From contig QULQ01000015.1 in assembly GCA_003490145.1 (NCBI GenBank), forward strand, positions 1 through 64,000: 64,000 nucleotides of DNA, written 5' to 3'. The notes beneath the pieces are model-generated. The model was given only the letters and a program-made list of their open reading frames with translations. It had not been told where the DNA came from and did not search any database. Of this stretch, positions 1 through 64,000 are shown in pieces. The DNA is from Lachnospiraceae bacterium OM04-12BH (GTDB lineage Bacteria; Bacillota; Clostridia; Lachnospirales; Lachnospiraceae). Position 1 is the stretch's first letter. Every line of letters begins with the position of its first letter. The position numbers were made by a program, and so were the translations under genes.

Positions 1-480
1 CAAGCCGAGGTTCACATTTTGGAGGACGAAGCCGCTTCCAGAGCCTATATCGAGCAGATGTGGGCAGAAGCGATGGAAATTTACAGAAGCGGCAGGTTCA
101 AGCTGGCTTTCAGCCCTGCCATGCAGCGGTATCTCAAAGAACACCAGCGGGATTTTATGCCGGAGGACACCAAAGCCGGGATGATACAGGCGTATCTTGA
201 TAAGTACACCGGGAGCATGGTCTGCTCCAAGCAGCTCTATAAGGAAGCCTTGAACCATGCCTTTGACGAGCCGAAGCAATGGGAAATCCGGGAAATCAAC
301 GAGATTATGAACCAGTGCATTGACCGCTGGCGGTACTTCCCGAACCCAAGAATGTTTTCCGAATATGGCAGACAAAAGGGCTGGGAGCGAGAAAACCCGG
401 CAACGGACTCCGGCAACCCGTCTGAAAAAACGATGGACGGTTTTGTGGAGGTCACAGAACAGATGGAGCTTCCATTCTGA
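1..480 (+). CDS. VapE-family replication protein, C-terminal part (5' truncated by window)
   Basis: The reading frame is open from base 1, so the gene starts outside the window and only the last 159 codons are seen. The text resembles the C-terminal region of virulence-associated protein E (primase/helicase-like) proteins carried by phages and integrative elements. Such proteins probably act in replication of the element. Recognisable pieces are a phrase of the type AFSPAMQRYLKEHQ followed by a helical stretch ending in PRMFSEYGRQKGW. The catalytic P-loop would lie upstream and cannot be checked. Its position just left of the recombinase places it on element 1. Confidence 0.65.
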   Translation, partial: QAEVHILEDEAASRAYIEQMWAEAMEIYRSGRFKLAFSPAMQRYLKEHQRDFMPEDTKAGMIQAYLDKYTGSMVCSKQLYKEALNHAFDEPKQWEIREINEIMNQCIDRWRYFPNPRMFSEYGRQKGWERENPATDSGNPSEKTMDGFVEVTEQMELPF

Positions 481-492
481 AAATGACCACCC

Positions 493-675
493 GTTGCACC
501 CCCTGTTGCTATCCCGTTGCCGAGCCGGTTGCCGGGGAAAACCCCTTATTTCCGGGCTTTTCTCCCTTATAACAACCAAAACAACAGAAAAATAAAAGAA
601 AAGTATAAATAGTAACCACCGCCAGATTGAGATTGTTTGCAAGGTCTTTTGAAGCCCGTTGCCGGACTTCGTTGC
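493..675. repeat. Six short GTTGC motifs between vapE and the next gene
   Basis: GTTGC occurs at 493, 505, 515, 528, 658 and 671, mostly as CCGTTGCC or CGGTTGCC. The first four are 10-13 bases apart, which is one helical turn. The 241-base gap holds no gene. The cluster could be a protein-binding iteron set or chance in a GC-rich stretch. Confidence 0.3.
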
Positions 676-721
676 CGACACCCTCTGTCTGGCTATTTTC
701 ATGTATGGAGGATAACTGCCT

Positions 722-919
722 ATGGCAAAAAACAAAACAGAGATTCATGTGACCACTGTATTTGACGGGGAGCTGGATGCAACCGATGTGTTCGTCAGCC
801 TGATTTCCCAGAAATACGGAAAGACAAATACGAAAGAATATCTTGCTAAAAAGAAAGATATGAGCTATAATGAAGATGAGGTTCAAAAGAGCCAGATACC
901 GTCTGGATTGTGTGGGTAA
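722..919 (+). CDS. Small conserved-type ORF upstream of recombinase
   Basis: This 65-residue ORF has a good ribosome binding site (GGAGG at 709-713). It ends directly before the recombinase start codon at 920, so translation is probably coupled. I do not recognise a characterised family. The layout of a short charged protein just before a large serine recombinase matches TnpW in element 2, and both begin with a Lys/Thr-rich head (MAKNKTEIHVTTVFDG here). An accessory role in recombination is inference. Confidence 0.6.
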   Translation: MAKNKTEIHVTTVFDGELDATDVFVSLISQKYGKTNTKEYLAKKKDMSYNEDEVQKSQIPSGLCG

Positions 920-2590
920 ATGGCTATGATGAACGAAATGGAATACAGAACAATCGGTTCGGCACTTGCCGGGGGCTATCGTGCGGCGGTCTATTGCAGG
1001 CTGTCAAAGGACGATGACCTGCAAGGCGAAAGTGCCAGTATCGCAAACCAGCGTGATATGCTGGAAAAATACTGCGAAAAGCAGGGATGGGAGGTTGTGG
1101 CAGTCTATCAGGACGATGGTTTCACAGGTCTTAATATGGAGCGTCCTGATTTACAGAGAATGTTGAGAGCCATTGAGCGCAGGCAAATCAACCTTGTCAT
1201 CACGAAAGACCTCAGCCGACTGGGGCGTAACTATCTGCAAACCGGGCATTTGATTGAGGACTTTTTCCCAAGAAACGGTGTCCGCTATATCGCCATGAAT
1301 GACGGTATCGACACCCTGCGGGATAACAACGATATTGCCCCGTTCAAGAATATCCTGAACGAGATGTACAGCAAGGATATTTCCAAGAAAGTCCATTCCT
1401 CTTATCTTCTGAAAGCGCAGAAAGGACAGTTTACCGGGTGTCTTGCCCCGTTTGGGTATCGGAAAGACCCAGAGGACAGAAACCATCTGCTCATTGACGA
1501 GGAAACCGCCCCGATTGTGCGGCTGATTTTCGGATATGCCCTGAACGGTCATGGTCCGAACTATATCCGCAGACGGCTGGAGGAAGAAAAAATCCCCTGC
1601 CCCACATGGTGGAACCGGGAACGGGGGCTTCGCAATACCCGCACCAAATGGGAAAAGAAAGACCCGGAAAACGGACGGTATATGTGGGACTTCTCCGTTA
1701 TCAAAGACCTTTTGATGAATCCTGTCTACACCGGGGCGATTGCTTCCCAGAAAAAAGACTACCGCTTCAAAATCGGCACGATTGGGGAAAAGAAGCCGGA
1801 GGACTGGATTGTAGTGGAGGAACAGCATGAACCGCTGATTGACCGCATGAGCTTTGATATTGTGCAGAACAAGCTGAAATCCCGCCAGCGTCCGGGGCAG
1901 ACCAATGAAATCAGCCTGTTTGCCGGACTGATAAAATGCGGCGAGTGTGGGAAGTCGCTGACGATACGCTATACAAACGCAAAACATCCCCAGCAGATTT
2001 ATTCCTGCAAGACCTACAATGCCTTTGGAAAGAACCACTGCACCCAGCACCGGATTGACTATGACACCCTTTACAGCCATGTGCTGCGAAAAATCCGGGA
2101 ATGTGCCAGAGCTGCCCTGATGGACGGGAAAGCGGTTGCCGACCGCCTGACTAATACCTGTGAAGCCGAGCAGCGGGAACAGCGGGAAGCAATGGAACGC
2201 TCCCTTACAAGGGACGAGGAACGGATTGAGGTTCTGGATAAAATGGTCATGCGGCTTTATGAGGATATGATTGCAGGGCGTATCAGTGAGCAGAATTTCA
2301 ACACCATGCTGGAAAAGACACAGACCGAGCAGACGGAGCTTAAAACAAAAGTGTCAGAGGGCAGAAAGCGGCTGTCCGATGAAGTCCAGCTTGCCAATGA
2401 CGCAAAACAATGGGTGGAAGCCATTCAGGAATATGCCAACATCACAGAGCTGGACGCAGCCACCCTTAACCGCTTAATCAAAGAAATCGTCGTGCATGAG
2501 CGCATTGACGAAGATAAAACAAGACACATTTCTATCGAAATTCATTTTAATCTCAAACCCATCCCAGAGGTGGAACAGGTCACTGCCTGA
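920..2590 (+). CDS. Large serine recombinase (site-specific integrase of element 1)
   Basis: This 556-residue protein carries out integration and excision by double-strand exchange through a serine nucleophile. The resolvase domain covers about residues 20-170, with the catalytic serine at position 29 in YCRLSKDDD and the conserved DLSRLGRN at 97-104. A recombinase domain follows, then a zinc ribbon around 340-372 (CGECG, then two more Cys) and a long coiled coil to the C terminus. The size and order are those of the TndX/TnpX group. The gene ends 90 bases before the 3' half of a split maff2 gene, which is therefore its likely target. It is only a distant relative of the second recombinase at 14004. 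Confidence 0.93.
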   Translation: MAMMNEMEYRTIGSALAGGYRAAVYCRLSKDDDLQGESASIANQRDMLEKYCEKQGWEVVAVYQDDGFTGLNMERPDLQRMLRAIERRQINLVITKDLSRLGRNYLQTGHLIEDFFPRNGVRYIAMNDGIDTLRDNNDIAPFKNILNEMYSKDISKKVHSSYLLKAQKGQFTGCLAPFGYRKDPEDRNHLLIDEETAPIVRLIFGYALNGHGPNYIRRRLEEEKIPCPTWWNRERGLRNTRTKWEKKDPENGRYMWDFSVIKDLLMNPVYTGAIASQKKDYRFKIGTIGEKKPEDWIVVEEQHEPLIDRMSFDIVQNKLKSRQRPGQTNEISLFAGLIKCGECGKSLTIRYTNAKHPQQIYSCKTYNAFGKNHCTQHRIDYDTLYSHVLRKIRECARAALMDGKAVADRLTNTCEAEQREQREAMERSLTRDEERIEVLDKMVMRLYEDMIAGRISEQNFNTMLEKTQTEQTELKTKVSEGRKRLSDEVQLANDAKQWVEAIQEYANITELDAATLNRLIKEIVVHERIDEDKTRHISIEIHFNLKPIPEVEQVTA

Positions 2591-2680
2591 CCTGTCCCGC
2601 CGGGACGGTTCTCTTAAAAACACCATATAGATTTTTTGTACGCCGCCGCCCGCCATCGAGCAGAGTTTTACACCTAATTG

Positions 2681-2761
2681 GGGATAAAACAGCTCATGGC
2701 CGGCGGCGGTGTGGCTCTTATCGGTACTACTCTTGTGCCTTTACTTTCCGGTTTGTTCTAA
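2681..2761 (+). pseudogene. 3' half of a split maff2 gene (copy A)
   Basis: Twenty-six codons and a stop (GIKQLMAGGGVALIGTTLVP, then LLSGLF) are open with no start codon in a sensible place. They match almost residue for residue the 3' half found at 15714. Together with the 5' half at 3535 they identify the Maff2 family, small hydrophobic proteins of conjugative elements. The break falls at the point where the element-1 sequence ends, so this is the attR side of that insertion. Confidence 0.8.
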
Positions 2762-2795
2762 TTAGGTTGTATTTATCCTAAGATTTGTGTATACT
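2762..2795 (+). promoter_or_regulatory. Promoter and palindrome of the toxin-antitoxin operon
   Basis: TTGTAT (2767-2772) and TATACT (2790-2795) are 17 bases apart. A TTAGG (2762-2766) / CCTAA (2777-2781) inverted pair brackets the -35 element. Autorepression by the antitoxin is typical of this family, so the palindrome is a reasonable operator candidate. Confidence 0.55.
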
Positions 2796-2823
2796 ATAGT
2801 AAATAGATCACGGAGGTGCTCAT

Positions 2824-3066
2824 ATGACTATAGATACAAAAACAATGGTTTCTATTTCAGAAGCTAACCAGAATTTTTCTAAAGTAGCAAGACTGGTAGA
2901 CGAATGCGGTTCGGCAGTAATTTTGAAGAATAATGTACCAAGATATCTTGTTATAGACTTTAGTAAAGCAGATAAGGATTTTACAGCATCTGATGAAGAT
3001 GTGTTAAGTATTTCAAAGCAACTTATGGAACAGAATAAGGAAGCGTATGAGGTACTGGCTAAATGA
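2824..3066 (+). CDS. Phd/YefM-type antitoxin
   Basis: This 80-residue protein has the Phd/YefM fold pattern: an N-terminal DNA-binding part (VSISEANQNFSKVARLVDE) then a strand reading AVILKNNVPRYLVI and an acidic C-terminal tail that should wrap the toxin. The start follows GGAGGTG at 2812-2818. The gene overlaps the toxin gene by four bases, so the pair is co-translated. The protein is expected to neutralise the Doc-like toxin and repress its own promoter. It lies between two interrupted maff2 genes, in mobile DNA. Confidence 0.85.
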   Translation: MTIDTKTMVSISEANQNFSKVARLVDECGSAVILKNNVPRYLVIDFSKADKDFTASDEDVLSISKQLMEQNKEAYEVLAK

Positions 3067-3440
3067 AAAAATTGAGCAAAGAGCAGATTCTTATGCTTCA
3101 TACTCAATTGATTCAGCAGACTGGTGGAAGCGATGGAGTCAGAGATTATAATTTATTGGATTCAGCTTTAGAAACTCCTTTTCAGTCCTTTGGAGGAGAC
3201 GAATTGTATCCTACAATACAGGCGAAAGCCGCAAGGCTAGGATATGGGCTAATTAAAAACCATTGTATGATAGATGGTAATAAAAGGATTGGAACTCATG
3301 CAATGCTGGTTTTTCTTGCTTTGAACGGAATAGAACTTAAGTATACTCAAAAAGAATTATACGAAACAATTCTTGATGTTGCAGCGGGAAACATTGAATA
3401 TGAAGGCCTATTGCAATGGGTTTTGGATCATCAAAACTAA
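3063..3440 (+). CDS. doc: Fic/Doc-family toxin (death-on-curing type)
   Basis: This 125-residue protein is the size of P1 Doc. The Fic core motif reads HCMIDGNKRIG (His67, Asp71, Asn73, Lys74, Arg75). The lysine in place of the second glycine of canonical HPFxxGNGR is the Doc variant, which in P1 phosphorylates EF-Tu rather than transferring AMP. Phosphotransferase activity here is inferred from that motif. The usual aromatic residue after HxF is replaced by Met-Ile, which is unusual. The toxin is co-translated with the upstream antitoxin. Confidence 0.85.
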   Translation: MKKLSKEQILMLHTQLIQQTGGSDGVRDYNLLDSALETPFQSFGGDELYPTIQAKAARLGYGLIKNHCMIDGNKRIGTHAMLVFLALNGIELKYTQKELYETILDVAAGNIEYEGLLQWVLDHQN

Positions 3441-3534
3441 ATAGTGTAACTGGCATAAGGCCGAACATGGAAAATAATCTGTGCTCGGTCTTTTCTTATG
3501 CCCAAATTAGTAGAGAATATGGAGAATTTATATT

Positions 3535-3675
3535 ATGGCATTTTTTCAGAGCGCAGTAGGAACATTGCAGACACTTGTAATCGCACTTGGAGCAGGTCTT
3601 GGAATCTGGGGTGCAATCAATCTTATGGAAGGATACGGTAACGATAACCCGGGTGCAAATGCTCATGTACGGTAA
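3535..3675 (+). pseudogene. 5' half of a split maff2 gene (copy B)
   Basis: Forty-six codons begin MAFFQSAVGTLQTLVIALGA and run to NDNPGANAH, with a good ribosome binding site (GGAG at 3521). A stop codon follows two codons after homology is lost, inside element 2. Joining this half at CTCA (3662-3665) to the 3' half at CTCA (15709-15712) restores an in-frame 70-residue Maff2 protein with ANAQGMKQ across the joint. The gene is therefore interrupted by element 2 and this is its attL side. Confidence 0.85.
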
Positions 3676-3749
3676 GGAAGCAAGCAACCGAAAACAAGAG
3701 ATAGACCGCCAGCACTACACTATTCCGAACCAAAGACCAAAAGATAAGC

Positions 3750-3787
3750 ATTGTGGGAAAATCTAAACTTTTGGATTTTCCTACAAT
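3750..3787. repeat. 14-bp inverted repeat near the left end of element 2
   Basis: ATTGTGGGAAAATC (3750-3763) pairs with GATTTTCCTACAAT (3774-3787) across a 10-base loop, with one G-T pair. There is no T tract on either strand strong enough for a clear terminator. It lies in the otherwise empty 262 bases between the attachment site and the first cargo gene. Confidence 0.55.
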
Positions 3788-3937
3788 GCCGACTACGGCG
3801 GAATCCCTCCCACTCCTTATATCTTTCTTTCCGTATACATTGAATTTGTATTTAGTAAATGCTATAATGTCCCTATTCAAATTATAAATGTGTTGAATTA
3901 GTTACATGTACATATTTTTTGTGCCGGAGGAAGTGAA

Positions 3938-4459
3938 ATGAAACAAAAAATTTATCTCATTACAGGCTTAATGGCTTCTGGAAAATCTACAGTTTCCGAT
4001 TTACTGGCAAAATCAATAGAAAAATGCGTCCATCTTCGTGGTGATGTGTTCCGAAAAATGATTATTTCAGGCAGAGAAAATATGTCAGCTACCCCATCAG
4101 CGGAAGCAGTCCGCCAGCTGTACCTTCGATACAAATTGACTGCTGATGCGGCAAGGTCATACTTTGACAACGGCTTTTCTGTAGTGATCCAAGATAACTA
4201 CTACGGTGATGAATTAAACCGAATGATAAATTATCTGCATAAATACCCTGTTGAGGTTGTCGTTCTTTGTCCAGATGTGGAAACAATAAAAGAAAGGGAA
4301 CGATACAGGGAGAAAACAGGCTATTCCGGCTTTACGGTTGAAACCTTATACGATACATTTATGCAGACAACACCACGGATCGGCTTTTGGCTGGACAATT
4401 CCAATCAAACACCACAGCAGACAGCAGAAACCATTCTGAACACCAGGAAGCCGGTATGA
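3938..4459 (+). CDS. P-loop kinase-like ATPase (zeta/CPT-like fold)
   Basis: This 173-residue protein has a Walker A motif GLMASGKS at residues 10-17 and the general shape of small nucleotide-dependent phosphotransferases (zeta toxin, chloramphenicol phosphotransferase, adenylate-type kinases). A lid-like Arg-rich stretch KERERYREKTG lies near residue 115. The substrate is unknown and no antitoxin gene is adjacent. It is the first cargo gene, read toward the tet gene but separated from it by a full promoter and leader. The start follows GGAGG at 3926-3930. Confidence 0.7.
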   Translation: MKQKIYLITGLMASGKSTVSDLLAKSIEKCVHLRGDVFRKMIISGRENMSATPSAEAVRQLYLRYKLTADAARSYFDNGFSVVIQDNYYGDELNRMINYLHKYPVEVVVLCPDVETIKERERYREKTGYSGFTVETLYDTFMQTTPRIGFWLDNSNQTPQQTAETILNTRKPV

Positions 4460-4498
4460 TTGTTACATATAAGGGGAAGAAAAATTTCTTTTAAGTAC

Positions 4499-4527
4499 TT
4501 GCTTTCCTAAAACTGATGTGATATAAT
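4499..4527 (+). promoter_or_regulatory. Promoter of the tet leader and gene
   Basis: TTGCTT (4499-4504) and TATAAT (4522-4527) are separated by 17 bases. They lie 30 bases before the leader peptide start and match the layout of tet(M)-type promoters. Confidence 0.75.
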
Positions 4528-4556
4528 AGCTTCATTCCAGAAAAGGAGTAAAAAAT

Positions 4557-4580
4557 ATGCGGCAAGGTATTCTTAAATAA
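4557..4580 (+). CDS. tet leader peptide (MRQGILK)
   Basis: The short ORF ATG CGG CAA GGT ATT CTT AAA TAA follows GGAG at 4545-4548. The same heptapeptide leader is known to me from the region upstream of tet(M) in Tn916, where its translation is linked to attenuation control of the resistance gene. It is followed by a run of hairpins before the tet start codon, as expected for transcription attenuation. Confidence 0.7.
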   Translation: MRQGILK

Positions 4581-4746
4581 AACTATAATCAAATAGTGGG
4601 AACAAAGAATTATGATAGCTCCTTTTGTGGGGGCTTGGTTTTTTGTACCCAATTTAAGAATACTTTTGCCTTATCAATTTTGACATATTCAAAAAACAGC
4701 AATCACAAATAGGTGTATGCTGTATATGTGTATGTCCGCAAATTAG

Positions 4747-4786
4747 AATCCCCAGTGGTAAAAGTATTTTACTGCTGGGGATTTTT
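4747..4786 (+). terminator. Attenuator-type terminator in the tet leader
   Basis: AATCCCCAG (4747-4755) pairs with CTGGGGATT (4775-4783), with an inner GTAAAA/TTTTAC stem and a T run at the end. It sits 35 bases before the tet gene, so it must be read through for expression. A second, weaker hairpin (about 4610-4640, AGCTCC/GGGGGCT then TTTTTT) precedes it. Tetracycline-dependent antitermination is inferred from the tet(M) model. Confidence 0.7.
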
Positions 4787-4820
4787 ATGCCCTTTGGGGC
4801 TGTAAAGGGAGGACAATCAC

Positions 4821-6740
4821 ATGAAAATAATCAATATCGGCATTCTGGCCCATGTAGACGCAGGAAAAACTACATTGACAGAAAGTCTGCTATACACCAG
4901 TGGAGCGATTGCGGAACAGGGAAACGTGGATAAAGGGACCACAAGAACAGACACTATGATTTTGGAACGGCAACGGGGAATTACCATTCAGACAGCGGTT
5001 ACTTCTTTTTATTGGAATGATTATAAAATCAATATCGTGGACACTCCCGGTCATATGGATTTTTTAGCCGAAGCATACCGCTCTTTATCTGTCCTTGACG
5101 GAGCTGTTTTAGTCATTTCAGCAAAAGACGGCGTACAGGCACAAACCCGTATATTATTCCATGCGCTTCAGAAAATGGACATTCCGACAATTATCTTTAT
5201 AAATAAGATAGACCAAAATGGGATCGACCTGCAGTGTGTTTACCAAAGCATTAAAGATAAACTTACCAGTGATATGATTGTCATGCAGGAGGTTTCCCTG
5301 TCGCCAAAGATAACCATGACCGATATTTCTGATTTAGACAAATGGGATATGATTATTTCCGGAAGCGATGAACTATTAGAACGATATGTTGCAGAGGATT
5401 CTTTGGATATACAGGAATTACAATATGAAAAGTGCAAAAGAACCAGATGCTGCTCTTTGTTTCCTGTTTATCATGGGAGTGCAAAAGACAATTTAGGAAC
5501 AGAAAAACTGATTGAAGCGATTATAGAAACTTTCATTACAGAAACGGACGATATTCAGTCTGAATTATGTGGATATGTTTTTAAGGTTGAGTATACAGAG
5601 CGGAAAAAACGGCTTTCTTATTTACGCCTGTATCATGGGACGCTCCATTTACGGGATACCCTGCTGCTGTCAAAAAAGGAAAAAATAAAGATTACAGAAA
5701 TGTGTATTCCGTCAAATGGTGAAATCGTCCCGGCTGACCATGCCTGTCCGGGAGAAATTGTTATTTTAGCTGATGATACTTTGAAACTGAACGATATCCT
5801 GGGAAATGAAAAACTCCTGCCTCACAAAACACGGATTGATAATCCCATGCCATTACTTCGGACAACGGTAGAGCCGCAAAAGCCGGAGCAAAGGGAAGCC
5901 CTGTTAAATGCCCTCGCAGAGATTGCTGATACAGACCCTCTTTTGCATTTTGACATTGATACTGTTACCCATGAGATTATGTTATCTTTTTTGGGAAAAG
6001 TACAGTTAGAAGTTATTTGTTCGCTATTAGAAGAAAAATATCATGTGGGCGTGGCTATGAAAGAGCCTTCGGTTATTTATCTGGAAAGACCGCAAAAAAA
6101 AGCGAGCTGCACGATTCATATTGAAGTGCCGCCGAATCCGTTTTGGGCATCTATTGGTTTGACTGTAACACCGCTTCCTGTTGGAAGCGGAACACAATAT
6201 AAAAGCGAGGTATCTCTCGGCTATTTAAACCAAAGTTTTCAAAATGCCGTCATGGAGGGTGTGCGTTATGGAATGGAGCAGGGCTTATATGGCTGGGGAG
6301 TGACAGACTGCCAAATTTGTTTTGATTATGGAGTTTATTACAGCCCGGTCAGCACCCCCGCTGATTTTCGTTTTCTTGCGCCTGTCGTGTTGGAGCAGGC
6401 ATTGAAAAAAGCAGGGACACAACTGTTGGAACCATACCTTTCCTTTACCCTTTTTGCACCGCAGGAATATCTTTCACGGGCTTATAATGATGCACCAAAG
6501 TATTGCGCAATCATTGAATCAACCAGACTTGAAAAAGATGAAGTTATTTTTAAGGGTGAAATCCCTGCCCGTTGTATCGGTGAATATAGGAATGATCTGA
6601 ATTTTTATACAAATGGAAGAAGTGTCTGCATTACAGAATTAAAAGGGTATCAGGAAACTTCCGGCGAGCCTGTATTTCAGCCACGCCGCCCGAACAGCCG
6701 TTTAGACAAGATCCGGCATATGTTTCAGAAGATAATGTAA
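4821..6740 (+). CDS. tet(32): Tetracycline resistance ribosomal protection protein, Tet(32)-like
   Basis: This 639-residue EF-G-like GTPase releases tetracycline from the ribosome. GTPase motifs are AHVDAGKTT (10-18), DTPGHMDF (about 74) and NKID (about 128). The C-terminal end ([13 protein letters not shown] and [19 protein letters not shown]) is that of the Tet(M)/(O)/(W)/(32) group, and the length matches. From memory the sequence differs clearly from Tet(M), Tet(O) and Tet(W) and agrees best with Tet(32). The class assignment needs an alignment, but the function does not. A strong GGAGG precedes the start. It is controlled by the leader at 4499-4786. Confidence 0.9.
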
Positions 6741-6821
6741 CGTCTTGCGCAATGCAAGCGTTCATTGCTGGCTATTGCGAAATATCATTGATAAAATCAG
6801 CATCAGAGAGGAGGAACCATT

Positions 6822-7277
6822 TTGAACCAGAAACAGACGGATATTACAACAGGAAAGCAAATACGTCATCTGCGAACACAATCGGGAATGACACAGGAAG
6901 AACTGGCTGGGGAATTGAATGTTACCCGGCAGGCGCTATCGAATTGGGAGAGAGATGTTAATGAACCCGATTTAAATACGTTGAAAAAAATTTGTTTTCT
7001 TTTTGGAGTCCACATGGACGATTTTGCGAAGGAGGTAATAACAAAAATGGAAACATGTGAAAAAAAAGAGAAACGACAATTTAATAAGTATGATATGGCA
7101 ATTGGACTTTTTTATGGTGTCGGGATATTTCTTGGCATTGGTATTTTCTTTGTTGGCGGTTTTATGACAATGTCGGGTGCAGGGTGGGGAGCATCACTAT
7201 TTGGCGGTGGCTGTTTTTCTCTTGTATTTGGCTTGATATGCCATGCAGTTATTACATTGAGAAGAAATGACAAATGA
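6822..7277 (+). CDS. XRE-family regulator with membrane C-terminal domain
   Basis: This 151-residue protein has an N-terminal helix-turn-helix of the Cro/cI type (about residues 10-64, with GMTQEELAGELNVTRQALSN). A charged linker follows, then two predicted membrane segments (AIGLFYGVGIFLGIGIFFVG and a second near 125-145). The start is TTG at 6822 behind AGGAGG. Membrane-tethered XRE proteins occur next to resistance genes in many Firmicutes. Whether it controls the tet gene cannot be told. The C-terminal half of the preceding intergenic stretch has no other gene. Confidence 0.8.
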   Translation: MNQKQTDITTGKQIRHLRTQSGMTQEELAGELNVTRQALSNWERDVNEPDLNTLKKICFLFGVHMDDFAKEVITKMETCEKKEKRQFNKYDMAIGLFYGVGIFLGIGIFFVGGFMTMSGAGWGASLFGGGCFSLVFGLICHAVITLRRNDK

Positions 7278-7360
7278 TGACATATCCTGCTTTCTAGACT
7301 TTTCGGTCATATCGCGTAAAAAAGCCGCTGCTTTTGGCTTTCCAATAGCGGCGGCAAAGG

Positions 7361-7393
7361 GAAATATCCTTTGAATACCTTACAGAAGAAAAG
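7361..7393 (+). pseudogene. Fragment of a second sigma-factor gene
   Basis: Thirty of 33 bases match the stretch at 8583-8615 inside the intact sigma gene, and the frame reads EISFEYLTEEK against EISLEYLTDEK. Homology stops on both sides. It looks like a scar of a partial duplication or a recombination junction, lying exactly between the tet/XRE cargo and the methyltransferase. Confidence 0.6.
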
Positions 7394-7490
7394 TTTTGCA
7401 GCATTATAAAAATAAAAGCCTATACCATTTTGGAAAGAAAAGATACATAATAGTCAAGACGGCAACAATCAGAAGTTATGGAGGGTAACA

Positions 7491-8258
7491 ATGGAATATA
7501 GTAAGGAAGATTTAATGGAAGCAAAAAGGCAAATTTTGGGAGTGGGAGAGAACATGGGAACAGAGGAAAGTAAAAAAATCTGGGAGAAAAACGCACAATT
7601 TTGGGATAATGCAATGGGTGACAAATCTAATGAATTTCACAGAGAGGTAGTGCGTCCCAAAGTAACGGAACTTCTATCTCCTAATCCTGCGGATTACATT
7701 TTGGATATTGCGTGTGGCAATGGAAATTATTCTTCGTATCTTGCACAAAGAGGCGCTTCGATTGTCGCTTTTGATTACAGCAAAAAAATGATAGAATTGG
7801 CTAAAAGACGGCAATCACAATATGCAAAACAAATTGAATTTTGTGTAGCGGATGCGACCAATAGAGAAAGTATATTAGAATTAAAAAGAAATCGAGCCTT
7901 TACGAAAGCAGTTTCTAATATGGCAATTATGGATATTACGGATATTGAACCACTTCTTATGGCTGTTTATGAACTGTTGGAGGAAAGCGGAATTTTTGTC
8001 TTTGCAACGCAACACCCTTGTTTTATCACGTTGACTGAAAAATATATGACACCGCACAGTTACTATGGTATAGCGATTGAAGGGCAACCGGAGGAGCAGA
8101 TTTATTATCATCGTTCCATACAAGATATTTTTAACCTTTGTTTTAGAGCTGGATTTGTCATTGATGGATTTTATGAAGAATGTTTCAAAAACAACAAAGA
8201 AATTCCTATGGTAATGATAGTAAGGCTTAAAAAGGTAAAACGTGATAGCTTAAAATAA
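7491..8258 (+). CDS. Class I SAM-dependent methyltransferase
   Basis: This 255-residue protein has a clear SAM-binding motif I, YILDIACGNGNYS (about 69-81), then AFDYSKKM and a post-motif region typical of Methyltransf_11/25 enzymes. The substrate is unknown. Two starts are possible: 7491 behind GGAGG, or the ATG at 7554 behind GGGAG. The first 15 residues (MEYSKEDLMEAKRQI) look like the start of an unrelated small coiled-coil ORF common on such elements, so the long form may be a fusion. AT-rich codon use differs from the GC-richer mobilization genes that follow, which fits cargo acquired separately. Confidence 0.8.
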   Translation: MEYSKEDLMEAKRQILGVGENMGTEESKKIWEKNAQFWDNAMGDKSNEFHREVVRPKVTELLSPNPADYILDIACGNGNYSSYLAQRGASIVAFDYSKKMIELAKRRQSQYAKQIEFCVADATNRESILELKRNRAFTKAVSNMAIMDITDIEPLLMAVYELLEESGIFVFATQHPCFITLTEKYMTPHSYYGIAIEGQPEEQIYYHRSIQDIFNLCFRAGFVIDGFYEECFKNNKEIPMVMIVRLKKVKRDSLK

Positions 8259-8298
8259 ATTCAAGTTTGCCGGATAAATAGCAAACCTGGCCGAGCCA

Positions 8299-8337
8299 GT
8301 CAACGGTCAAGATGAACGGGCTTCGCCCGCCGTTGAC
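8299..8337. repeat. Strong two-part hairpin upstream of the sigma gene
   Basis: GTCAACGG (8299-8306) pairs with CCGTTGAC (8330-8337), enclosing CGGGC-TTC-GCCCG (8317-8329). The left arm has a 10-base bulge. It lies in the 204-base gap before the sigma gene. It could be a structured leader, a processing site or a terminator lacking a T run. Confidence 0.6.
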
Positions 8338-8462
8338 AGCCCCGCCCGGTTTTGCAGTTAGGCAGTCAAGGAGCGACAGCCTAAAGTGCTGCCGCCCCTT
8401 ACTATCATAAAAAGCAACTACTAACCAGCCACAGCCCTTTTGGGAGGAAAGGGGGATTTTCC

Positions 8463-8909
8463 ATGACCTGTACAGAAGAATATCGGGAACATATCGAGTA
8501 CACTTTCCATGCCTTTTGCAAAGTCGTTATCCGAAATGCAACGATCAACGCAGCGAGGACACGGAGCAGGAAGCACAAAAGAGAAATATCCCTTGAATAC
8601 CTCACAGACGAAAAGCACTACCCTTTAGGCACGACAGATGAATATTTCCAAGCCCCGGAGCCGGACGAGGAATACATACTTACCCTTTGCGGCGATACGG
8701 TCATTTTCAGCAGCGGCTTACTTGCGGAAGCCCTGTCACGGCTGGACGAACGGGAGCGGGAAATGATTTACCTGTCCTTTTTCAAGCGTATTCCACAGCA
8801 CGAAATTGGCAGACAGTACGGGCGCAGCCGCAGCACAGCGGGCTACCATATCCGAAAAGTCCTACGGCAGCTCCAAGCGGAAATGGAGGGAATGGCATAT
8901 GAGAAATAA
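8463..8909 (+). CDS. Sigma-70-family factor of the mobile element
   Basis: This 148-residue protein ends in a sigma region-4-like helix-turn-helix (about 95-140, with LDEREREMIYLSFFKRIPQHE and the recognition helix RSRSTAGYHIRKVLRQL). The N-terminal part is short and lacks a full region 2, as is usual for sigma-like proteins of Tn916/Tn4451-type elements. A role in transcription of transfer genes is inferred from its place at the head of the mobilization region. It overlaps the next gene by 11 bases. A fragment of a second copy lies at 7361. Confidence 0.85.
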   Translation: MTCTEEYREHIEYTFHAFCKVVIRNATINAARTRSRKHKREISLEYLTDEKHYPLGTTDEYFQAPEPDEEYILTLCGDTVIFSSGLLAEALSRLDEREREMIYLSFFKRIPQHEIGRQYGRSRSTAGYHIRKVLRQLQAEMEGMAYEK

Positions 8910-9102
8910 TAGGCTTCTCCCCTATGAAACAATCGTCCAAGCCACCAGCGGGGAGCCGGAAGCGGTGGGAACTGTATTGCAGTATTACCGCCGCCGCATA
9001 CAATGTGCCGCCCGTGTGAATGGACGGGTAGACCAAGATACAGAGGACTACATCACCCAGACGCTTCTCACAGCTATTTTCAAGTTCCGCTTTGGGAGAT
9101 AG
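8899..9102 (+). CDS. Small helix-turn-helix protein of the element
   Basis: This 67-residue protein starts MRNNRLLPYETIVQATSGEP at ATG 8899, behind GGAGGG at 8885-8890, inside the end of the sigma gene. The family (a short HTH_16-type protein) normally follows the sigma-like gene in these elements. Tandem position and overlap suggest co-translation and joint regulation of mobilization. A longer upstream reading in the same frame is only sigma-gene shadow. Confidence 0.75.
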   Translation: MRNNRLLPYETIVQATSGEPEAVGTVLQYYRRRIQCAARVNGRVDQDTEDYITQTLLTAIFKFRFGR

Positions 9103-9149
9103 CCCTACCGCCTACAACTGAATAACCGCCGCTTCGCCGGCAACCAGAA

Positions 9150-9186
9150 AGCAGTAAATCTATTCAACAGATTTGCTGCTTTTTTT
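9150..9186 (+). terminator. Rho-independent terminator after the sigma/HTH pair
   Basis: AGCAGTAAATCT (9150-9161) pairs with AGATTTGCTGCT (9169-9180) and is followed by seven T. It closes the sigma/HTH operon. Confidence 0.9.
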
Positions 9187-9231
9187 CGTTCCTGTTTGGC
9201 ATTTTTGAAAATCCCCAGTATGAAAAAACAA

Positions 9232-9267
9232 AAGGGAAAATTGCCGCCGCAGTTGGCAAAATCCCTT
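9232..9267. repeat. Imperfect hairpin in the mobilization intergenic region
   Basis: AAGGGAAAATTGCC (9232-9245) pairs with GGCAAAATCCCTT (9255-9267) apart from a short internal loop. It is part of the 624-base non-coding stretch 9103-9726. Confidence 0.5.
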
Positions 9268-9324
9268 ACTTATCCGTGGAGGGTATCAAAGAAAAAAATA
9301 CTGCCATTGTCCGCCTTTTTCGGC

Positions 9325-9397
9325 TTGCGTGGTGTTGTAGGGAATAAGGGGAAATTCTAAAAATCTCCGTCCATTTTGCTTTGCGTGGTGTTGTAGG
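9325..9397. repeat. 17-bp direct repeat upstream of mobC
   Basis: TTGCGTGGTGTTGTAGG occurs at 9325-9341 and 9381-9397, 56 bases apart. The core GCGTGGTG recurs inverted as CACCACGC at about 9695-9702, just before mobC. Such repeats are plausible binding sites for MobC or the HTH protein. Confidence 0.6.
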
Positions 9398-9508
9398 TAG
9401 TGAAAGGAAAATTTTCAAGATATGCCGGAATAGCGGGTAGCAAAGCCCTTTTGAAACGTCTTGTTAGCGGAAAGTACGGAAGCCGGGGAACGCCGGAGTT
9501 TTTCAGAG

Positions 9509-9589
9509 CAAGATTCTACCGCAGTACCAAAATTCGCTTATCGCTCATTTTGCCCCTGCGGGAATCTTGTTGGGGAGTGCCTTCCCCAA
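9509..9589. other. Candidate origin of transfer (oriT)
   Basis: CAAGATTC-TA-CCGCAG (9509-9524) is inverted as CTGCGGGAATCTTG (9556-9569). Inside the loop CAAAAT (9528-9533) and ATTTTG (9547-9552) pair again around CGCTTATCGCTC. A further perfect TTGGGGA/TCCCCAA hairpin follows at 9570-9589. Nested inverted repeats in the gap directly upstream of mobC and the relaxase are the normal oriT setting. The nick site cannot be placed. Confidence 0.5.
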
Positions 9590-9726
9590 ACCCTGCTTAT
9601 GCGGCTTACGCCGCTGGAAAATCCCTCAAAATAATTTTTCGGATTTTTCAAAAACAGTTCCGCTTTACACCCTGTTTTTCTCCTATTAGTGAGAGGACAC
9701 CACGCACAGCCGAAGGAGGTTTTACC

Positions 9727-10125
9727 ATGCGAAAACGATATAACACGCCGCACCGCAGCCGGGTAGTCAAGACACGCATGACCGAGGAAGAATACGCCGA
9801 GTTTGCGGAAAGGCTTTCTGCTTACAACATGAGCCAAGCCGAGTTTATCCGGCAAGCCATAACCGGGGCAGCCATACGCCCCATCATAACCGTTTCCCCC
9901 GTCAATGACGAGTTGCTTGCCGCTGTCGGGAAGCTGACCGCCGAATACGGCAGGATCGGCGGCAACTTAAACCAGATAGCCCGGACGCTGAACGAGTGGC
10001 ACAGCCCCTACCCGCAGCTTGCCGGGGAGGTACGGGCGGCGGTTTCCGACCTTGCTGCCCTAAAGTTTGAAGTCTTGCAGAAAGTGGGTGACGCTGTTGG
10101 CAACATTCAAACATATCAGCTCTAA
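9727..10125 (+). CDS. mobC: MobC-family relaxosome accessory protein
   Basis: This 132-residue protein starts at ATG 9727 behind GGAGG (9716-9720). It begins with a basic ribbon-helix-helix-like part (SRVVKTRMTEEEYAEFAERL), then the MobC signature region IGGNLNQIARTLNEW. MobC proteins bind oriT and help the relaxase open the strands. The frame stays open upstream to 9400, but that part has no family resemblance and overlaps the oriT candidate, so the shorter form is chosen. It overlaps the relaxase gene by 29 bases. Confidence 0.88.
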   Translation: MRKRYNTPHRSRVVKTRMTEEEYAEFAERLSAYNMSQAEFIRQAITGAAIRPIITVSPVNDELLAAVGKLTAEYGRIGGNLNQIARTLNEWHSPYPQLAGEVRAAVSDLAALKFEVLQKVGDAVGNIQTYQL

Positions 10126-11719
10126 AAATGCGGACTATGGCGCAGCGGAAGCCTATCTCACATTTGAGCATGACGAGTTTACCATGAAGCCCACCCTTGA
10201 TGAAAATGGGCGGCTGATACCGAGGGAGGATTACCGCATTTCTTCCCTCAACTGTGGGGGCGAGGATTTCGCTGTTGCCTGTATGCGGGCTAATCTCCGC
10301 TATGAGAAAAACCAAAAACGGGAAGATGTGAAAAGCCACCACTATATCATCAGCTTTGACCCACGGGACGGGACAGACAACGGCTTGACCGTAGACCGGG
10401 CGCAGGAGCTGGGCGAGCAGTTCTGTAAAGAGCATTTCCCCGGACACCAAGCCTTAGTCTGCACCCACCCGGACGGGCATAACCACAGCGGCAATATCCA
10501 TGTGCATATCGTCATCAACTCCCTGCGGATTTATGAAGTCCCGCTTCTGCCCTACATGGACAGACCAGCCGACACACGGGAGGGCTGCAAGCACCGCTGC
10601 ACCAACGCCGCTATGGAATATTTCAAGAGTGAAGTCATGGAGATGTGCCACCGGGAGGGGCTTTACCAAATCGACCTCCTAAGCGGCAGCAAGGAACGGA
10701 TAACCGAACGGGAATACTGGGCGGCAAAGAAAGGACAGCTTGCCCTTGATAAAGAGAACGCTGTCAGAGAAGCCGCAGGACAGCCGACCAAGCCCACCAA
10801 GTTTGAAACGGACAAGGCGAAGCTGCGCCGGACGATACGGCAGGGACTTTCCCAAGCTGGCAGCTTTGACGAATTTTCTTCCCTTTTGCTGCGGGAGGGT
10901 GTGACCGTCAAGGAGAGCCGGGGGCGGCTTTCCCACCTCACGCCGGACAGGACAAAGCCTATCACAGCCCGGAAGCTGGGGGACGATTTTGACAAGGCTG
11001 CTGTCCTTGTCCTGCTTACGCAGAACGCCCACAGAGCCGCCGAACAGAGCAAAGCCATACTCGAATACCCTGCCGCGGTTAAAAAGCTGTCACAAGGGGA
11101 AAAAACCACAAAAACCACCCCGGCAGACAACACCTTGCAGCGCATGGTTGACCGGGAAGCCAAGCGAGCCGAGGGCAAGGGCGTGGGCTATGACCGCTGG
11201 GCGGCAAAGCACAACCTAAAGCAAATGGCAGCTACCGTTACCGCCTATCAGCAGTACGGCTTTTCTTCCCCGGAGGAACTGGACGAAGCCTGTTCTGCCG
11301 CCTATACCGCCATGCGGGAAAGCCTTACAGAGCTGAAGCAGATGGAAAAGACGCTGAACGGGAAAAAGGAGCTGCAACGGCAGGTGCTTGCCTATTCCAA
11401 GACCCGCCCTGTCCGGGACGGGCTGAAACAGCAGAAAAACGCCAAAGCAAAAGCAGCCTACCGTCAGAAGTACGAAAGCGACTTTATCATAGCAGACGCA
11501 GCCGCCCGCTATTTCAGGGAAAACGGCATTTCCAAGCTGCCGAGCTATAAAGCCCTGCAAGCAGAGATTGAAACCCTTATCCAAGAGAAAAACAGCGGCT
11601 ACAACGATTACCGGGCAAAACGGGAGGAATACCGCCGCTTACAGACTGTCAAGGGCAATATCGACCAGATTTTACACCGGGAGCGCAAGCCTGTGAAAAG
11701 GCAGGAACAGGAACGATAA
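10097..11719 (+). CDS. MobP-type relaxase (MobA/VirD2 family)
   Basis: This protein of about 540 residues nicks oriT and leads the transferred strand. The N-terminal domain holds the catalytic-type pattern with HNHSGNIHVHIVIN (about residues 128-141), which is the metal-binding HxH motif, and an upstream HHYIISFDP. The C-terminal half is a long basic helical region. The best start is TTG 10097 (reading MATFKHISSKNADYG), which overlaps mobC. It has no helicase domain. With MobC and oriT it makes up the complete mobilization set of element 2. Confidence 0.9.
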   Translation: MATFKHISSKNADYGAAEAYLTFEHDEFTMKPTLDENGRLIPREDYRISSLNCGGEDFAVACMRANLRYEKNQKREDVKSHHYIISFDPRDGTDNGLTVDRAQELGEQFCKEHFPGHQALVCTHPDGHNHSGNIHVHIVINSLRIYEVPLLPYMDRPADTREGCKHRCTNAAMEYFKSEVMEMCHREGLYQIDLLSGSKERITEREYWAAKKGQLALDKENAVREAAGQPTKPTKFETDKAKLRRTIRQGLSQAGSFDEFSSLLLREGVTVKESRGRLSHLTPDRTKPITARKLGDDFDKAAVLVLLTQNAHRAAEQSKAILEYPAAVKKLSQGEKTTKTTPADNTLQRMVDREAKRAEGKGVGYDRWAAKHNLKQMAATVTAYQQYGFSSPEELDEACSAAYTAMRESLTELKQMEKTLNGKKELQRQVLAYSKTRPVRDGLKQQKNAKAKAAYRQKYESDFIIADAAARYFRENGISKLPSYKALQAEIETLIQEKNSGYNDYRAKREEYRRLQTVKGNIDQILHRERKPVKRQEQER

Positions 11720-11904
11720 AAACCGCCCCAAAATGTACCCGAACCTATACAGAACAAGGGGGCTGCCCCGTACCCTATCCGCAAATACCAAAGGATTTTT
11801 TAACGGGCTTATAGGGCAGAAAAAACCCGAAAATGATACCGAGATGATACAGAATTACCGCCGATACCGCCACACCAGCGGAAACGGCAGAAAGGAGCGC
11901 ACCC

Positions 11905-12117
11905 ATGCCAAGAATGAGCAAGAAACGGCGGCTGGAATGGTCTTTTTTCCTGCGGCAAGTGAAAGTCGGGAATTCCACCTGCGATCGTATCACATACAAT
12001 GACCTCTGCCGGGGCTGTACCCATAGCTGCAAGCAGAGCTTCCGGGCGGTTATCATACTCTGCCCCCACTACTACTCCAAACGCCGGAAAAAGGAGGACA
12101 GGGACAATGGCAGATAA
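11905..12117 (+). CDS. Small cysteine-containing protein of the element
   Basis: This 70-residue basic protein begins MPRMSKKRRLEWSFFL behind AAGGAG. It carries an evenly spaced cysteine set (CDRITYNDLCRGCTHSC, then a fourth near CPHY) that could bind zinc. Proteins with this opening are regular members of Tn4451-like backbones, between the relaxase and the replication gene. No function is known to me. Its end overlaps the next gene by 11 bases. Confidence 0.7.
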   Translation: MPRMSKKRRLEWSFFLRQVKVGNSTCDRITYNDLCRGCTHSCKQSFRAVIILCPHYYSKRRKKEDRDNGR

Positions 12118-12856
12118 CCGCAAGTATTACTACCTCAAGCTGAAAGAGAACTTTTTTGACAGCGACTCCATTGTGCTGCTGGAAGATATGAAAGACGGGA
12201 TTTTATACTCCAATATCCTCTTGAAGCTGTACTTAAAATCGCTGAAAAACGGCGGGAAATTGCAGCTTGACGAGCATATCCCCTACACAGCGCAGATGAT
12301 AGCGACACTGACCCGCCACCAGATAGGGACGGTTGAGAGGGCTTTAGAGATTTTCCGGCAGTTGGGGCTTGTGGAGCAGCTTGACAGCGGGGCTTTCTAT
12401 ATGACCGACATTGAGCTGATGATAGGACAGTCCTCTACCGAAGCCGAGCGGAAACGGGCTGCAAGACTGGAAAACAAGGCACTTTTACCGCCCCGGACAA
12501 AAGGCGGACATTTGTCCGACATTCGTCCACCAGAGATAGAGATAGAGTTAGAGAAAGAGATAGAGATAGAAAAAGAGAGAGAGGGAGAAACGGGACACCC
12601 AGCCCCCGCCGCTTATGGCAGATACAACAATGTGATACTGACCGATACAGAGCTTTCCGGGCTAAAAACAGAGTTGCCCGACAAGTGGGAGTATTATATT
12701 GACCGGCTTTCCTGCCATATCGCTTCCACCGGGAAACAGTACCACAGCCATGCAGCCACCATTTACAAGTGGGCGCAGGAGGACGCTGCCAAAGGCAAGG
12801 CTGCCCCGAAACAGGGCATACCCGATTATTCATGCAAGGAGGGCGAGAGCTTATGA
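12107..12856 (+). CDS. Phage replisome organizer-type replication initiator
   Basis: This 249-residue protein starts MADNRKYYYLKLKENFFDSD at ATG 12107 behind AAGGAGG. The N-terminal winged-helix domain is that of phage replisome organizers, which bind the origin and load helicase through a DnaC-like partner encoded next. Between the N- and C-terminal parts lies a low-complexity acidic/basic linker (about residues 143-162) coded by an imperfect GAGATA repeat. Its stop overlaps the next start (ATGA). Replication of the excised circle is the inferred role. Confidence 0.8.
   Translation: MADNRKYYYLKLKENFFDSDSIVLLEDMKDGILYSNILLKLYLKSLKNGGKLQLDEHIPYTAQMIATLTRHQIGTVERALEIFRQLGLVEQLDSGAFYMTDIELMIGQSSTEAERKRAARLENKALLPPRTKGGHLSDIRPPEIEIELEKEIEIEKEREGETGHPAPAAYGRYNNVILTDTELSGLKTELPDKWEYYIDRLSCHIASTGKQYHSHAATIYKWAQEDAAKGKAAPKQGIPDYSCKEGESL
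12532..12590 (+). repeat. Purine-rich GAGATA/GAGAAA simple repeat in the replication gene
   Basis: About 59 bases of GAGATA and GAGAAA units code for an alternating Glu/Ile/Lys/Arg linker. Units of six bases keep the frame when copies are gained or lost. The GAGAGAGAGGG tail could slip out of frame. Confidence 0.7.
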
Positions 12857-13707
12857 AAAACGGAATTGAAGCTATGATTACGGACATTACAGCCACTACC
12901 GCCGAAGCGGAGGACTACACAGGCGAGGACGGGCTTTTATACTGCGGTAAGTGCCATACGCCCAAAGAAGCCTATTTTGCAGAGGGAAAGACTTGTTTCG
13001 GGCGTGACCGCCACCCGGCAGAGTGCGACTGCCAGCGGGCAGCCCGTGAAAAGCAGCAAGCCGCCGAAAGCCGACAGAAGCACCTTGAAAAAGTGGAGGA
13101 CTTGAAACGCCGGGGCTTTACCGACCCTGCTATGCGGAACTGGACATTTGAGCATGACAACGGCAGAAACCCGCAGACCGAAACCGCCCGCTTTTATGTG
13201 GAGAGCTGGGAAACCATGCAGGCTGAAAATATCGGCTACCTGTTTTGGGGCGGCGTGGGGACGGGAAAAAGCTACCTTGCCGCCTGTATCGCCAACGCCC
13301 TTATGGAAAAAGAGGTTGCCGTCTGCATGACAAACTTTGCAACGATACTGGGTGACCTTGCCGCCAGCTTTGAGGGCAGGAACGAATATATTTCCCGCCT
13401 TTGCAGCTACCCTCTGCTGATACTTGATGATTTCGGTATGGAGCGAGGAACAGAATACGGGCTGGAACAGGTTTACAGCGTGATTGACAGCCGTTACCGA
13501 AGCGGCAAGCCGCTGATCGCCACGACCAACCTCACGCTGGAGGAATTGCAGCACCCGCAGGACACGCCCCACGCCCGTATCTATGACAGGCTGACTTCCA
13601 TGTGCGCCCCCGTCCGCTTCACGGGCAGCAACTTCCGAAAGGAAACCGCACAGGAAAAGCTGGAACGCTTAAAGCAACTGATGAAGCAGCGAAAGGAGAG
13701 CCTATGA
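12853..13707 (+). CDS. DnaC/IstB-like AAA+ helicase loader
   Basis: This 284-residue protein starts at ATG 12853, overlapping the previous stop. The N-terminal part carries a cysteine cluster (CGKCHTPKE and CDCQ, about residues 34-60) that may bind zinc. The AAA+ domain has Walker A GVGTGKSY (about 135-142), Walker B LLILDDFGM (about 190-198) and the sensor region LIATTNLTLEEL. It is expected to load the replicative helicase together with the replisome organizer just upstream. It overlaps tnpW by four bases. Confidence 0.88.
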   Translation: MKNGIEAMITDITATTAEAEDYTGEDGLLYCGKCHTPKEAYFAEGKTCFGRDRHPAECDCQRAAREKQQAAESRQKHLEKVEDLKRRGFTDPAMRNWTFEHDNGRNPQTETARFYVESWETMQAENIGYLFWGGVGTGKSYLAACIANALMEKEVAVCMTNFATILGDLAASFEGRNEYISRLCSYPLLILDDFGMERGTEYGLEQVYSVIDSRYRSGKPLIATTNLTLEELQHPQDTPHARIYDRLTSMCAPVRFTGSNFRKETAQEKLERLKQLMKQRKESL

Positions 13708-13892
13708 CAGAAACGAAACAGACAAGCACCACCAAAACAGACCGCCGCCCGGACTGTGTGACGGAAATCCGCATGGGCAACTCCGTCCTTACCGTTTCCG
13801 GCTTCTTCAAGCAGGGCGCAACCGACACCGCAGCCGACAAGATGATGAAAGTGCTGGAAGCGGAAGCTGCTACACAAAAAACGGCGATTTGA
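13704..13892 (+). CDS. TnpW-like transposon-encoded protein
   Basis: This 62-residue protein has a Thr/Lys-rich head and the phrase EIRMGNSVLTVSGFFKQGAT typical of TnpW proteins, which accompany large serine recombinases on Clostridial elements. Its function is not established. It is co-translated with the loader gene (ATGA overlap). A 111-base gap separates it from the recombinase. Confidence 0.75.
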   Translation: MTETKQTSTTKTDRRPDCVTEIRMGNSVLTVSGFFKQGATDTAADKMMKVLEAEAATQKTAI

Positions 13893-14003
13893 CCGACCAT
13901 AAAGAAGCAGATTTGACGCTTTTGCCGCTATACAGACAGCCGCCCCATGTGGTACAATCAAGGTACGGAATAGTGGGGCTGGCTGTCGGAAACGGAGGAT
14001 TTT

Positions 14004-15614
14004 ATGTTAAGACAGACCAACCAACAACCAATTACCGCCCTTTACCCAAGACTATCCCATGAGGACGAGCTGCAAGGCGAAAGCAATTCCATTTCCAATC
14101 AGAAGCGTATCCTTGAAACCTATGCAAAGCAGAACGGCTTTTCCAATCTGCGCTGGTACACGGACGACGGTTATTCTGGTGCGAACTTTCAAAGACCCGG
14201 TTTTCAAGCCATGCTTGCGGACATTGAAGCCGGAAAAGTCGGGACAGTTATCGTAAAGGATATGTCGAGGTTAGGGCGAAACTACCTGCAAGTGGGAATG
14301 TACACGGAAATGATTTTCCCACAGAAAGGTGTCCGCTTCATCGCTATCAATGACGGAGTGGACAGCGCACAGGGCGACAATGACTTTGCCCCGCTGCGGA
14401 ATATCTTTAACGAATGGCTGGTGAGAGATACGAGCAAGAAAATCAAAGCAGTAAAACGCTCAAAAGGCATGAATGGCAAGCCCATCACAAGCAAGCCTGT
14501 GTATGGCTACCTCATGGACGAGGATGAAAATTTCATTATTGACGAGGAAGCTGCACCCGTAGTCAAGCAGATATACAACCTCTGTCTTGCCGGGAATGGT
14601 CCGACCAAGATAGCCCGTATGCTCACAGAGCAGCAAATCCCCACGCCGGGAACGCTTGAATACCGCAGGACGGGCAGCACCCGCCGCTACCACCCCGGCT
14701 ATGAGTGCAAGTGGGCGACCAATACCGTAGTGCATATCCTTGAAAACCGGGAATACACAGGCTGTCTGGTAAATTTCAAGACAGAAAAACTTTCTTACAA
14801 AGTCAAGCACAGTGTAGAAAATCCCCCGGAAAAGCAAGTGATTTTCGAGAACCACCACGAGCCTATCATAGACACCCAAACATGGGAACGGGTGCAGGAG
14901 CTTCGCAAACAGCGCAAACGCCCAAACCGCTATGATGAAGTGGGCTTGTTCTCCGGCATACTGTTCTGTGCGGACTGCGGCAGCGTGATGTATCAGCAGC
15001 GATACCAGACGGACAAGCGCAAGCAGGACTGTTATATCTGCGGCAACTACAAGAAACGCACCCATGACTGTACGGCGCACTTTATCCGCACCGACCTCTT
15101 GACCGCTGGTGTACTCTCCAATCTGCGGAAAGTGACCAGCTATGCGGCAAAGCATGAAGCCCGGTTTATGAAACTCTTGATTGAGCAGAACGAGGACGGG
15201 GGCAAACGCAGGAACGCCGCCAAGAAAAAGGAACTGGAAGCCTCCGAGAAACGCATAGCCGAGTTATCCGCTATCTTCAAGCGGCTGTATGAGGACAGCG
15301 TGACCGGGCGCATATCAGACGAGCGTTTCACAGAGCTGTCGGCAGACTATGAAGCAGAGCAACGGGAGCTGAAAGAAAGAGCCGCTGCTATTCAAGCGGA
15401 GCTTTCCAAAGCACAGGAAGCCACCGTGAACGCAGAAAAGTTTATGAATGTTGTCCGGCGGCATACCAGCTTTGAAGAACTTACCCCTACTCTGCTGCGG
15501 GAGTTTGTAGAGAAAATCGTTGTGCATGAGTGCAGCTATGACGAGAACAAGACCCGCAGACAGGACATTGAGATTTATTATTCTTTTGTTGGCAAGGTGG
15601 ACTTGCCCGAATAA
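14004..15614 (+). CDS. Large serine recombinase of element 2 (TndX/TnpX type)
   Basis: This 536-residue protein has the catalytic serine at residue 18 in YPRLSHEDE, the conserved MSRLGRNYLQ near 90, the recombinase domain, a zinc ribbon starting CADCG at 322-326 with a second Cys pair around 343-355, and a C-terminal coiled coil. It integrates and excises element 2. The split maff2 gene on both sides shows the target. The start ATG at 14004 follows GGAGG (13995-13999). The gene ends 95 bases before the right attachment site. Confidence 0.93.
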   Translation: MLRQTNQQPITALYPRLSHEDELQGESNSISNQKRILETYAKQNGFSNLRWYTDDGYSGANFQRPGFQAMLADIEAGKVGTVIVKDMSRLGRNYLQVGMYTEMIFPQKGVRFIAINDGVDSAQGDNDFAPLRNIFNEWLVRDTSKKIKAVKRSKGMNGKPITSKPVYGYLMDEDENFIIDEEAAPVVKQIYNLCLAGNGPTKIARMLTEQQIPTPGTLEYRRTGSTRRYHPGYECKWATNTVVHILENREYTGCLVNFKTEKLSYKVKHSVENPPEKQVIFENHHEPIIDTQTWERVQELRKQRKRPNRYDEVGLFSGILFCADCGSVMYQQRYQTDKRKQDCYICGNYKKRTHDCTAHFIRTDLLTAGVLSNLRKVTSYAAKHEARFMKLLIEQNEDGGKRRNAAKKKELEASEKRIAELSAIFKRLYEDSVTGRISDERFTELSADYEAEQRELKERAAAIQAELSKAQEATVNAEKFMNVVRRHTSFEELTPTLLREFVEKIVVHECSYDENKTRRQDIEIYYSFVGKVDLPE

Positions 15615-15622
15615 CCGCCCGA

Positions 15623-15655
15623 CCTATCCGACACAATGCGCAAGTGCCGGATAGG
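15623..15655 (+). terminator. Hairpin terminator after the element-2 recombinase
   Basis: CCTATCCG (15623-15630) pairs with CGGATAGG (15648-15655), extended by CAC/GTG, followed by AACGGCAAAATTTTTT. It would isolate the element from DNA to its right. Confidence 0.7.
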
Positions 15656-15713
15656 AACGGCAAAATTTTTTACACTTCTATTACTTCTTTATCGCACATC
15701 AGTAAAGTCTCAG

Positions 15714-15794
15714 GGCATGAAGCAGCTCATGGCTGGCGGCGTGGCACTGATCGGCACGACTCTGGTACCGCTGCTTTCTGGACTTTTTGATTAA
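15714..15794 (+). pseudogene. 3' half of maff2 (copy B, attR side of element 2)
   Basis: Twenty-six codons read GMKQLMAGGVALIGTTLVPL then LSGLFD and stop. They continue the 5' half at 3535 in frame. The shared CTCA at 15709-15712 marks the crossover region. It differs from copy A at 2681 by one missing glycine codon and an added Asp, so the two are distinct alleles. Confidence 0.85.
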
Positions 15795-15892
15795 ACTACG
15801 GTATTCTGAAATTGAAAGGAAACAGCATTCGACACAATCCGAAAAAGTCAATGAAAATCAATATGAGTTGCGGTTTATAATCGCAAAACATA

Positions 15893-15921
15893 TTGATTTT
15901 TTTATGTGCTTGCGGTATTAT
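15893..15921 (+). promoter_or_regulatory. Promoter of the AAA/DUF4143 gene
   Basis: TTGATT (15893-15898) and TATTAT (15916-15921) are 17 bases apart and 22 bases before ATG 15943. This supports that start over the longer open frame beginning at 15787. Confidence 0.65.
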
Positions 15922-15942
15922 GTAACCATGGAGGTGGTTCCT

Positions 15943-17154
15943 ATGATAAACAGACCGCTCTACATCGATAAGATTATGGCCTACACCGACACACCTTTTG
16001 TAAAAGTGTTGACGGGTGTTCGCCGCTGCGGAAAATCCACAGTCCTTAAAATGATCATGGAGAAGCTGCAACAGGAGCATGGTGTTTCGTCTGAGAGGAT
16101 TGTCAGCATGCGCTTCGATTCCATGGATTATGAGGATATGACAGCGAAGGATATGTTCAAGGCTGTCAAAGAAAAGCTAAATCCAACGGGGAGAACGTAT
16201 CTCTTTCTGGATGAGGTTCAGGAAATTGAAGGCTGGGAGAAAGTAGTAAACTCCCTGGCAACGGATTATGATGTTGACCTTTATGTGACAGGCTCCAATT
16301 CCAGAATGCTGTCTTCGGAAATAGCGACTTACCTGACCGGACGATATGTTTCCTTCCGTATCTATACGCTTTCGTTTCAGGAATATCTGGAATTTAAAAA
16401 GCAGTATACACAGGTAAAGGATATCCATGCTGAACTGGCAGACTATATCCGCTTGGGCGGCTTCCCTGCAACGCACCTGCGAGAGTATTCACAGGATGAG
16501 GTTTATACGATTGTCCGAGATATCTATAATTCCACGATTTTCTCGGATATCGTAAAGAGAAACCAGATTCGCAAGATCGACCAGCTGGAACGGGTGGTTC
16601 GGTACACATTTGCGAATGTGGGAAATTCATTCTCGGCAAAATCAATTTCGGATTATCTGAAATCAGAGCATCGTTCTATCGACAATGAAACGGTGTACAG
16701 CTATCTGGAAAAGTTGGAGAAAGCATATCTCCTTCATCGCTGTTCTCGATACGACCTGCGCGGAAAGGAGATTCTGAAAACGCAGGAGAAGTTTTATCTT
16801 GCCGATACCGCTTTGCGTTACAGTGTGCTGGGCTACACACCAGACAGCGTCGCTTCCAGTCTGGAAAATGTGGTGTATCTGGAACTTTGCAGACGAGGAT
16901 ATACCGTGACGATTGGGAAAACGCCGGACGGTGAGGTCGATTTTGTGGCGCAGAAGCAGAATGACCGGTTGTATGTGCAGGTCACGCAGGAGATTAAATC
17001 CGAAAAAACAGAAAAGCGTAAATATGAACGACTGCTGGAAATCCGGGATAACTATCCAAAGTATGTTTTGAGAACCGATGAATTTGCCGGAGGAAATTAC
17101 CAAGGCATTAAGAGTATGCACATTGCAGATTTTCTATTGAGCACAGAATATTAA
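15943..17154 (+). CDS. AAA_14/DUF4143 ATP-binding protein
   Basis: This 403-residue protein begins MINRPLYIDKIMAYTDTPFV behind GGAGG, with Walker A GVRRCGKST at 25-33 and Walker B YLFLDEVQE near 86-94. A C-terminal DUF4143 domain with a nuclease-like phrase GEVDFVAQ near residue 332 follows. Proteins of this family are common, often in variable regions, and their role is unresolved. It sits directly right of element 2 with its own promoter and two terminators, so it is a single-gene unit. Confidence 0.88.
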   Translation: MINRPLYIDKIMAYTDTPFVKVLTGVRRCGKSTVLKMIMEKLQQEHGVSSERIVSMRFDSMDYEDMTAKDMFKAVKEKLNPTGRTYLFLDEVQEIEGWEKVVNSLATDYDVDLYVTGSNSRMLSSEIATYLTGRYVSFRIYTLSFQEYLEFKKQYTQVKDIHAELADYIRLGGFPATHLREYSQDEVYTIVRDIYNSTIFSDIVKRNQIRKIDQLERVVRYTFANVGNSFSAKSISDYLKSEHRSIDNETVYSYLEKLEKAYLLHRCSRYDLRGKEILKTQEKFYLADTALRYSVLGYTPDSVASSLENVVYLELCRRGYTVTIGKTPDGEVDFVAQKQNDRLYVQVTQEIKSEKTEKRKYERLLEIRDNYPKYVLRTDEFAGGNYQGIKSMHIADFLLSTEY

Positions 17155-17160
17155 CGATGA

Positions 17161-17184
17161 GGGCGGCGGTGAGCCGCCCTTTTT
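17161..17184 (+). terminator. Terminator of the AAA/DUF4143 gene
   Basis: GGGCGGC (17161-17167) and GCCGCCC (17173-17179) form a GC stem with a five-base loop, followed by TTTTT. Confidence 0.9.
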
Positions 17185-17187
17185 ACA

Positions 17188-17230
17188 TAGCCAGGTTTCT
17201 GATTGAAATTGGAGACCTGGCTATTTTTTT
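17188..17230 (+). terminator. Second tandem terminator
   Basis: TAGCCAGGT (17188-17196) pairs with ACCTGGCTA (17215-17223) and is followed by a run of T. It backs up the first terminator and separates the mobile region from the opposed genes. Confidence 0.8.
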
Positions 17231-17273
17231 TGCCCTTTTGCAGGTGCACATGCAGGGGGACATTCACTATTCA

Positions 17274-18038
17274 TCAGCCCAATATTTTATCAATTAACTC
17301 TGACACAGATTTGACACAGCCTTCTGCATATTGCTTTACAGTAGCTGGAGAATGATGGAATGTATAACCATGCTTTGTTGCCCTTAACATATCAATGTCA
17401 TTTTCAGCATCACCAATGGCGTAGACTTGTTCATGCATGAATCCAAGTTTCTGACAAAGGATGTTCATGGCGTTCCCTTTTGAACAGTCTCTCCACGCCA
17501 TGTCAACATCCTGGATATTTACAAAAGCTCTCACCTCCTGGTGATCTGACTTTTCCAGCCAGTCTGCAAAAGCTTTTGCAGATTTATTGTCTTTGAAATG
17601 GAATGACATTCCATAAAGTTTTTCCGTTTTTAATAAATCAATACTGCTAATAGGTGTTATTGGCAGGCTGTACTGCTTTTTTTGATTGCATGAAAATATG
17701 TTGTCTTTCGTATGAACTGTTAATGGTATATCCGATGCATATTCGTTTATTATTTTTTTGATTGCTGTAAATGATACAGGTTCTTCATGCAGTATTTGTT
17801 GATGACTATCCGCGATAATACTCCCTGTACCGGCAATCATGTAATCAGGCAAAAGATATCCTTCCAACGGAGCAACTATCCATGGCAATGCTCTGCCGGA
17901 GTTAATTACGATCAGATTTCCTCTTTGCTGGAATTCCTTTATTGCATCTAAATCTGATTCCTTAAAATATGTTTTTCCATTATCAGAGAACAATATTGTT
18001 CCATCCATGTCTGTAAATAAAATATTTTTCTGTTTCAT
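17274..18038 (-). CDS. HAD-superfamily (Cof-type) phosphatase
   Basis: This 254-residue protein starts MKQKNILFTDMDGTILFSD, with the nucleophile and acid/base pair at Asp10 and Asp12. The C-terminal metal motif reads GDAENDIDML, and a Cof-type cap lies between. The longer open frame upstream overlaps the regulator gene and is not used. It follows the GntR regulator at a spacing of 10 bases, so the two are one transcript. A role as a sugar-phosphate phosphatase in the sugar operon is inferred. Confidence 0.85.
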   Translation of the reverse strand: MKQKNILFTDMDGTILFSDNGKTYFKESDLDAIKEFQQRGNLIVINSGRALPWIVAPLEGYLLPDYMIAGTGSIIADSHQQILHEEPVSFTAIKKIINEYASDIPLTVHTKDNIFSCNQKKQYSLPITPISSIDLLKTEKLYGMSFHFKDNKSAKAFADWLEKSDHQEVRAFVNIQDVDMAWRDCSKGNAMNILCQKLGFMHEQVYAIGDAENDIDMLRATKHGYTFHHSPATVKQYAEGCVKSVSELIDKILG

Positions 18039-18048
18039 ATTTTCCCTG

Positions 18049-18774
18049 CTAAATTGATCGTCTTGTTGCATTATCCTGGAAGCTAAAGTAATCAGGGCGA
18101 TGGCGTGACTGGGTATATTCAAACATAACACCATCACTATTGTAAGTATGAGAGGTGACAACAGCCATACAGTTATAGTCTCCAAGATCCAAATATTTTT
18201 CATCAATTTCAGTCATCTTTTCTACGGTCATGATACGTTTACTTGTGACAATGGAAACTCCAAGAGTATTTTCCAGATAATCGTAAATCGACTTTTCTGC
18301 AATCTCTATCGTTAGATCTTTAGCAACGCTTTTCAAAAAATAATTATGGTTTAGAATAAGTGCTTTCCCATCTAAGTAATGAAGTCTCTGCAGATAATAA
18401 ATCTCATCGCCAATATTAAAACCGGTTTTTGCAGCAATTTTTTTGTCTACTACCAATTCTGCAAAGTGAATTACTTTGGTTTTGGCTTTCTGGTTATTTC
18501 TCTTTGCAGATTCCGTAAACGTTTCAATTGAGCCGATGGTAAATGAGGTCTGTAATGCGGGCTGGAAGATAATTCGTACCCCTTTCCCCTGCATCGTCTG
18601 TACATATCCATCGGCTACCAGATCCCCGATGGCACGGCGAATGGTATTGCGTGAGCAGTCATATTCCTGCACCAGTGTATTTTCAGAGGGGAGAAGTTCC
18701 TGAAATTCATATTCTCCGGTCTCAATTTTTCTTTTCAAGTCTTTATAAATTTCTGCATATTTTGCTTTCGGCAT
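18049..18774 (-). CDS. treR: GntR-family regulator, TreR-like
   Basis: This 241-residue protein has an N-terminal winged helix (about 5-70, with SENTLVQEYDCSRNTIRRAI) and a UTRA effector domain as in trehalose operon repressors. The start is MPKAKYAEI behind GGAGG on the minus strand. It is divergent from a PTS gene whose EIIB domain resembles TreB. Three copies of a CTTGTTTAAACAAG-like palindrome lie between them. That makes trehalose-type control likely, though the effector is inferred. Confidence 0.8.
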   Translation of the reverse strand: MPKAKYAEIYKDLKRKIETGEYEFQELLPSENTLVQEYDCSRNTIRRAIGDLVADGYVQTMQGKGVRIIFQPALQTSFTIGSIETFTESAKRNNQKAKTKVIHFAELVVDKKIAAKTGFNIGDEIYYLQRLHYLDGKALILNHNYFLKSVAKDLTIEIAEKSIYDYLENTLGVSIVTSKRIMTVEKMTEIDEKYLDLGDYNCMAVVTSHTYNSDGVMFEYTQSRHRPDYFSFQDNATRRSI

Positions 18775-18852
18775 AAATTCCTCCACTTGTTTGAACATCC
18801 ATCATTTATTATAATATTTACATATGGAAAGTCAAGAATCAAATAAGACATG

Positions 18853-18939
18853 ACTTATCTAAACAAGTTTTAAAATAAGCGTTGACATGTTTAAACAAGT
18901 GTGATATAACATAATCACAAGAAAACTTGTTTAAACAAG
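18853..18939. promoter_or_regulatory. Three TreR-type operators
   Basis: ACTTATCTAAACAAGT (18853-18868), ACATGTTTAAACAAGT (18885-18900) and ACTTGTTTAAACAAG (18925-18939) share the palindrome CTTGTTTAAACAAG. The last is perfect. The middle one overlaps the -35/-10 spacer of the PTS promoter, which fits repression. Confidence 0.8.
18882..18910 (+). promoter_or_regulatory. Promoter of the truncated PTS gene
   Basis: TTGACA (18882-18887) and TATAAC (18905-18910) have a 17-base spacer that contains the middle operator. Confidence 0.75.
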
Positions 18940-18980
18940 AATAAGCGCGCGAAACATTTATTTTAATAAGGAGAATCAAG

Positions 18981-19217
18981 ATGGGGAAGTATACAAACGA
19001 CGCAAAAGAATTACTGCACCTTGTGGGAGGAAGAGAAAACATTGCTGCAGTATCACATTGTATCACACGAATGAGATTCGTATTAAATGATCCGAAAAAA
19101 GCGGATATTCAGAAAATTGAAGCAATGAAAGTTGTTAAGGGAAGTTTCACACAGGCAGGACAGTTCCAGGTAATCATCGGGAACACGGTTTCAGATTTTT
19201 ACAAGGAGATACTTTGA
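18981..19217 (+). pseudogene. Truncated trehalose-type PTS EIIB domain (treB remnant)
   Basis: The 78 codons encode a complete-looking EIIB domain with the phosphorylatable Cys27 in VSHCITRMRF, start behind AAGGAG. TreB proteins continue with an EIIC permease of about 400 residues. Here homology ends after GNTVSDFYKE and a stop follows, because the sequence switches to an hsdM fragment at about 19205. Uptake of sugar by this gene is lost. A free EIIB domain could still be made from the intact promoter. Confidence 0.8.
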
Positions 19218-19427
19218 CTGACCCGTTCCATATGAGCGATGATGGAAAATCTCTCCGGCAATTTGATTATGAGGTCTGCAACCCTCCTTCAGCATGTGCT
19301 GAATTCGATGAAACCAAACGGAAAAGCTGCGATTGTACTTCCAACTGGTTTCCTCACGGCAAAGAGCAGCGTCGAGGGCAAACTGCTGAAGCATATTGTA
19401 AACGAGAGACTTGCAAAAAAGAAGTGA
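19205..19427 (+). pseudogene. Remnant of a type I restriction N6-adenine methylase (hsdM)
   Basis: The first piece (19205-19293) reads GDTLTDPFHMSDDGKSLRQF then DYEVCNPP, the region around the NPPF catalytic motif. From about 19292 a different frame reads LLQHVLNSMKPNGKAAIVLP and continues to LLKHIVNERL, a later part of the same protein family. The stretch normally between them is missing, so there is an internal deletion with a frameshift. Both gene ends are absent. It is joined directly to the treB fragment. Confidence 0.75.
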
Positions 19428-19584
19428 GCTTGATATAATATGAATAAAAAGGCAAAAGTCACCGCAATGGTGTGGAAATAGATTTTGGCTGTTTCCATAA
19501 GGAGTAGATCGAGAGACGTTATCCTCAGTGGCTGAAAACGCAGATGTGTGATGCTTGCAGCAAGCTATTTGTATAAGCCGAAAG

Positions 19585-19605
19585 GCCGCAGAAATGCGGC
19601 TTTTT
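19585..19605 (+). terminator. Terminator left of the methyltransferase operon
   Basis: GCCGCA (19585-19590), a GAAA loop and TGCGGC (19595-19600) are followed by TTTTT. The rest of the 261-base gap 19428-19688 holds only hsdM debris and the next promoter. Confidence 0.85.
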
Positions 19606-19617
19606 CTAAACACATGA

Positions 19618-19669
19618 GTTAGCCAAACCTAACTTGTCAATGTGTGCGTGCTGGTTAGATAAATCTAAC
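19618..19669. promoter_or_regulatory. Operon promoter with two GTTAG-N6-CTAAC operators
   Basis: GTTAGCCAAACCTAAC (19618-19633) and GTTAGATAAATCTAAC (19654-19669) are perfect in their outer five bases and centred 36 bases apart. A -35-like TTGTCA (19634-19639) lies between them, and a -10-like TAGATA (19656-19661) lies inside the second. The arrangement suggests a repressor that covers the promoter. One arm resembles a DtxR/IdeR box, but MarR or TetR families use similar half-sites. No matching regulator gene is adjacent. Confidence 0.7.
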
Positions 19670-19688
19670 TATAAAAGGAGAGACAGCA

Positions 19689-20303
19689 ATGCGAGAACAC
19701 AAGAATTTTTGGGACAGAAATGCAGGTCTGTATGACTGCTTTATGCGAAAAGACAGGGCAGTATACGAGAAAATGTATGAGCTGATCCGTCCGGTCGTGA
19801 AAGACAAAACAGTGCTGGAGGTGGCTACCGGAACGGGATTGATCGCCAAGCACATCGTAAAAGCAGCGGCACACATCGAGGCGACGGATGCCTCTCCGGA
19901 AATGATTACAGAGGCCAAACGGGGGAATTACTCTGCGAAGCTGCGTTTTTCCGTGCAGGATATGTTTTCTCTGACATACGCGAGCAAATCATTCGATGTG
20001 GTAATCATATCAAACGCACTGCACATTGTGCCTCAGCCAGAAAAATCACTGCGAGAGATCAAACGGGTGCTGAAGGATGACGGTGTGCTGATCGCGCCTA
20101 CCTTTACGCACGCAGAAAACTCATTTCCCGGCAAGGTCAAAGCCTTTTTCATGAATCTGGCAGGCTTTCCTCTCCACAGCAAGTGGACGAGTGAAGAATA
20201 CCTAAAATTTCTGCAACAGAATGATTGGACAGTGCGAAAAAGTGTTGTTCTAAAGGCCTCTTTTCCGCTGACCTATACGGAATGTGTGAAATCGGAGGTG
20301 TGA
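19689..20303 (+). CDS. Class I SAM methyltransferase (first gene of the operon)
   Basis: This 204-residue enzyme of the UbiE/Methyltransf_11 type has motif I VLEVATGTGLIA (about 42-53), EATDASPEM, and a post-II stretch FDVVIISNALHIV. It starts behind AAAGGAGAG, just downstream of the paired operators, and is followed two bases later by a second methyltransferase. The substrate is unknown. Small-molecule methylation is more likely than RNA or protein methylation judging by family and neighbours. Confidence 0.85.
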   Translation: MREHKNFWDRNAGLYDCFMRKDRAVYEKMYELIRPVVKDKTVLEVATGTGLIAKHIVKAAAHIEATDASPEMITEAKRGNYSAKLRFSVQDMFSLTYASKSFDVVIISNALHIVPQPEKSLREIKRVLKDDGVLIAPTFTHAENSFPGKVKAFFMNLAGFPLHSKWTSEEYLKFLQQNDWTVRKSVVLKASFPLTYTECVKSEV

Positions 20304-20304
20304 T

Positions 20305-20913
20305 ATGTCCTTCTTTGAAAACACCCGCAAGCCCGTAGGCTTTAGCGGGAAGATCATGGTTGCTATGATGAACTTTGGGCACAGCGCAATGGCAGCGTGG
20401 GGATTGCATTTTTTGCATTCTGCCCCGGATGCCATGGTGCTGGACTGCGGCTGCGGCGGTGGAGCGAACATCAAAACACTGCTGAAGCTGTGTCCCAAGG
20501 GCAAGGTGCAGGGCATCGACTATTCGGCAGTCAGTGTAGAAAAAGCGCGAAAGGTCAATGCAGGTGCCATTGCAGCAGGGCAGTGTACTGTGCAGCAGGC
20601 AAGTGTAGCAGAGTTGCCGTTTGAAGCGGATCAGTTTGATGTAGTGACCGCATTTGAAACGGTCTATTTCTGGCCGGAGCTTGCGCAAAATTTCAGAGAG
20701 GTCTATCGGGTGCTGAAGCCCGGCGGGACTTTTTTCATCTGTAACGAAGCAAACGGCGAAACAGCAAAAGACGACAAATGGACGCAAATCATTAACGGTA
20801 TGACCATCTATACGGATGCTGATCTGAAAGTGTATCTGGAGCAAGCAGGCTTTGGCAGGGTTCAGAGTCATAAAAATAAAAAGGGCTGGCTGTGCGTCAC
20901 AGCACAGAAATGA
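20305..20913 (+). CDS. Class I SAM methyltransferase (second gene of the operon)
   Basis: This 202-residue protein has motif I VLDCGCGGGANI (about 45-56), QGIDYSAVSV, and FDVVTAFETVYFWPEL. It is clearly different from the first methyltransferase, so the two are not a recent duplication. A strong GGAGGTGA lies in the end of the preceding gene. It may act on the same molecule in a different position. Confidence 0.85.
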   Translation: MSFFENTRKPVGFSGKIMVAMMNFGHSAMAAWGLHFLHSAPDAMVLDCGCGGGANIKTLLKLCPKGKVQGIDYSAVSVEKARKVNAGAIAAGQCTVQQASVAELPFEADQFDVVTAFETVYFWPELAQNFREVYRVLKPGGTFFICNEANGETAKDDKWTQIINGMTIYTDADLKVYLEQAGFGRVQSHKNKKGWLCVTAQK

Positions 20914-20922
20914 GGTGCGATC

Positions 20923-21786
20923 ATGTCGAAAAAAGCAACGGAATTTCAAAGAAAAGCAATGAGCCGGATGTACCGGGGCAAGGAGATCTTTAAGCCTTTG
21001 AACACCGGCTGGATCGATGAAAATGTCGCTTGTGTGCGAGAGTGGGTGGCAAATATCTTCTTCTACCGCAAGGGCGATACCACCATTATGATTGATGCCG
21101 GATACAACTATGATCGTCTGGCGGAGAAAATGAGCTGGCTCGGTATCGACCCGCATTCCATCCGGCACATCCTCATCACTCATCAGGACACCGACCATGT
21201 AGGTGCGGTGGAGGCGGACAGTCCGGGACTGTTTCGGGATGCTGCGCTGTATATTGGCGAGATCGAGAACCGCTATCTGACCGGCGAGGTGCGCCGCAGG
21301 GTTATTTACCACCTTTACAAGCTGCCGCAGGTGACGATCAACAATGAAAAAGTGCTGCTGCACGACGATGAGGTCATCGACATCGACGGGATCAGAATCG
21401 AGTGCTTTCTCGTTCCCGGTCATACATGGGGGCACATGGTATACCTTGTGGACGGGAAATATCTCTTTACTGGCGATACTATCTGGTTCGGCGCGGACGG
21501 CGGCTACAGCTTTATTTCTGCGCTGGCAGAGGATAACAAGCTGGCAGTGAAGTCGCTGGCACTGCTGGAGAAAAAGCTGAAAAAACGTGGGCTGCATCCG
21601 CTGTTCATTACCGGCCACACCGGCTGGACGGACAACATGGAGTTTGCCTTTGCGCACAAAAATGAGCTGTGCTCGCCTTTCAAAAAAAGAGCCCACGACC
21701 CCAATGCGCTTTACGATGCCTATGATGAATCTGACGATACCGAAGAAAAAGCAAAGAGCGGGTACTTGAAAGGCGTGGGAAGATGA
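20923..21786 (+). CDS. MBL-fold metallo-hydrolase
   Basis: This 287-residue protein has the metal-binding pattern THQDTDHVG (His87, Asp89, Asp91, His92), where the second His of HxHxDH is replaced by Asp. It then has GHTWGHMVYL (about 166), GDTIWFGAD (about 185) and a C-terminal GHTGW. The substitution does occur in some family members, but metal occupancy should be checked. The natural substrate is unknown. It is co-translated with the next gene (ATGA overlap). Confidence 0.85.
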   Translation: MSKKATEFQRKAMSRMYRGKEIFKPLNTGWIDENVACVREWVANIFFYRKGDTTIMIDAGYNYDRLAEKMSWLGIDPHSIRHILITHQDTDHVGAVEADSPGLFRDAALYIGEIENRYLTGEVRRRVIYHLYKLPQVTINNEKVLLHDDEVIDIDGIRIECFLVPGHTWGHMVYLVDGKYLFTGDTIWFGADGGYSFISALAEDNKLAVKSLALLEKKLKKRGLHPLFITGHTGWTDNMEFAFAHKNELCSPFKKRAHDPNALYDAYDESDDTEEKAKSGYLKGVGR

Positions 21787-22484
21787 AGGACAGCGAATTA
21801 CAAATTGACCGTAGCTGCCATGTGCTATACTCCAAAACCTGCAAAAAGGAAATTCTGGCGAAAATCACTCTGCACTATCCGGAGGTGGAGCGCGAGGCGG
21901 TCTGGGAGCAGGTGCAGCTGAGATACGCAGAGCTTCTTTCCAAGTGGCGCACCGACCTCGGCGGTAAAAAGAATTTTCACAACGGCGTAGGCGGCACCTA
22001 CGACTGCATCGCCATCATGAGCTATTATGTGGTCTGCAAAGCAATTACTTCGTTCCGTGAAATTGAAGAGATGGAGGAAAATCTGATCCTGCCGACCTTC
22101 CGCAAGCTGAAATTCGTGGACTGCAACAAGCCGTTCTGGAAAAAACTGATGCACATGGCGTTTCTACGGGCAAAAGCGGGCTGTGACAAGTGGCACGATT
22201 ATGAAATGACGGTGGCTCCTTACGAAAAGAACAAGCCGATCTATTATGAATTTACCGCCTGTCCCGCAGCGGAATTTGCTATCAGAAACGGCCTTACAGA
22301 GATCATGCCCGCCCTGTGCAATGTGGACTATGCGTCCATGGAACTGCTCCATGCCAAGCTGGTGCGGACGACCACCTGCGTGGACGGCTGCCGATGCGAC
22401 TACACCATCTGCGGCGATAAAGACCCGTACTTGAAGGGACATCCCGAATACCGGGATGAGGCGGGCTTCAGGAGGAATCGGTAA
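21783..22484 (+). CDS. L-2-amino-thiazoline-4-carboxylate hydrolase-like protein 1
   Basis: This 233-residue protein has the C-terminal signature of the ATC hydrolase family: FTACPAAEFAIRNGL, then PALCNVDYASMELLHAKLVR and a Cys-rich end CVDGCRCDYTICG. The namesake activity opens thiazoline rings in cysteine synthesis in Pseudomonas. Few members have been tested, so the reaction here is open. It is the first of three diverged members in this operon. Start and stop overlap both neighbours. Confidence 0.75.
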   Translation: MKDSELQIDRSCHVLYSKTCKKEILAKITLHYPEVEREAVWEQVQLRYAELLSKWRTDLGGKKNFHNGVGGTYDCIAIMSYYVVCKAITSFREIEEMEENLILPTFRKLKFVDCNKPFWKKLMHMAFLRAKAGCDKWHDYEMTVAPYEKNKPIYYEFTACPAAEFAIRNGLTEIMPALCNVDYASMELLHAKLVRTTTCVDGCRCDYTICGDKDPYLKGHPEYRDEAGFRRNR

Positions 22485-22978
22485 TGCTTTTACAGGTGAT
22501 TTTGGAAGGTCTTGGGTTGGGCGTTCTGCTCATTTTGGTTTGCGCCATCGGTATCCGCAAGGGCGCGGTGGGCATGGTGCATCTTTACAGCCAGGAGGTG
22601 CAGGAGCGGTGCGTAACGCTGGGACTTACAACACACGCGAAAATCAAGCGAAATGCTTTCATTTTCAAAGCTGTCTGCGTCCCCGGATACATCGCCTATG
22701 TGCTGGTCTGCGTCTATGCGCTCAACGGCGCAAAGGGCTTCGTTCAGGGCTTCTGGCAGCTGCTGGTCATACTGTCCGTTATGAATCTCATAGACCGATT
22801 TTGGGTTGACGGCTATTGGGTAGGACATACGAACGCATGGGAAATTCCGGGAACGGAAGACCTGAAACCCTACATTACAGCCAAGGATAAGGGCAAAAAG
22901 TGGCTGTTCGGCACAATTGGTATGGCGGTCATTTCGGCAGCACTGGCGGCGATTATGATGCTTTTTATGAAAATATGA
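22484..22978 (+). CDS. Four-helix membrane protein, unknown function
   Basis: This 164-residue protein has hydrophobic segments at about 5-25, 64-84, 88-108 and 140-162. A polar hairpin with WVDGYWVGHTNAWEIPGTED lies before the last segment. The start overlaps the previous stop by one base (TAATG) behind AGGAGG. I do not recognise the family. In this operon it is the only complete integral membrane protein and could be a permease partner or membrane anchor. Confidence 0.7.
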   Translation: MLLQVILEGLGLGVLLILVCAIGIRKGAVGMVHLYSQEVQERCVTLGLTTHAKIKRNAFIFKAVCVPGYIAYVLVCVYALNGAKGFVQGFWQLLVILSVMNLIDRFWVDGYWVGHTNAWEIPGTEDLKPYITAKDKGKKWLFGTIGMAVISAALAAIMMLFMKI

Positions 22979-22988
22979 GGTGATAGAA

Positions 22989-23762
22989 ATGCTGTTTCAA
23001 ACATATGGCGACAGGAGGAATCCTGCCGTGCTGTTCTTTCATGCAATGGGTGTGACAGGAGCGAGCAGCGAACCGATTGCGAGGTATTTGCAGGATCGAT
23101 ATTTCTGCATCTTGCCCACCTCCTCCGTTTACTGCGAGGGGCAGAAATATGTCAGCAAGCTGGACGAAATACGGCAGGTGGAGGACTTTCTGCATCGACA
23201 GGGCGTGGAGCGGCTGGCGATGGTTGTCGCTTCTTCCATCGGTGCAGACCTTGCCATGGCGTTTCTGACGCAGACGAAGCTGCCCGTGGAGCACGCTTTC
23301 TTTGACGGCGGGCAGTTCGCCCAAATCGGAAAGGGCACGCGCCGTATCATGACGCCGTTTCTGTATTTTGCCATCAAGAACCTATATTGGTCGAAGGGTG
23401 GTACGCTGAAAAAGATACTGTGGTGTGACGACGATTCCATAAAGTCGTATTTTATAGACGCAGGGAAAAATCTGACCTATACAAATTTGCGGCGGCAGAT
23501 TTCGGACAGTCTGGAGGATAAACCCTTTCCGCCGCTTTCAAAAGAATTGCAAAAACATACCTATTTCGAGTTTGGCAGTATAGAAGATCATTTCAAATAC
23601 CGTCAAGCAGTGATGGAAGCCTACCCCTGCGGTAATTACCCCGTATTTGAGGGATACGATCACATGCAATATCAGATTCGTGATCCGAAGGGCTTTGCTG
23701 AAATGCTGGCATTTATCACTGAGCAGGACGGTATGCCGAAGCTGCCGTTTATCAGAAAGTGA
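22989..23762 (+). CDS. Alpha/beta hydrolase
   Basis: This 257-residue protein has an oxyanion stretch FFHAMGVTGAS near 15, the nucleophile elbow VASSIGADLA near 80 and the catalytic His region GYDHMQYQ near 223. ATG 22989 behind GAGGTGA is preferred over the in-frame GTG nine bases upstream. The substrate is unknown. It likely removes an ester or amide in the same pathway as the neighbouring methyltransferases. Confidence 0.8.
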   Translation: MLFQTYGDRRNPAVLFFHAMGVTGASSEPIARYLQDRYFCILPTSSVYCEGQKYVSKLDEIRQVEDFLHRQGVERLAMVVASSIGADLAMAFLTQTKLPVEHAFFDGGQFAQIGKGTRRIMTPFLYFAIKNLYWSKGGTLKKILWCDDDSIKSYFIDAGKNLTYTNLRRQISDSLEDKPFPPLSKELQKHTYFEFGSIEDHFKYRQAVMEAYPCGNYPVFEGYDHMQYQIRDPKGFAEMLAFITEQDGMPKLPFIRK

Positions 23763-23773
23763 GAGGACCCGAT

Positions 23774-24616
23774 ATGAAATACAAAATCGAGAAAAACACC
23801 GTGCAGGAGACGCTGGTCATTCCGCTGTACGGCAGGAAGATGTGTTCTGAGCTGTATCCGAACCTCTACCGGGATGAGACGGCCATCCGGCTGATGAAGG
23901 AGATCGACTACGACTTTTCGGTGCTGGAGAAGAAGTCGGGCAACCTCATGCAGCGCTTTGGATTTCTGGAGGCCGCCATGCGGCAGAACGACCTGGCCTG
24001 GGAGGTGCGGGACTATCTGAAAACCCACCCCAACGCAGCGGTGGTCAACCTCGGCTGCGGGCTGGATAACACCGGTAGAGCCTGCGACAATGGCAGCTGT
24101 AAAATCTACAATCTGGACTTCCCGGATGTGATCGCCTTGCGGCAGCAGCTTCTGCCCGCCGGGGAGCGGGAGCAAAACATCCCCTGCGACCTGAAAGACC
24201 CCGCATGGTTTGACAAGATCGATGCCTCCGGCGGGGCGGTGTTCTTTGCCTCCGGGGTGTTTTATTACTTCCTGACGGAGCAGGTTCGGGAACTGGTGCA
24301 TGGGATGGCGGACGCTTTCCCCGGCGGAGTGCTGGTCTTTGATGCTGCCAACCGTACGGCGGTGAAGATGATCGCTAAAACGTGGCTCAGGACGGCGAAA
24401 ATCAAGGATGTGGGAGCATATTTCGCGGTTTCGGATGCGAAAAGCGAGCTTTCCCTATGGGACAGCCGTTTGCAAGTATTCAGCAGGGGCTATATGATGG
24501 GCTACAACGACCTGAAAGACCCTTCCGTCAGCGGCTTTTTCCGATTTCTCGCCAAGGTCGGGGACAACGGGATGAAAATGCAGATCGTGAAGATCGGATT
24601 TGGAGGCAAGCTATGA
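23774..24616 (+). CDS. Leucine carboxyl methyltransferase-family enzyme (TcmP-like)
   Basis: This 280-residue protein resembles the LCMT/TcmP group, which O-methylates carboxylates, including polyketide intermediates. The SAM-binding region reads VVNLGCGLDNTGRAC (about 81-95), with YNLDFPDVIALR and FFASGVFYYF downstream. The start is ATG 23774 with AGAGG before it. It overlaps the reductase gene by four bases. It is the third methyltransferase in the operon and belongs to a different family from the first two. Confidence 0.82.
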   Translation: MKYKIEKNTVQETLVIPLYGRKMCSELYPNLYRDETAIRLMKEIDYDFSVLEKKSGNLMQRFGFLEAAMRQNDLAWEVRDYLKTHPNAAVVNLGCGLDNTGRACDNGSCKIYNLDFPDVIALRQQLLPAGEREQNIPCDLKDPAWFDKIDASGGAVFFASGVFYYFLTEQVRELVHGMADAFPGGVLVFDAANRTAVKMIAKTWLRTAKIKDVGAYFAVSDAKSELSLWDSRLQVFSRGYMMGYNDLKDPSVSGFFRFLAKVGDNGMKMQIVKIGFGGKL

Positions 24617-25539
24617 AAATTCTGGTATATGGTGCAGGCGTTCTGGGGTGCAATCTGGGAAGAAATCTGCTGCGCGCCGGAAAGGATGTCACTCTGCTTG
24701 CGCGGGGAAACTGGGCTGCGGAGATCAAGCAGAACGGCCTGCGGATCAAGGACAAATTGTCGCTCCGCACCTCGGTCAGCTGCATTCCGGTGGTGACTGA
24801 ACTTGCACCGGATGCAATGTACGATGTGATCTTTGTGGTCCTGCGCTATACACAGCTGGATTCCGTTCTGGACACGCTGCGGGCGAACCGGACGAAAAAC
24901 ATCGTATTTGTGGGCAACAACGTACAGACAAAAGCATTGGCGGCGGCACTGCCGGAAAAGAACGTCCTGTTTGCCTTTGCGCTTTCTGCCGGGCATCGGG
25001 AGGCTGACCGGGTGGTCTCCATCGACCTGAAGAAGATCACCATCGGGCAGCTGACGGGTGCAAAGTCCAATAAACAGTTGATCGGGCGCATCTTCCACGG
25101 CACAAAATATAAGGTTGTTTACGAGCCGAACATGGAGGACTATCTGCTCTGCCATGCTGCGTTTGTGATGCCTGCGGCCTTCGCCTGCTATAAGACAGAC
25201 GGCGACCTGAAAAAGCTCCGGGGAGATACCGCGTACCTGAACCGTGTGCTGGATGCCAACATCGAGGGATACCGCGCCATCCGAGATGCCGGGCACACCA
25301 TTCTGCCCAAGGAGGATGCAGACTTTGAAGGGGAGAAATACCGCAAGACCTGCCTGCGCTTTTTCAAGCTGATGTGTGCCACTTCGCTGGGCAAGCTCTG
25401 CGCCTCCGACCATGCCATGAACGCCATCGACGAAATGAGTGCGCTGAACCGGGATCTTAAGAAATTTTTCGATGAACATGGCGCAGCCTACCCGGTGTGG
25501 CAGGCACTGGAAGCGGAAGCCGGGAGGTATCTGCAATGA
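24613..25539 (+). CDS. Ketopantoate reductase-like dehydrogenase (PanE/ApbA family)
   Basis: This 308-residue protein has the N-terminal Rossmann motif YGAGVLGCNLGRNLLRAG at 5-22 and the two-domain layout of ApbA/PanE enzymes. The family also includes opine-type and other 2-oxo acid reductases. With no pantothenate genes nearby, a pathway-specific reduction is more likely than pantoate synthesis. The start follows GGAGG, overlapping the previous stop, and its own stop overlaps the next start. Confidence 0.82.
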   Translation: MKILVYGAGVLGCNLGRNLLRAGKDVTLLARGNWAAEIKQNGLRIKDKLSLRTSVSCIPVVTELAPDAMYDVIFVVLRYTQLDSVLDTLRANRTKNIVFVGNNVQTKALAAALPEKNVLFAFALSAGHREADRVVSIDLKKITIGQLTGAKSNKQLIGRIFHGTKYKVVYEPNMEDYLLCHAAFVMPAAFACYKTDGDLKKLRGDTAYLNRVLDANIEGYRAIRDAGHTILPKEDADFEGEKYRKTCLRFFKLMCATSLGKLCASDHAMNAIDEMSALNRDLKKFFDEHGAAYPVWQALEAEAGRYLQ

Positions 25540-26168
25540 AATACGCTGGAATGCCCTTTGGAATGTGGGCGCTGTTTGCCGGTTCCTTTCAAAAGCAGCT
25601 GACTGTGGTGCTGGGCTATGATGCAGACACTGCAAAAGCCATCACGAAAATGGCAAAGCCACAATACCGGCAGATCATCCGCAGACTGCCGGAGTTTGAA
25701 AAGGCCGACCGCTTCAAAATGAATCTGGTCAACTGTGCCATGACTGGCGCGTTCGTTCTTTCCATGCCGCAGCGCCCCGAGGTGGACAGGCTGACGGATT
25801 ACTATGCAAAAGCCATGATGACAAAGCCCATGCAGTGGTTCTGCTGCAAAAGCGGAAAAAGCAAGTTCACCGCAAAGGATATTGCCGCCATGAAAGCCAC
25901 CGCTGCCATGAAAGCCGCCGACCGCAACCCCTATTCGTGGAACATGGAGTTTTACGAATACCCGGATGGCAACGGCTACGAGGGACGCTTTACCAAATGC
26001 GGCATCTGTGTGCTGATGAAGGAGCTGGATCTGTACGACCTGACCCCCGCCCTGTGCCATCTGGACTACACCATGAGCGAAGCGGGCGGTGTGACAAATT
26101 TTGTGCGGCAGTACACCCTTGCCTCCGGCGGGCCCTACTGCGACTGCGGGTACAAAAAGAAAGGGTAA
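25536..26168 (+). CDS. L-2-amino-thiazoline-4-carboxylate hydrolase-like protein 2
   Basis: This 210-residue protein shares with the first paralog the C-terminal pattern FTKCGICVLMKE, PALCHLDYTMSE and an end reading GGPYCDCGYKKKG. Sequence between the motifs has diverged widely. It overlaps the reductase gene by four bases. Activity is not established. Confidence 0.72.
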   Translation: MKYAGMPFGMWALFAGSFQKQLTVVLGYDADTAKAITKMAKPQYRQIIRRLPEFEKADRFKMNLVNCAMTGAFVLSMPQRPEVDRLTDYYAKAMMTKPMQWFCCKSGKSKFTAKDIAAMKATAAMKAADRNPYSWNMEFYEYPDGNGYEGRFTKCGICVLMKELDLYDLTPALCHLDYTMSEAGGVTNFVRQYTLASGGPYCDCGYKKKG

Positions 26169-26174
26169 CGGACG

Positions 26175-26780
26175 ATGAAGAGGAAGGAAACCTATCTTTC
26201 CCGTGATTTCCGGGAGACTGCGGCACAACGTTTTCCTGCGCAGGCAAAGCAGCTGAACGCCGCTTTTGATATGCGTCTGAATGCGTTGCTGGCTGAAAAC
26301 GCGGGTGCAAGCAAGGAAAAGCAGTACCACCTCAAACGGCAAATCTTACCGGGCATTGCGGCCTACGAAACCTTGCAGCGGGTCATGCCGAAAGAAGAAG
26401 CACTGCAAACCGTTCACGGCTATGTGGAGCGGCTGGCGAGAACGAGCCACAAACAGCTTGCCGCCCTGCTGCACATACCGGGGCTTTACCGCCTTGTTCC
26501 CGGCGTTTTTGTCAAATCCACCCGGAGCGTTTTTGGCCCGGCGGCGGGCTTTGCCCCAAAAGAGCTGCAGACCGGCAACGGCGTATGGCGTGTGGACATG
26601 ATGAAATGCCCGTATCATGACACCTGTGCAGAATACGGCTGCCCGGAGCTGTGCCGCTGCTTTTGCGACAGCGACGACATCAGCTATACCGGGCTGCATC
26701 CGAAGCTGATCTGGGAGAGAAACATGACGCTGGGACGCGGCAATGACCGCTGCGATTTTTGCATGAAAACCATAAAATAG
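26175..26780 (+). CDS. L-2-amino-thiazoline-4-carboxylate hydrolase-like protein 3
   Basis: This 201-residue protein shows the same C-terminal layout in its own version: MMKCPYHDTCAEYGCPELC, then CDSDDISY, an Arg-Asn-Met-Thr stretch and the end GRGNDRCDFCMKTIK. It keeps the Cys pair and the final CD(F/C) motif of the other two. The N-terminal half is mainly helical. It sits six bases after paralog 2. Confidence 0.7.
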   Translation: MKRKETYLSRDFRETAAQRFPAQAKQLNAAFDMRLNALLAENAGASKEKQYHLKRQILPGIAAYETLQRVMPKEEALQTVHGYVERLARTSHKQLAALLHIPGLYRLVPGVFVKSTRSVFGPAAGFAPKELQTGNGVWRVDMMKCPYHDTCAEYGCPELCRCFCDSDDISYTGLHPKLIWERNMTLGRGNDRCDFCMKTIK

Positions 26781-26800
26781 ATGCACAGGAAGCGAAGAAA

Positions 26801-26977
26801 ATGAAGAAAGAAGAAACGAAACAGTTCATCCGCTGGTGCATTCTTGGCGCAGTCGGATGCGGATTTATGGCTGCCGGGGACTGGCTGCTGGGCTGGGAGC
26901 GGTCGGGGGCTTTCTCTATTGCAATCAGCACGGATTGTTTTCTGTTAAGGTGTAGAAACGATGGAGTTAAAAACTGA
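26801..26977 (+). CDS. Short membrane protein, probably truncated
   Basis: The 58 codons start MKKEETKQFIRWCILGAVGC behind AAGCGAAG and hold one hydrophobic helix ending GDWLLGW. The last 20 residues (after about GAFSI) look unrelated and are followed by a stop, as if a longer membrane protein lost its 3' end. It marks the right edge of the operon. A convergent gene begins 80 bases later. Confidence 0.5.
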   Translation: MKKEETKQFIRWCILGAVGCGFMAAGDWLLGWERSGAFSIAISTDCFLLRCRNDGVKN

Positions 26978-27057
26978 TTGAGAGAATTAGAATTTGTGAA
27001 ATCCACATATTTTAAGAAGGGGCCTTCGCTTATGCGAAAGCTCCATTTCTGCACACA

Positions 27058-27624
27058 TTACTTTTTCAGCTTTAAGCCATCTTGGAATGCTTCGCCCACA
27101 CGCTCGGTGACTTTATAATAGCCGTGGGTGTAGGGGTCAAATGCGATGGCGTTGACCTTAGACATATCAATTTTTCCATCCACCATAACGCTCTCATCGG
27201 CAGTGACATTGACCACCTTGCCGATGACGCCGCATCCGTATTCATTGTTCTGATACTCGATGAACCTGCACTCCAGGCAGATCGGGAACTCGTTGATGAC
27301 AGGGGCATCTACAGTTTCTGCTTTGCTGGCGGTCAGACCGCTGCGGGCAAATTTATCGGCGACTTTATTGCCGGATTCTACGCCGAAATAGTCTGCTTCC
27401 ACTATGTGGGCAGCATCGGCAATGCTGACGGTGAATTCTCCCCGTGCCTTGATGTTCTGTACGGTCTTGTGTGTCTCAGCGAGGTTCAGAACAACGGTGT
27501 CCCGCTCCTGCATGGTGCCCCATGCGGCGTTCATGACATTGACGCTGCCGTCCTCGTTGTAAGTTGCAACCATCAGAACCGGCATGGGGAAAATGCCTTC
27601 GGTAATTTTCAGTTTTGTTCTCAT
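27058..27624 (-). CDS. Flavin reductase-like domain protein
   Basis: This 188-residue protein of the FMN-binding flavin reductase-like fold has GIFPMPVLMVAT at the start, NVMNAAWGTM, an ETHKTVQNIKARGEFTVS stretch and a C-terminal FDPYTHGYYKV. Members use FMN and NAD(P)H or act as small redox proteins. It is divergent from an HxlR regulator with overlapping promoters, and that regulator probably controls it. Confidence 0.85.
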   Translation of the reverse strand: MRTKLKITEGIFPMPVLMVATYNEDGSVNVMNAAWGTMQERDTVVLNLAETHKTVQNIKARGEFTVSIADAAHIVEADYFGVESGNKVADKFARSGLTASKAETVDAPVINEFPICLECRFIEYQNNEYGCGVIGKVVNVTADESVMVDGKIDMSKVNAIAFDPYTHGYYKVTERVGEAFQDGLKLKK

Positions 27625-27647
27625 GATAACTCCTCCTTGTGATCATA

Positions 27648-27676
27648 TTGACAGGAATGTTCATCCTGCTTATAAT
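27648..27676 (+). promoter_or_regulatory. Promoter of the HxlR gene
   Basis: TTGACA (27648-27653) and TATAAT (27671-27676) are spaced by 17 bases, both consensus or nearly so. Confidence 0.8.
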
Positions 27677-27702
27677 TATATCCACACAAATTGTAAATTC
27701 AA
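27675..27702 (-). promoter_or_regulatory. Promoter of the flavin reductase gene
   Basis: Read on the minus strand, TTGAAT (27702-27697) and TATAAT (27680-27675) are 16 bases apart. The -10 shares two bases with the opposed -10, so both promoters cannot fire at once. Confidence 0.7.
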
Positions 27703-27743
27703 GTACTGATAATTATGACAGGTACTATCTTAGGAGAAAGTGA

Positions 27744-28082
27744 ATGATACAGAACTATATTGAGAACGCCAATTTCGAAGATACCGGCTTTGCCTACACG
27801 TTGTCGCTGATCTCCGGCAAGCACAAGATGGTCATTCTTTACTGCCTGATGGAGTTTGAGACGGTGCGATTCAATGAGTTGAAACGGTATCTGAAAACCA
27901 TTTCCGACAAAACTCTCAGCACGAATCTCAAGGAGCTGGAAGCGGCTAAACTGATCGTCCGCACCGAGTATCCGCAGATCCCGCCGAAGGTGGAATATAC
28001 ACTTTCGGAACGAGGAAAAACGCTGATGACTGTGCTGGATCAGCTCTGTGTCTGGGGCGAGGAGAATCGACTGACAGAGTGA
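27744..28082 (+). CDS. HxlR-family transcriptional regulator
   Basis: This 112-residue winged-helix protein has the HxlR pattern: SGKHKMVILYCLMEFETVRF, FNELKRYLKTISDKTLSTNL and a wing region VRTEYPQIPPKVEYTLS. HxlR/YodB-type proteins often sense electrophiles and control reductases. It is divergent from the flavin reductase gene. No N-terminal cysteine of the YodB type is obvious, but one lies at CLMEF. Confidence 0.85.
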   Translation: MIQNYIENANFEDTGFAYTLSLISGKHKMVILYCLMEFETVRFNELKRYLKTISDKTLSTNLKELEAAKLIVRTEYPQIPPKVEYTLSERGKTLMTVLDQLCVWGEENRLTE

Positions 28083-28127
28083 CAACTTCCAGATTGTATA
28101 ATTTTAAAATTTAAAAAAGCGAAAGTC

Positions 28128-28208
28128 CTGCATCTTGTTTTGTTTGATGCTGATTATCCCTACATCGTTCCACTTCACTACGGATACGAATATACAGAGG
28201 GTGGCTTA
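28128..28208 (+). pseudogene. Remnant of a PPOX-class flavin-binding protein
   Basis: The frame reads LHLVLFDADYPYIVPLHYGY then EYTEGGL, a typical N-terminal piece of pyridoxamine-phosphate-oxidase-like (NimA-type) proteins. There is no proper start and homology is lost after about 27 codons. The lipoprotein gene begins shortly after. It is a scar of gene loss. Confidence 0.6.
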
Positions 28209-28245
28209 TGTGATGGAAGCGACAGATCAAAGGTTGGAGGTAAAA

Positions 28246-28713
28246 ATGGGAAAATATATATTAAGCATGGCGAGTTTGGGACTTTTAATTTTTGCATTAG
28301 CAGGATGTGGAAACACTCAAAAAAATGACTTGCCAAATAGTAAAGCTCAGTCAGATACTGCTACCGCAGATGGTGAAATTCAGTCAAATACCGCTGCCTC
28401 AAAATTCCAAATGCCGGAAGAAGGCTATTATAGTAATGATTTTGATGAAATTCTGAATATTACTAAAAAGGATGATGGCACATATAGTATCGAATATAGC
28501 GTTACCCATTTGCTTTATGTCGAAAACGCAATTGGAACTTATGATTCTGAAACAGGGATTCTCAGCTTTAGCGGCAAAGATGATAGGGGAGATGATATAA
28601 AAGCGGATATCGAAAATAAGGGTGATCATTTGGAGGTCACTGTAACTCAAAGTAGTCATGAAGATATTGTTGGAACAACACAGATTTTTTCTCAGACAGA
28701 TGAGTATCAATAA
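28246..28713 (+). CDS. Small lipoprotein, unknown function
   Basis: This 155-residue protein starts MGKYILSMASLGLLIFALAG behind TTGGAGG. It has a lipoprotein signal peptide ending LAGC (Cys at about 21) and a Ser/Asp/Gln-rich linker. A globular part follows with repeated beta-strand patterns and many Asp (GTYSIEYSVTHLLY, GILSFSGKDDRGDD). Extracellular, anchored to the membrane. I do not recognise a family. A longer open frame upstream belongs to the PPOX remnant. Confidence 0.75.
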   Translation: MGKYILSMASLGLLIFALAGCGNTQKNDLPNSKAQSDTATADGEIQSNTAASKFQMPEEGYYSNDFDEILNITKKDDGTYSIEYSVTHLLYVENAIGTYDSETGILSFSGKDDRGDDIKADIENKGDHLEVTVTQSSHEDIVGTTQIFSQTDEYQ

Positions 28714-28778
28714 AAAATTTTCATTTTCCAGTTTATCAAATAGGTAACACCCACTCAACAACTGAATATATTAACCAT

Positions 28779-28817
28779 GAGCAGTTATTTTCAATCCAGA
28801 AAACGGCTGCTCTTTTT
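28779..28817 (+). terminator. Terminator after the lipoprotein gene
   Basis: GAGCAG (28779-28784) pairs with CTGCTC (28807-28812), followed by TTTTT. The loop is long and the stem short, so it may be weak. The remaining gap to 29032 holds only the 12-codon ORF below. Confidence 0.5.
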
Positions 28818-28935
28818 ATGGGCCGTGACCCTGTTGAGCTCGCGAAGCGTGCGAAATATAAACCACAATCACCTATTCTTGTAATAGAAAGTAGAGTATG
28901 GTAGTGTATAGAAAAGTAACTGAGGGGAGGAACTG

Positions 28936-28974
28936 ATGAGAGCATTATATGATCTTGTTTGTGAAAAATTATAA
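28936..28974 (+). CDS. Possible 12-codon leader ORF before the MATE gene
   Basis: ATG 28936 behind a near-perfect GGGGAGG reads MRALYDLVCEKL and stops. It is 57 bases before the MATE start. It could be a leader peptide or the trimmed start of a lost gene. Confidence 0.3.
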   Translation: MRALYDLVCEKL

Positions 28975-29031
28975 AATATGTTTTTTGCTATGCTTGTATT
29001 TTTGGATAAAAGTTGAAAGGCGTGAAGGAAT

Positions 29032-30381
29032 ATGATCATGTCAAAAGATGAGTATTTAATTACCGATGTGCCGCTGAAAGCGTTGACGGTTTTTGCAATG
29101 CCGATGATTCTCGGCAGCTTTTTTCAGCAGGTATATAATATGGCTGACTCCATTATCGTAGGTCAGTTTGTTGGTTCCTCCGCACTGGCGGCGGTTGGTG
29201 CCTGTGCAGCGCTTACTAATGTTTTCATTTGTGTGGCACTGGGTGCCGGTGTTGGTGCAGGTGTGCTTGTGAGCCGCTATTTCGGTGCCAAGGAGTATGG
29301 AAAAATGAAAACCATTGTGTCTACATCACTGATCAGCTTTTTGCTTCTGAGTATCATCCTTGGTGTCTTTGGCTTTTACTTTTCCCATGTGATGATGAGC
29401 GGATTACAGACTCCTCCCGATATTCTGGAGGAAGCAGTGCTGTACTTGCGGGTCTATTTTGCGGGCTTTCCATTTTTGTTCATGTACAATATTCTCTCTA
29501 CCATGTTCACTTCCATCGGTGAATCAAAAATTCCCCTGGGACTGCTGATCTTTTCATCCATCCTGAATATTGTGATGGATCTTTGGATGGTAGCCGGTCT
29601 GGGGCTTGGTGTGTTCGGTGCGGCGCTTGCAACTTTGATTGCACAGGGCATTTCGGCTGTGCTTTCACTTTTGATTTTCTTTTACCGGATGCAGCGGTAT
29701 AGGAGTAGCTTTGCCTGGTTTGATGGGCAGGAGCTGCGCTCGATGCTTCGGATTGCTGTTCCATCGGTTCTTCAGCAGTCTACCGTATCTATCGGTATGA
29801 TGATCGTACAGGCGGTGGTAAATCCTTTCGGTACACAGGCACTCGCAGGGTACGCGGCAACAATGAGGGTGGAGAATGTTTTTTCCCTGATTTTCGTGTC
29901 CATCGGTAATGCGGTTTCACCGTATGTTTCCCAGAACCTTGGCGCAAACAAAATCCCGCGCATCAAAAAAGGCTATCACGCAGCATTGGTGTTGGATGTG
30001 TGTTTTGCGGCTCTTGCCTTCCTTGTCATTGAAACGCTGCACACGCAGATTTCCTCGTTGTTCCTCGGAAAAGACGGAACCGCCCTGGCTTATCAGGTGT
30101 CTGGGAATTATATGAGATGGCTTGGTTACTTCTTTATCTTTATGGGAATTAAAATGGCGACTGATGGAGTTCTTCGCGGACTCGGAATCATGCGTCCGTT
30201 CCTCATTGCCAATATGGTAAACCTTGCGATTCGCTTGTCTGTGGCGTTGATCTGTGCTCCGCGTTTTGGTATTGATTTTGTTTGGCTTGCCGTGCCAGCA
30301 GGCTGGCTTGCTAACTTTCTGGTTTCCTATATGGCACTCAGAAAATCCTGGCCGACTGAGAAAGTGGAGCCATCTCGATAA
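29032..30381 (+). CDS. MATE-family multidrug efflux transporter 1
   Basis: This 449-residue protein has twelve predicted membrane segments in two homologous halves. It opens PLKALTVFAMPMILGSFFQQ with VYNMADSIIVGQFVG, the usual MATE N-terminal phrase. It exports cationic drugs or metabolites using Na+ or H+ gradients. ATG 29032 and ATG 29038 are both possible. It is only moderately similar to the next MATE protein, so the pair is not a recent duplicate. Confidence 0.9.
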   Translation: MIMSKDEYLITDVPLKALTVFAMPMILGSFFQQVYNMADSIIVGQFVGSSALAAVGACAALTNVFICVALGAGVGAGVLVSRYFGAKEYGKMKTIVSTSLISFLLLSIILGVFGFYFSHVMMSGLQTPPDILEEAVLYLRVYFAGFPFLFMYNILSTMFTSIGESKIPLGLLIFSSILNIVMDLWMVAGLGLGVFGAALATLIAQGISAVLSLLIFFYRMQRYRSSFAWFDGQELRSMLRIAVPSVLQQSTVSIGMMIVQAVVNPFGTQALAGYAATMRVENVFSLIFVSIGNAVSPYVSQNLGANKIPRIKKGYHAALVLDVCFAALAFLVIETLHTQISSLFLGKDGTALAYQVSGNYMRWLGYFFIFMGIKMATDGVLRGLGIMRPFLIANMVNLAIRLSVALICAPRFGIDFVWLAVPAGWLANFLVSYMALRKSWPTEKVEPSR

Positions 30382-30493
30382 GAGTTCTGTGTAACCCGGG
30401 TGTGCACGCCCCGGGAGGAAAATCCTTGCAAAAGTCTGTCATGACGGATAGAATAAAGTCAGAACAAGCAGAAGCACAAAGGACACAGTCAGC

Positions 30494-31864
30494 ATGAAAA
30501 CAGCAGTAAACAATAATAACGGACTTATGACAGAGGGCAGTATCTTCCAGAAGATACTGTTCTTTTCCATACCACTGATTCTGGGGAATCTGCTGCAGCA
30601 GTTATACAATACAGCGGACTCCATCATGGTGGGAAATTTTGTTGGAAGTAATGCATTGGCAGCGGTTGGAGCCAGCTCATCCATGATCTATCTTCTGATC
30701 GCATTCAGCCAGGGCGCAGCAGTAGGTGCTGGTGTGATCGTGGCGCAGTATCTTGGGGCGAGGAACAAAAAGAGCGTTTCTGATGCCGTACATACATCGC
30801 TTGTGATTGCAGGGATACTTGGTATCGTGCTGACTATCGCGGGAATTGTCCTGAGCAGGCAGCTTCTTGAATGGATGAAGACCCCGGAAGAGGTTATGGA
30901 GCAGGCAGTTACTTATTTCAGGCTGTATTCCGCCGGTATGTTCTTTGGTATTGTTTATAATATGGCAGCAGGCATTTTAAATGCAGCAGGAAATTCCAAA
31001 AGATCCCTTTTATATCTGGCTGTTGCTTCTTTCACCAATATCATACTGGACATCCTTTTTATTGCCATTCTGGACATGGGCGTTGCAGGGGCAGCAATCG
31101 CAACAGATATCAGCCAGGCAGTTTCCTGTATTCTGTCCATGGCTTTCCTGATGCGGGTAAAGGACAGCTATCAGGTTTCGCTGAAAAAGCTGAAGATTCA
31201 CAGGCGGATCGCAGGCAGCATGATCCGGGTGGGACTGCCTACCGGAATCCAGAATATGGTCATTTCCCTGTCCAACGTACTGGTGCAGACCAGCGTCAAT
31301 GGCTTTGGGGCAGCTGCCATGGCAGGCTATACGGCTTACCTGAAGGTAGATGGCTTTAATATACTTCCGGTCATGAGCTTCAGTATGGCGGTGACAACCT
31401 TTGCCGGACAGAACTATGGAGCCGGAAACTATGACAGGGTAAAGAAGGGCATGTATGTGACACTGGCGATGGGTTTTGTGTATACGGTACTGACAGGAGC
31501 TCTGCTTCTGACCTTTGATGACCAGATCATGGGAATGTTCTCAAGGGACGCAGAGGTGATCACATGCGGAAAGCTGGCTATGAAGTATTTCTGCCCGTTT
31601 TATTTTATCCTGAGTATCCTGCATGGTCTGTCCGGGGCGCTCAGAGGAGTCGGTAAAAGCATTCCGCCCATGGTAGTACTTCTTTTGTCCCTGTGTGTGT
31701 TCCGTATTTTCTGGATCTGGCTGGTGCTTCCGCATTTTTCAACGATCGAGGGCGTTTATCTGCTGTATCCGGTATCCTGGGCACTTGGGGCTGTGATGAT
31801 CATCATTTATGCCTGCACGGCAAAGTGGCTGCCGGCCGGCAGACAGCAGGGTAAGGTGAGATGA
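30494..31864 (+). CDS. MATE-family multidrug efflux transporter 2
   Basis: This 456-residue protein has twelve predicted membrane segments and N-terminal FSIPLILGNLLQQLYNTADS with IMVGNFVG. The start ATG 30494 follows AAAGGA. Base composition and codon choice shift here toward those of the downstream housekeeping genes, so the accessory-to-core boundary probably lies between the two MATE genes. A CCCGGG...CCCGGG inverted repeat (about 30396-30416) lies in the gap. Confidence 0.9.
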   Translation: MKTAVNNNNGLMTEGSIFQKILFFSIPLILGNLLQQLYNTADSIMVGNFVGSNALAAVGASSSMIYLLIAFSQGAAVGAGVIVAQYLGARNKKSVSDAVHTSLVIAGILGIVLTIAGIVLSRQLLEWMKTPEEVMEQAVTYFRLYSAGMFFGIVYNMAAGILNAAGNSKRSLLYLAVASFTNIILDILFIAILDMGVAGAAIATDISQAVSCILSMAFLMRVKDSYQVSLKKLKIHRRIAGSMIRVGLPTGIQNMVISLSNVLVQTSVNGFGAAAMAGYTAYLKVDGFNILPVMSFSMAVTTFAGQNYGAGNYDRVKKGMYVTLAMGFVYTVLTGALLLTFDDQIMGMFSRDAEVITCGKLAMKYFCPFYFILSILHGLSGALRGVGKSIPPMVVLLLSLCVFRIFWIWLVLPHFSTIEGVYLLYPVSWALGAVMIIIYACTAKWLPAGRQQGKVR

Positions 31865-31909
31865 ATTCTCGATAGAGAAAAAACAGTGGCATATCCTGCT
31901 GAATACAGG

Positions 31910-31915
31910 TATAAT
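31910..31915 (+). promoter_or_regulatory. -10 element of the 31948 operon
   Basis: A consensus TATAAT lies 33 bases before the start codon. The -35 (TGGCAT at 31887) is weak. Confidence 0.5.
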
Positions 31916-31947
31916 GAGCCTGTAAAAACCATAAGGAGGATGTAAGG

Positions 31948-32199
31948 ATGCTAGAGTTCAGATATGATACACAGCTTCTGATCGAAGGAGAGGATCTTGA
32001 TGAAGATGTGATCAGTGATTATTTTACAGAGAATTTTAAAGGTGACTGTCTGCTTGCAGTAGGAGATGAGGATCTGATCAAGATCCATTATCATACCAAT
32101 GAGCCATGGAAGGTTCTTGAGTACTGCTCTACTCTTGGAGAGATCTACGACATCGTTGTAGAGGATATGGACAGACAGGCACGTGGACTGAAAGGCTAG
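31948..32199 (+). CDS. Stand-alone FakA/DAK2 C-terminal-like domain
   Basis: This 83-residue protein resembles the C-terminal domain of FakA/DAK2-type fatty acid kinases: LLAVGDEDLIKIHYHTNEPW with KVLEYCSTLGEIYDIVVEDM. The kinase domain is absent and the gene has its own GGAGG, so it is a small domain protein rather than a truncated end. It might bind a fatty-acid carrier or regulate a kinase elsewhere. It heads an operon with DUF896 and metY. Confidence 0.7.
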   Translation: MLEFRYDTQLLIEGEDLDEDVISDYFTENFKGDCLLAVGDEDLIKIHYHTNEPWKVLEYCSTLGEIYDIVVEDMDRQARGLKG

Positions 32200-32209
32200 G
32201 AACAGAACC

Positions 32210-32443
32210 ATGACAATGGACGAAACCATTAAGCGTATCAACGAGCTGTACCACAAGTCGAAGAAGGAAGGGCTTTCTGAAGAGGAAAAGCAGGAACAGA
32301 AAAAGCTGAGGCAGGCTTATATTGACAGTGTAAAGAAGAATCTGCAGGGACAGCTGGATCATATGGAGATCCAGAGACCGGACGGCAGTATTGAAAAGGT
32401 AACCAGGAAGAAACCCATTGCAAAGGAGGAAAAGACAGAATGA
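32210..32443 (+). CDS. DUF896-family small protein (YnzC-like)
   Basis: This 77-residue helical protein has the DUF896 pattern MDETIKRINELYHKSKKEGL with SEEEKQEQKKLRQAYIDSVK. B. subtilis YnzC is the structural reference; its function is not firmly known. ATG 32216 is an alternative start. It overlaps metY by four bases. Confidence 0.85.
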   Translation: MTMDETIKRINELYHKSKKEGLSEEEKQEQKKLRQAYIDSVKKNLQGQLDHMEIQRPDGSIEKVTRKKPIAKEEKTE

Positions 32444-33723
32444 GCAATTACAGGATGAGTACCAAATGTGTACAGGCAGGCTATACACCTGGAAACGGTG
32501 AACCACGTCAGATACCGATCATTCAGTCAACCACCTTCAAATACGAAACCAGCGAGGATATGGGAAAGCTTTTTGACCTGGAGGCCAGCGGCTATTTTTA
32601 TTCAAGGCTCCAGAATCCTACCAATGATTATGTAGCAGCCAAGATCGCAGAGCTGGAGGGCGGCAGCGCAGCCATGCTGACATCCTCAGGACAGGCAGCG
32701 AATTTCTTTGCCCTGTTCAATATCTGTGAGGCGGGCAGCCATATCGTGGCTTCCTCTTCCATTTATGGAGGTACCTTCAACCTGATCGATGTGACCATGA
32801 AAAAGATGGGCGTGGAGGCAACCTTTGTTTCTCCTGACTGTACGGAGGAAGAGCTGGATGCAGCCTTTCAGGAAAATACAAGAGCCGTATTTGGAGAAAC
32901 CATTGCAAACCCGGCATTGACAGTTCTCGACATCGGGAAGTTTGCAAAGGCGGCACACAGCCATGGTGTACCGCTGATCGTGGACAACACCTTTCCGACA
33001 CCTGTCAACTGCAGACCTATTGAGTGGGGTGCGGATATTGTGACCCATTCCACAACGAAATACATGGACGGGCATGGCGCAGCACTTGGCGGAGCAATCG
33101 TAGATTCCGGTAAATTTGACTGGATGGCTCATGCAGAGAAATTCCCCGGTCTCTGTACACCGGATGAGTCCTATCATGGGATCACCTATGCAGAAAAGTT
33201 TGGCAGGGAAGGTGCCTTTATCACCAAGTGTACCTCCCAGCTGATGCGGGATCTTGGCTGTATCCAGGCTCCCCAGAATGCGTATATCCTGAACCTTGGA
33301 CTGGAATCCCTGCATGTGCGGATGCCAAGACACGTGGAGAACGGACAGGCAGTGGCGGAGTTCCTTGAAAAGCAGGAACAGGTAGCTTATGTAAATTATC
33401 CAGGGCTTCCCGGAAATAAATATTATGAGATCGCAAAGAAATATCTTCCTAACGGAGGGTGCGGAGTAGTTTCCTTTGAATTAAAGGGTGGCAGAGAGGC
33501 AGCGGAAACCTTTATGAAGCACCTGAAGCTGGCTGCTATTGAAACGCATGTGGCAGATGCCAGAACCTGCTGTCTGAATCCGGCGACCTCCACACACAGA
33601 CAGATGACGGAGGAGCAGCTGATCGAGGCAGGCGTACCGGCAGGACTGATCCGGATTTCCTGCGGACTTGAAGATAAAGAGGATCTGATCGAAGATCTGA
33701 GACAGGCACTACTGGCCATCTGA
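32440..33723 (+). CDS. metY: O-acetylhomoserine sulfhydrylase family (MetY)
   Basis: This 427-residue PLP enzyme of the Cys/Met metabolism family makes homocysteine from O-acetylhomoserine and sulfide. The PLP lysine is Lys207 in HSTTKYMDGHG, with IVDNTFPTPVNCRPI upstream and YSRLQNPTNDYVAAKIAELE near the N terminus. The length is typical of MetY rather than the shorter MetB. A strong terminator follows. Confidence 0.92.
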   Translation: MSNYRMSTKCVQAGYTPGNGEPRQIPIIQSTTFKYETSEDMGKLFDLEASGYFYSRLQNPTNDYVAAKIAELEGGSAAMLTSSGQAANFFALFNICEAGSHIVASSSIYGGTFNLIDVTMKKMGVEATFVSPDCTEEELDAAFQENTRAVFGETIANPALTVLDIGKFAKAAHSHGVPLIVDNTFPTPVNCRPIEWGADIVTHSTTKYMDGHGAALGGAIVDSGKFDWMAHAEKFPGLCTPDESYHGITYAEKFGREGAFITKCTSQLMRDLGCIQAPQNAYILNLGLESLHVRMPRHVENGQAVAEFLEKQEQVAYVNYPGLPGNKYYEIAKKYLPNGGCGVVSFELKGGREAAETFMKHLKLAAIETHVADARTCCLNPATSTHRQMTEEQLIEAGVPAGLIRISCGLEDKEDLIEDLRQALLAI

Positions 33724-33731
33724 GAGAAGAA

Positions 33732-33759
33732 AACGCAGCAGAATTTCTGTTGCGTTTTT
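33732..33759 (+). terminator. Terminator of the metY operon
   Basis: AACGCAGCAGA pairs with TCTGTTGCGTT with one mismatch and ends in five T. Its right arm doubles as the -35 region of the next promoter. Confidence 0.85.
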
Positions 33760-33778
33760 CTTTATTTTATGGCATAAT
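33750..33778 (+). promoter_or_regulatory. Promoter before the aldolase gene
   Basis: TTGCGT (33750-33755) and CATAAT (33773-33778) are 17 bases apart. Downstream, TTTAAAGC is repeated directly at 33787 and 33802, 15 bases apart, a possible regulator site in the leader. Confidence 0.5.
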
Positions 33779-33897
33779 GGCTACAGTTTAAAGCGTTACA
33801 CTTTAAAGCACTAAAATACCGGCAAGATAAAAGAAGAATTGTAAAGAAAACGAGAGAATATGAACAGGCCGGACGGACAACACAGGAGGAATCAAAA

Positions 33898-34881
33898 ATG
33901 AGTCGACAGAGACAGGGATCACTGGTATCCTACAGACCGGATATCAAGGTGCTCGACTGCACCATGAGAGATGGAGGATTAGTCAATAACTTTGCTTTTA
34001 CGGATGAGTTTGTAAAGGATCTTTATCTTGCCAATATCAAGGCAGGCGTAGATTATATGGAGTTTGGCTATAAGGCATCCAGTGAGATTTTTGATCCGCA
34101 GAAGTTTGGAAAATGGAAATTCTGTAAGGAAAAGGACATCAGGGATATTGTTGGGGACAATAAGACTGATATGAAGCTGTCGGTCATGGCAGATGTGGGA
34201 AGAACCGATTACAAGAAGGACATTCTGAATAAAAAGGACAGCGTGATCGATCTGATCCGTGTGGCTACTTATATTAATACTATTCCGGCCGCTATTGAAA
34301 TGCTGGAGGATGCGAAGAAAAAAGGCTATGAAACAACCGTAAATATTATGGCTGTTTCTAAAGTAAATGATGAAGAGCTGGATGCAGGACTTGAGCTGCT
34401 GGCACAGAGCAGTGCAGACGTGATCTATCTGGTAGACAGCTTCGGAGCTTTTTATCCTGAGCAGATTGAACGTCTCAGTGATAAATATCTGAACGTGGCA
34501 GCCAAGTATAATAAGAAGATCGGTATCCATGCGCATAATAACCAGCAGCTTGCCTTTGCGAATACCATTGAGGCATTGTCAAGAGGTGTCAGCTATCTGG
34601 ATGCTACCGTGAGCGGCATGGGACGTGGCGCTGGAAACTGTTACATGGAATTGCTGTTGAGTTTTCTGCGTAATCCGAAGTATAATAAGATTGCTGTTAT
34701 GAGCTTTGTGGAAAAGCATATACTGAAGCTGAAAGAGGAGGGCGCTGTCTGGGGGTTTGATCTGCCATACCTTCTGACGGGAATTTTGAACAGTCATCCT
34801 TCTTCTGCCATTCAGTTTGAAAAAGAAAAAAGAACGGATTACGCCATGTTTTATCAGGAGCTGATCGATAATACCCTGTAA
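33898..34881 (+). CDS. HMGL-like aldolase family protein
   Basis: This 327-residue TIM-barrel enzyme of the HMG-CoA lyase-like/4-hydroxy-2-oxovalerate aldolase superfamily has IKVLDCTMRDGGLVNNFAFT, the metal- and substrate-binding start, and KKIGIHAHNNQQLAFANTIE with the metal His pair. No acylating dehydrogenase (dmpF type) lies beside it, so the substrate is open. The start follows AGGAGG. Confidence 0.85.
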   Translation: MSRQRQGSLVSYRPDIKVLDCTMRDGGLVNNFAFTDEFVKDLYLANIKAGVDYMEFGYKASSEIFDPQKFGKWKFCKEKDIRDIVGDNKTDMKLSVMADVGRTDYKKDILNKKDSVIDLIRVATYINTIPAAIEMLEDAKKKGYETTVNIMAVSKVNDEELDAGLELLAQSSADVIYLVDSFGAFYPEQIERLSDKYLNVAAKYNKKIGIHAHNNQQLAFANTIEALSRGVSYLDATVSGMGRGAGNCYMELLLSFLRNPKYNKIAVMSFVEKHILKLKEEGAVWGFDLPYLLTGILNSHPSSAIQFEKEKRTDYAMFYQELIDNTL

Positions 34882-34895
34882 TCCGGAGGAGGATT

Positions 34896-35552
34896 ATGGA
34901 ACGGGAGATCGATTTACAGGAAGTATCAGATGGAAGGCTTTATACCTCGGCAGATATGGTGAAGATTGGCTGTAATGACTGCAGCGGATGCTCTGAGTGC
35001 TGCAGGGTGGTGGAGGATACCATCATTCTGGATCCTTATGATATCAGTCAGCTCTGCCAGGCACTTGAAACCGACTTTCAGGGACTGCTTGCAGGCGGCA
35101 GGATAGAACTATCTGTGGTGGAAGGTGTGATCCTGCCTCATTTAAAGCTGAAGGAAGGCAGGGGCGGCTGTACTTTCCTTGACGATGCCGGACGCTGCAT
35201 GATCCATGGCTTTCGTCCCGGATTCTGCCGGATGTTTCCCATGGGAAGGATCTATGAAAACGGAGATTTCCGATATTTCCTGCAGGTGCATGAATGCCCC
35301 TACCCGAACAAAACCAAGGTCAAGCTGAAAAAGTGGCTGGGGATCCCGGAGCTTGCAAGGTATGAGCGGTTTGTAAAGGACTGGCACTTTTTCCTGAAGG
35401 ATACGGAAAGAAAACTGGCAGAGGCAGAGAATGAGGAGATCCCAAAGAAAATCAATCTGTTCCTGCTGCAGCAGTTTTTCCAGAAGCCCTACGGAGATGC
35501 GTTTTATGAAGCATTTTATGAGAGACTTTCAGAGGCGGGGACGGTACTCTGA
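34896..35552 (+). CDS. YkgJ-family cysteine cluster protein
   Basis: This 218-residue protein carries the cysteine pattern CNDCSGCSECCRVVEDT (about 26-42) and later CMIHGFRPGFCRMFPMG, as in YkgJ/Fe-S cluster-binding family proteins. Metal binding is likely; the role is unknown. It is 14 bases after the aldolase gene behind CGGAGGAGG, so they form one operon. Confidence 0.85.
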   Translation: MEREIDLQEVSDGRLYTSADMVKIGCNDCSGCSECCRVVEDTIILDPYDISQLCQALETDFQGLLAGGRIELSVVEGVILPHLKLKEGRGGCTFLDDAGRCMIHGFRPGFCRMFPMGRIYENGDFRYFLQVHECPYPNKTKVKLKKWLGIPELARYERFVKDWHFFLKDTERKLAEAENEEIPKKINLFLLQQFFQKPYGDAFYEAFYERLSEAGTVL

Positions 35553-35666
35553 TTCCTTTCTTTTTTGCTGTACGATTAGACAAAAACGCAATTATCCATT
35601 ATAATAGGGAACATATGAGCAGAGAATGCAAAAGAGAAAAGATAGCATTCCGGAATGGAGAACATA

Positions 35667-36500
35667 ATGGATAACTTTTTATCAATCAAGGAAGCCGTAC
35701 AGAGATACAGTGCTTCCTGTGACGGCAAAATAAAGACACCCTTTGACAAGCTGTTTATCAAGGCCATGCTGGCAGGTATGATGATCGCCATGGGTGCGGC
35801 AGGCAGTAGTGTGGCGTGTCATGCGATCGGCAATGTAGGACTTGCCAGGCTGGTAGCAGGTGTGGTATTCCCGGTTGGCCTGATGATGGTCATTCTGACA
35901 GGAGCAGAGCTGTTTACCGGTGACTGCCTGATGATCGTAGCGACCGTGGAGAAGAAGAATACCATGGCACAGATGATCAAGGAGCTGGTCTTTATTTATA
36001 TTGGAAATTTTGTGGGCGCAGCCCTTCTGGCACTTGGTGTTTATTTCAGCGGGCAGCTTGGTTATTCTTCTAATCTGCTTGGCGCTTATACGATCAAGGT
36101 GGCTGTCGGCAAGACAGGCCTTTCCTTTGGCACAGCACTGGTATCCGGTATTCTGTGTAATATCCTGGTATGTGTAGCCGTACTGATGGCGATCTGTTCC
36201 AAAGATATCGTAGGAAAACTGTTTGTTTCCTTTTTCGTTATCATGCTGTTTGTTGTCTGCGGTTTTGAGCACTGCGTTGCCAATATGTATTACATCACAG
36301 CAGGACTTTTCTGCAAGCTGAATCCAGCTTATGTGCAGCTGGCCATGGAACAGTATGGCTATACGGCGGATCAGCTTGCTGCTTTGAACGTTGGCTCTTT
36401 CCTGATCGGAAATCTTCTGCCGGTAACCATTGGAAATATGATCGGAGGAATGGTAACACTTGGTCTTCCTCTCTGGTATGTTAATAAAGAGGGTAAGTAG
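35667..36500 (+). CDS. Formate/nitrite transporter (FNT) family channel
   Basis: This 277-residue protein has six membrane segments of the aquaporin-like FNT fold. The central conserved His lies in CGFEHCVANMYYI, with GAELFTGDCLMI near residue 90. It probably moves formate, nitrite or another small monovalent anion. ATG 35667 behind GGAG is preferred over ATG 35655. No pyruvate-formate lyase gene is nearby. Confidence 0.9.
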   Translation: MDNFLSIKEAVQRYSASCDGKIKTPFDKLFIKAMLAGMMIAMGAAGSSVACHAIGNVGLARLVAGVVFPVGLMMVILTGAELFTGDCLMIVATVEKKNTMAQMIKELVFIYIGNFVGAALLALGVYFSGQLGYSSNLLGAYTIKVAVGKTGLSFGTALVSGILCNILVCVAVLMAICSKDIVGKLFVSFFVIMLFVVCGFEHCVANMYYITAGLFCKLNPAYVQLAMEQYGYTADQLAALNVGSFLIGNLLPVTIGNMIGGMVTLGLPLWYVNKEGK

Positions 36501-36524
36501 GGGATCCGGTTGGAGGATAATGCG

Positions 36525-37457
36525 ATGAAGAAGACGGATTTGCGGATGAGGGGACAAAAAATAGGAATGGCATTCGCCATGGTTCTGGCAGTGCTGCTTC
36601 TGCTCTTCCCGGTTACAGTCCATGCGGAGGGAGAGCTTCAGGTCACAGAGCTTTCTACGCAGGGTGAGATCACCAGTGATGTTAATGTACGAAAGGGGCC
36701 AAGTACCGACTATGACAAGATCGGTACGGTAAGAGTCGGAGAAACGATTCCTGTTACCGGAGAGACAGCAGATGGGTGGTACAGAGTAACCTATCAGGGA
36801 CAGGAAGGCTATATTTACGGGAAATATATGACGGTACAGCAGACAGAGCCACCTGCTGATAACAATCCGCAGGATGGAGATGGCACAGCACCCGGGGAAC
36901 TACCAGAGAAAGAGGGAGGCTTCAGTGCACTTAAGCTGGTTGCCATTGTTTTTATTATCATTGTCATCATTATTATGATCTTCCTTACGATCCGCAGTAT
37001 GCATCAGACAGTTGATGAGGATGACGAGGATGAAGATGAGGAAGATTACGAGGACGAAGACTACGAAGATGACGATGAGGACGATGAGGACGGAGAAGAC
37101 TACGAGGATGACAGCAACGAAGAGGAAATAGAGGATGACGGTGAAGATGCCGGGGAAGAGGATACAGAGGAGGAAACAGCCCCGGAATCATCTGCGCAGA
37201 AGCAGTCAAAGAGTGAGCCTTATGTCCTTCGGGAAGAGGATTATCAGCTTCACATTGATCCCAAGTATTTTGAAGATGAACCGGTACCTCAGCCGGAGTG
37301 TGTGACCGGTTACCTGAAGAAAAAGCAGGAAGAGGAAGAACTGGAAAAGAAGAAAGAGGAAGAAAAGGCTTCCTCCGGTGATCTGCAGAAGGCTATGGAT
37401 AAGCTGCAGGAATTGCAGGAAGAGCTTGAAAGGCTGAAGAAAAACAGCAAAGAATAA
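36525..37457 (+). CDS. SH3-domain surface protein with acidic cytoplasmic tail
   Basis: This 310-residue protein has a signal peptide to about VHAEG, then a bacterial SH3 domain (about 50-105, with DVNVRKGPSTDYDKIGTVR). A Pro/Asp-rich linker and a membrane segment (about 132-154) follow, then a tail almost wholly Asp/Glu (about 158-215), a short ordered stretch and a C-terminal coiled coil. The SH3 part should bind the cell wall and the tail would face the cytoplasm. The start is ATG 36525 behind TTGGAGG. Confidence 0.85.
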   Translation: MKKTDLRMRGQKIGMAFAMVLAVLLLLFPVTVHAEGELQVTELSTQGEITSDVNVRKGPSTDYDKIGTVRVGETIPVTGETADGWYRVTYQGQEGYIYGKYMTVQQTEPPADNNPQDGDGTAPGELPEKEGGFSALKLVAIVFIIIVIIIMIFLTIRSMHQTVDEDDEDEDEEDYEDEDYEDDDEDDEDGEDYEDDSNEEEIEDDGEDAGEEDTEEETAPESSAQKQSKSEPYVLREEDYQLHIDPKYFEDEPVPQPECVTGYLKKKQEEEELEKKKEEEKASSGDLQKAMDKLQELQEELERLKKNSKE

Positions 37458-37488
37458 AAAAGTGTTGTGGCAAACGGGAGGGTAAGCT

Positions 37489-38370
37489 ATGAGAATTGGA
37501 GCACTGGAAGCTGGCGGAACCAAAATGGTATGCGCCATTGGCAATGAAAAGGGAGAGATCTTCGAGAAGATTTCGATCCCTACCAAGACACCGGAGACAA
37601 CCATGCCGGAAATGATTCAGTGGTTTAAGGCAAAAAAAATAGAAGCACTGGGAATTGGCTGCTTTGGACCGATCGATCCGGATAAGGATTCTCCGACTTA
37701 CGGGTATATCACCAGCACACCCAAGCTGGCGTGGAAGGATTACAATATTGTAGGGGCTTTTGAAGAATGCCTTTGCTGTCCGGTTGGCTTTGATACGGAC
37801 GTAAATGGCTCTGCACTTGGTGAAGTGACCTTTGGTCAGGCGAAGGGCAAGAAGAATATTGTTTATCTGACAGTTGGGACTGGTATAGGTGCCGGTGTCT
37901 ATGCAGAAGGAAAACTCCTTCATGGTATGCTGCATCCGGAAGCCGGGCATATTCTGATGCGCAGGAGAGAGGATGATCACTACGAAGGCAAGTGTCCTTA
38001 TCACAAGACCTGTCTGGAAGGACTGGCAGCAGGTCCTGCCATTGAGGAGAGATGGGGAAAGAAGGGAATCGAGCTGCAGGACCGAGATGAGGTCTGGGAT
38101 CTGGAAGCCTATTATCTGGCACAGGCTCTGACCGATTATATTCTGATACTGGCGCCCCAGCTTATCATCCTTGGCGGCGGCGTAATGCATCAGGAGCAGC
38201 TTTTCACGAGGATCAGGTCATATGTAAAGGAAATGCTGAACGGTTATATCAAGACCAAAGAGCTTGAGGATATTGACCATTATATCGTACCGGCAAGTCT
38301 CCATGATGATCAGGGGATCATGGGAGCTCTTGAGCTTGGAAGAAGAGCCTTTGAAGAAAAGAACGGTTGA
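37489..38370 (+). CDS. scrK: ROK-family fructokinase
   Basis: This 293-residue sugar kinase has ATP-binding GALEAGGTKMVCAIGNE at the N terminus, FDTDVNGSALGE, TVGTGIGAGVY and the ROK zinc site around residue 152 (GHILMR, then CPYHKTCLEGLAAGPA). These match Bacillus-type fructokinases. Fructose or mannose phosphorylation is the likely reaction. A GGAGGG precedes the start. The next gene follows 12 bases later. Confidence 0.88.
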   Translation: MRIGALEAGGTKMVCAIGNEKGEIFEKISIPTKTPETTMPEMIQWFKAKKIEALGIGCFGPIDPDKDSPTYGYITSTPKLAWKDYNIVGAFEECLCCPVGFDTDVNGSALGEVTFGQAKGKKNIVYLTVGTGIGAGVYAEGKLLHGMLHPEAGHILMRRREDDHYEGKCPYHKTCLEGLAAGPAIEERWGKKGIELQDRDEVWDLEAYYLAQALTDYILILAPQLIILGGGVMHQEQLFTRIRSYVKEMLNGYIKTKELEDIDHYIVPASLHDDQGIMGALELGRRAFEEKNG

Positions 38371-38382
38371 TAAAGGACGGAC

Positions 38383-41085
38383 ATGAAACAATTAACACTG
38401 GGAATACTGGCGCATGTAGATGCAGGAAAAACAACGCTTTCCGAAGCGCTGCTTTTCACTGCAGGCGCCATCAGGAAGGCAGGAAGAGTAGACAAGAAGG
38501 ATGCCTTTCTTGACAATTACGAGCTGGAAAGGGAAAGAGGGATCACGATCTTTTCCAAACAGGCGGTTTTTTCGTATGAGGATCTTCGGATCACGTTACT
38601 GGATACACCGGGACATGTAGATTTTTCCACAGAAATGGAGCGTACCCTTCAGGTACTGGATGCAGCAGTACTGCTGATCAGTGCAGCAGACGGGGTGCAG
38701 AGCCATACCAGAACCTTATGGAAGTTGTTGGAAAGCTATCAGGTGCCGGTTTTTTTGTTTGTCAACAAAATGGATCAGCCGGGAGCGGATCAGGAAAAGA
38801 TCCTTGCAGGGATACAGAACCAGCTATCTGGAAACTGCGTGGATTTCACGCCCCTTGTGGGAGCGGCCGCTACCGAAAGCAAAGGAGCAGCACTGGAAGC
38901 GGATATGCAGGAAGCCATGGAAGCAGTGGCCATATGTGATGAGGAGCTGTTAAACAGTTTTCTTACAGATGGCAGGATCAGTCAGGGGCAGCTCAGGGAA
39001 AAGATCGCAGAACGGAAGGTATTTCCCTGCCTGTTTGGTTCAGCATTGCGCCTGCAGGGAATAGAAGCACTTCTTTCCGCTATCGAAGCCTATGCGCCGG
39101 AGAAGACGTATCCGGAAGCATTTGGAGCAAGGGTGTTTAAGGTAACAAGGGACAGCCAGGGCAGCCGTCTGACCCATATGAAGATCACAGGTGGTACATT
39201 GAAAGCCAAAATGGAGCTTACCTGTGCAGAGGATAAAACAGAAAAGGTGAACCAGATCCGGGTCTATTCAGGAGAACGGTTTGAAGCAGTGAATGAGGCT
39301 GCGGCAGGCAGTGTCTGCGCGGTGACAGGACTGCTTGGAACCATGGCGGGACAGGGACTTGGCATGGAGAAAAATCTGGAAAGCCCATTTCTGACACCGG
39401 TATTGAGTTATTGCCTGCTGCTTCCGGAAGGAACAGATCCAATGGCGGTGATGCCAAAGCTGAAGGAGCTGGAGGAAGAGGATCCGGCGCTGTCCTTTAC
39501 CTGGGAAGAGGAGCTTAAGGAGATCCATGTGCATGTCATGGGCGAGGTTCAGATGGAGATCCTGAAGGTACTGATCAGGGAACGCTTTGGACTGGAGATT
39601 GCTTTTGGAAAAGGAAGAATTGTGTATAAGGAAACCATTGCCGACACGGTAGAGGGAGTAGGGCATTTTGAACCTCTGCGGCATTATGCCGAGGTACACC
39701 TTCTGCTTGAGCCGGGAGAGCCGGGGAGCGGTCTGCAGTTTGAGGCTGATTGCAGTGAGGATATCCTTGCCAGAAACTGGCAGAGACTGATCCTGACCCA
39801 TCTGGAGGAAAAGCAGCACAGAGGTGTCCTGACAGGCTCGGTGATCACCGACATGAAGATCACACTGGTATCCGGCAGGGCACATCAGAAGCATACAGAG
39901 GGCGGTGATTTCCGGAAGGCAACCTACCGTGCGGTCAGACAGGGACTGATGGAGGCCATGAGTGTGCTCCTGGAGCCTTACTATGAATTCCGGCTGGAAA
40001 TTCCGGAGGAAATGACGGGACGGGCCATGACGGATATGGAAAAGCTTTTTGCTGACTTTACGCTGACAGAAAGGGCAGAGGGGCGCTGCGTGCTGTCAGG
40101 CTGTGCGCCGGTAGAGACCATGCGTGACTATCAGAAGGAGGTATATGCCTACACCAGAGGACAGGGCAGTCTGACCGTCAGACTGAAAGGCTATATGCCC
40201 TGCCACAATGCAGATGAGGTGATTGAGGAGCGGCATTATGATCCGGAGGCAGACCTAAGGAATCCTGCCGGTTCTGTATTCTGCTCTCATGGAGCAGGCT
40301 TTGTAGTGCCATGGAATCAGGTAAAGGAATATATGCACGTGGAGAGCTGCTTCGCTGGTGACAGAAAGGCAATAGAGGAGAGTGCGTTTCAGGAGGAACT
40401 GGAGAAGCGCAAGGAAGCTGCCAGAAAGAGGGAAGAAAACCGAAGCGCATCCGGCGGGGAATATTTCCTTGGAACGGATGAGATCGATGCGATCCTGCAG
40501 CAGGCGACAGGAGCCGGCAGAGGCCTAGAGAAAAAGAAGGAAGGCTGGCAGAGACAGAGCCGCAGTACAGAAACCAGGCAGGCTGCGACGAGAGTCTATC
40601 AGGGACAGCCAAAGAAGGAGGAATATCTGCTGGTGGATGGCTACAATGTGATCTTTGCCTGGGAAGAGCTGAGTGCACTTTCCAAAGTGACACTGGATGG
40701 GGCGAGAGGCCGGCTTCTTGATATTCTCTGCGATTATCAGGCTATGAAGGGCTGCCGGCTGATCGTGGTCTTTGATGCCTACCGGTTAAAGGGACACCCG
40801 GAGGAAGCCTATGCTTACCACAATATTTATGTGGTATATACAAAGGAGGCAGAAACAGCAGACCGCTATATAGAGCGTTTTGCCCATGATAACAGTAAGA
40901 AATATCAGATCACAGTGGCAACCTCTGACGGTCTTGAACAGATCATTATCCGGGGAGAGGGCTGCCGGCTTTTATCATCCAGGGATCTGCAGGCAGATGT
41001 GGAAAGACAGAAGGAACAGACCAGAGGGATCCTGGAAGAAAAAAAGGAACGCCAGCTTACCAGCGTTCCCAGAATAGATATATGA
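38383..41085 (+). CDS. TetM-like translation GTPase fused to a NYN (YacP/Rae1-like) nuclease domain
   Basis: This 900-residue protein has residues 1 to about 650 as an EF-G/TetM-type GTPase with AHVDAGKTT (10-18), DTPGHVDF (about 73) and NKMDQPG (about 127). A charged linker of about 90 residues is followed from about 748 by YLLVDGYNVIFAWEEL, VVFDAYRLKGHPEE and VATSDGLEQIIIRGEG, the acid-rich core of NYN/PIN-like RNases such as Rae1/YacP. Rae1 cuts mRNA in the ribosomal A site, where TetM also binds, so the fusion makes mechanistic sense. Despite its name in many annotations, tetracycline resistance is not shown for this branch. It overlaps a convergent gene by 29 bases. Confidence 0.85.
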   Translation: MKQLTLGILAHVDAGKTTLSEALLFTAGAIRKAGRVDKKDAFLDNYELERERGITIFSKQAVFSYEDLRITLLDTPGHVDFSTEMERTLQVLDAAVLLISAADGVQSHTRTLWKLLESYQVPVFLFVNKMDQPGADQEKILAGIQNQLSGNCVDFTPLVGAAATESKGAALEADMQEAMEAVAICDEELLNSFLTDGRISQGQLREKIAERKVFPCLFGSALRLQGIEALLSAIEAYAPEKTYPEAFGARVFKVTRDSQGSRLTHMKITGGTLKAKMELTCAEDKTEKVNQIRVYSGERFEAVNEAAAGSVCAVTGLLGTMAGQGLGMEKNLESPFLTPVLSYCLLLPEGTDPMAVMPKLKELEEEDPALSFTWEEELKEIHVHVMGEVQMEILKVLIRERFGLEIAFGKGRIVYKETIADTVEGVGHFEPLRHYAEVHLLLEPGEPGSGLQFEADCSEDILARNWQRLILTHLEEKQHRGVLTGSVITDMKITLVSGRAHQKHTEGGDFRKATYRAVRQGLMEAMSVLLEPYYEFRLEIPEEMTGRAMTDMEKLFADFTLTERAEGRCVLSGCAPVETMRDYQKEVYAYTRGQGSLTVRLKGYMPCHNADEVIEERHYDPEADLRNPAGSVFCSHGAGFVVPWNQVKEYMHVESCFAGDRKAIEESAFQEELEKRKEAARKREENRSASGGEYFLGTDEIDAILQQATGAGRGLEKKKEGWQRQSRSTETRQAATRVYQGQPKKEEYLLVDGYNVIFAWEELSALSKVTLDGARGRLLDILCDYQAMKGCRLIVVFDAYRLKGHPEEAYAYHNIYVVYTKEAETADRYIERFAHDNSKKYQITVATSDGLEQIIIRGEGCRLLSSRDLQADVERQKEQTRGILEEKKERQLTSVPRIDI

Positions 41086-42655
41086 TCTGAATCAGAAGTA
41101 ATATGGCGAGGATGCCGCCGTTGATCAGATGCATCAGGAAAGGAGCAGCTTTTTTAGTGGCTCCTTTTTGACTGCACTGGTCTTTGGAAGATCCGCTGCC
41201 CTGCAGATAGTACTTGTTACCAAGGCCAAGGGCAATGGAAATGTACATAAGGCATATTGTTACATAGCGGAAATCACTGCTGCAGGTATAAGGGTAGATC
41301 ACAACAAAGGCTGCAAAGGAGATCAGCATGATCACATAGCCGGTCAGCAGAAATACCCGGTCTTCCAGACAGGTCTGCTTATTTAACAGCACAGCAATAA
41401 GAAGCACCGCCGTCAGGACAGCCATGATCAGCGCCAGCACAAATACCACCTGGCAGAGGATCAGAAGAATATCGGACAGATCCGTAGGATATTCCTCAGC
41501 AAACAGGGAGGTATGCATCATGATCGCCCAGGTATTGCAGCAGGCTTTTGCACTGATCGGATGGAACGGAAAGTCTAGATGAAGCTGTGACAGGGAAGGG
41601 ATCCCAAGCCGTTCCCAGAGGGAAAAGGGCTCCGTATACATGGGAGAGGTTTCTCCAGGTACTGGTACACCGGGCTTTTCTGAGAAGCGGACAAGATTCC
41701 GGATGATCCATGATAAGCCGATGGGCATTACGATCACGGCAAAGATTGCATAATTTCTGATCCATGTCAGAAGTTCCCTTTTGTCCTTTTTGCGTATCAC
41801 AGAGATGAAGTGCATCAGGAAGATGATCGCAAGCGGGATGGCAAGTACGGCACTGTTCAGCTTCGTGATCATGCCAAAGCCGATGATCAGAGCCAGAAAT
41901 ACCAGATTTTTCAGGCTTTTATCCCGGATGAAGCGTAAGGAAAAAAGCAGAGTCAGGCTCATAAACAGGATCGTCAGCATATCGTTGTTGACACTGCCTG
42001 CCATGATGATCGTAGCAGGATGGAACACAAGAAAGGCAAGTGCGATATACATGCCTTTTCCACTTACCTTCAGAAGCTTCAGGGTTCTCCACGTCACGAC
42101 CATACACAGACAGGAGTACAGCAGCGTCAGGATCTGCAGATTTTCAAAGGCAAGAGCCTCGGATACCCCCAGGAAAATATTCAGCTGCAGCCAAAGACAG
42201 GACAGAATATGATGCAGGGGTGGATGGTAATAACCAAACAGAGTATACGGATTGATATCGGGAAGCTTATGGAATTTGTAAATATATTCCACATAGCCGA
42301 TGTGCCCCGGATTGATAAAGTCAGTACCCATACCGGTGAAGGCACCGGCATCATGCTGCCTGTCATACAGACCGGACAGAAGAACATAGGAAAGCCGAAG
42401 GAGCACACCAAGCAGGATCATCATGGTTACAGCCGTGTCTTCGTGGGAAAGCAGCCCTTTCAGCCGGAAGCTATAAAGCATGGCAAAGTAGATAAGAAAC
42501 AATATCGTCAGGAAGAAAACCTGATGGTAATGGGTCATGGAAAGAAAACCATTTCCCTGCAGTACAGCACCAGACAGGCACAAAACTACGATCAGAAGAA
42601 GCTGCACCGTAAGGACTGACATAGGTTTGAAAGAAAAGCTTTTGATTTTATTCAT
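41057..42655 (-). CDS. Polytopic membrane glycosyltransferase-like protein
   Basis: This 532-residue protein has about 12 hydrophobic segments. A periplasmic-side loop contains DRQHDAGAFTGMGTDF and YYHPPLHHIL, like lipid-linked sugar transferases of the PMT/GT39-83 (GT-C) type with an acidic motif in the first external loop. The donor is probably a polyprenyl-phosphate sugar. It is co-transcribed with the lipoprotein gene upstream (16-base gap). Confidence 0.75.
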   Translation of the reverse strand: MNKIKSFSFKPMSVLTVQLLLIVVLCLSGAVLQGNGFLSMTHYHQVFFLTILFLIYFAMLYSFRLKGLLSHEDTAVTMMILLGVLLRLSYVLLSGLYDRQHDAGAFTGMGTDFINPGHIGYVEYIYKFHKLPDINPYTLFGYYHPPLHHILSCLWLQLNIFLGVSEALAFENLQILTLLYSCLCMVVTWRTLKLLKVSGKGMYIALAFLVFHPATIIMAGSVNNDMLTILFMSLTLLFSLRFIRDKSLKNLVFLALIIGFGMITKLNSAVLAIPLAIIFLMHFISVIRKKDKRELLTWIRNYAIFAVIVMPIGLSWIIRNLVRFSEKPGVPVPGETSPMYTEPFSLWERLGIPSLSQLHLDFPFHPISAKACCNTWAIMMHTSLFAEEYPTDLSDILLILCQVVFVLALIMAVLTAVLLIAVLLNKQTCLEDRVFLLTGYVIMLISFAAFVVIYPYTCSSDFRYVTICLMYISIALGLGNKYYLQGSGSSKDQCSQKGATKKAAPFLMHLINGGILAILLLIQIIYLFWERW

Positions 42656-42671
42656 GGCAGAGAAGCATCCT

Positions 42672-43730
42672 TTAATAAATAGTAGTCACATTTGTGATCT
42701 CGTTCTTGTCATTTACCTGAAAGCTCCAGATGGAGTGGCCGGGAAGCCGGTGTTCTGTCAGGTAATAGGTATCATCAATTCTGGAAATATAATAGGGAGT
42801 GCCGCCACCCACAAAGGAAGCATAAACATCCTCATAGCTTCCCTTTGCAAGGTCTGAGAGCTTCCTGGCACGGATCATGGTCGCGTATTCCTGATTGCCG
42901 GTGGCATCTGTCGAGATTGTCAGGTAGCAGTAATCACGGATAAAGGTAAGCTGTACCATGCCGGACATGCTGTCCGGAACGGGATATTCCTTCCTGACCT
43001 TGAAGGTATCAAGCTCTGCTTCGATAATGGAGGAATTACCGGATACAAAGTAAATGGTATCATCCTCTATGGTGAAGGATCTTACATAAACACCGTTCAG
43101 CGAAGGAATGGAACGTACCTCTGTCAGATAAAGACCGGTATTATCGGCCGGTCTGCGAAGCAGGTACATTTCACCGCTTTCTGAGCTCCAGACGTAAAAG
43201 GTTTTTGTTTTTTCGTCATAAACAATATAATGAGGTCTGTCCCCGATTTCTGTAAATTCCTGTGTTGGGAGAAAAACAGACTGTCCGTTTTCATTAACAC
43301 CCTCTTCCATTACAAGTACACGGTTATTCTCTGTATCATCGATCAGATAGACAAAGCCGTCACTGGCAAGGGTGTGCGGCATGCCAAGACCGGAGGCCAT
43401 GATACGCCATTCATAGAGCGGATCGGTCAGATTTTCATTGTAGATGACCTGATTGTGATAGCAGTCCACGATAAAGTAGGTATCTTTAACCTTAGTGATA
43501 TAGGTTGGGACGCTTAACGTGGGATTCGGATTATCCGGAATTGCATTTAAGGTGGAGATATCAAAATCAATCCTGTCAGATTCTCGGATATAGGGATCGG
43601 TATCCGGATTGAAATAGGTGGCCTCCTTTTTTCCACACCCGGTGCATAAAAAAATGACCGGAAGAAGCAGTATCATCAGATGACAAAATCCGGCAGTAAA
43701 ATTGTAAGTGTAGTTCATATTCTTTTCCAT
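42672..43730 (-). CDS. Lipoprotein with beta-propeller-like repeats
   Basis: This 352-residue protein has a lipoprotein signal ending FLCTGC (Cys about 32). A body of repeated short strands with YIVDCYHNQVIY, FVYLIDDTENNRVLVMEE and YYLTEHRLPGHSIW follows, suggesting an NHL/PQQ-like propeller. Partner of the membrane glycosyltransferase gene that follows. ATG 43730 would be nearly leaderless given the promoter; ATG 43718 is an alternative start. Confidence 0.75.
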   Translation of the reverse strand: MEKNMNYTYNFTAGFCHLMILLLPVIFLCTGCGKKEATYFNPDTDPYIRESDRIDFDISTLNAIPDNPNPTLSVPTYITKVKDTYFIVDCYHNQVIYNENLTDPLYEWRIMASGLGMPHTLASDGFVYLIDDTENNRVLVMEEGVNENGQSVFLPTQEFTEIGDRPHYIVYDEKTKTFYVWSSESGEMYLLRRPADNTGLYLTEVRSIPSLNGVYVRSFTIEDDTIYFVSGNSSIIEAELDTFKVRKEYPVPDSMSGMVQLTFIRDYCYLTISTDATGNQEYATMIRARKLSDLAKGSYEDVYASFVGGGTPYYISRIDDTYYLTEHRLPGHSIWSFQVNDKNEITNVTTIY

Positions 43731-43736
43731 AAGGCT

Positions 43737-43765
43737 ATTATAAAGATTTTACTTCCTTATGACAA
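43737..43765 (-). promoter_or_regulatory. Promoter of the lipoprotein/glycosyltransferase operon
   Basis: On the minus strand TTGTCA (43765-43760) and TATAAT (43742-43737) are 17 bases apart. The predicted transcript start is at about 43730, on the first ATG itself. Confidence 0.75.
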
Positions 43766-43814
43766 TAAAATTTTATATACTGATGATAAAAGGCATGTAT
43801 CAAAGGAGAAGCAT

Positions 43815-44900
43815 ATGACAGGACATTATGAAAATAAAGAATTCCGGATTTTATCGGCGATCGGTATGATTCTGGTCGTGGCAGGACATCTTGGCTTCAA
43901 TGTGTTTGATGTTGGAGGCCTGTTTCCCTATTATTCCTTCCATGTATTTGTTTTTTTGTTTGTATCCGGTTATTTTTATAAAAAGGAGGCAGAGAAAGGG
44001 ATCGGAAGCTACCTGGCCGGAAAAGTGGTATCACTGCTTCTTCCTTATTATATATTCAATGTGGTCTATGGTGTGCTGGCGGCAGTGCTGCATCATGCGG
44101 GCTTCAGTATTGGTCAGGAACTGTCTTTTTATTCACTGGTTCTGGCTCCCTTTGATGGGGGGCATCAGTTTATGTATCAGTTCCCGGCATGGTTTGTGCC
44201 GGTACTCTTCCTGATCGAGGTGATCAATGTCTGTATGAGAAAGGTGTTGTCACTCATCCGTCTTAACAATGAATGGCTGATTTTCAGCCTGTGCCTTCTC
44301 GCCGGTATCCTTACGGTCTGGCTTGCGGATGGCGGTCATGTATATGGCTGGTACAGGATACCCGGGAGACTGCTGTTCATGCTGCCGGGCTATGAGCTTG
44401 GCTGTCTCTACAGGCAGAAGCTTGAAAGACTGGATACCCTGCCACATGCGGTTTACTTTGCTGCTGTTATGGGAATTCAGCTGTTGATCTCTGTTTTTTC
44501 GGGAGGACTGGCATTCAGTGCAGTCTGGGTGACCAGCTTTGCCAATGGACCCTTCGTTCCCTATCTGACAGTGATCACAGGGATTGCTTTCTGGCTGCGG
44601 GTAGCAAGAATCCTGCAGGATATCCCTGTTCTGGCAGGAAAGCTTGTGACGATCGGACGCTATACCTATTCTATTATGATGCACCATATATTTGCGTTTT
44701 TTCTGGTGAAAACAGTATTCTACTGGATATCCAGGCTGACGCCGCTCTGTCAGGAGTTTGATGCTGCTATGTATTTTTCGGAAATTAACTTTGTTTATCT
44801 GCCTGGCGGTGCAGAGGCGGCCAAATGGCTCTATCTTTTTGCCGGGATTGGTCTGCCGCTGCTGTTCTCCTTTGCTGTGGAAAGACTCAGGAGAGATTGA
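43815..44900 (+). CDS. Acyltransferase-3 family membrane protein
   Basis: This 361-residue protein begins MTGHYENKEFRILSAIGMIL behind AAAGGAG and has about ten membrane segments. The layout fits acyltransferase family 3, with FPAWFVPVLFLIEV and a late MMHHIFAFFL. Such enzymes O-acylate cell-surface sugars. The usual first-helix catalytic His may be that in VVAGHLGFN. It is divergent from the lipoprotein operon. Confidence 0.8.
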   Translation: MTGHYENKEFRILSAIGMILVVAGHLGFNVFDVGGLFPYYSFHVFVFLFVSGYFYKKEAEKGIGSYLAGKVVSLLLPYYIFNVVYGVLAAVLHHAGFSIGQELSFYSLVLAPFDGGHQFMYQFPAWFVPVLFLIEVINVCMRKVLSLIRLNNEWLIFSLCLLAGILTVWLADGGHVYGWYRIPGRLLFMLPGYELGCLYRQKLERLDTLPHAVYFAAVMGIQLLISVFSGGLAFSAVWVTSFANGPFVPYLTVITGIAFWLRVARILQDIPVLAGKLVTIGRYTYSIMMHHIFAFFLVKTVFYWISRLTPLCQEFDAAMYFSEINFVYLPGGAEAAKWLYLFAGIGLPLLFSFAVERLRRD

Positions 44901-44914
44901 CACTGAAATCGCAC

Positions 44915-44943
44915 TTGACAGAGCCGGTACCTGGTGATATGCT
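44915..44943 (+). promoter_or_regulatory. Promoter of a short leader RNA
   Basis: TTGACA (44915-44920) and TATGCT (44938-44943) are 17 bases apart. A terminator follows about 45-70 bases downstream, before the next gene at 45130. Confidence 0.65.
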
Positions 44944-44985
44944 GACTATACTTACCGATTAGAGAAAACAGAAGAAGGAAACAGT

Positions 44986-45019
44986 GACCTGTCTATGGAA
45001 AGCATAGGCGGGTCTTTTT
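44986..45019 (+). terminator. Leader terminator upstream of the His/Cys-repeat protein
   Basis: GACCTGTCTATG (44986-44997) pairs fully with CATAGGCGGGTC (45003-45014), counting G-U pairs, and is followed by TTTTT. With the promoter at 44915 it would give a transcript of about 65-70 nt or act as an attenuator for 45130. Confidence 0.75.
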
Positions 45020-45129
45020 GTTGTCTGCAGCCGGAAAGCTGTTTATAGGACAGACCGGGAAATGCTTCCGGGACAGAAAAGAAGACACGCTGTAAATTTC
45101 ATGTATGTGATTATCGAAAGGAAAAGAAA

Positions 45130-46950
45130 ATGAAAAAGAGAATCGTACGCTACAAAAGAAAAAAAGTATATGCCCTGTCAAAAAGGTTTGTTGCAGTGGC
45201 AGCAGCCCTGACGCTGGCAGTCCTGGTGCCGGTGAATGTGAAAGCAGAGGAGGAAGGCTCTGAGACACCGCAGAATCAGGTCATTCATTATGTGTACCAC
45301 TGTCATGCCGGAAACGAGACAGCAGAAGGCGGCTGTTATCACTGGGCTGTTTATCATGCCCATCAGGGAAATGAAGAAGATGGCGGTCCCTGCTATGGAA
45401 AGCCCATATACCATGCCCATCAGGGCAGTGAAGCAGAGGGAGGAATCTGTTATCAGACACCGATCTGCCATGAGCACAGCGGCAATCCACAGGAAGGAGG
45501 CGGCTGCTTTGTACCCGTATACCACAGTCATTCCGGAGGCTGCTATAAAACGGTATCAAGCAGTGAATATGGCTGCAGTACAGTGAGATGGTGGGACACC
45601 TCTGACGGAGACTATGAGGGACATGATTACAAATACTATGAGATGTCCTGTGGAAGGACCATACATGGAACCAATTCCTCCCATACGCATACAGTGACGG
45701 TCTGCAACAGGGGAGGGAGCATTGAAAGATATACCCTTGGGTGCGGTAAGACAGAGGAAACTCCGGAGAGCTATGTCTTTGACTGTCAGAAGAAACCGGG
45801 GCTGACGATCGATTCCTATGAATTCGACTGCCAAAAGACGACAGATACCATTGATGGTTACAAGCTTGCCTGTGGTATGGATGAACAGACAAGAGTAGGA
45901 AAAATCATATTGACAGAGGTGCCAATGGAGGACAGAAAGAAAGCGTCGGTTAAGGCAGCTTTCGAGGATCTGACCGGCGGGCAGCTGACACTTTCTGAAA
46001 ATCCCTTCTGCTGGAAGGATAAAAGCGGTAATCTGATATCCAATGATCTGGAAGCAGTGGTAGATAAAAACGGGGATTATAGCTTTCAGGTGGATATTAC
46101 CAATGAGGATGTAAGCAAGGGAGATCTGTCTGCAGCGATCAGTATCAGCAGCATTTATGTTCCGGCTTCCGGAGGTGGAAATGGTGATGGCGGCAGCGGT
46201 AGCGGGAATGATGGTGATGGAAGCCATGGCGGAAATGGAAGCGGAGGCGATGGAGGTGACGGAAATGACCAGGACGCAGGCACTTCTCCTTCCGCATCTC
46301 CATCAGCATCGCCTTCTCCATCAGCATCGCCTTCTCCATCAGCAACACCTGCACCTTCAAGGGTTCCGGAAACTGCCGGTGGTAAAGGACATGGCAGCAA
46401 TGGAAAGGGAAGCAGCGGGGCAGAAACAGAGGATGACAGCCGTACCGGAAGCTGGTGGCCGAGGGAAACCGGAGAAACAGAAATACCGGATATGCTGGCA
46501 GAGACAGAAACCGTAGTACTTCCTGAAATTGCAGCAAACCGTGAGATAGAAACCGAGGAGATCACCGGCAGGGAGGATAATGGCAGTGGAAATATCATTG
46601 GAAAAATTCTGTCAGCAGGGGCAGTGAAGGTGATTGGAATCACCTTTGGCGCATTACTGACACTGACGGGACTTTCTGCACTTATCTATTTTCTGTGTAT
46701 GAGTGTAAGGGTCTATAATGATCAGGGGCAGGGAAAATGGAAATATCTCGGCAGATATGCCGTAAAGCTCGATGAGGATGGTTACCGGCTCACGATTACG
46801 GAATCTGCGGTGGAAAGATCTGTGTCAAACAGGTACCGTATCAGACCGGATCTGTTCGGACTGTTTAAGAAAGAGGAGGAACTGCTTGTCCGGAAAGAAG
46901 AAAGGGCAGTGTCTGTGCAGATTCAGAAGGAAATAGTCATTACTGTATAA
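45130..46950 (+). CDS. Surface protein with His/Cys-rich repeats and cytoplasmic tail
   Basis: This 606-residue protein has a signal peptide to about KAEEE. Five repeats of the form YHxHxGxxxxxGGxCY follow (about residues 55-140: YHCHAGNETAEGGCY, YHAHQGNEEDGGPCY, YHAHQGSEAEGGICY and two variants). Further Cys pairs lie in CQK and CGM repeats up to about 255, then an Ig-like part, a Gly/Asp linker and a Ser/Pro repeat. A membrane helix at about 500-525 leads to a cytoplasmic domain of about 80 residues. The repeats could bind metal or be disulfide-linked. No LPxTG anchor is seen. Confidence 0.8.
   Translation: MKKRIVRYKRKKVYALSKRFVAVAAALTLAVLVPVNVKAEEEGSETPQNQVIHYVYHCHAGNETAEGGCYHWAVYHAHQGNEEDGGPCYGKPIYHAHQGSEAEGGICYQTPICHEHSGNPQEGGGCFVPVYHSHSGGCYKTVSSSEYGCSTVRWWDTSDGDYEGHDYKYYEMSCGRTIHGTNSSHTHTVTVCNRGGSIERYTLGCGKTEETPESYVFDCQKKPGLTIDSYEFDCQKTTDTIDGYKLACGMDEQTRVGKIILTEVPMEDRKKASVKAAFEDLTGGQLTLSENPFCWKDKSGNLISNDLEAVVDKNGDYSFQVDITNEDVSKGDLSAAISISSIYVPASGGGNGDGGSGSGNDGDGSHGGNGSGGDGGDGNDQDAGTSPSASPSASPSPSASPSPSATPAPSRVPETAGGKGHGSNGKGSSGAETEDDSRTGSWWPRETGETEIPDMLAETETVVLPEIAANREIETEEITGREDNGSGNIIGKILSAGAVKVIGITFGALLTLTGLSALIYFLCMSVRVYNDQGQGKWKYLGRYAVKLDEDGYRLTITESAVERSVSNRYRIRPDLFGLFKKEEELLVRKEERAVSVQIQKEIVITV
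46301..46348 (+). repeat. 18-bp tandem repeat in the Ser/Pro linker
   Basis: The unit CATCAGCATCGCCTTCTC occurs twice in tandem (46301-46336), then as a partial third copy. It codes for a Pro-Ser-Ala repeat. Copy number changes would stay in frame. Confidence 0.8.
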
Positions 46951-47089
46951 AATACACATGTTTCGCATAAAGAACTTGATTTTGACTGGAGAAAGTGATA
47001 GACTACCTATGATTCAAAGGGAATAATTCCCGAGGATAGATAATTTGGCTGCATAAATATGCACCCAAGATTTTCAGGAGGAGAAAATT

Positions 47090-47980
47090 ATGAAAAAAGT
47101 ATTGGCAGCAGTCGTAACAATGGCAATGACAATGAGCCTGCTTACTGCATGCGGAAGCACAGCAGCTTCTACAGATGAAGCGGCAGAGACAACAGAGGCA
47201 ACAGAAGCAACAGAAGCTTCTACAGATGAAACAGCTGAAGCAGAAACACCTGTTGAGGAAGCAGCAGATGAAGCTGAGGTTGCAGAGGCAGCTGAGAGTG
47301 AGGCACTGGCAGACGGTGTACTGACAGTAGGTACCAACGCAGAGTTCCCGCCTTTCGAGTATGTAGATGACAATGGTGAGGCAGATGGCTTTGATATGGC
47401 TCTTTGCAAGGCAATCGGTGAGAAGCTTGGTGTAGAGGTTAAGATTGAGAATATGGAGTTTGCTTCCCTGGTATCTTCTATCGGCAGCAAGATCGATATC
47501 GCAGCAGCTGGTATGACAGTAACAGATGAGAGAAAGGAAAGCGTAGACTTCTCCAATCCTTATTATGAAGCAGTTCAGTATGTGATCGTTTCTGCAGATT
47601 CTGATATTGCAACAGCAGATGACCTGAAGGATAAGACAATCGGTGTCCAGCTGGGTACAACAGGTGATTTTATCGCAGAGGAATATACAAGCAACGTGGC
47701 ACAGTACAACAAGGCTGTAGATGCTGTTAACGATCTGGTAAACGGCAAGGTTGACGTTGTTATCATCGACAAGAATCCTGCACTTGTATTTGAGACCAAG
47801 TTCGAAGGCAAGGTAAAGGCAATCGAAGGTGCACAGTTTGGATTTGAGACAGAGGAATATGCGATCGCACTGCCCAAGGGAGACACCGCACTTGCTGATG
47901 CTGTCAATGGAGCCGTTGATGAGCTGAAGGCTGATGGTACCTTTGATGAACTTGTAAAAACTTATATTGAAGCTGAATAA
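47090..47980 (+). CDS. Amino-acid ABC transporter substrate-binding lipoprotein
   Basis: This 296-residue protein has a lipoprotein signal LLTACG (Cys 21), an unusually long Glu/Ala/Thr-rich linker (about 25-70), then a family-3 solute-binding domain: LTVGTNAEFPPFEYVDDNGE, VDFSNPYYEAVQYVI and KTIGVQLGTTGDFIAEEY. Specificity for a polar or basic amino acid is likely. It heads a three-gene transporter operon. A hairpin follows that may set subunit ratios. Confidence 0.92.
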   Translation: MKKVLAAVVTMAMTMSLLTACGSTAASTDEAAETTEATEATEASTDETAEAETPVEEAADEAEVAEAAESEALADGVLTVGTNAEFPPFEYVDDNGEADGFDMALCKAIGEKLGVEVKIENMEFASLVSSIGSKIDIAAAGMTVTDERKESVDFSNPYYEAVQYVIVSADSDIATADDLKDKTIGVQLGTTGDFIAEEYTSNVAQYNKAVDAVNDLVNGKVDVVIIDKNPALVFETKFEGKVKAIEGAQFGFETEEYAIALPKGDTALADAVNGAVDELKADGTFDELVKTYIEAE

Positions 47981-48014
47981 AAAATAAGATACAATATAGG
48001 AAATAAGGATGATC

Positions 48015-48045
48015 AAAGAGGATAGCATTCTATGCTATCCTCTTT
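48015..48045 (+). repeat. Perfect 14-bp hairpin between binding protein and permease genes
   Basis: AAAGAGGATAGCAT (48015-48028) and ATGCTATCCTCTTT (48032-48045) are exact inverse copies with a three-base loop. There is no long T run. A stop for 3' exonucleases or partial terminator is likely, leaving more message for the binding protein than for the permease. Confidence 0.85.
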
Positions 48046-48076
48046 CAGTCAGAAAGGTATGATTGAGGGAGAACAT

Positions 48077-48778
48077 ATGCAGGAATGGTTTGATTCAGTG
48101 GGAAAGAAATTTGTCCTTGCGTTCGTGGAGGGCGACAGATGGAAACTCTATTTTAAGGGACTCGGTGTTACACTGGAAATTGCTCTGTTTGCAGCAATTC
48201 TGGGTATGGTGATCGGTACAGTGGTAGCCTTGATGCGCCTGTCACAGAAGAGGAACGGCAAAAAGACGATCTGGGCGAGGATCGCCGGTATCTATGTGGA
48301 TGTTATCAGGGGAACCCCGTCAGTATTACAGCTTCTGATCATGTGGTTCATCGTCATGAAGAATTCACAGAACGGTGTACTGGTGGCCAGCCTTTCCTTT
48401 GGAATCAACAGTGGAGCCTATGTTTCAGAAATTGTCCGTGCAGGAATCCTTGCCGTGGACAAGGGACAGACAGAGGCAGGAAGAAGCCTCGGGCTTTCCA
48501 AGGCACAGACCATGATCTACATTGTAATCCCCCAGGCAATCAAAAATGTGCTTCCCCCGATCGGTAATGAATTTATTGTCCTGCTGAAGGAAACAGCGAT
48601 CGTAGGTTATGTGAGCCTGACTGACCTGACAAGGGCAGCCAACCAGATCACATCAAGAACCTATGAAGCATTTATGCCGCTGATCGGTGCAGCAGTGATC
48701 TACTTTACTGTCATTAAGATACTGACTATTCTGTTGGATAAGCTGGAGAGGAGGCTGCGTAAGAGTGATAATCGTTAA
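48077..48778 (+). CDS. Amino-acid ABC transporter permease
   Basis: This 233-residue permease of the HisMQ/GlnP family has [20 protein letters not shown] at the N terminus, the EAA loop [20 protein letters not shown] with [11 protein letters not shown], and about five membrane segments. ATG 48077 behind GAGGGAG is preferred. The in-frame ATG at 48032 lies inside the hairpin stem. It overlaps the ATPase gene by 14 bases. Confidence 0.9.
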
Positions 48779-49487
48779 GGATCTGCATAAAACATTTGAA
48801 AATAACCATGTATTAAAAGGGGTGAGCTATCATGTCCACCAGGGAGAAAAGATTGTTATCGTAGGACCCTCCGGTTCCGGTAAGAGCACCTTTCTCCGCT
48901 GCCTGAACCTTCTTGAAACACCGACAAGCGGTGAGATCTGGTTTGACGGACAGCTCATTACCGATGAAAAGGTAAATATTGACAGGATCAGACAGCATAT
49001 GGGAATGGTATTCCAGAACTTCAATCTGTTCAATAACCATACCATTATGGATAATATCACACTGGCGCCAGTGAAGCTGAAGCTGATGAGTAAGGAAGAG
49101 GCTTCGGAGAAGGCGCTTACGCTGCTTGACAGAGTAGGACTTAAGGAAAAGGCAGACGCTTATCCGAGCCAGCTTTCCGGTGGACAGAAGCAGAGGATTG
49201 CTATCGTGCGGTCCCTTGCCATGAATCCAAGAGTGATGCTGTTCGATGAACCTACATCAGCACTGGATCCAGAGATGGTAGGAGAGGTTCTGGCTGTTAT
49301 GAAGGAGCTGGCAGAAACGGGTATGACCATGGTAGTTGTTACCCATGAGATGGGATTTGCCAGAGAAGTAGGTACGAAGGTACTGTTTATGGATGAAGGC
49401 AGGATCATGGAGGAGAACACACCGGCAGAATTCTTCGCGAATCCCCAGTGTGACCGTCTGAAGGAGTTCCTGTCCAAGGTACTGTAA
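48765..49487 (+). CDS. Amino-acid ABC transporter ATP-binding protein
   Basis: This 240-residue ATPase has Walker [11 protein letters not shown] (34-43), signature LSGGQKQR and Walker [12 protein letters not shown], all in the GlnQ style. The start is GTG 48765 behind GGAGAGGAGG. It completes the importer with the two genes upstream. Confidence 0.93.
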
Positions 49488-49509
49488 ACAGCACTGCAGA
49501 AGGATTTCC

Positions 49510-51333
49510 TTAATGCTCTGACATTTCCAGTACAGCAGTCATCAGATAGAATGGCAGTGAAAATACCATGAAATAAACATAGCGGAATTCGGTGGCCACG
49601 GGAGTGGCGATCATGACCGTGAGATAGAGGGCAAAGCTTGGCAGGTAATAGACAAGCTTTGCTTTTTCTTTTCTTACAAAGGCATTGCTGATAGAAAAGA
49701 GCATAGACCAGAAGATGACACCCATACTCCAGAGGAGACTGTAGATGGGAACCATGCTGCCCATTTTGATAGCAATCTCCTTTCCTTTTACGACAAAGGG
49801 ACCGCCGATTAGCGGTGTATGGGAGACACCAAACTGGGTGGCACTGACACCTTCTGCTTCTGCTACCAGATAGAAGGAATCGGGATACCAGTAGCCATAG
49901 GTCTGATTGACATAAGCCTGAATATAATCACCGGGATAAGCAGCGAAAAAACGCAGGTACAGGTTCAGGAATTCTGACTTATGGCTCGTCAGATAGCTCT
50001 GGTCTCCGGCACGTACCAGCTCTTTGATATTGTCAGCATAGGTAGGATTGTAAAGCTCCTTGATATAAGTCAGGTCTACTACATGCTCGATCAGGTCAAG
50101 ATCCTCTGGAGCGATCTCTCTGTCATTGCAGATCACGGCAGCAATCTGCTGGGCAGGTATGGAGCAGGATTCAATGAAATCCGGCTGGATCACATGGGCA
50201 GCATTCATAACGGGATATTTGATGACTGCTGAGGTCAATACGATAACTGCCAGACAGGGATAAAGCTTCAGTGCCTTTTTCCTGTAATAGATCAGAAGGA
50301 AGGGAAGGGCGAATAAAAAGCCATACCAGCCGTTGGAACGGAACAGGCAGAGCATCAGCCCGGAAAGCGTGAATGTGACAAGCTCCCTTATTGTGATCTG
50401 TCTGGAGATGCGGAGCAGGCAGCAGCTGAAGATAAGCACAGCTCCCGCAAAGGGGATATCCTTCCAGATTGTTACGGAAAAGACAGCATGATAGGGAACT
50501 AGTGCATAAAAGAGTGTGATGAGAAACAGGATCAGGGAACGTACCCTAAACTGCTTCAGTGTGCGGATCAGATAGGCTGCCGCAAAAGCGAGGAAGCACA
50601 TCTGCGCAAAAGTATAAAAGGAGATAGCGATCACTTTGTTATTTGTAAAGAGAAGGCCAATCCGGTAGAAAAATTTTATGGTCAGGGTGTGCGCAAGCGG
50701 ATGGTGATTGCTGTAAGGGACAAGTCCCAGGATCTGCTCATACTGATTGATGCTGTCTGGTGTCATGATACCTGGATACTGATAAAGAAAATAAGGAAGC
50801 CAGCAGAGCAGACAAAGGAAGAAGCTGCAAAAACCGGTTTTTCTGCGGTACAGCTCCTGAAGAAAATTGACTGTCCTGGTTAAGCGTGGAAAACGGCAGG
50901 AAAAGAGTCTGCCGGTATGGTCGTTTTCAAACAGATAATAACGCAGCATTTCCCGGTTGCAGGAATACGAATAGAGGAACAGCAGCAGCTCGTAAAAAAG
51001 AATGGTAAAGCCGGCAAATACAGAAAGCAGGATGATACCCTGGTAGAGCCGGCTTGTAAGCTGCTCGATATAGTGGTGCCCATCCACCAGCATATACATC
51101 AGAGAAAACAGCAGGGAAAGGATCAGTGCATTCTGTGCGGCAGGCAGAGAGCTCATGAAGGGCATATCCTTGATCCGGTGGTGGATCCGCCTGTATAGGA
51201 AGAAAGAAAGTAAAAAGAAAACACCGGTCAGAATATTGCCGGGCTCCAGCCTGGCAGCCTTCATCAGCGCCCATGTGGTAAGGAAGCTTTCCAGTATATG
51301 AATAAGTAATCTTACATTTCTGCTGACCTTCAT
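49510..51333 (-). CDS. Large polytopic membrane protein (DUF6020-like)
   Basis: This 607-residue protein has about 13 hydrophobic segments and an external loop with YPGIMTPDSINQYEQILGLV then NHHPLAHTLTIKFFY, reminiscent of GT-C glycosyltransferases, and a later NQTYGYWYPDSFYLV. I place it tentatively in the DUF6020 family. It is probably a cell-surface glycan enzyme like its neighbours at 41057 and 51442. It is convergent with the transporter operon and divergent from the GT2 gene. Confidence 0.65.
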   Translation of the reverse strand: MKVSRNVRLLIHILESFLTTWALMKAARLEPGNILTGVFFLLSFFLYRRIHHRIKDMPFMSSLPAAQNALILSLLFSLMYMLVDGHHYIEQLTSRLYQGIILLSVFAGFTILFYELLLFLYSYSCNREMLRYYLFENDHTGRLFSCRFPRLTRTVNFLQELYRRKTGFCSFFLCLLCWLPYFLYQYPGIMTPDSINQYEQILGLVPYSNHHPLAHTLTIKFFYRIGLLFTNNKVIAISFYTFAQMCFLAFAAAYLIRTLKQFRVRSLILFLITLFYALVPYHAVFSVTIWKDIPFAGAVLIFSCCLLRISRQITIRELVTFTLSGLMLCLFRSNGWYGFLFALPFLLIYYRKKALKLYPCLAVIVLTSAVIKYPVMNAAHVIQPDFIESCSIPAQQIAAVICNDREIAPEDLDLIEHVVDLTYIKELYNPTYADNIKELVRAGDQSYLTSHKSEFLNLYLRFFAAYPGDYIQAYVNQTYGYWYPDSFYLVAEAEGVSATQFGVSHTPLIGGPFVVKGKEIAIKMGSMVPIYSLLWSMGVIFWSMLFSISNAFVRKEKAKLVYYLPSFALYLTVMIATPVATEFRYVYFMVFSLPFYLMTAVLEMSEH

Positions 51334-51441
51334 GAATAACTCCTGTTCTCTTGCGGAATTTTATGCTATACTAAATTGATTATCCTCTTTCCTATCATAG
51401 AAAAAAGAGGGTGAACTGTCAACCAACAAAAGGAAAACAAT

Positions 51442-52449
51442 ATGCCAACGATCAGCCTTTGTATGATTGTAAAAAATGAAGAGAAGCATCTGGCAAGGTG
51501 CCTTGATACTGTCCGGGATCTGATGGATGAGATCATTATTGTAGATACCGGCTCTGCAGACCGGACAAAGGAGATCGCAGCCAGGTATACGGACAGGATC
51601 TACGACTTTGCCTGGATCGATGATTTTTCGGCGGCCAGAAACTTCGCTTTTTCCATGGCAGGCTGTGATTATATCTATAGCGCAGATGCTGATGAGGTTC
51701 TGGATGAGGAAAACCATGAGAAATTCCGTCTGCTGAAGGAAAATCTGCTTCCTGAGATTGAGATCGTGCAGATGTATTACGGCAATCAGCTTGCCTTTGG
51801 AACAGTTTACAACTTTGACAGGGAACTGCGTCCCAAGCTTTTTAAAAGGCTTCGGACATTTCAGTATGAGGATCCGATCCATGAGATTGTGCGTACCATG
51901 CCGGTGATCTATGACAGCGATATTGAGATTACCCATAAGCCAAACGAAAGCCATGCAGAGAGAGATCTTGCCGCTTTCCGGAGACTGACAGAGAAGGGGA
52001 CGATCAGTGACAGGCTTCTTTCCATGTATGCCAGGGAGCTGTATCTGTCGGGAACAGAAGAGGATCTTCTGCTTTCTGAGGATTATTTTACAGAAAGGGC
52101 AGACAGCGGGGAGCTGGAGCTTTATCATTTAAAGGAAGCAGTCTGTGTGATCGTAAGGGCGGCAAGGCTCCGGGGAGATTACCTGAAAATGTACCGGTAT
52201 GCCATGAAGGATATTGCCAGCGAGGGTGTCAGTGAGGTATGCTGTGAACTGGGAAATTACTATGAACAGGCGGGACTTCTGACAGAGGCTGTTATCTGGT
52301 ATTATAATGCCTGCCATGAGACGGGGGCGATTCTGGATATCCGCATGCAGAAGCAATTTCCCCTGGAAAAGCTGGCAGAATGCTATGAAAGGCTTGGAAA
52401 TCAGGAGCTTGCAGATCAATATAGAAAAGAAGCGCAGGAGGAAGAATAA
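51442..52449 (+). CDS. Family 2 glycosyltransferase with C-terminal helical repeats
   Basis: This 335-residue protein has the GT2 fold with ISLCMIVKNEEKHLARCL at 4-21, IIIVDTGSADRTKEIA and YIYSADADEVLDEEN, the nucleotide-sugar-binding acidic motif. A C-terminal part with TPR-like helical pairs (GNYYEQAGLLTEAVIWYYNA) is as in SunS-like transferases. It might glycosylate proteins or peptides. The start ATG 51442 follows AAAGGAAAAC. Confidence 0.85.
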   Translation: MPTISLCMIVKNEEKHLARCLDTVRDLMDEIIIVDTGSADRTKEIAARYTDRIYDFAWIDDFSAARNFAFSMAGCDYIYSADADEVLDEENHEKFRLLKENLLPEIEIVQMYYGNQLAFGTVYNFDRELRPKLFKRLRTFQYEDPIHEIVRTMPVIYDSDIEITHKPNESHAERDLAAFRRLTEKGTISDRLLSMYARELYLSGTEEDLLLSEDYFTERADSGELELYHLKEAVCVIVRAARLRGDYLKMYRYAMKDIASEGVSEVCCELGNYYEQAGLLTEAVIWYYNACHETGAILDIRMQKQFPLEKLAECYERLGNQELADQYRKEAQEEE

Positions 52450-52450
52450 C

Positions 52451-53506
52451 ATGGGCTTTGAACAGAATATCAGAAAGGTAGAACCTTATGTGGCAGGGGA
52501 ACAGCCAAAGAATCCCGGTGTCATCAAACTCAATACCAATGAATGTCCATATCCCCCGTCTCCTCTGGTAAAAGAGGCAGAAGGAAAGATCGACTATGAA
52601 AAACTCCGGTTGTATCCGGATATGAATGCAGAAAAGCTGGTAGATGCCCTTGCAGAGTATTATCAGGTAAAGCCCTCGCAGGTGTTTGTGGGTGTGGGAA
52701 GTGACGATGTACTTTCCATGGCCTTCCTTACCTTTTTTAACGGCAGTCTTCCGGTGCTGTTCCCTGATATCACCTATTCCTTTTATGATGTCTGGGCAGA
52801 TCTGTACAGGATCCCCTATAAGACATGCCCTCTGACAGAGGACTTCCATATCAGGAAGGAGGATTATCTGGTACCAAATGGTGGTATCATTTTCCCAAAT
52901 CCCAACGCGCCGACAGGTGTCCTTGAGGAGGTTTCCATGATCGAGGAGATCATAAGAGCCAATCAGGATGTGGTCGTGATCATTGACGAAGCCTATATTG
53001 ATTTTGGAGGGGAAAGCGTCCTCCCCCTGATCGATAAATATGAAAATCTTCTGGTTGTGCAGACCTTTTCCAAGTCAAGAGCCATGGCCGGTATGAGAAT
53101 CGGCTATGCCATGGGAAATGAGAAGCTGATCAGATATCTGAAGGATGCAAAATTTTCCTTCAATTCCTATACGATGAACCTGCCGTCTATCGAAATGGGG
53201 ACGGCAGCAGTAAAGGATGATGCGTATTTTAAAGAAACAACAGGCAAGATCATAGCAACCAGAGAGCGTGTGAAAAAGGAAATGAAGAAGCTAGGCTTTT
53301 TCTTTACAGATTCCATGAGCAATTTTCTGTTTGCCGGCCATGAAAATGTACCGGCGGGAGAGCTGTTCCGGGCACTGAAAGAAAATGACATATATGTCAG
53401 ATACTGGAACAAGGACAGGATCAGCAACCGTCTGCGTATCACCATCGGTACAGATGAGCAGATGGATCGTTTCCTGGAATTTTTAAGAAGCTATCTGAAC
53501 AACTAA
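52451..53506 (+). CDS. hisC: Histidinol-phosphate aminotransferase
   Basis: This 351-residue class I/II PLP aminotransferase has IKLNTNECPYPPSPLV, SDDVLSMAFLTFFNG, VIIDEAYIDFGGESV and the PLP Lys208 in TFSKSRAMAGMRIGYAMG, typical of HisC. It is not in a his operon, so an orphan or broad-specificity transaminase is possible. The start ATG 52451 lies just after the GT2 stop. Confidence 0.88.
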   Translation: MGFEQNIRKVEPYVAGEQPKNPGVIKLNTNECPYPPSPLVKEAEGKIDYEKLRLYPDMNAEKLVDALAEYYQVKPSQVFVGVGSDDVLSMAFLTFFNGSLPVLFPDITYSFYDVWADLYRIPYKTCPLTEDFHIRKEDYLVPNGGIIFPNPNAPTGVLEEVSMIEEIIRANQDVVVIIDEAYIDFGGESVLPLIDKYENLLVVQTFSKSRAMAGMRIGYAMGNEKLIRYLKDAKFSFNSYTMNLPSIEMGTAAVKDDAYFKETTGKIIATRERVKKEMKKLGFFFTDSMSNFLFAGHENVPAGELFRALKENDIYVRYWNKDRISNRLRITIGTDEQMDRFLEFLRSYLNN

Positions 53507-53520
53507 GGAGGAAGTAATCT

Positions 53521-54366
53521 ATGTTTAAGAATTTTTTAAAGGGAATGGTAATGGGACTTGCCAATATCATCCCAGGTGTCAGTGGAGGAACCCTTGCGGT
53601 TTCCATGGGTATTTATGACAAGCTGATCCACTGTCTGACACATCTGTTCAGGGAATTCAAGGAAAGCATCCGCTTCGTACTGCCGATCATACTTGGTATG
53701 ATCGTGGCACTGGCAGGACTGTCATTTGTGATCACTCCGGCATTTGAGCATTTCCCGCTGCAGACGAACGGACTGTTTATTGGACTCATCGTTGGCGGAC
53801 TGCCGCTTATGTTCAGAAAGGTAAAGGGCAGCAGGATCAGGATCGGACACGGGATCGTGTTCCTGATCTTCTTTGCCATCGTGATCGGAATGGCCATGCT
53901 GGGTGATACAGAAGGCAAGGCAGCCGATCTAAGCCTTGGCCTTGTAAATGTACTGAAGCTGTTCGGCGTTGGCGTTATTGCATCTGCAACTATGGTGATC
54001 CCCGGGGTCAGCGGTTCCATGATGCTTCTGGTCATGGGCTATTACAATCCCATTGTGGCAACTATTAAGGAATTCGTAGAGGCACTGGTACATTTCAATA
54101 TGCAGGAGATCCTGCGCTGCTGTGGCATCCTGATCCCGATGGGGATCGGCGTTATTGTCGGTATTTTCGCCATTGCCAAGGTGATTGAGATTATTTTTGA
54201 GAAGTTTCCGGTCTATGCATACTATGCGATTATCGGACTGATCCTGGCATCACCCATTGCGATCCTGATGGCCTCGGAGCTTGGTGTGATCACTGTTCTT
54301 TCTGTGATCACCAGTCTTGTTACCTTTGCTGTCGGATTCGTGGTTGCCATGAAGCTTGGAGAATAA
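53521..54366 (+). CDS. DUF368-family membrane protein (PopT-type)
   Basis: This 281-residue protein has the two inverted-repeat motifs ANIIPGVSGGTLAVSMGIYD near the start and ATMVIPGVSGSMMLLVMGYY in the middle, typical of DUF368. Members of this family have recently been implicated in undecaprenyl-phosphate translocation (PopT). Location next to glycosyltransferases fits a lipid-carrier recycling role. Confidence 0.88.
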   Translation: MFKNFLKGMVMGLANIIPGVSGGTLAVSMGIYDKLIHCLTHLFREFKESIRFVLPIILGMIVALAGLSFVITPAFEHFPLQTNGLFIGLIVGGLPLMFRKVKGSRIRIGHGIVFLIFFAIVIGMAMLGDTEGKAADLSLGLVNVLKLFGVGVIASATMVIPGVSGSMMLLVMGYYNPIVATIKEFVEALVHFNMQEILRCCGILIPMGIGVIVGIFAIAKVIEIIFEKFPVYAYYAIIGLILASPIAILMASELGVITVLSVITSLVTFAVGFVVAMKLGE

Positions 54367-54381
54367 AACTGGAGAACAGAA

Positions 54382-55296
54382 ATGGAAGAAATGGAAGCCT
54401 ATACGGGGTTTGCAGAAGTATATGATACCTTTATGGATGATACACCCTATGAAGAGTGGGCGGATTTTCTGGCAGGGCTGATCGGGAAATATGGGATTTC
54501 AAGACCGGTGCAGTCAGCCGGAGAGGCAGGCTGCGCGGCAGGAACAGCAGAAAGCACCGGCACAGAGCAGGGATCCGGTGCAGATCCCTCCCTCAGGGAA
54601 GCCCTTGAGGAAGAGAAAAATCTGGTGCTGGATCTTGGCTGTGGCACAGGCACACTGACGGAGCTCCTTTCACAGAAGGGCTTTGACATGATCGGTGTAG
54701 ACAGCTCGGAAGAAATGCTGCAGCTTGCCATGGACAAAAAGGAAAAAACCGGAAGCAGAATCCTGTATCTCTGTCAGGATATGAGGGATCTTGACCTGTA
54801 CAGTACGGTGGGAACCGTGGTCAGTGTCTGCGACAGTATAAACTATCTGCTTGAGGATGAGGATGTGGCAGATACGTTTTCACTGGTTGAGAATTATCTG
54901 TATCCGGGAGGGATCTTCATTTTTGATTTTAATACGCTTTATAAATATGAAACAGTGATCGGGGATACCACGATCGCTGAAAACCGGGATGACTGCAGCT
55001 TCATCTGGGAAAACTACTACCATGAGGAAGAGCACATCAATGAGTATGACCTGACGATCTTTGCAAGGGAGAAGAAAAACAGGGAATCCTTCCGCAGATT
55101 TCAGGAGACCCATTACCAGAGGGGATATACCCTGGAAGAAATGAAGAGCTTTGTGGAAAACAGCGGACTTTCCCTGATCCTTGTAATGGATGCGGAAACC
55201 CACAGGGAACCTACAGAAGACAGCGAACGGATCTATGTGGTGGCAGGAAAAGGGCGGAAAGCCGCGGAAGAATGTAATACAGGAGAAAACAGATGA
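54382..55296 (+). CDS. Class I SAM methyltransferase
   Basis: This 304-residue protein opens with EAYTGFAEVYDTFMDDTPYE. An unusual Ala/Gly/Ser-rich insert (about 50-75) precedes motif I LVLDLGCGTGTLTELL (about 83-98), followed by SVCDSINYLLEDEDVADTFS. It is a common Firmicutes family often found with hslO. The start of hslO overlaps its stop by four bases. Substrate unknown. Confidence 0.85.
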   Translation: MEEMEAYTGFAEVYDTFMDDTPYEEWADFLAGLIGKYGISRPVQSAGEAGCAAGTAESTGTEQGSGADPSLREALEEEKNLVLDLGCGTGTLTELLSQKGFDMIGVDSSEEMLQLAMDKKEKTGSRILYLCQDMRDLDLYSTVGTVVSVCDSINYLLEDEDVADTFSLVENYLYPGGIFIFDFNTLYKYETVIGDTTIAENRDDCSFIWENYYHEEEHINEYDLTIFAREKKNRESFRRFQETHYQRGYTLEEMKSFVENSGLSLILVMDAETHREPTEDSERIYVVAGKGRKAAEECNTGENR

Positions 55297-56171
55297 GTGA
55301 TTATATAATCAGGGCGACGGCCGCTGATGCAGGTATCAGAGCCTTTGCGGCAACAACGAAGGAGCTTGTGGAAAAAGCAAGACAGATCCACGATACCAGT
55401 CCGGTGATCACGGCGGCCCTCGGAAGGCTGCTGACAGGCGGGGTGATGATGGGAACGATGCTAAAGGGAGAAGATGACCTTTTGACTCTGCAGGTCAGCG
55501 GAGATGGACCGGTACGGGGCATGACGGTTACTGCGGGAAGCAACGGGACAGTCAAGGGATATGCAGTCGAGCCACAGGTGATGCTGCTAAAGAATGCTGC
55601 GGGAAAGCTGGACGTAGGCGGTGCAGTAGGAAGGGGAACACTGCGTGTGATCAAGGACATGGGACTGAAGGAGCCTTATGTGGGGCAGACCGCCCTGCAG
55701 ACCGGTGAGATCGCTGATGACCTGACCTATTACTTCGCAGCCTCCGAACAGGTGCCTTCCAGTGTAGGACTGGGTGTTCTGATGGAGAAGAATAATACAG
55801 TGAAGCAGGCGGGTGGCTTTATCATCCAGCTGATGCCCTTTGTCGGAGAAGAAGTGATCGGAGCACTGGAAAAAAACCTGGCTGCTTTTTCTACAGTCAC
55901 AACTGTACTGGATAAAGGAAAAACACCGGAAGAAATGCTGCAGCAGCTGCTTGCGGGACTGGATCCAGTGATCACAGAGAAGGTGCCGTGCCGGTATGAA
56001 TGCAGCTGCAGCAGAGAACGTATGGAGCGTGCGATCATCAGTATTGGTAAGAAGGATATCGAAGAAATGATAAATGATGGGGAAGCCATTGAGGTAAACT
56101 GTCAGTTCTGTGGAAATTCCTATCACTTTTCTGTAGAAGAGCTCAAAGAAATGCTGAAGGCAGCAAGATAA
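55293..56171 (+). CDS. hslO: Redox-regulated chaperone Hsp33
   Basis: This 292-residue protein has the Hsp33 N-terminal signature IRAFAATTKELVEKARQIHD, GRGTLRVIKDMGLKEPYVGQ, and the redox-sensing zinc site near the C terminus, CSCSRERMERAIIS then CQFCGNSYHF. On oxidation the zinc site opens and the chaperone becomes active. Complete and of normal length. Confidence 0.95.
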   Translation: MSDYIIRATAADAGIRAFAATTKELVEKARQIHDTSPVITAALGRLLTGGVMMGTMLKGEDDLLTLQVSGDGPVRGMTVTAGSNGTVKGYAVEPQVMLLKNAAGKLDVGGAVGRGTLRVIKDMGLKEPYVGQTALQTGEIADDLTYYFAASEQVPSSVGLGVLMEKNNTVKQAGGFIIQLMPFVGEEVIGALEKNLAAFSTVTTVLDKGKTPEEMLQQLLAGLDPVITEKVPCRYECSCSRERMERAIISIGKKDIEEMINDGEAIEVNCQFCGNSYHFSVEELKEMLKAAR

Positions 56172-56181
56172 GGGTGGTCAT

Positions 56182-58128
56182 ATGAAGCATGGATTTATCA
56201 AGGCGGCAGCCATTACACCGGATCTTAAGGTAGCAGACCCGGTTTATAACAGTCAGGTGATCTGTCAGAAGATAGAGGAGGCTGAGAAGGAAGGAGCAGT
56301 GCTCCTTGTTTTTCCGGAGCTTTGTATTTCCGGTTATACCTGTCATGACCTGTTCCTGCAGGAAACACTGCTTGTGGCATGCAAAGAACAGCTGCAGAAA
56401 ATTGCCGGATTTACCAGAGGGAAGAACTGCATTGCTTTTGTGGGACTGCCGCTGGAAAAGGATGGGAAGCTGTATAATGTGGCGGCGGTTCTTCATGACG
56501 GTGAGGTGCTGGCACTGATCCCAAAAACATGGATCCCCTCTTATGGAGAGTTCTATGAAACAAGACATTTTCAAAGGGGGAATGAAACGCCTGTTTTTGT
56601 AGAGCTGTTTGAAAAGCAGGTTCCGTTTGGAACACATATTCTCCTGACTGCGGAAAATATCGGTGGGTTTACGATAGGATGTGAAATCTGTGAAGATATG
56701 TGGGTGCCTGCTTCGCCAGGTCAATCGGCGGCACTGGCTGGTGCGACTGTGATAGTCAATCTTTCGGCATCCAATGAAACCATTGGAAAAGAGGCTTACA
56801 GAAGACTGCTTGTGAGATCAGAGAGCGCAAGGTTCCTTGCCGGTTATATTTATGCCAGTGCAGGGGAGGGAGAATCGACACAGGATCTTGTCTTCGGGGG
56901 ACATGACCTGATCACAGAAAATGGAACCGTGCTGGCAGAAAGCAGAAGGTTTCAGAATGAAATAATCTATGGAGATATTGATATCCACAGGCTTTCCATG
57001 GAACGCCGCCGGATGAATACCTTTGCTTTGGAGAAAAGCAGTGATTATCTGACCGTGGGCTTTTGGCTAAAAATAGAAGAAACAAGACTGACAAGAAGCT
57101 TTGCACGACAGCCTTTTGTTCCGTCAGACAGGAAGGAAAGGGAAGAACGCTGCAATGAGATCCTTATGATCCAGTCCATGGGACTGAAAAAGCGTTTTGC
57201 CCATACCGGCTGTCAGAAGGCAGTCATTGGTATTTCCGGTGGCCTGGATTCCACACTGGCATTGCTTGTGACCGTAAGGGCATTTGATATGCTGGGGCTT
57301 CCCAGAGGAAATATTTATGCAGTGACCATGCCGTGCTTTGGCACCACAGACAGAACCTATGATAATGCCTGTAAGCTGACAAAAACGCTTGGAGCCACAC
57401 TGGAAGAGATCGATATCAGGGAAGCAGTCACGATCCATTTCAGGGATATCAGGCAGGATATGGAGAACCATAATGTTACTTATGAAAACGGACAGGCACG
57501 GGAGAGAACCCAGATCCTGATGGATATTGCCAACAGGGAGAATGCACTTGTGATCGGAACTGGAGATATGTCGGAGCTTGCGCTTGGATGGGCAACCTAC
57601 AATGGAGATCACATGTCCATGTACGGTGTGAATGCCGGTGTGCCAAAGACACTGGTGAGACATCTGGTGGCTTATTATGCAGATACCTGTGAAAATGAAA
57701 CCCTGTCGGCAGTTCTCCGGGACGTGCTGGATACACCGGTCAGCCCGGAACTCCTGCCTCCCGTTGAGGGAAAGATTTCCCAGAAGACCGAAGATCTGGT
57801 AGGACCCTATGAGCTTCATGATTTCTTCCTATATTATATGCTGAGGTGCGGCTTTGAACCGGAAAAGATCTACCGGATCGCCAGGAAGACCTTTACAGGT
57901 GTCTATGAGGATGAAGTGATCCTGAAGTGGTTAAAGACCTTTTACCGGAGATTTTTTGCGCAGCAGTTCAAGCGCTCCTGCCTGCCGGACGGTCCAAAGG
58001 TCGGAAGCGTGGCACTTTCACCAAGAGGAGATCTGCGGATGCCCTCTGATGCCAGTGCAGCCTGCTGGCTTGCCGAGGTGGAGAAGCTTCAGCAGACTTG
58101 CAAAATAAAAGAAAATGATATATTATGA
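56182..58128 (+). CDS. nadE: Glutamine-dependent NAD(+) synthetase
   Basis: This 648-residue protein has an N-terminal nitrilase-type glutaminase domain (about 1-300) with Glu in LVFPELCISGYTCHD and catalytic Cys in GCEICEDMW. The synthetase domain has the PP-loop GISGGLDSTLAL at 351-362 and GTGDMSELALGWATYNGDHM. It makes NAD from deamido-NAD with glutamine as nitrogen donor. Confidence 0.95.
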   Translation: MKHGFIKAAAITPDLKVADPVYNSQVICQKIEEAEKEGAVLLVFPELCISGYTCHDLFLQETLLVACKEQLQKIAGFTRGKNCIAFVGLPLEKDGKLYNVAAVLHDGEVLALIPKTWIPSYGEFYETRHFQRGNETPVFVELFEKQVPFGTHILLTAENIGGFTIGCEICEDMWVPASPGQSAALAGATVIVNLSASNETIGKEAYRRLLVRSESARFLAGYIYASAGEGESTQDLVFGGHDLITENGTVLAESRRFQNEIIYGDIDIHRLSMERRRMNTFALEKSSDYLTVGFWLKIEETRLTRSFARQPFVPSDRKEREERCNEILMIQSMGLKKRFAHTGCQKAVIGISGGLDSTLALLVTVRAFDMLGLPRGNIYAVTMPCFGTTDRTYDNACKLTKTLGATLEEIDIREAVTIHFRDIRQDMENHNVTYENGQARERTQILMDIANRENALVIGTGDMSELALGWATYNGDHMSMYGVNAGVPKTLVRHLVAYYADTCENETLSAVLRDVLDTPVSPELLPPVEGKISQKTEDLVGPYELHDFFLYYMLRCGFEPEKIYRIARKTFTGVYEDEVILKWLKTFYRRFFAQQFKRSCLPDGPKVGSVALSPRGDLRMPSDASAACWLAEVEKLQQTCKIKENDIL

Positions 58129-58142
58129 TATCAGTGATTGCA

Positions 58143-58180
58143 AAGAAGCAGTATCCTTATGTGGAGACTGCTTCTTTTCT
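58143..58180 (+). terminator. Terminator of the hslO-nadE operon
   Basis: AAGAAGCAGT (58143-58152) pairs with ACTGCTTCTT (58167-58176) and continues TTCTTTATTT. Confidence 0.8.
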
Positions 58181-58206
58181 TTATTTGAAAGACAGGGGGA
58201 AAGGGT

Positions 58207-58950
58207 ATGAAAAATCCTGAAAACAGTGATTTCCTGGTTCTGAACAGAATGATCTACCGGATCTATACGACTGAGGATGAAAAGACGATGCGCATAGATC
58301 TTCTCGAACAGATGAAAATGCTTGTAGATTTTGACGCAGCAGACTTTTATCTGGCAGGAGAGGGAAAAGAGGTACTGGGGGATCCTGCCCTGTATAACTG
58401 CGAAGGTACAGCTTCGGAATTTGTTGATATGGCGCCCTTTAAGAAGCTTATGGAAGGGGGAAAGAGCCTTGTGATCCGGGAAACAGATCTGGTCGCGGAG
58501 GAGAAAAGGCAGGAAAGCCTGTATTACAAAAAGGTATACCGGCCGGGAAACTGGAATTATTCCCTGCTGATGGTGCTTGCCAGCGAAAAACAGTTTCTTG
58601 GTATCATGACACTATACCGTTCCATAGGGAAGGACAATTTTGACTATGATGATATTTTCCTGCTGGATATGCTGAAGGATCATCTGTCATACCGTTTATA
58701 CAGGGACAGACAGCTGCGTCTTTATGAACCTCATAAATATACGATCGTGGAGGCTACAAGGGAATTTGGCCTGACTGGCAGGGAGGAAATGGTTCTCCAG
58801 TGTATCATGGAAGGGAAGGATAAGGAAGAGATCTGTGAGGAGCTGTCGATCAGCATCAACACATTTAAAAAGCATTCTCTCAATATTTACAGAAAGCTGC
58901 AGGTAAATAACAGAGTGCAGCTTTTCAAGAAGGTGCTGGAAAGAGAATGA
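58207..58950 (+). CDS. LuxR-type regulator with GAF-like sensor domain
   Basis: This 247-residue protein has an N-terminal part (about 10-165) that looks like a GAF domain, and a C-terminal LuxR helix-turn-helix (about 185-245) with FGLTGREEMVLQCIMEGKDK and INTFKKHSLNIYRKLQVNNR. No receiver domain. The signal and targets are unknown. It has a strong GGGGGAAAGG start signal. Confidence 0.85.
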   Translation: MKNPENSDFLVLNRMIYRIYTTEDEKTMRIDLLEQMKMLVDFDAADFYLAGEGKEVLGDPALYNCEGTASEFVDMAPFKKLMEGGKSLVIRETDLVAEEKRQESLYYKKVYRPGNWNYSLLMVLASEKQFLGIMTLYRSIGKDNFDYDDIFLLDMLKDHLSYRLYRDRQLRLYEPHKYTIVEATREFGLTGREEMVLQCIMEGKDKEEICEELSISINTFKKHSLNIYRKLQVNNRVQLFKKVLERE

Positions 58951-58970
58951 AAATAGCAGGTCAGGACAGG

Positions 58971-58999
58971 GAGCGGCTGTAAAGGGAATATGGCCGCTC
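58971..58999. terminator. Hairpin between convergent genes 58207 and 59024
   Basis: GAGCGGC (58971-58977) and GCCGCTC (58993-58999) form a GC-rich stem with a 15-base loop. It may serve both directions, but neither side has a long T run. Confidence 0.45.
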
Positions 59000-59023
59000 T
59001 CTCTGATCTGTACAGATACCCTG

Positions 59024-59506
59024 TCACCTGCTGCCGGAGCCGGCAGGATCCTCAGAGGCAGACGGTGAAGGAGAGGCTTTCTGCAGGGAAGCTTTAATCG
59101 CGTTTAAAAGCACGGTGGAGGTATATTTATTATCATCGGCATAGGTAATATTTTCCAGAGACTGGGTTTTCAGTATTTTCTCTGCCAGATCATCAAAGAC
59201 AGGCTCGATCAGGGGGAACATGGTCGTAACGGCTTCGTCCAGATTGACGATCTGGATATCATTGATATTGTTCTCATCAACCGTGACCTCTACATCCACA
59301 ACATTATCATTGATGATCAGTGAGGTAGTATAGACACCGGGAACATAGGCAGCGGTATTTGCTGAAGCGGATGTTTCCTTTGCTGCAGTCTTTGGCAGGA
59401 ACATGACGATCATCAGGATCAGGAACAGGATGCCAAGGACAACAAAAATACCTGTATATATTAATTCTTTCAGATGCAGTACAACGATCTTTGTCTTGGA
59501 GCTCAT
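59024..59506 (-). CDS. Membrane-anchored FMN-binding-domain-like protein
   Basis: This 160-residue protein has one membrane helix (about 14-36), then a Ser/Thr/Ala linker and a domain with YVPGVYTTSLIINDNVVDVE and VTVDENNINDIQIVNL, the opening strands of FMN-binding (NqrC/RnfG-like) domains. A Ser/Pro tail ends it. It may be extracytoplasmic. No Rnf or Nqr genes lie nearby. Confidence 0.65.
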   Translation of the reverse strand: MSSKTKIVVLHLKELIYTGIFVVLGILFLILMIVMFLPKTAAKETSASANTAAYVPGVYTTSLIINDNVVDVEVTVDENNINDIQIVNLDEAVTTMFPLIEPVFDDLAEKILKTQSLENITYADDNKYTSTVLLNAIKASLQKASPSPSASEDPAGSGSR

Positions 59507-59579
59507 GGATTTTCACCGGTTTTTCTCTTTTTACTATAGTATTAGTGCGGGAAAGGTTTTATTACAGAAACATCCCCTA

Positions 59580-59609
59580 TTGACAAATAAAAAGTGCGGT
59601 TGGTATTAT
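59580..59609 (+). promoter_or_regulatory. Promoter of glnA
   Basis: TTGACA (59580-59585) and TATTAT (59604-59609) are 18 bases apart and 55 bases before the start codon. Confidence 0.7.
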
Positions 59610-59663
59610 TTTTTTAGAATATTTTTACTTATTGAGAATCAGGAACGGTGGGAGGAATGAACC

Positions 59664-60998
59664 ATGCATAAGCATTATACAAAGGAAGATATTATGGAGC
59701 TGGTACAGGATGAGGATGTGGAATTTATCAGGCTGCAGTTTACGGATATGTTCGGACAGATGAAGAATGTGGCGATCACAGTCAGCCAGCTCGGAAAGGC
59801 TCTGGATAACCGCTGCATGTTCGACGGTTCTTCCATTGAAGGCTTTGCCAGGATCGAGGAGGCTGACATGATCCTGTATCCAGATCTGGACACGCTTGCT
59901 ATTTTCCCATGGAGACCACAGCAGGGCAAGGTAGCAAGACTGATCTGCGATGTGAAGAGACCGGGAGGGGAGCCCTTTGAGGGGGATCCCAGATATGTGC
60001 TGAAAAGGGCTGTCAGGGAGGCAGCAGAGCTTGGGTATACCTTTGAGGTCGGACCGGAATGTGAGTTTTTTCTTTTTCATACAGATGAAAACGGACTGCC
60101 AACGACCATTACCCATGAAAAGGCAGGCTATTTTGACTTGGGACCTCTGGACCTTGGCGAGAATGCAAGAAGAGATATGGTCCTGACACTGGAGGATATG
60201 GGATTTATCGTAGAATCCTCCCATCATGAGATAGCACCGGCGCAGCATGAGATTGATTTCCAGTATGATGAAGCACTGGCTGCTGCGGATAATATCATGA
60301 CCTTCAAGCTGGCTGTCAAAACGATTGCAAAGCGTCATGGTCTTCACGCTACCTTTATGCCAAAGCCTAAATTCGGTGTGAATGGCTCGGGTATGCATAT
60401 CAATATGTCTCTTGCAAAGGACGGAAAGAACATTTTCTCAGATCCCTCTGATAAAAACGGACTCAGCAGGGAGGCTTACTGGTTTATCGGTGGTATCATG
60501 AAGCATATGAAAGGAATGACAGCGATCACCAATCCCCTTGTCAATTCCTACAAGAGACTTGTACCAGGCTATGAAGCGCCTGTTTATATTGCATGGAGCG
60601 CAACAAACAGAAGCCCGCTGATCAGGATCCCTTCTTCAAGAGGGGAGCATACAAGGATCGAGCTTCGCTGCCCGGATCCGTCAGCCAATCCCTATCTTGC
60701 GCTGGCAGTCTGCCTGCGCGCCGGACTTGATGGTATCGTGAACCATATTGATCCGCCGGAAAGCGTGGACTGCAATATCTTTGATCTGACAGAGGAAGAA
60801 AGAAAGAGCCGTGGCATTGAAGCAGTGCCGGCTTCCTTAAGAGAGGCTGTCAGTGAGCTGGAGAAGGATGAACTGATCAGGGAGGTTCTTGGAGTCCATA
60901 TGGCAGATAAGTACATCAGGGCGAAAAAAGAGGAATGGGAAAAGTATACCGCACAGGTCACAGAATGGGAGATCAGCCAGTATTTAAACCAGTACTAG
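59664..60998 (+). CDS. glnA: Glutamine synthetase type I
   Basis: This 444-residue enzyme has [49 protein letters not shown] and [20 protein letters not shown], all standard GSI catalytic and metal motifs. The length fits GSI-alpha, which is not adenylylated. The ANTAR regulator 23 bases downstream suggests coupled control. Confidence 0.95.
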
Positions 60999-61027
60999 GA
61001 AAGCTGTGATCGAGAGGAGGTGTGCTT

Positions 61028-61579
61028 ATGACCAGCGTGATCATCGCCCTTCCCAAGGCAGAGGTTGCACAGGGAATACGGAACCTGTTAGTCAGAAGCG
61101 GCATACCGGTAGCTGGCGTATGCACAACTGGAGCACAGGCACTTGCACTTGCGGATGGGCTGAATTACGGAATCGTCATATGTGGTTATAAACTGGCAGA
61201 TATGATTTATTCACAGCTGCATGAGGATCTGCCCTTTGGGTTTGAAATGCTGCTCATGGCTTCCCAGAATATCCTGGGAAGTGGTATTGTAGAAGAAGGG
61301 ATTGTCTCGGTGATAATGCCGCTGAAGGGAAATGACCTGATCAGCACAGTTGATATGATGATCCAGGCAACAGAACGGCGGAAACGCAGACAGCGGCTGA
61401 AGCCGAAGGAACGGAACCCGGAGGAGACAGCGCTGATCAGACAGGCAAAGGAGCTTCTGATGGATCGGAATCACCTGTCAGAGGAGGAGGCTCACAGATA
61501 CATTCAGAAATGCAGCATGGACAGTGGCACGAATATGGTAGAAACTGCCCAGATGGTGCTGAGTATGATGCAGGTATAA
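61028..61579 (+). CDS. ANTAR-domain response regulator-like protein
   Basis: This 183-residue protein has an N-terminal receiver-like fold with altered acidic pocket (SVIIALPKAEVAQGIRNLLV, IVICGYKLADMIY) and a C-terminal ANTAR domain (about 130-180: LIRQAKELLMDRNHLSEEEA and YIQKCSMDSGTNMVETAQMV). ANTAR proteins bind paired RNA hairpins to prevent termination. Clostridia use such proteins in nitrogen control of glutamine synthetase. ATG 61028 behind GAGGAGG is preferred. Confidence 0.88.
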   Translation: MTSVIIALPKAEVAQGIRNLLVRSGIPVAGVCTTGAQALALADGLNYGIVICGYKLADMIYSQLHEDLPFGFEMLLMASQNILGSGIVEEGIVSVIMPLKGNDLISTVDMMIQATERRKRRQRLKPKERNPEETALIRQAKELLMDRNHLSEEEAHRYIQKCSMDSGTNMVETAQMVLSMMQV

Positions 61580-61649
61580 GCATGATATATGGGTCTAAGG
61601 ACAAAAATATATAAGAACAGAAGAAAGCAGAAAAACAGGAGAAAAGATA

Positions 61650-62798
61650 ATGGGAGATTTCAGTAGTATTTACAGTGGAAGTAAAAAGCTTGGCTTTGGT
61701 CTGATGAGACTGCCGCTTTTAAATCCGGGTGATGCCGCAAGCATTGACCTTGAGCAGATGAAGCAGATGGTAGACACCTTTATAGAAAGAGGCTTTACCT
61801 ATTTTGATACAGCGTGGATGTACTGTGCCTTCAAAAGTGAAGAGGCTGTCAGGGAAGCACTGGTAAAGCGTCATGACAGAAGCACTTATACACTGGCAAC
61901 CAAGCTGCATGCAGGATATCTTAAGACAAAGGAGGATCGGGACAGGATCTTTCAGGAGCAGCTCCGTAAGACAGGTGCAGATTACTTTGACTACTATCTG
62001 ATCCATGATGTGGGAGCCCATCATTATGAGATCTATAAGGAGCTGGACTGCTTTACCTGGATTGCAGAGAAAAAGAAGCAGGGTCTGATCCGCCATATGG
62101 GATTTTCCTTCCATGACAATGCAGAGTTTCTTGATAAAGTGCTGACAGAGCACCCGGAAATGGAATTCGTACAGCTTCAGATCAATTATATTGACTGGGA
62201 CAGCGAAGGCGTACAGTCCCGGAAATGCTATGAAGTAGCCAGAAAGCATGGCAAGCCGGTCATCGTTATGGAGCCGGTGAAGGGAGGGACACTTGCCAAG
62301 GTACCGGAAGAAGTAGAAAAGGAAATGAAGACGGTACATCCGGATATGAGTATACCCTCCTGGGCGATCCGTTTCGCGGCAGGCCTTGACAATGTCATGC
62401 TGGTGCTCAGCGGTATGAGCAGCATGGAGCAGCTGCTCGACAATATCAGCTACATGGAGGACTTTAAGCCTCTGGACGATGAAGAACAGCAGGTCATCAG
62501 AAGGGCAGTGGACATCATTAACAGGGATATTGCCATTCCCTGTACAGGGTGCTCCTACTGTACGGATGGCTGTCCGAAGCATATTCCGATCCCGAAATAT
62601 TTTTCGCTTTATAATGCAGAGATGCAGAAAACAAGGGACAAGGACTGGATTTCCCACAGAGGGTACTACAGAAACCTGACAAAGACCTTCGGGAAGGCCA
62701 GTGACTGTGTGTCCTGCAGGCAGTGTGAGCGGATCTGTCCCCAGCATCTGCCCATTGCAGAGGATCTGAAAATGGTTGCAACAATGTTTGAAGGCTGA
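61650..62798 (+). CDS. Aldo/keto reductase with C-terminal ferredoxin domain
   Basis: This 382-residue protein has an AKR barrel with [31 protein letters not shown] and [10 protein letters not shown]. The C-terminal domain holds two 4Fe-4S-type clusters, [16 protein letters not shown] and [16 protein letters not shown]. The fusion is common in anaerobes. Physiological substrates are unknown. Confidence 0.9.
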
Positions 62799-62799
62799 T

Positions 62800-62838
62800 T
62801 TTACATAGACTTTACATAGAATTGACCTCCACTTGACT
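62800..62838 (+). promoter_or_regulatory. Pho-box-like array upstream of the Na/Pi cotransporter
   Basis: TTTACA (62800), TTTACA (62811), TTGACC (62822) and TTGACT (62833) are spaced at exactly 11 bases, the layout of PhoP-binding direct repeats (TTnACA-N5) in Bacillus. A -10-like TATACT lies at 62859-62864, 20 bases after the last repeat, and no separate -35 is needed. The array precedes the phosphate transporter gene. Confidence 0.8.
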
Positions 62839-62924
62839 CAAACGGAAAAAAGCTCTGATATACTAAACTGGATGATACATGGATTTTACATTCTGAGGGA
62901 CAGGAACCAGTTTGGAGGAGAGAG

Positions 62925-64000
62925 ATGAGTAACACGGTACAGATTTTGTTTGGGTTGTTTGGAGGTCTTGCTGTTTTTATCTATGGCATGAACATGATGA
63001 GTGAATGCCTGCAGAAGGCGGCGGGAGAAAAAATGAAAGCCGTTCTGGCACTGCTTACGAAAAATCCGGTGCTTGGTGTACTGGCAGGCGCACTGACAAC
63101 AGCAGTACTGCAGAGCAGCAGCGCCACGACAGTCATGGCGATCGGCTTTGTCAGCGCAGGCCTGATGACGCTGCCACAGGCGATCTCTATTATTTTTGGT
63201 GCGAATATCGGAACGACGATGACAGCACAGATCATAGCATTTAAGATCAGTGATTATATTTTCCTGATCATCTTTGTGGGATTTCTGATTTCCTTTCTTT
63301 CCAGATCCGAGAGAATAAAAAATATCGGCCTTACCATTTTTGCCTTTGGACTGCTTTTCCTTGGCATAGATACTATGGGAAGTGTGATGCAGCCGCTGGC
63401 AAACAGCCCGGTGTTTACAGAGCTTTTTGACAAGGTATCGGATATACCGGTGCTTGGTGTGCTGACCGGTACGGTCATGACCCTGGTAGTACAGAGCAGT
63501 AGTGCGACGATTGCCGTTCTCCAGAACTTTGCCATTCAGCCGGGAGCTGACGGAGTGAGCAGTGTGATCGGTCTGACAGGGGCGATCCCGATCCTGCTTG
63601 GTGATAATATCGGGACTACGATCACGGCAGTGCTTGCCAGCATCGGACAGCCAAGGAATGCCAAGAGGACAGCGGCCGCGCACTGTATCTTCAATGTCAG
63701 CGGATGCCTTCTGTTTATCTGGTTTATCCGACCCTTTGCTGCCTTTATCCAGATGATCTCACCAAAGGGACCTGAGGTAGAGGTTATTTCCAGACAGATC
63801 GCCAATGCACATACCACCTTTAATATTGTGATGACTCTGATCTGGACACCGCTTTTGTTCGTTATGGTGAAGCTTGTCATGAGACTGATACCGGACAAAA
63901 AGGAGGGAGAAGGAGATCCGGCGGAGCCGGTTTATCTGGATGACAGACTGATGGCACAGCCGGCAGCCGCACTGCAGCTTGCAGCCAAGGAGATTCTCCA
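62925..64000 (+). CDS. Na/Pi cotransporter family protein (3' end outside window)
   Basis: The frame starts at ATG 62925 behind TTGGAGGAGAG and is open to the last base (358 codons). It has two inverted QSSSATT-type repeats, VLQSSSATTVMAIGFV and VVQSSSATIAVLQNF, each followed by GANIGTT or GDNIGTT, the hallmark of NptA/PhoU-domain sodium-phosphate cotransporters. The visible end enters the C-terminal cytoplasmic region that usually carries a PhoU-like domain. Phosphate control by the upstream repeats fits. Confidence 0.92.
   Translation, partial: MSNTVQILFGLFGGLAVFIYGMNMMSECLQKAAGEKMKAVLALLTKNPVLGVLAGALTTAVLQSSSATTVMAIGFVSAGLMTLPQAISIIFGANIGTTMTAQIIAFKISDYIFLIIFVGFLISFLSRSERIKNIGLTIFAFGLLFLGIDTMGSVMQPLANSPVFTELFDKVSDIPVLGVLTGTVMTLVVQSSSATIAVLQNFAIQPGADGVSSVIGLTGAIPILLGDNIGTTITAVLASIGQPRNAKRTAAAHCIFNVSGCLLFIWFIRPFAAFIQMISPKGPEVEVISRQIANAHTTFNIVMTLIWTPLLFVMVKLVMRLIPDKKEGEGDPAEPVYLDDRLMAQPAAALQLAAKEIL

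Follow-up and report, generated by a model that had tools for sequence, protein, structure and literature searches.

A modular enzyme array of gut clostridia, very probably part of an EqbA-type iron regulon

The equibactin system is one of the closest described parallels to the locus considered here. In that system, binding of the DtxR-like protein EqbA to the eqbB promoter depends on metal, as assessed by EMSA using a 227-bp fragment and not the palindrome alone (PMC3672683). The eqbB promoter contains GTTAGATGTATCTAAC, which has the same core as the box described below, and eqbHIJ are required for uptake of a predicted thiazoline siderophore (PMC3672683). In Faecalibacterium duncaniae, FeSO4 represses feoAABC and not feoAB, which is reported to be iron-indifferent, and a flavodoxin gene rises together with feoAABC (PMC10781979). 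In a co-expression network of F. prausnitzii, a cluster of ATC-hydrolase genes was assigned to the green module and the feoA cluster to the magenta one (PMC9674144). Faecalibacterium, Gemmiger and Blautia are common inhabitants of the gut. On their iron acquisition, the literature found goes little further than Feo and a putative fhu operon, and none of the titles found describes an array such as the present one.

The array lies in a stretch of 64,000 nucleotides of contig QULQ01000015.1 from Lachnospiraceae bacterium OM04-12BH, hereafter the window. According to the ORF list of the window, ten coupled open reading frames follow one another on the forward strand from 19689 to 26780. An eleventh, truncated one (26801-26977, same strand) forms the broken 3' end of the array; its product is similar, by eye, to the start of the DUF6796 membrane proteins of related loci, such as that encoded at position 16574 of L016 (PF20599). 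A reading made from the sequence alone had counted at least nine coupled genes. The pairs C/D, D/E, G/H and H/I overlap by 1-4 bp, and the other neighbours are separated by 1-11 bp.

The enzyme families proposed in that sequence-only reading are borne out by Pfam. Genes A (19689-20303, 204 aa) and B (20305-20913, 202 aa) encode class I SAM methyltransferases (PF08241, E 2.9e-21 and 3.9e-23), gene C (20923-21786, 287 aa) an MBL-fold metallo-hydrolase, gene G (23774-24616, 280 aa) an LCM/TcmP-type methyltransferase (PF04072, E 2e-8) and gene H (24613-25539, 308 aa, with its start set at the overlapping ATG) a ketopantoate-reductase-like oxidoreductase (PF02558, E 1.7e-18). The products of genes D (21783-22484, 233 aa), I (25536-26168, 210 aa) and J (26175-26780, 201 aa) exceed the curated cut-off of 28.1 bits of the ATC_hydrolase family PF14196, with 50.7, 76.3 and 115.4 bits, respectively. 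Their identity to J is low (15% for I, 18% for D); residues C145, C164, D167, R182, T185, C193 and D194 are kept in 19 of 19 aligned ATC-like sequences, gene D of L031, which has internal stops, being left out of this alignment (A2). As to gene F (22989-23762, 257 aa), its assignment as an alpha/beta hydrolase stands by the match to PDB entry 4rpc (E 2e-5), its Pfam match being below cut-off (E 0.009). For gene E (22484-22978, 164 aa), anticipated as a four-helix membrane protein, the structure model likewise shows four long helices; its product has no match among the Pfam models, and D104 and D109 are invariant in all 24 aligned sequences. Finally, neither NRPS nor PKS domains were found by Pfam in the ten array proteins, in line with the earlier reading, and the window has no listed open reading frame longer than 900 aa, the listing omitting those cut by the window ends.

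Upstream of gene A, the palindrome GTTAG-N6-CTAAC occurs as two exact copies. Box 1 (19618-19633) is located 71 bp 5' of gene A; box 2 (19654-19669) lies 36 bp past box 1 and 35 bp 5' of the gene. It is through this paired palindrome that the array is assigned to an iron regulon. The pair is absent from the sequence-only reading, which had proposed a single promoter for all the genes. The spacing of the genes and the paired operator fit this proposal, although no consensus promoter between 19600 and 19690 emerged from a sigma-70 scan, whose closest match further upstream is at 19411-19439. Within the window, the box with up to one mismatch is found twice against a mean of 0.87 in shuffled sequences, and 20 of 100 shuffles reach two. 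The count was therefore dropped as a significance argument, and the case is built on exactness, position and recurrence elsewhere.

Recurrence was assessed in related arrays. Of 37 testable sources, 31 have a box (exact in 25) no more than 250 bp 5' of the leading array gene, whatever that gene is. In the same comparison, none of 119 control palindromes had an exact occurrence, and none had more than three with one mismatch. The six sources having no box within 250 bp are L014, L020, L031, L032, L033 and L035; L014 carries an exact one at 273 bp. In a second set of loci, collected with gene G instead of gene D as bait, 36 exact boxes occur in 324 kb (20 loci), and any of the 119 controls has at most 3. 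On the sequences compared, the promoter box is the constant element while the gene content of the array varies.

The box is also enriched genome-wide. In three genomes, boxes number 13, 12 and 13, whereas the reversed pattern occurs 2, 2 and 0 times, and 31 genomes of one genus sum to 226 boxes against 33 for the control; the box is missing from one of these, and two have near-equal control matches (10 against 7 and 10 against 6). In reference genomes that carry such arrays, the genes behind the box include types expected in iron starvation, namely DUF3793, flavodoxin, FeoA, haem capture and ECF uptake genes. Ferredoxin, MptD-type ECF, exporter-fold ABC transporter and pyruvate formate-lyase genes are boxed as well. 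At least 9 of 38 genome sites are followed by a gene having no obvious iron role, or by no gene within 350 bp; sites without an iron-type neighbour occur in L056, L058 (twice), L060, L063, L065 and L070 and at the far sites of L073 and L077. Genes of the relatives were called with a simple ORF caller trained on its own calls, and family labels (f09, f12, etc.) designate clusters made in this analysis. For DUF3793, MptD, PflB, Tp47, NEAT, Shp, ZIP, TetR, AraC, DtxR and FeoB, at least one protein each was checked with HMMs. The flavodoxin, ferredoxin, FeoA, DUF454 and HMA/CopZ-like genes, the FecB/FecCD-like genes of L038 and L003, and the PTS and HsdM fragments were assigned by inspection and not by HMM.

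The feo genes deserve particular attention. Among 13 FeoB loci in six genomes, an upstream box is present in all six in which FeoB is preceded by two FeoA genes, exact in five cases and represented by two one-mismatch sites in the sixth; no exact box was found upstream of the other seven. In three Faecalibacterium genomes, an exact box precedes a DUF3793 gene, itself located 0.4-0.9 kb 5' of feoA, so that joint transcription of the two would be putative. The idea that the reportedly iron-indifferent, fused feoAB would have no box was rejected, since each of these three genomes has a one-mismatch site 52-53 bp before it. Genes for possible regulators are found in the array loci, of the DtxR family in L004, L165 and L167 and of the Fur family in L014 and L172, and both PF02742 proteins and Fur occur in all six relative genomes searched. 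Uptake genes close to the arrays comprise exporter-fold ABC pairs, ECF systems and binding-protein systems; compared with the IrtAB/YbtPQ type, the NCBIfam matches of the ABC pairs are all below cut-off.

From the presence of the box before iron-type genes, together with the binding of EqbA to a box-bearing promoter, we infer that the array is very probably a member of an iron regulon of the EqbA type. Regulation of the array through the box is likewise highly likely, and is rated slightly lower than it might have been because of the degenerate feoAB site and of the box misses. Points counted against iron regulation include the boxless sources, the boxes beside unrelated genes, the feoAB site, the Fur genes of L014 and L172, and the separate green and magenta modules of the F. 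prausnitzii network (PMC9674144).

Comparison of 39 related loci gives another picture of the array than that of a complete pathway, as had been suggested. The conserved clustering of the genes is seen in other genomes, their order being kept in 385 of 395 pairs. However, 29 gene sets occur in the 39 loci (a number that takes in L035, which has partial genes only, and several loci cut by contig ends), no locus has all ten genes, and no gene is universal except D, the search bait. Some lost genes have left 3'-end stubs, and the nearest relatives of the window genes are spread, gene by gene, over several different genomes. Counts from superfamily clustering were not used, a fused ORF of L002 having pulled reductases into the membrane-protein group. 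Since content differs among most relatives and no gene but the bait is universal, the array genes almost certainly behave as modules that are exchanged and lost, order and coupling being kept. The original idea of small-molecule modification survives this comparison.

Acquisition of the array by transfer is likely because of its GC contrast and of its high identity to arrays of other genera. In 1-kb bins, GC content is 0.49-0.56 at 20000-27000 against 0.36-0.50 at 17000-20000 and 27000-39000; it also exceeds 0.5 in the bins at 12000-14000 and 39000. The array genes show 88-98.5% DNA identity to their nearest loci, found in other genera, and the glutamine synthetase gene of the window at most 75% in 250 sampled genomes of one family. 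A mobile-element origin was set aside, as no match was obtained in 72,556 plasmid or 50,697 phage records.

Considering these properties, a mechanism may be envisaged in which a short repressor of the DtxR family (EqbA subclass), in its Fe2+-loaded form, would occupy the two boxes and block transcription. When iron falls, the repressor would leave and the whole array would be made. Its O-, N- or carboxyl-methyltransferases, MBL and alpha/beta hydrolases, ATC-hydrolase-like proteins and reductase, with the small membrane protein, would then chemically modify imported chelators, either siderophores of other microbes or dietary compounds, so that iron would be set free within the cell, leaving the chelator disabled. 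Each module would be suited to one chelator class, which would be why content varies from strain to strain. Processing of chelators by these enzymes is a tentative step; the nearby ABC, ECF and binding-protein uptake genes, the conserved ATC-like residues and the role of eqbHIJ (PMC3672683) were counted in favour of a chelator link. Taken as a whole, an iron-starvation-induced modular enzyme array acting on imported iron chelators has a little less than an even chance of being right. That strains trade single modules within one conserved, operator-controlled array, thereby stripping iron from the foreign chelators of their community, is a bolder proposal, rated somewhat less likely.

Two main rivals have to be weighed. 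In the first, the array would build an exported iron chelator, an NRPS-free metallophore, which the neighbouring ABC pair would export or re-import. A single operon with an iron box, several proteins of SAM-enzyme fold, a reductase, and ABC pairs and uptake systems nearby are all compatible with such a synthesis. However, 29 gene sets in 39 loci imply that there is no common series of steps, and no obvious substrate-making enzyme is seen. For the ten array proteins, Pfam gave no nicotianamine-synthase or opine-dehydrogenase model up to an E of 0.1, and none is among the best 25 NCBIfam rows per protein. Metallophore synthesis is improbable, though the best placed of the alternatives. The second rival is the handling of haem or other tetrapyrroles: the array would modify haem, its breakdown products or dietary chlorins and so free iron, and the ATC-like proteins would bind tetrapyrroles. 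In L165, what comes after a boxed array is a boxed set of NEAT, Shp haem-binding, binding-protein, permease, ATPase and DtxR genes; the best Foldseek matches of the structure model of J are H-NOX haem domains (E 8.7e-4), a fold shared with the H-NOX/Bet3/V4R group being conceivable; and a cyanobacterial tolyporphin cluster holds tolI, a gene of the ATC-hydrolase family (PMC8401325). We regard this reading as rather less probable still.

Antibiotic or xenobiotic detoxification under TetR control, unrelated to iron, would suit the enzyme types, which are typical of detoxification, and a TetR-type gene is found before gene A in several loci: a long one (192-207 aa) directly 5' of it in L004, L006, L007, L013 and L029, with a TetR_N Pfam match for the regulator of L006. 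Against this, both boxes persist, in some cases with one mismatch, in the window, L002, L018 and L037, where the regulator is reduced to a remnant; by frame reading, that of the window consists of a 3' end of 21 codons and a stop (19511-19576, forward strand), with similar 3' ends in the three other loci. As the box also precedes feo, flavodoxin and haem-uptake genes, this explanation is very unlikely. Equally doubtful is iron sparing, in which the enzymes would tune metabolism or membrane lipids to low iron and not act on chelators: flavodoxin and pyruvate formate-lyase genes do carry the box of the array, but variable content and horizontal exchange would be ill-suited to a housekeeping adjustment.

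If the preferred reading, that of an array acting on imported chelators, is true, gut clostridia would possess an unrecognised, iron-gated combinatorial toolkit, the modular equivalent of a siderophore piracy that relies on transporters alone. The reading would then tell which strains are able to use or disarm the siderophores of other microbes, and which may respond to iron-binding drugs or diets. The box would provide a one-sequence test for the iron regulon of Faecalibacterium, Gemmiger and Blautia, and numerous genes whose present annotation is methyltransferase or ATC hydrolase would move into iron biology. The array is also a case of operon evolution through single-gene exchange at fixed slots.

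TcmP and UbiE-like methyltransferases are tailoring enzymes of natural-product clusters. The array shares its enzyme classes with such clusters, but it has neither a core biosynthetic enzyme nor a fixed gene set. D, I and J match the L-2-amino-thiazoline-4-carboxylate hydrolase family (PF14196) and keep its Cys/Asp/Arg core; yet I and D are far from J in sequence and all three sit in an iron-boxed operon, thiazoline hydrolysis being only putative here. On the regulatory side, classical DtxR/IdeR regulons (TTAGGTTAGSCTAACCTAA) also combine TTAG and CTAA half-sites with downstream iron genes, but their operators are described as four repeats in 19 bp, whereas the present box has two half-sites six bases apart (PMC10317159). 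The feoAABC operon of F. duncaniae resembles the array in that FeoA-FeoA-FeoB loci of related genomes carry the upstream box; it encodes a ferrous-iron transporter, the array enzymes (PMC10781979). Another likeness is to the equibactin locus eqbA-N of ICESe2, which has GTTAG-N6-CTAAC in its promoter, the short DtxR-like repressor EqbA, a YbtP/Q-like ABC pair, an alpha/beta hydrolase and a mobile-element setting (PMC3672683). Yet equibactin is made by an NRPS, which the window array does not have, and eqb forms one cluster of 14 genes, whereas the arrays described here vary from locus to locus (PMC3672683).

The ten genes of the array (A to J, in order) lie on one strand from 19689 to 26780, with neighbours overlapping by 1-4 bp or separated by 1-11 bp, and the tightly coupled operon described in the sequence-only reading is borne out. 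Pfam matches assign genes A and B to class I SAM methyltransferases, C to MBL-fold hydrolases, G to LCM/TcmP-type methyltransferases and H to ApbA-type reductases. D, I and J are the first, second and third ATC_hydrolase-family proteins of the array, F is weakly matched to alpha/beta hydrolases, and E is a 164-aa membrane protein without a Pfam match. Before gene A, only the final codons of a TetR-type gene remain (19511-19576), a gene that is long in several relatives; a truncated DUF6796-like stub begins directly after the array, at 26801. Just upstream of the array, at 18981-19427, short ORFs resemble by eye fragments of a PTS IIB domain and of a type I restriction methylase subunit, and are probably junction debris. 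Other genes of the window were also recognized by eye. Downstream of the array, two successive genes resembling MATE-type efflux pumps (29032-31864) carry no iron box, the palindrome GTTAG-N6-CTAAC. At 4821-6740, a 639-aa translation-factor-like GTPase resembles ribosomal-protection tetracycline-resistance proteins and lies in a region that has recombinase, relaxase and replication-type genes.

A scan of contigs from 84,980 species with protein D as bait gave 39 loci, in Faecalibacterium, Gemmiger, Blautia, Ruminococcus and many uncultured Clostridia among others; being the bait, D is uninformative as to its own presence. Under presence thresholds of 50% identity and 70% coverage, 29 different sets of window genes occur; this count includes some loci truncated at contig ends and also L035, which has partial genes only. 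Nine of the ten genes are found in three loci and all ten in none. Clustering is conserved, and co-occurring gene pairs keep the window order in 385 of 395 cases. The slots between window genes are taken by other genes from the same limited repertoire, which comprises additional methyltransferases and alpha/beta hydrolases, ATC-like and four-helix proteins, and also DUF6796, a ZIP transporter and a BAAT-type hydrolase. The complete pathway proposed earlier gives way to a modular array under iron-box control, a view whose regulatory and evolutionary parts are well supported.

The nearest DNA relative varies from gene to gene: 98.5% identity for A (L018 and L002, F. prausnitzii), 89.8% for B (L015), 95.2% for C (L016, Gemmiger), 89.2% for D (L029), 97.8% for E (L004, Blautia luti), 93.2% for F (L013), 88.4% for G and 92.7% for I (both L001), 97.1% for H (L011) and 94.4% for J (L039). 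Within one locus, identities to the window also differ (80% for A versus 98% for E in L004; 99% for A versus 81% for C in L002). The array thus looks like the product of recombination that exchanged single genes at fixed slots. Some lost genes survive as short 3′ ends abutting their downstream neighbour. Such remnants of B stand before C in L003, L009, L012, L016 and L038, those of G before H or the gene replacing it in L002, L009, L011, L015, L016, L038 and L039, and those of D before E in L037, L038 and L039; other partial genes are not of this form. Neighbouring genes overlap or lie almost end to end, which places the ribosome site of each gene at the 3′ end of the preceding one, and the stubs may have been kept by selection for this site. 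In L002 (10702-11892), a deletion between E and H produced a single 396-aa open frame with the start of E and the end of H.

The promoter box is the constant part of the array. In the window, two copies precede gene A, at 19618 and 19654. The sequence before gene A has diverged among relatives, yet two copies with at most one mismatch, 34-36 bp apart, remain in 11 of the 14 sources having this gene; of the others, L001 retains one copy, L014 has no copy inside 250 bp, and the sequence of L010 is cut. Arrays opening with other genes (for instance C, D, E or members of our gene clusters f13, f19 and f22) carry a copy at the equivalent place. Overall, 31 of 37 sources have a box within 250 bp before their first array gene, an exact one in 25; these sources are related loci and not 37 independent events, and L010, L025 and L026 were dropped from a total of 40 because their first gene is at a contig edge. 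None of 119 rearranged palindromes had an exact match at these places, and none had more than 3 near ones. In a second test, protein G was matched in 42 of 297 genomes of one family; 20 loci from 19 of these genomes (324 kb) hold 36 exact boxes, against at most 3 for each control palindrome. Of the ten loci in which G exceeds 50% identity, nine carry an exact box and L160 near boxes only; in L158 and L159 the exact boxes are downstream of G, with near boxes also upstream in L159. Among the ten weaker loci, exact boxes occur in L165, L167 and L172 and near boxes in L164 and L168, and no exact box was found in L163, L166, L169, L170 and L171.

Genome-wide, the box occurs 13, 12 and 13 times in three genomes and the reversed pattern 2, 2 and 0 times, and 31 genomes of one genus total 226 versus 33 control matches, except that two show near-equal controls (10 versus 7, 10 versus 6) and one has no box. 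The genes adjoining 37 of 38 genome sites were read, the last site being the L003 array itself. Among them, with some labels HMM-checked, are MptD-type ECF transporters and an exporter-fold ABC transporter, FeoA, flavodoxin and a ferredoxin, DUF3793 and Tp47-domain proteins, small proteins with metal-binding domains, pyruvate formate-lyase and array genes. Nine or more of the sites (L056, L058 twice, L060, L063, L065, L070 and the far ones of L073 and L077) either adjoin genes without an obvious iron role or have no gene within 350 bp. In six genomes, HMM searches placed FeoB at 13 positions, and all six FeoA-FeoA-FeoB loci have an upstream box. In G003 and G006 an exact box precedes FeoA by 47-81 bp, G004 has a pair of one-mismatch sites, and in the Faecalibacterium genomes G001, G002 and G005 the exact box stands in front of a DUF3793 gene that lies 0.4-0.9 kb upstream of feoA. 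None of the seven remaining FeoB loci has an exact box; the fused feoAB of the same Faecalibacterium genomes (L111, L113, L115) has a one-mismatch box 52-53 bp upstream. In F. duncaniae, ferrous sulphate is reported to shut off feoAABC in RT-PCR, feoAB being indifferent, and a flavodoxin gene to rise together with feoAABC in RNA-seq (PMC10781979). Weak control of feoAB, or none, would be in keeping with its degenerate site. That the box would mark an iron regulon is well supported by these sites. Against iron control of the arrays may count a published co-expression network, which assigns an ATC-hydrolase cluster to another module than a feoA cluster (PMC9674144). In Faecalibacterium, a box also lies 41 bp before pyruvate formate-lyase in L073 and L077 (HMM-checked in L073), which suggests iron-dependent fermentation switching, and in L071, L072 and L079 the box accompanies genes for secreted proteins, of which two are Tp47-like (with an HMM check in L079).

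As to function, the array enzymes may act on iron chelators. To loosen the grip of many chelators, a cell would need hydrolases, thiazoline-opening proteins and catechol or carboxylate methyltransferases, and variable gene content would correspond to variable targets. Many array neighbours are importer-like: exporter-fold ABC pairs with AraC-type regulators, MptD-type ECF and binding-protein systems, ZIP proteins. The main rivals are haem handling and metallophore synthesis by the array; a NEAT/Shp haem system lies near the array in L165. There, boxed haem-capture genes follow the array (3801-8574; an 870-aa NEAT/FIVAR protein and a 297-aa Shp-type protein). A 281-aa protein of L165 begins with what looks like a winged helix and matches NEAT weakly, below the cut-off; it is possibly a haem-sensing regulator, and L158 has a protein that is similar by eye. 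The ATC-like proteins share seven invariant residues in 19 aligned sequences, I and D being 15% and 18% identical to J. A model of J (pLDDT 93.8) shows weak likeness to phenol-sensor, Bet3 and H-NOX domains, and independent work has reported this link for the family (PMC5847659). The biochemical role of the array is now testable.

No description of the regulation or modular evolution of such arrays was among the papers that the literature searches listed. DtxR-family genes (123-131 aa) occur in the array loci L004, L165 and L167, and Fur-family genes in L014 and L172; both families are present in all six genomes tested, and Fur is a possible regulator of the box. In L172, an exact box lies 161 bp upstream of the Fur-family gene (near 1241-1827, reverse-complemented coordinates), which hints at cross-regulation between two metal regulators. 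An EqbA-type DtxR repressor is nevertheless favoured as the predicted regulator, on the DtxR genes in array loci and on the box shared with the equibactin locus of Streptococcus equi, which the DtxR-like EqbA represses. In the available account of that locus, EqbHIJ are required to take up a predicted thiazoline siderophore, EqbK/L resemble YbtP/Q, with efflux hinted by the authors' data, and the eqbB promoter carries GTTAGATGTATCTAAC inside a 36-bp palindrome (PMC3672683). The classical IdeR box, as described in PMC10317159, is unlike this sequence.
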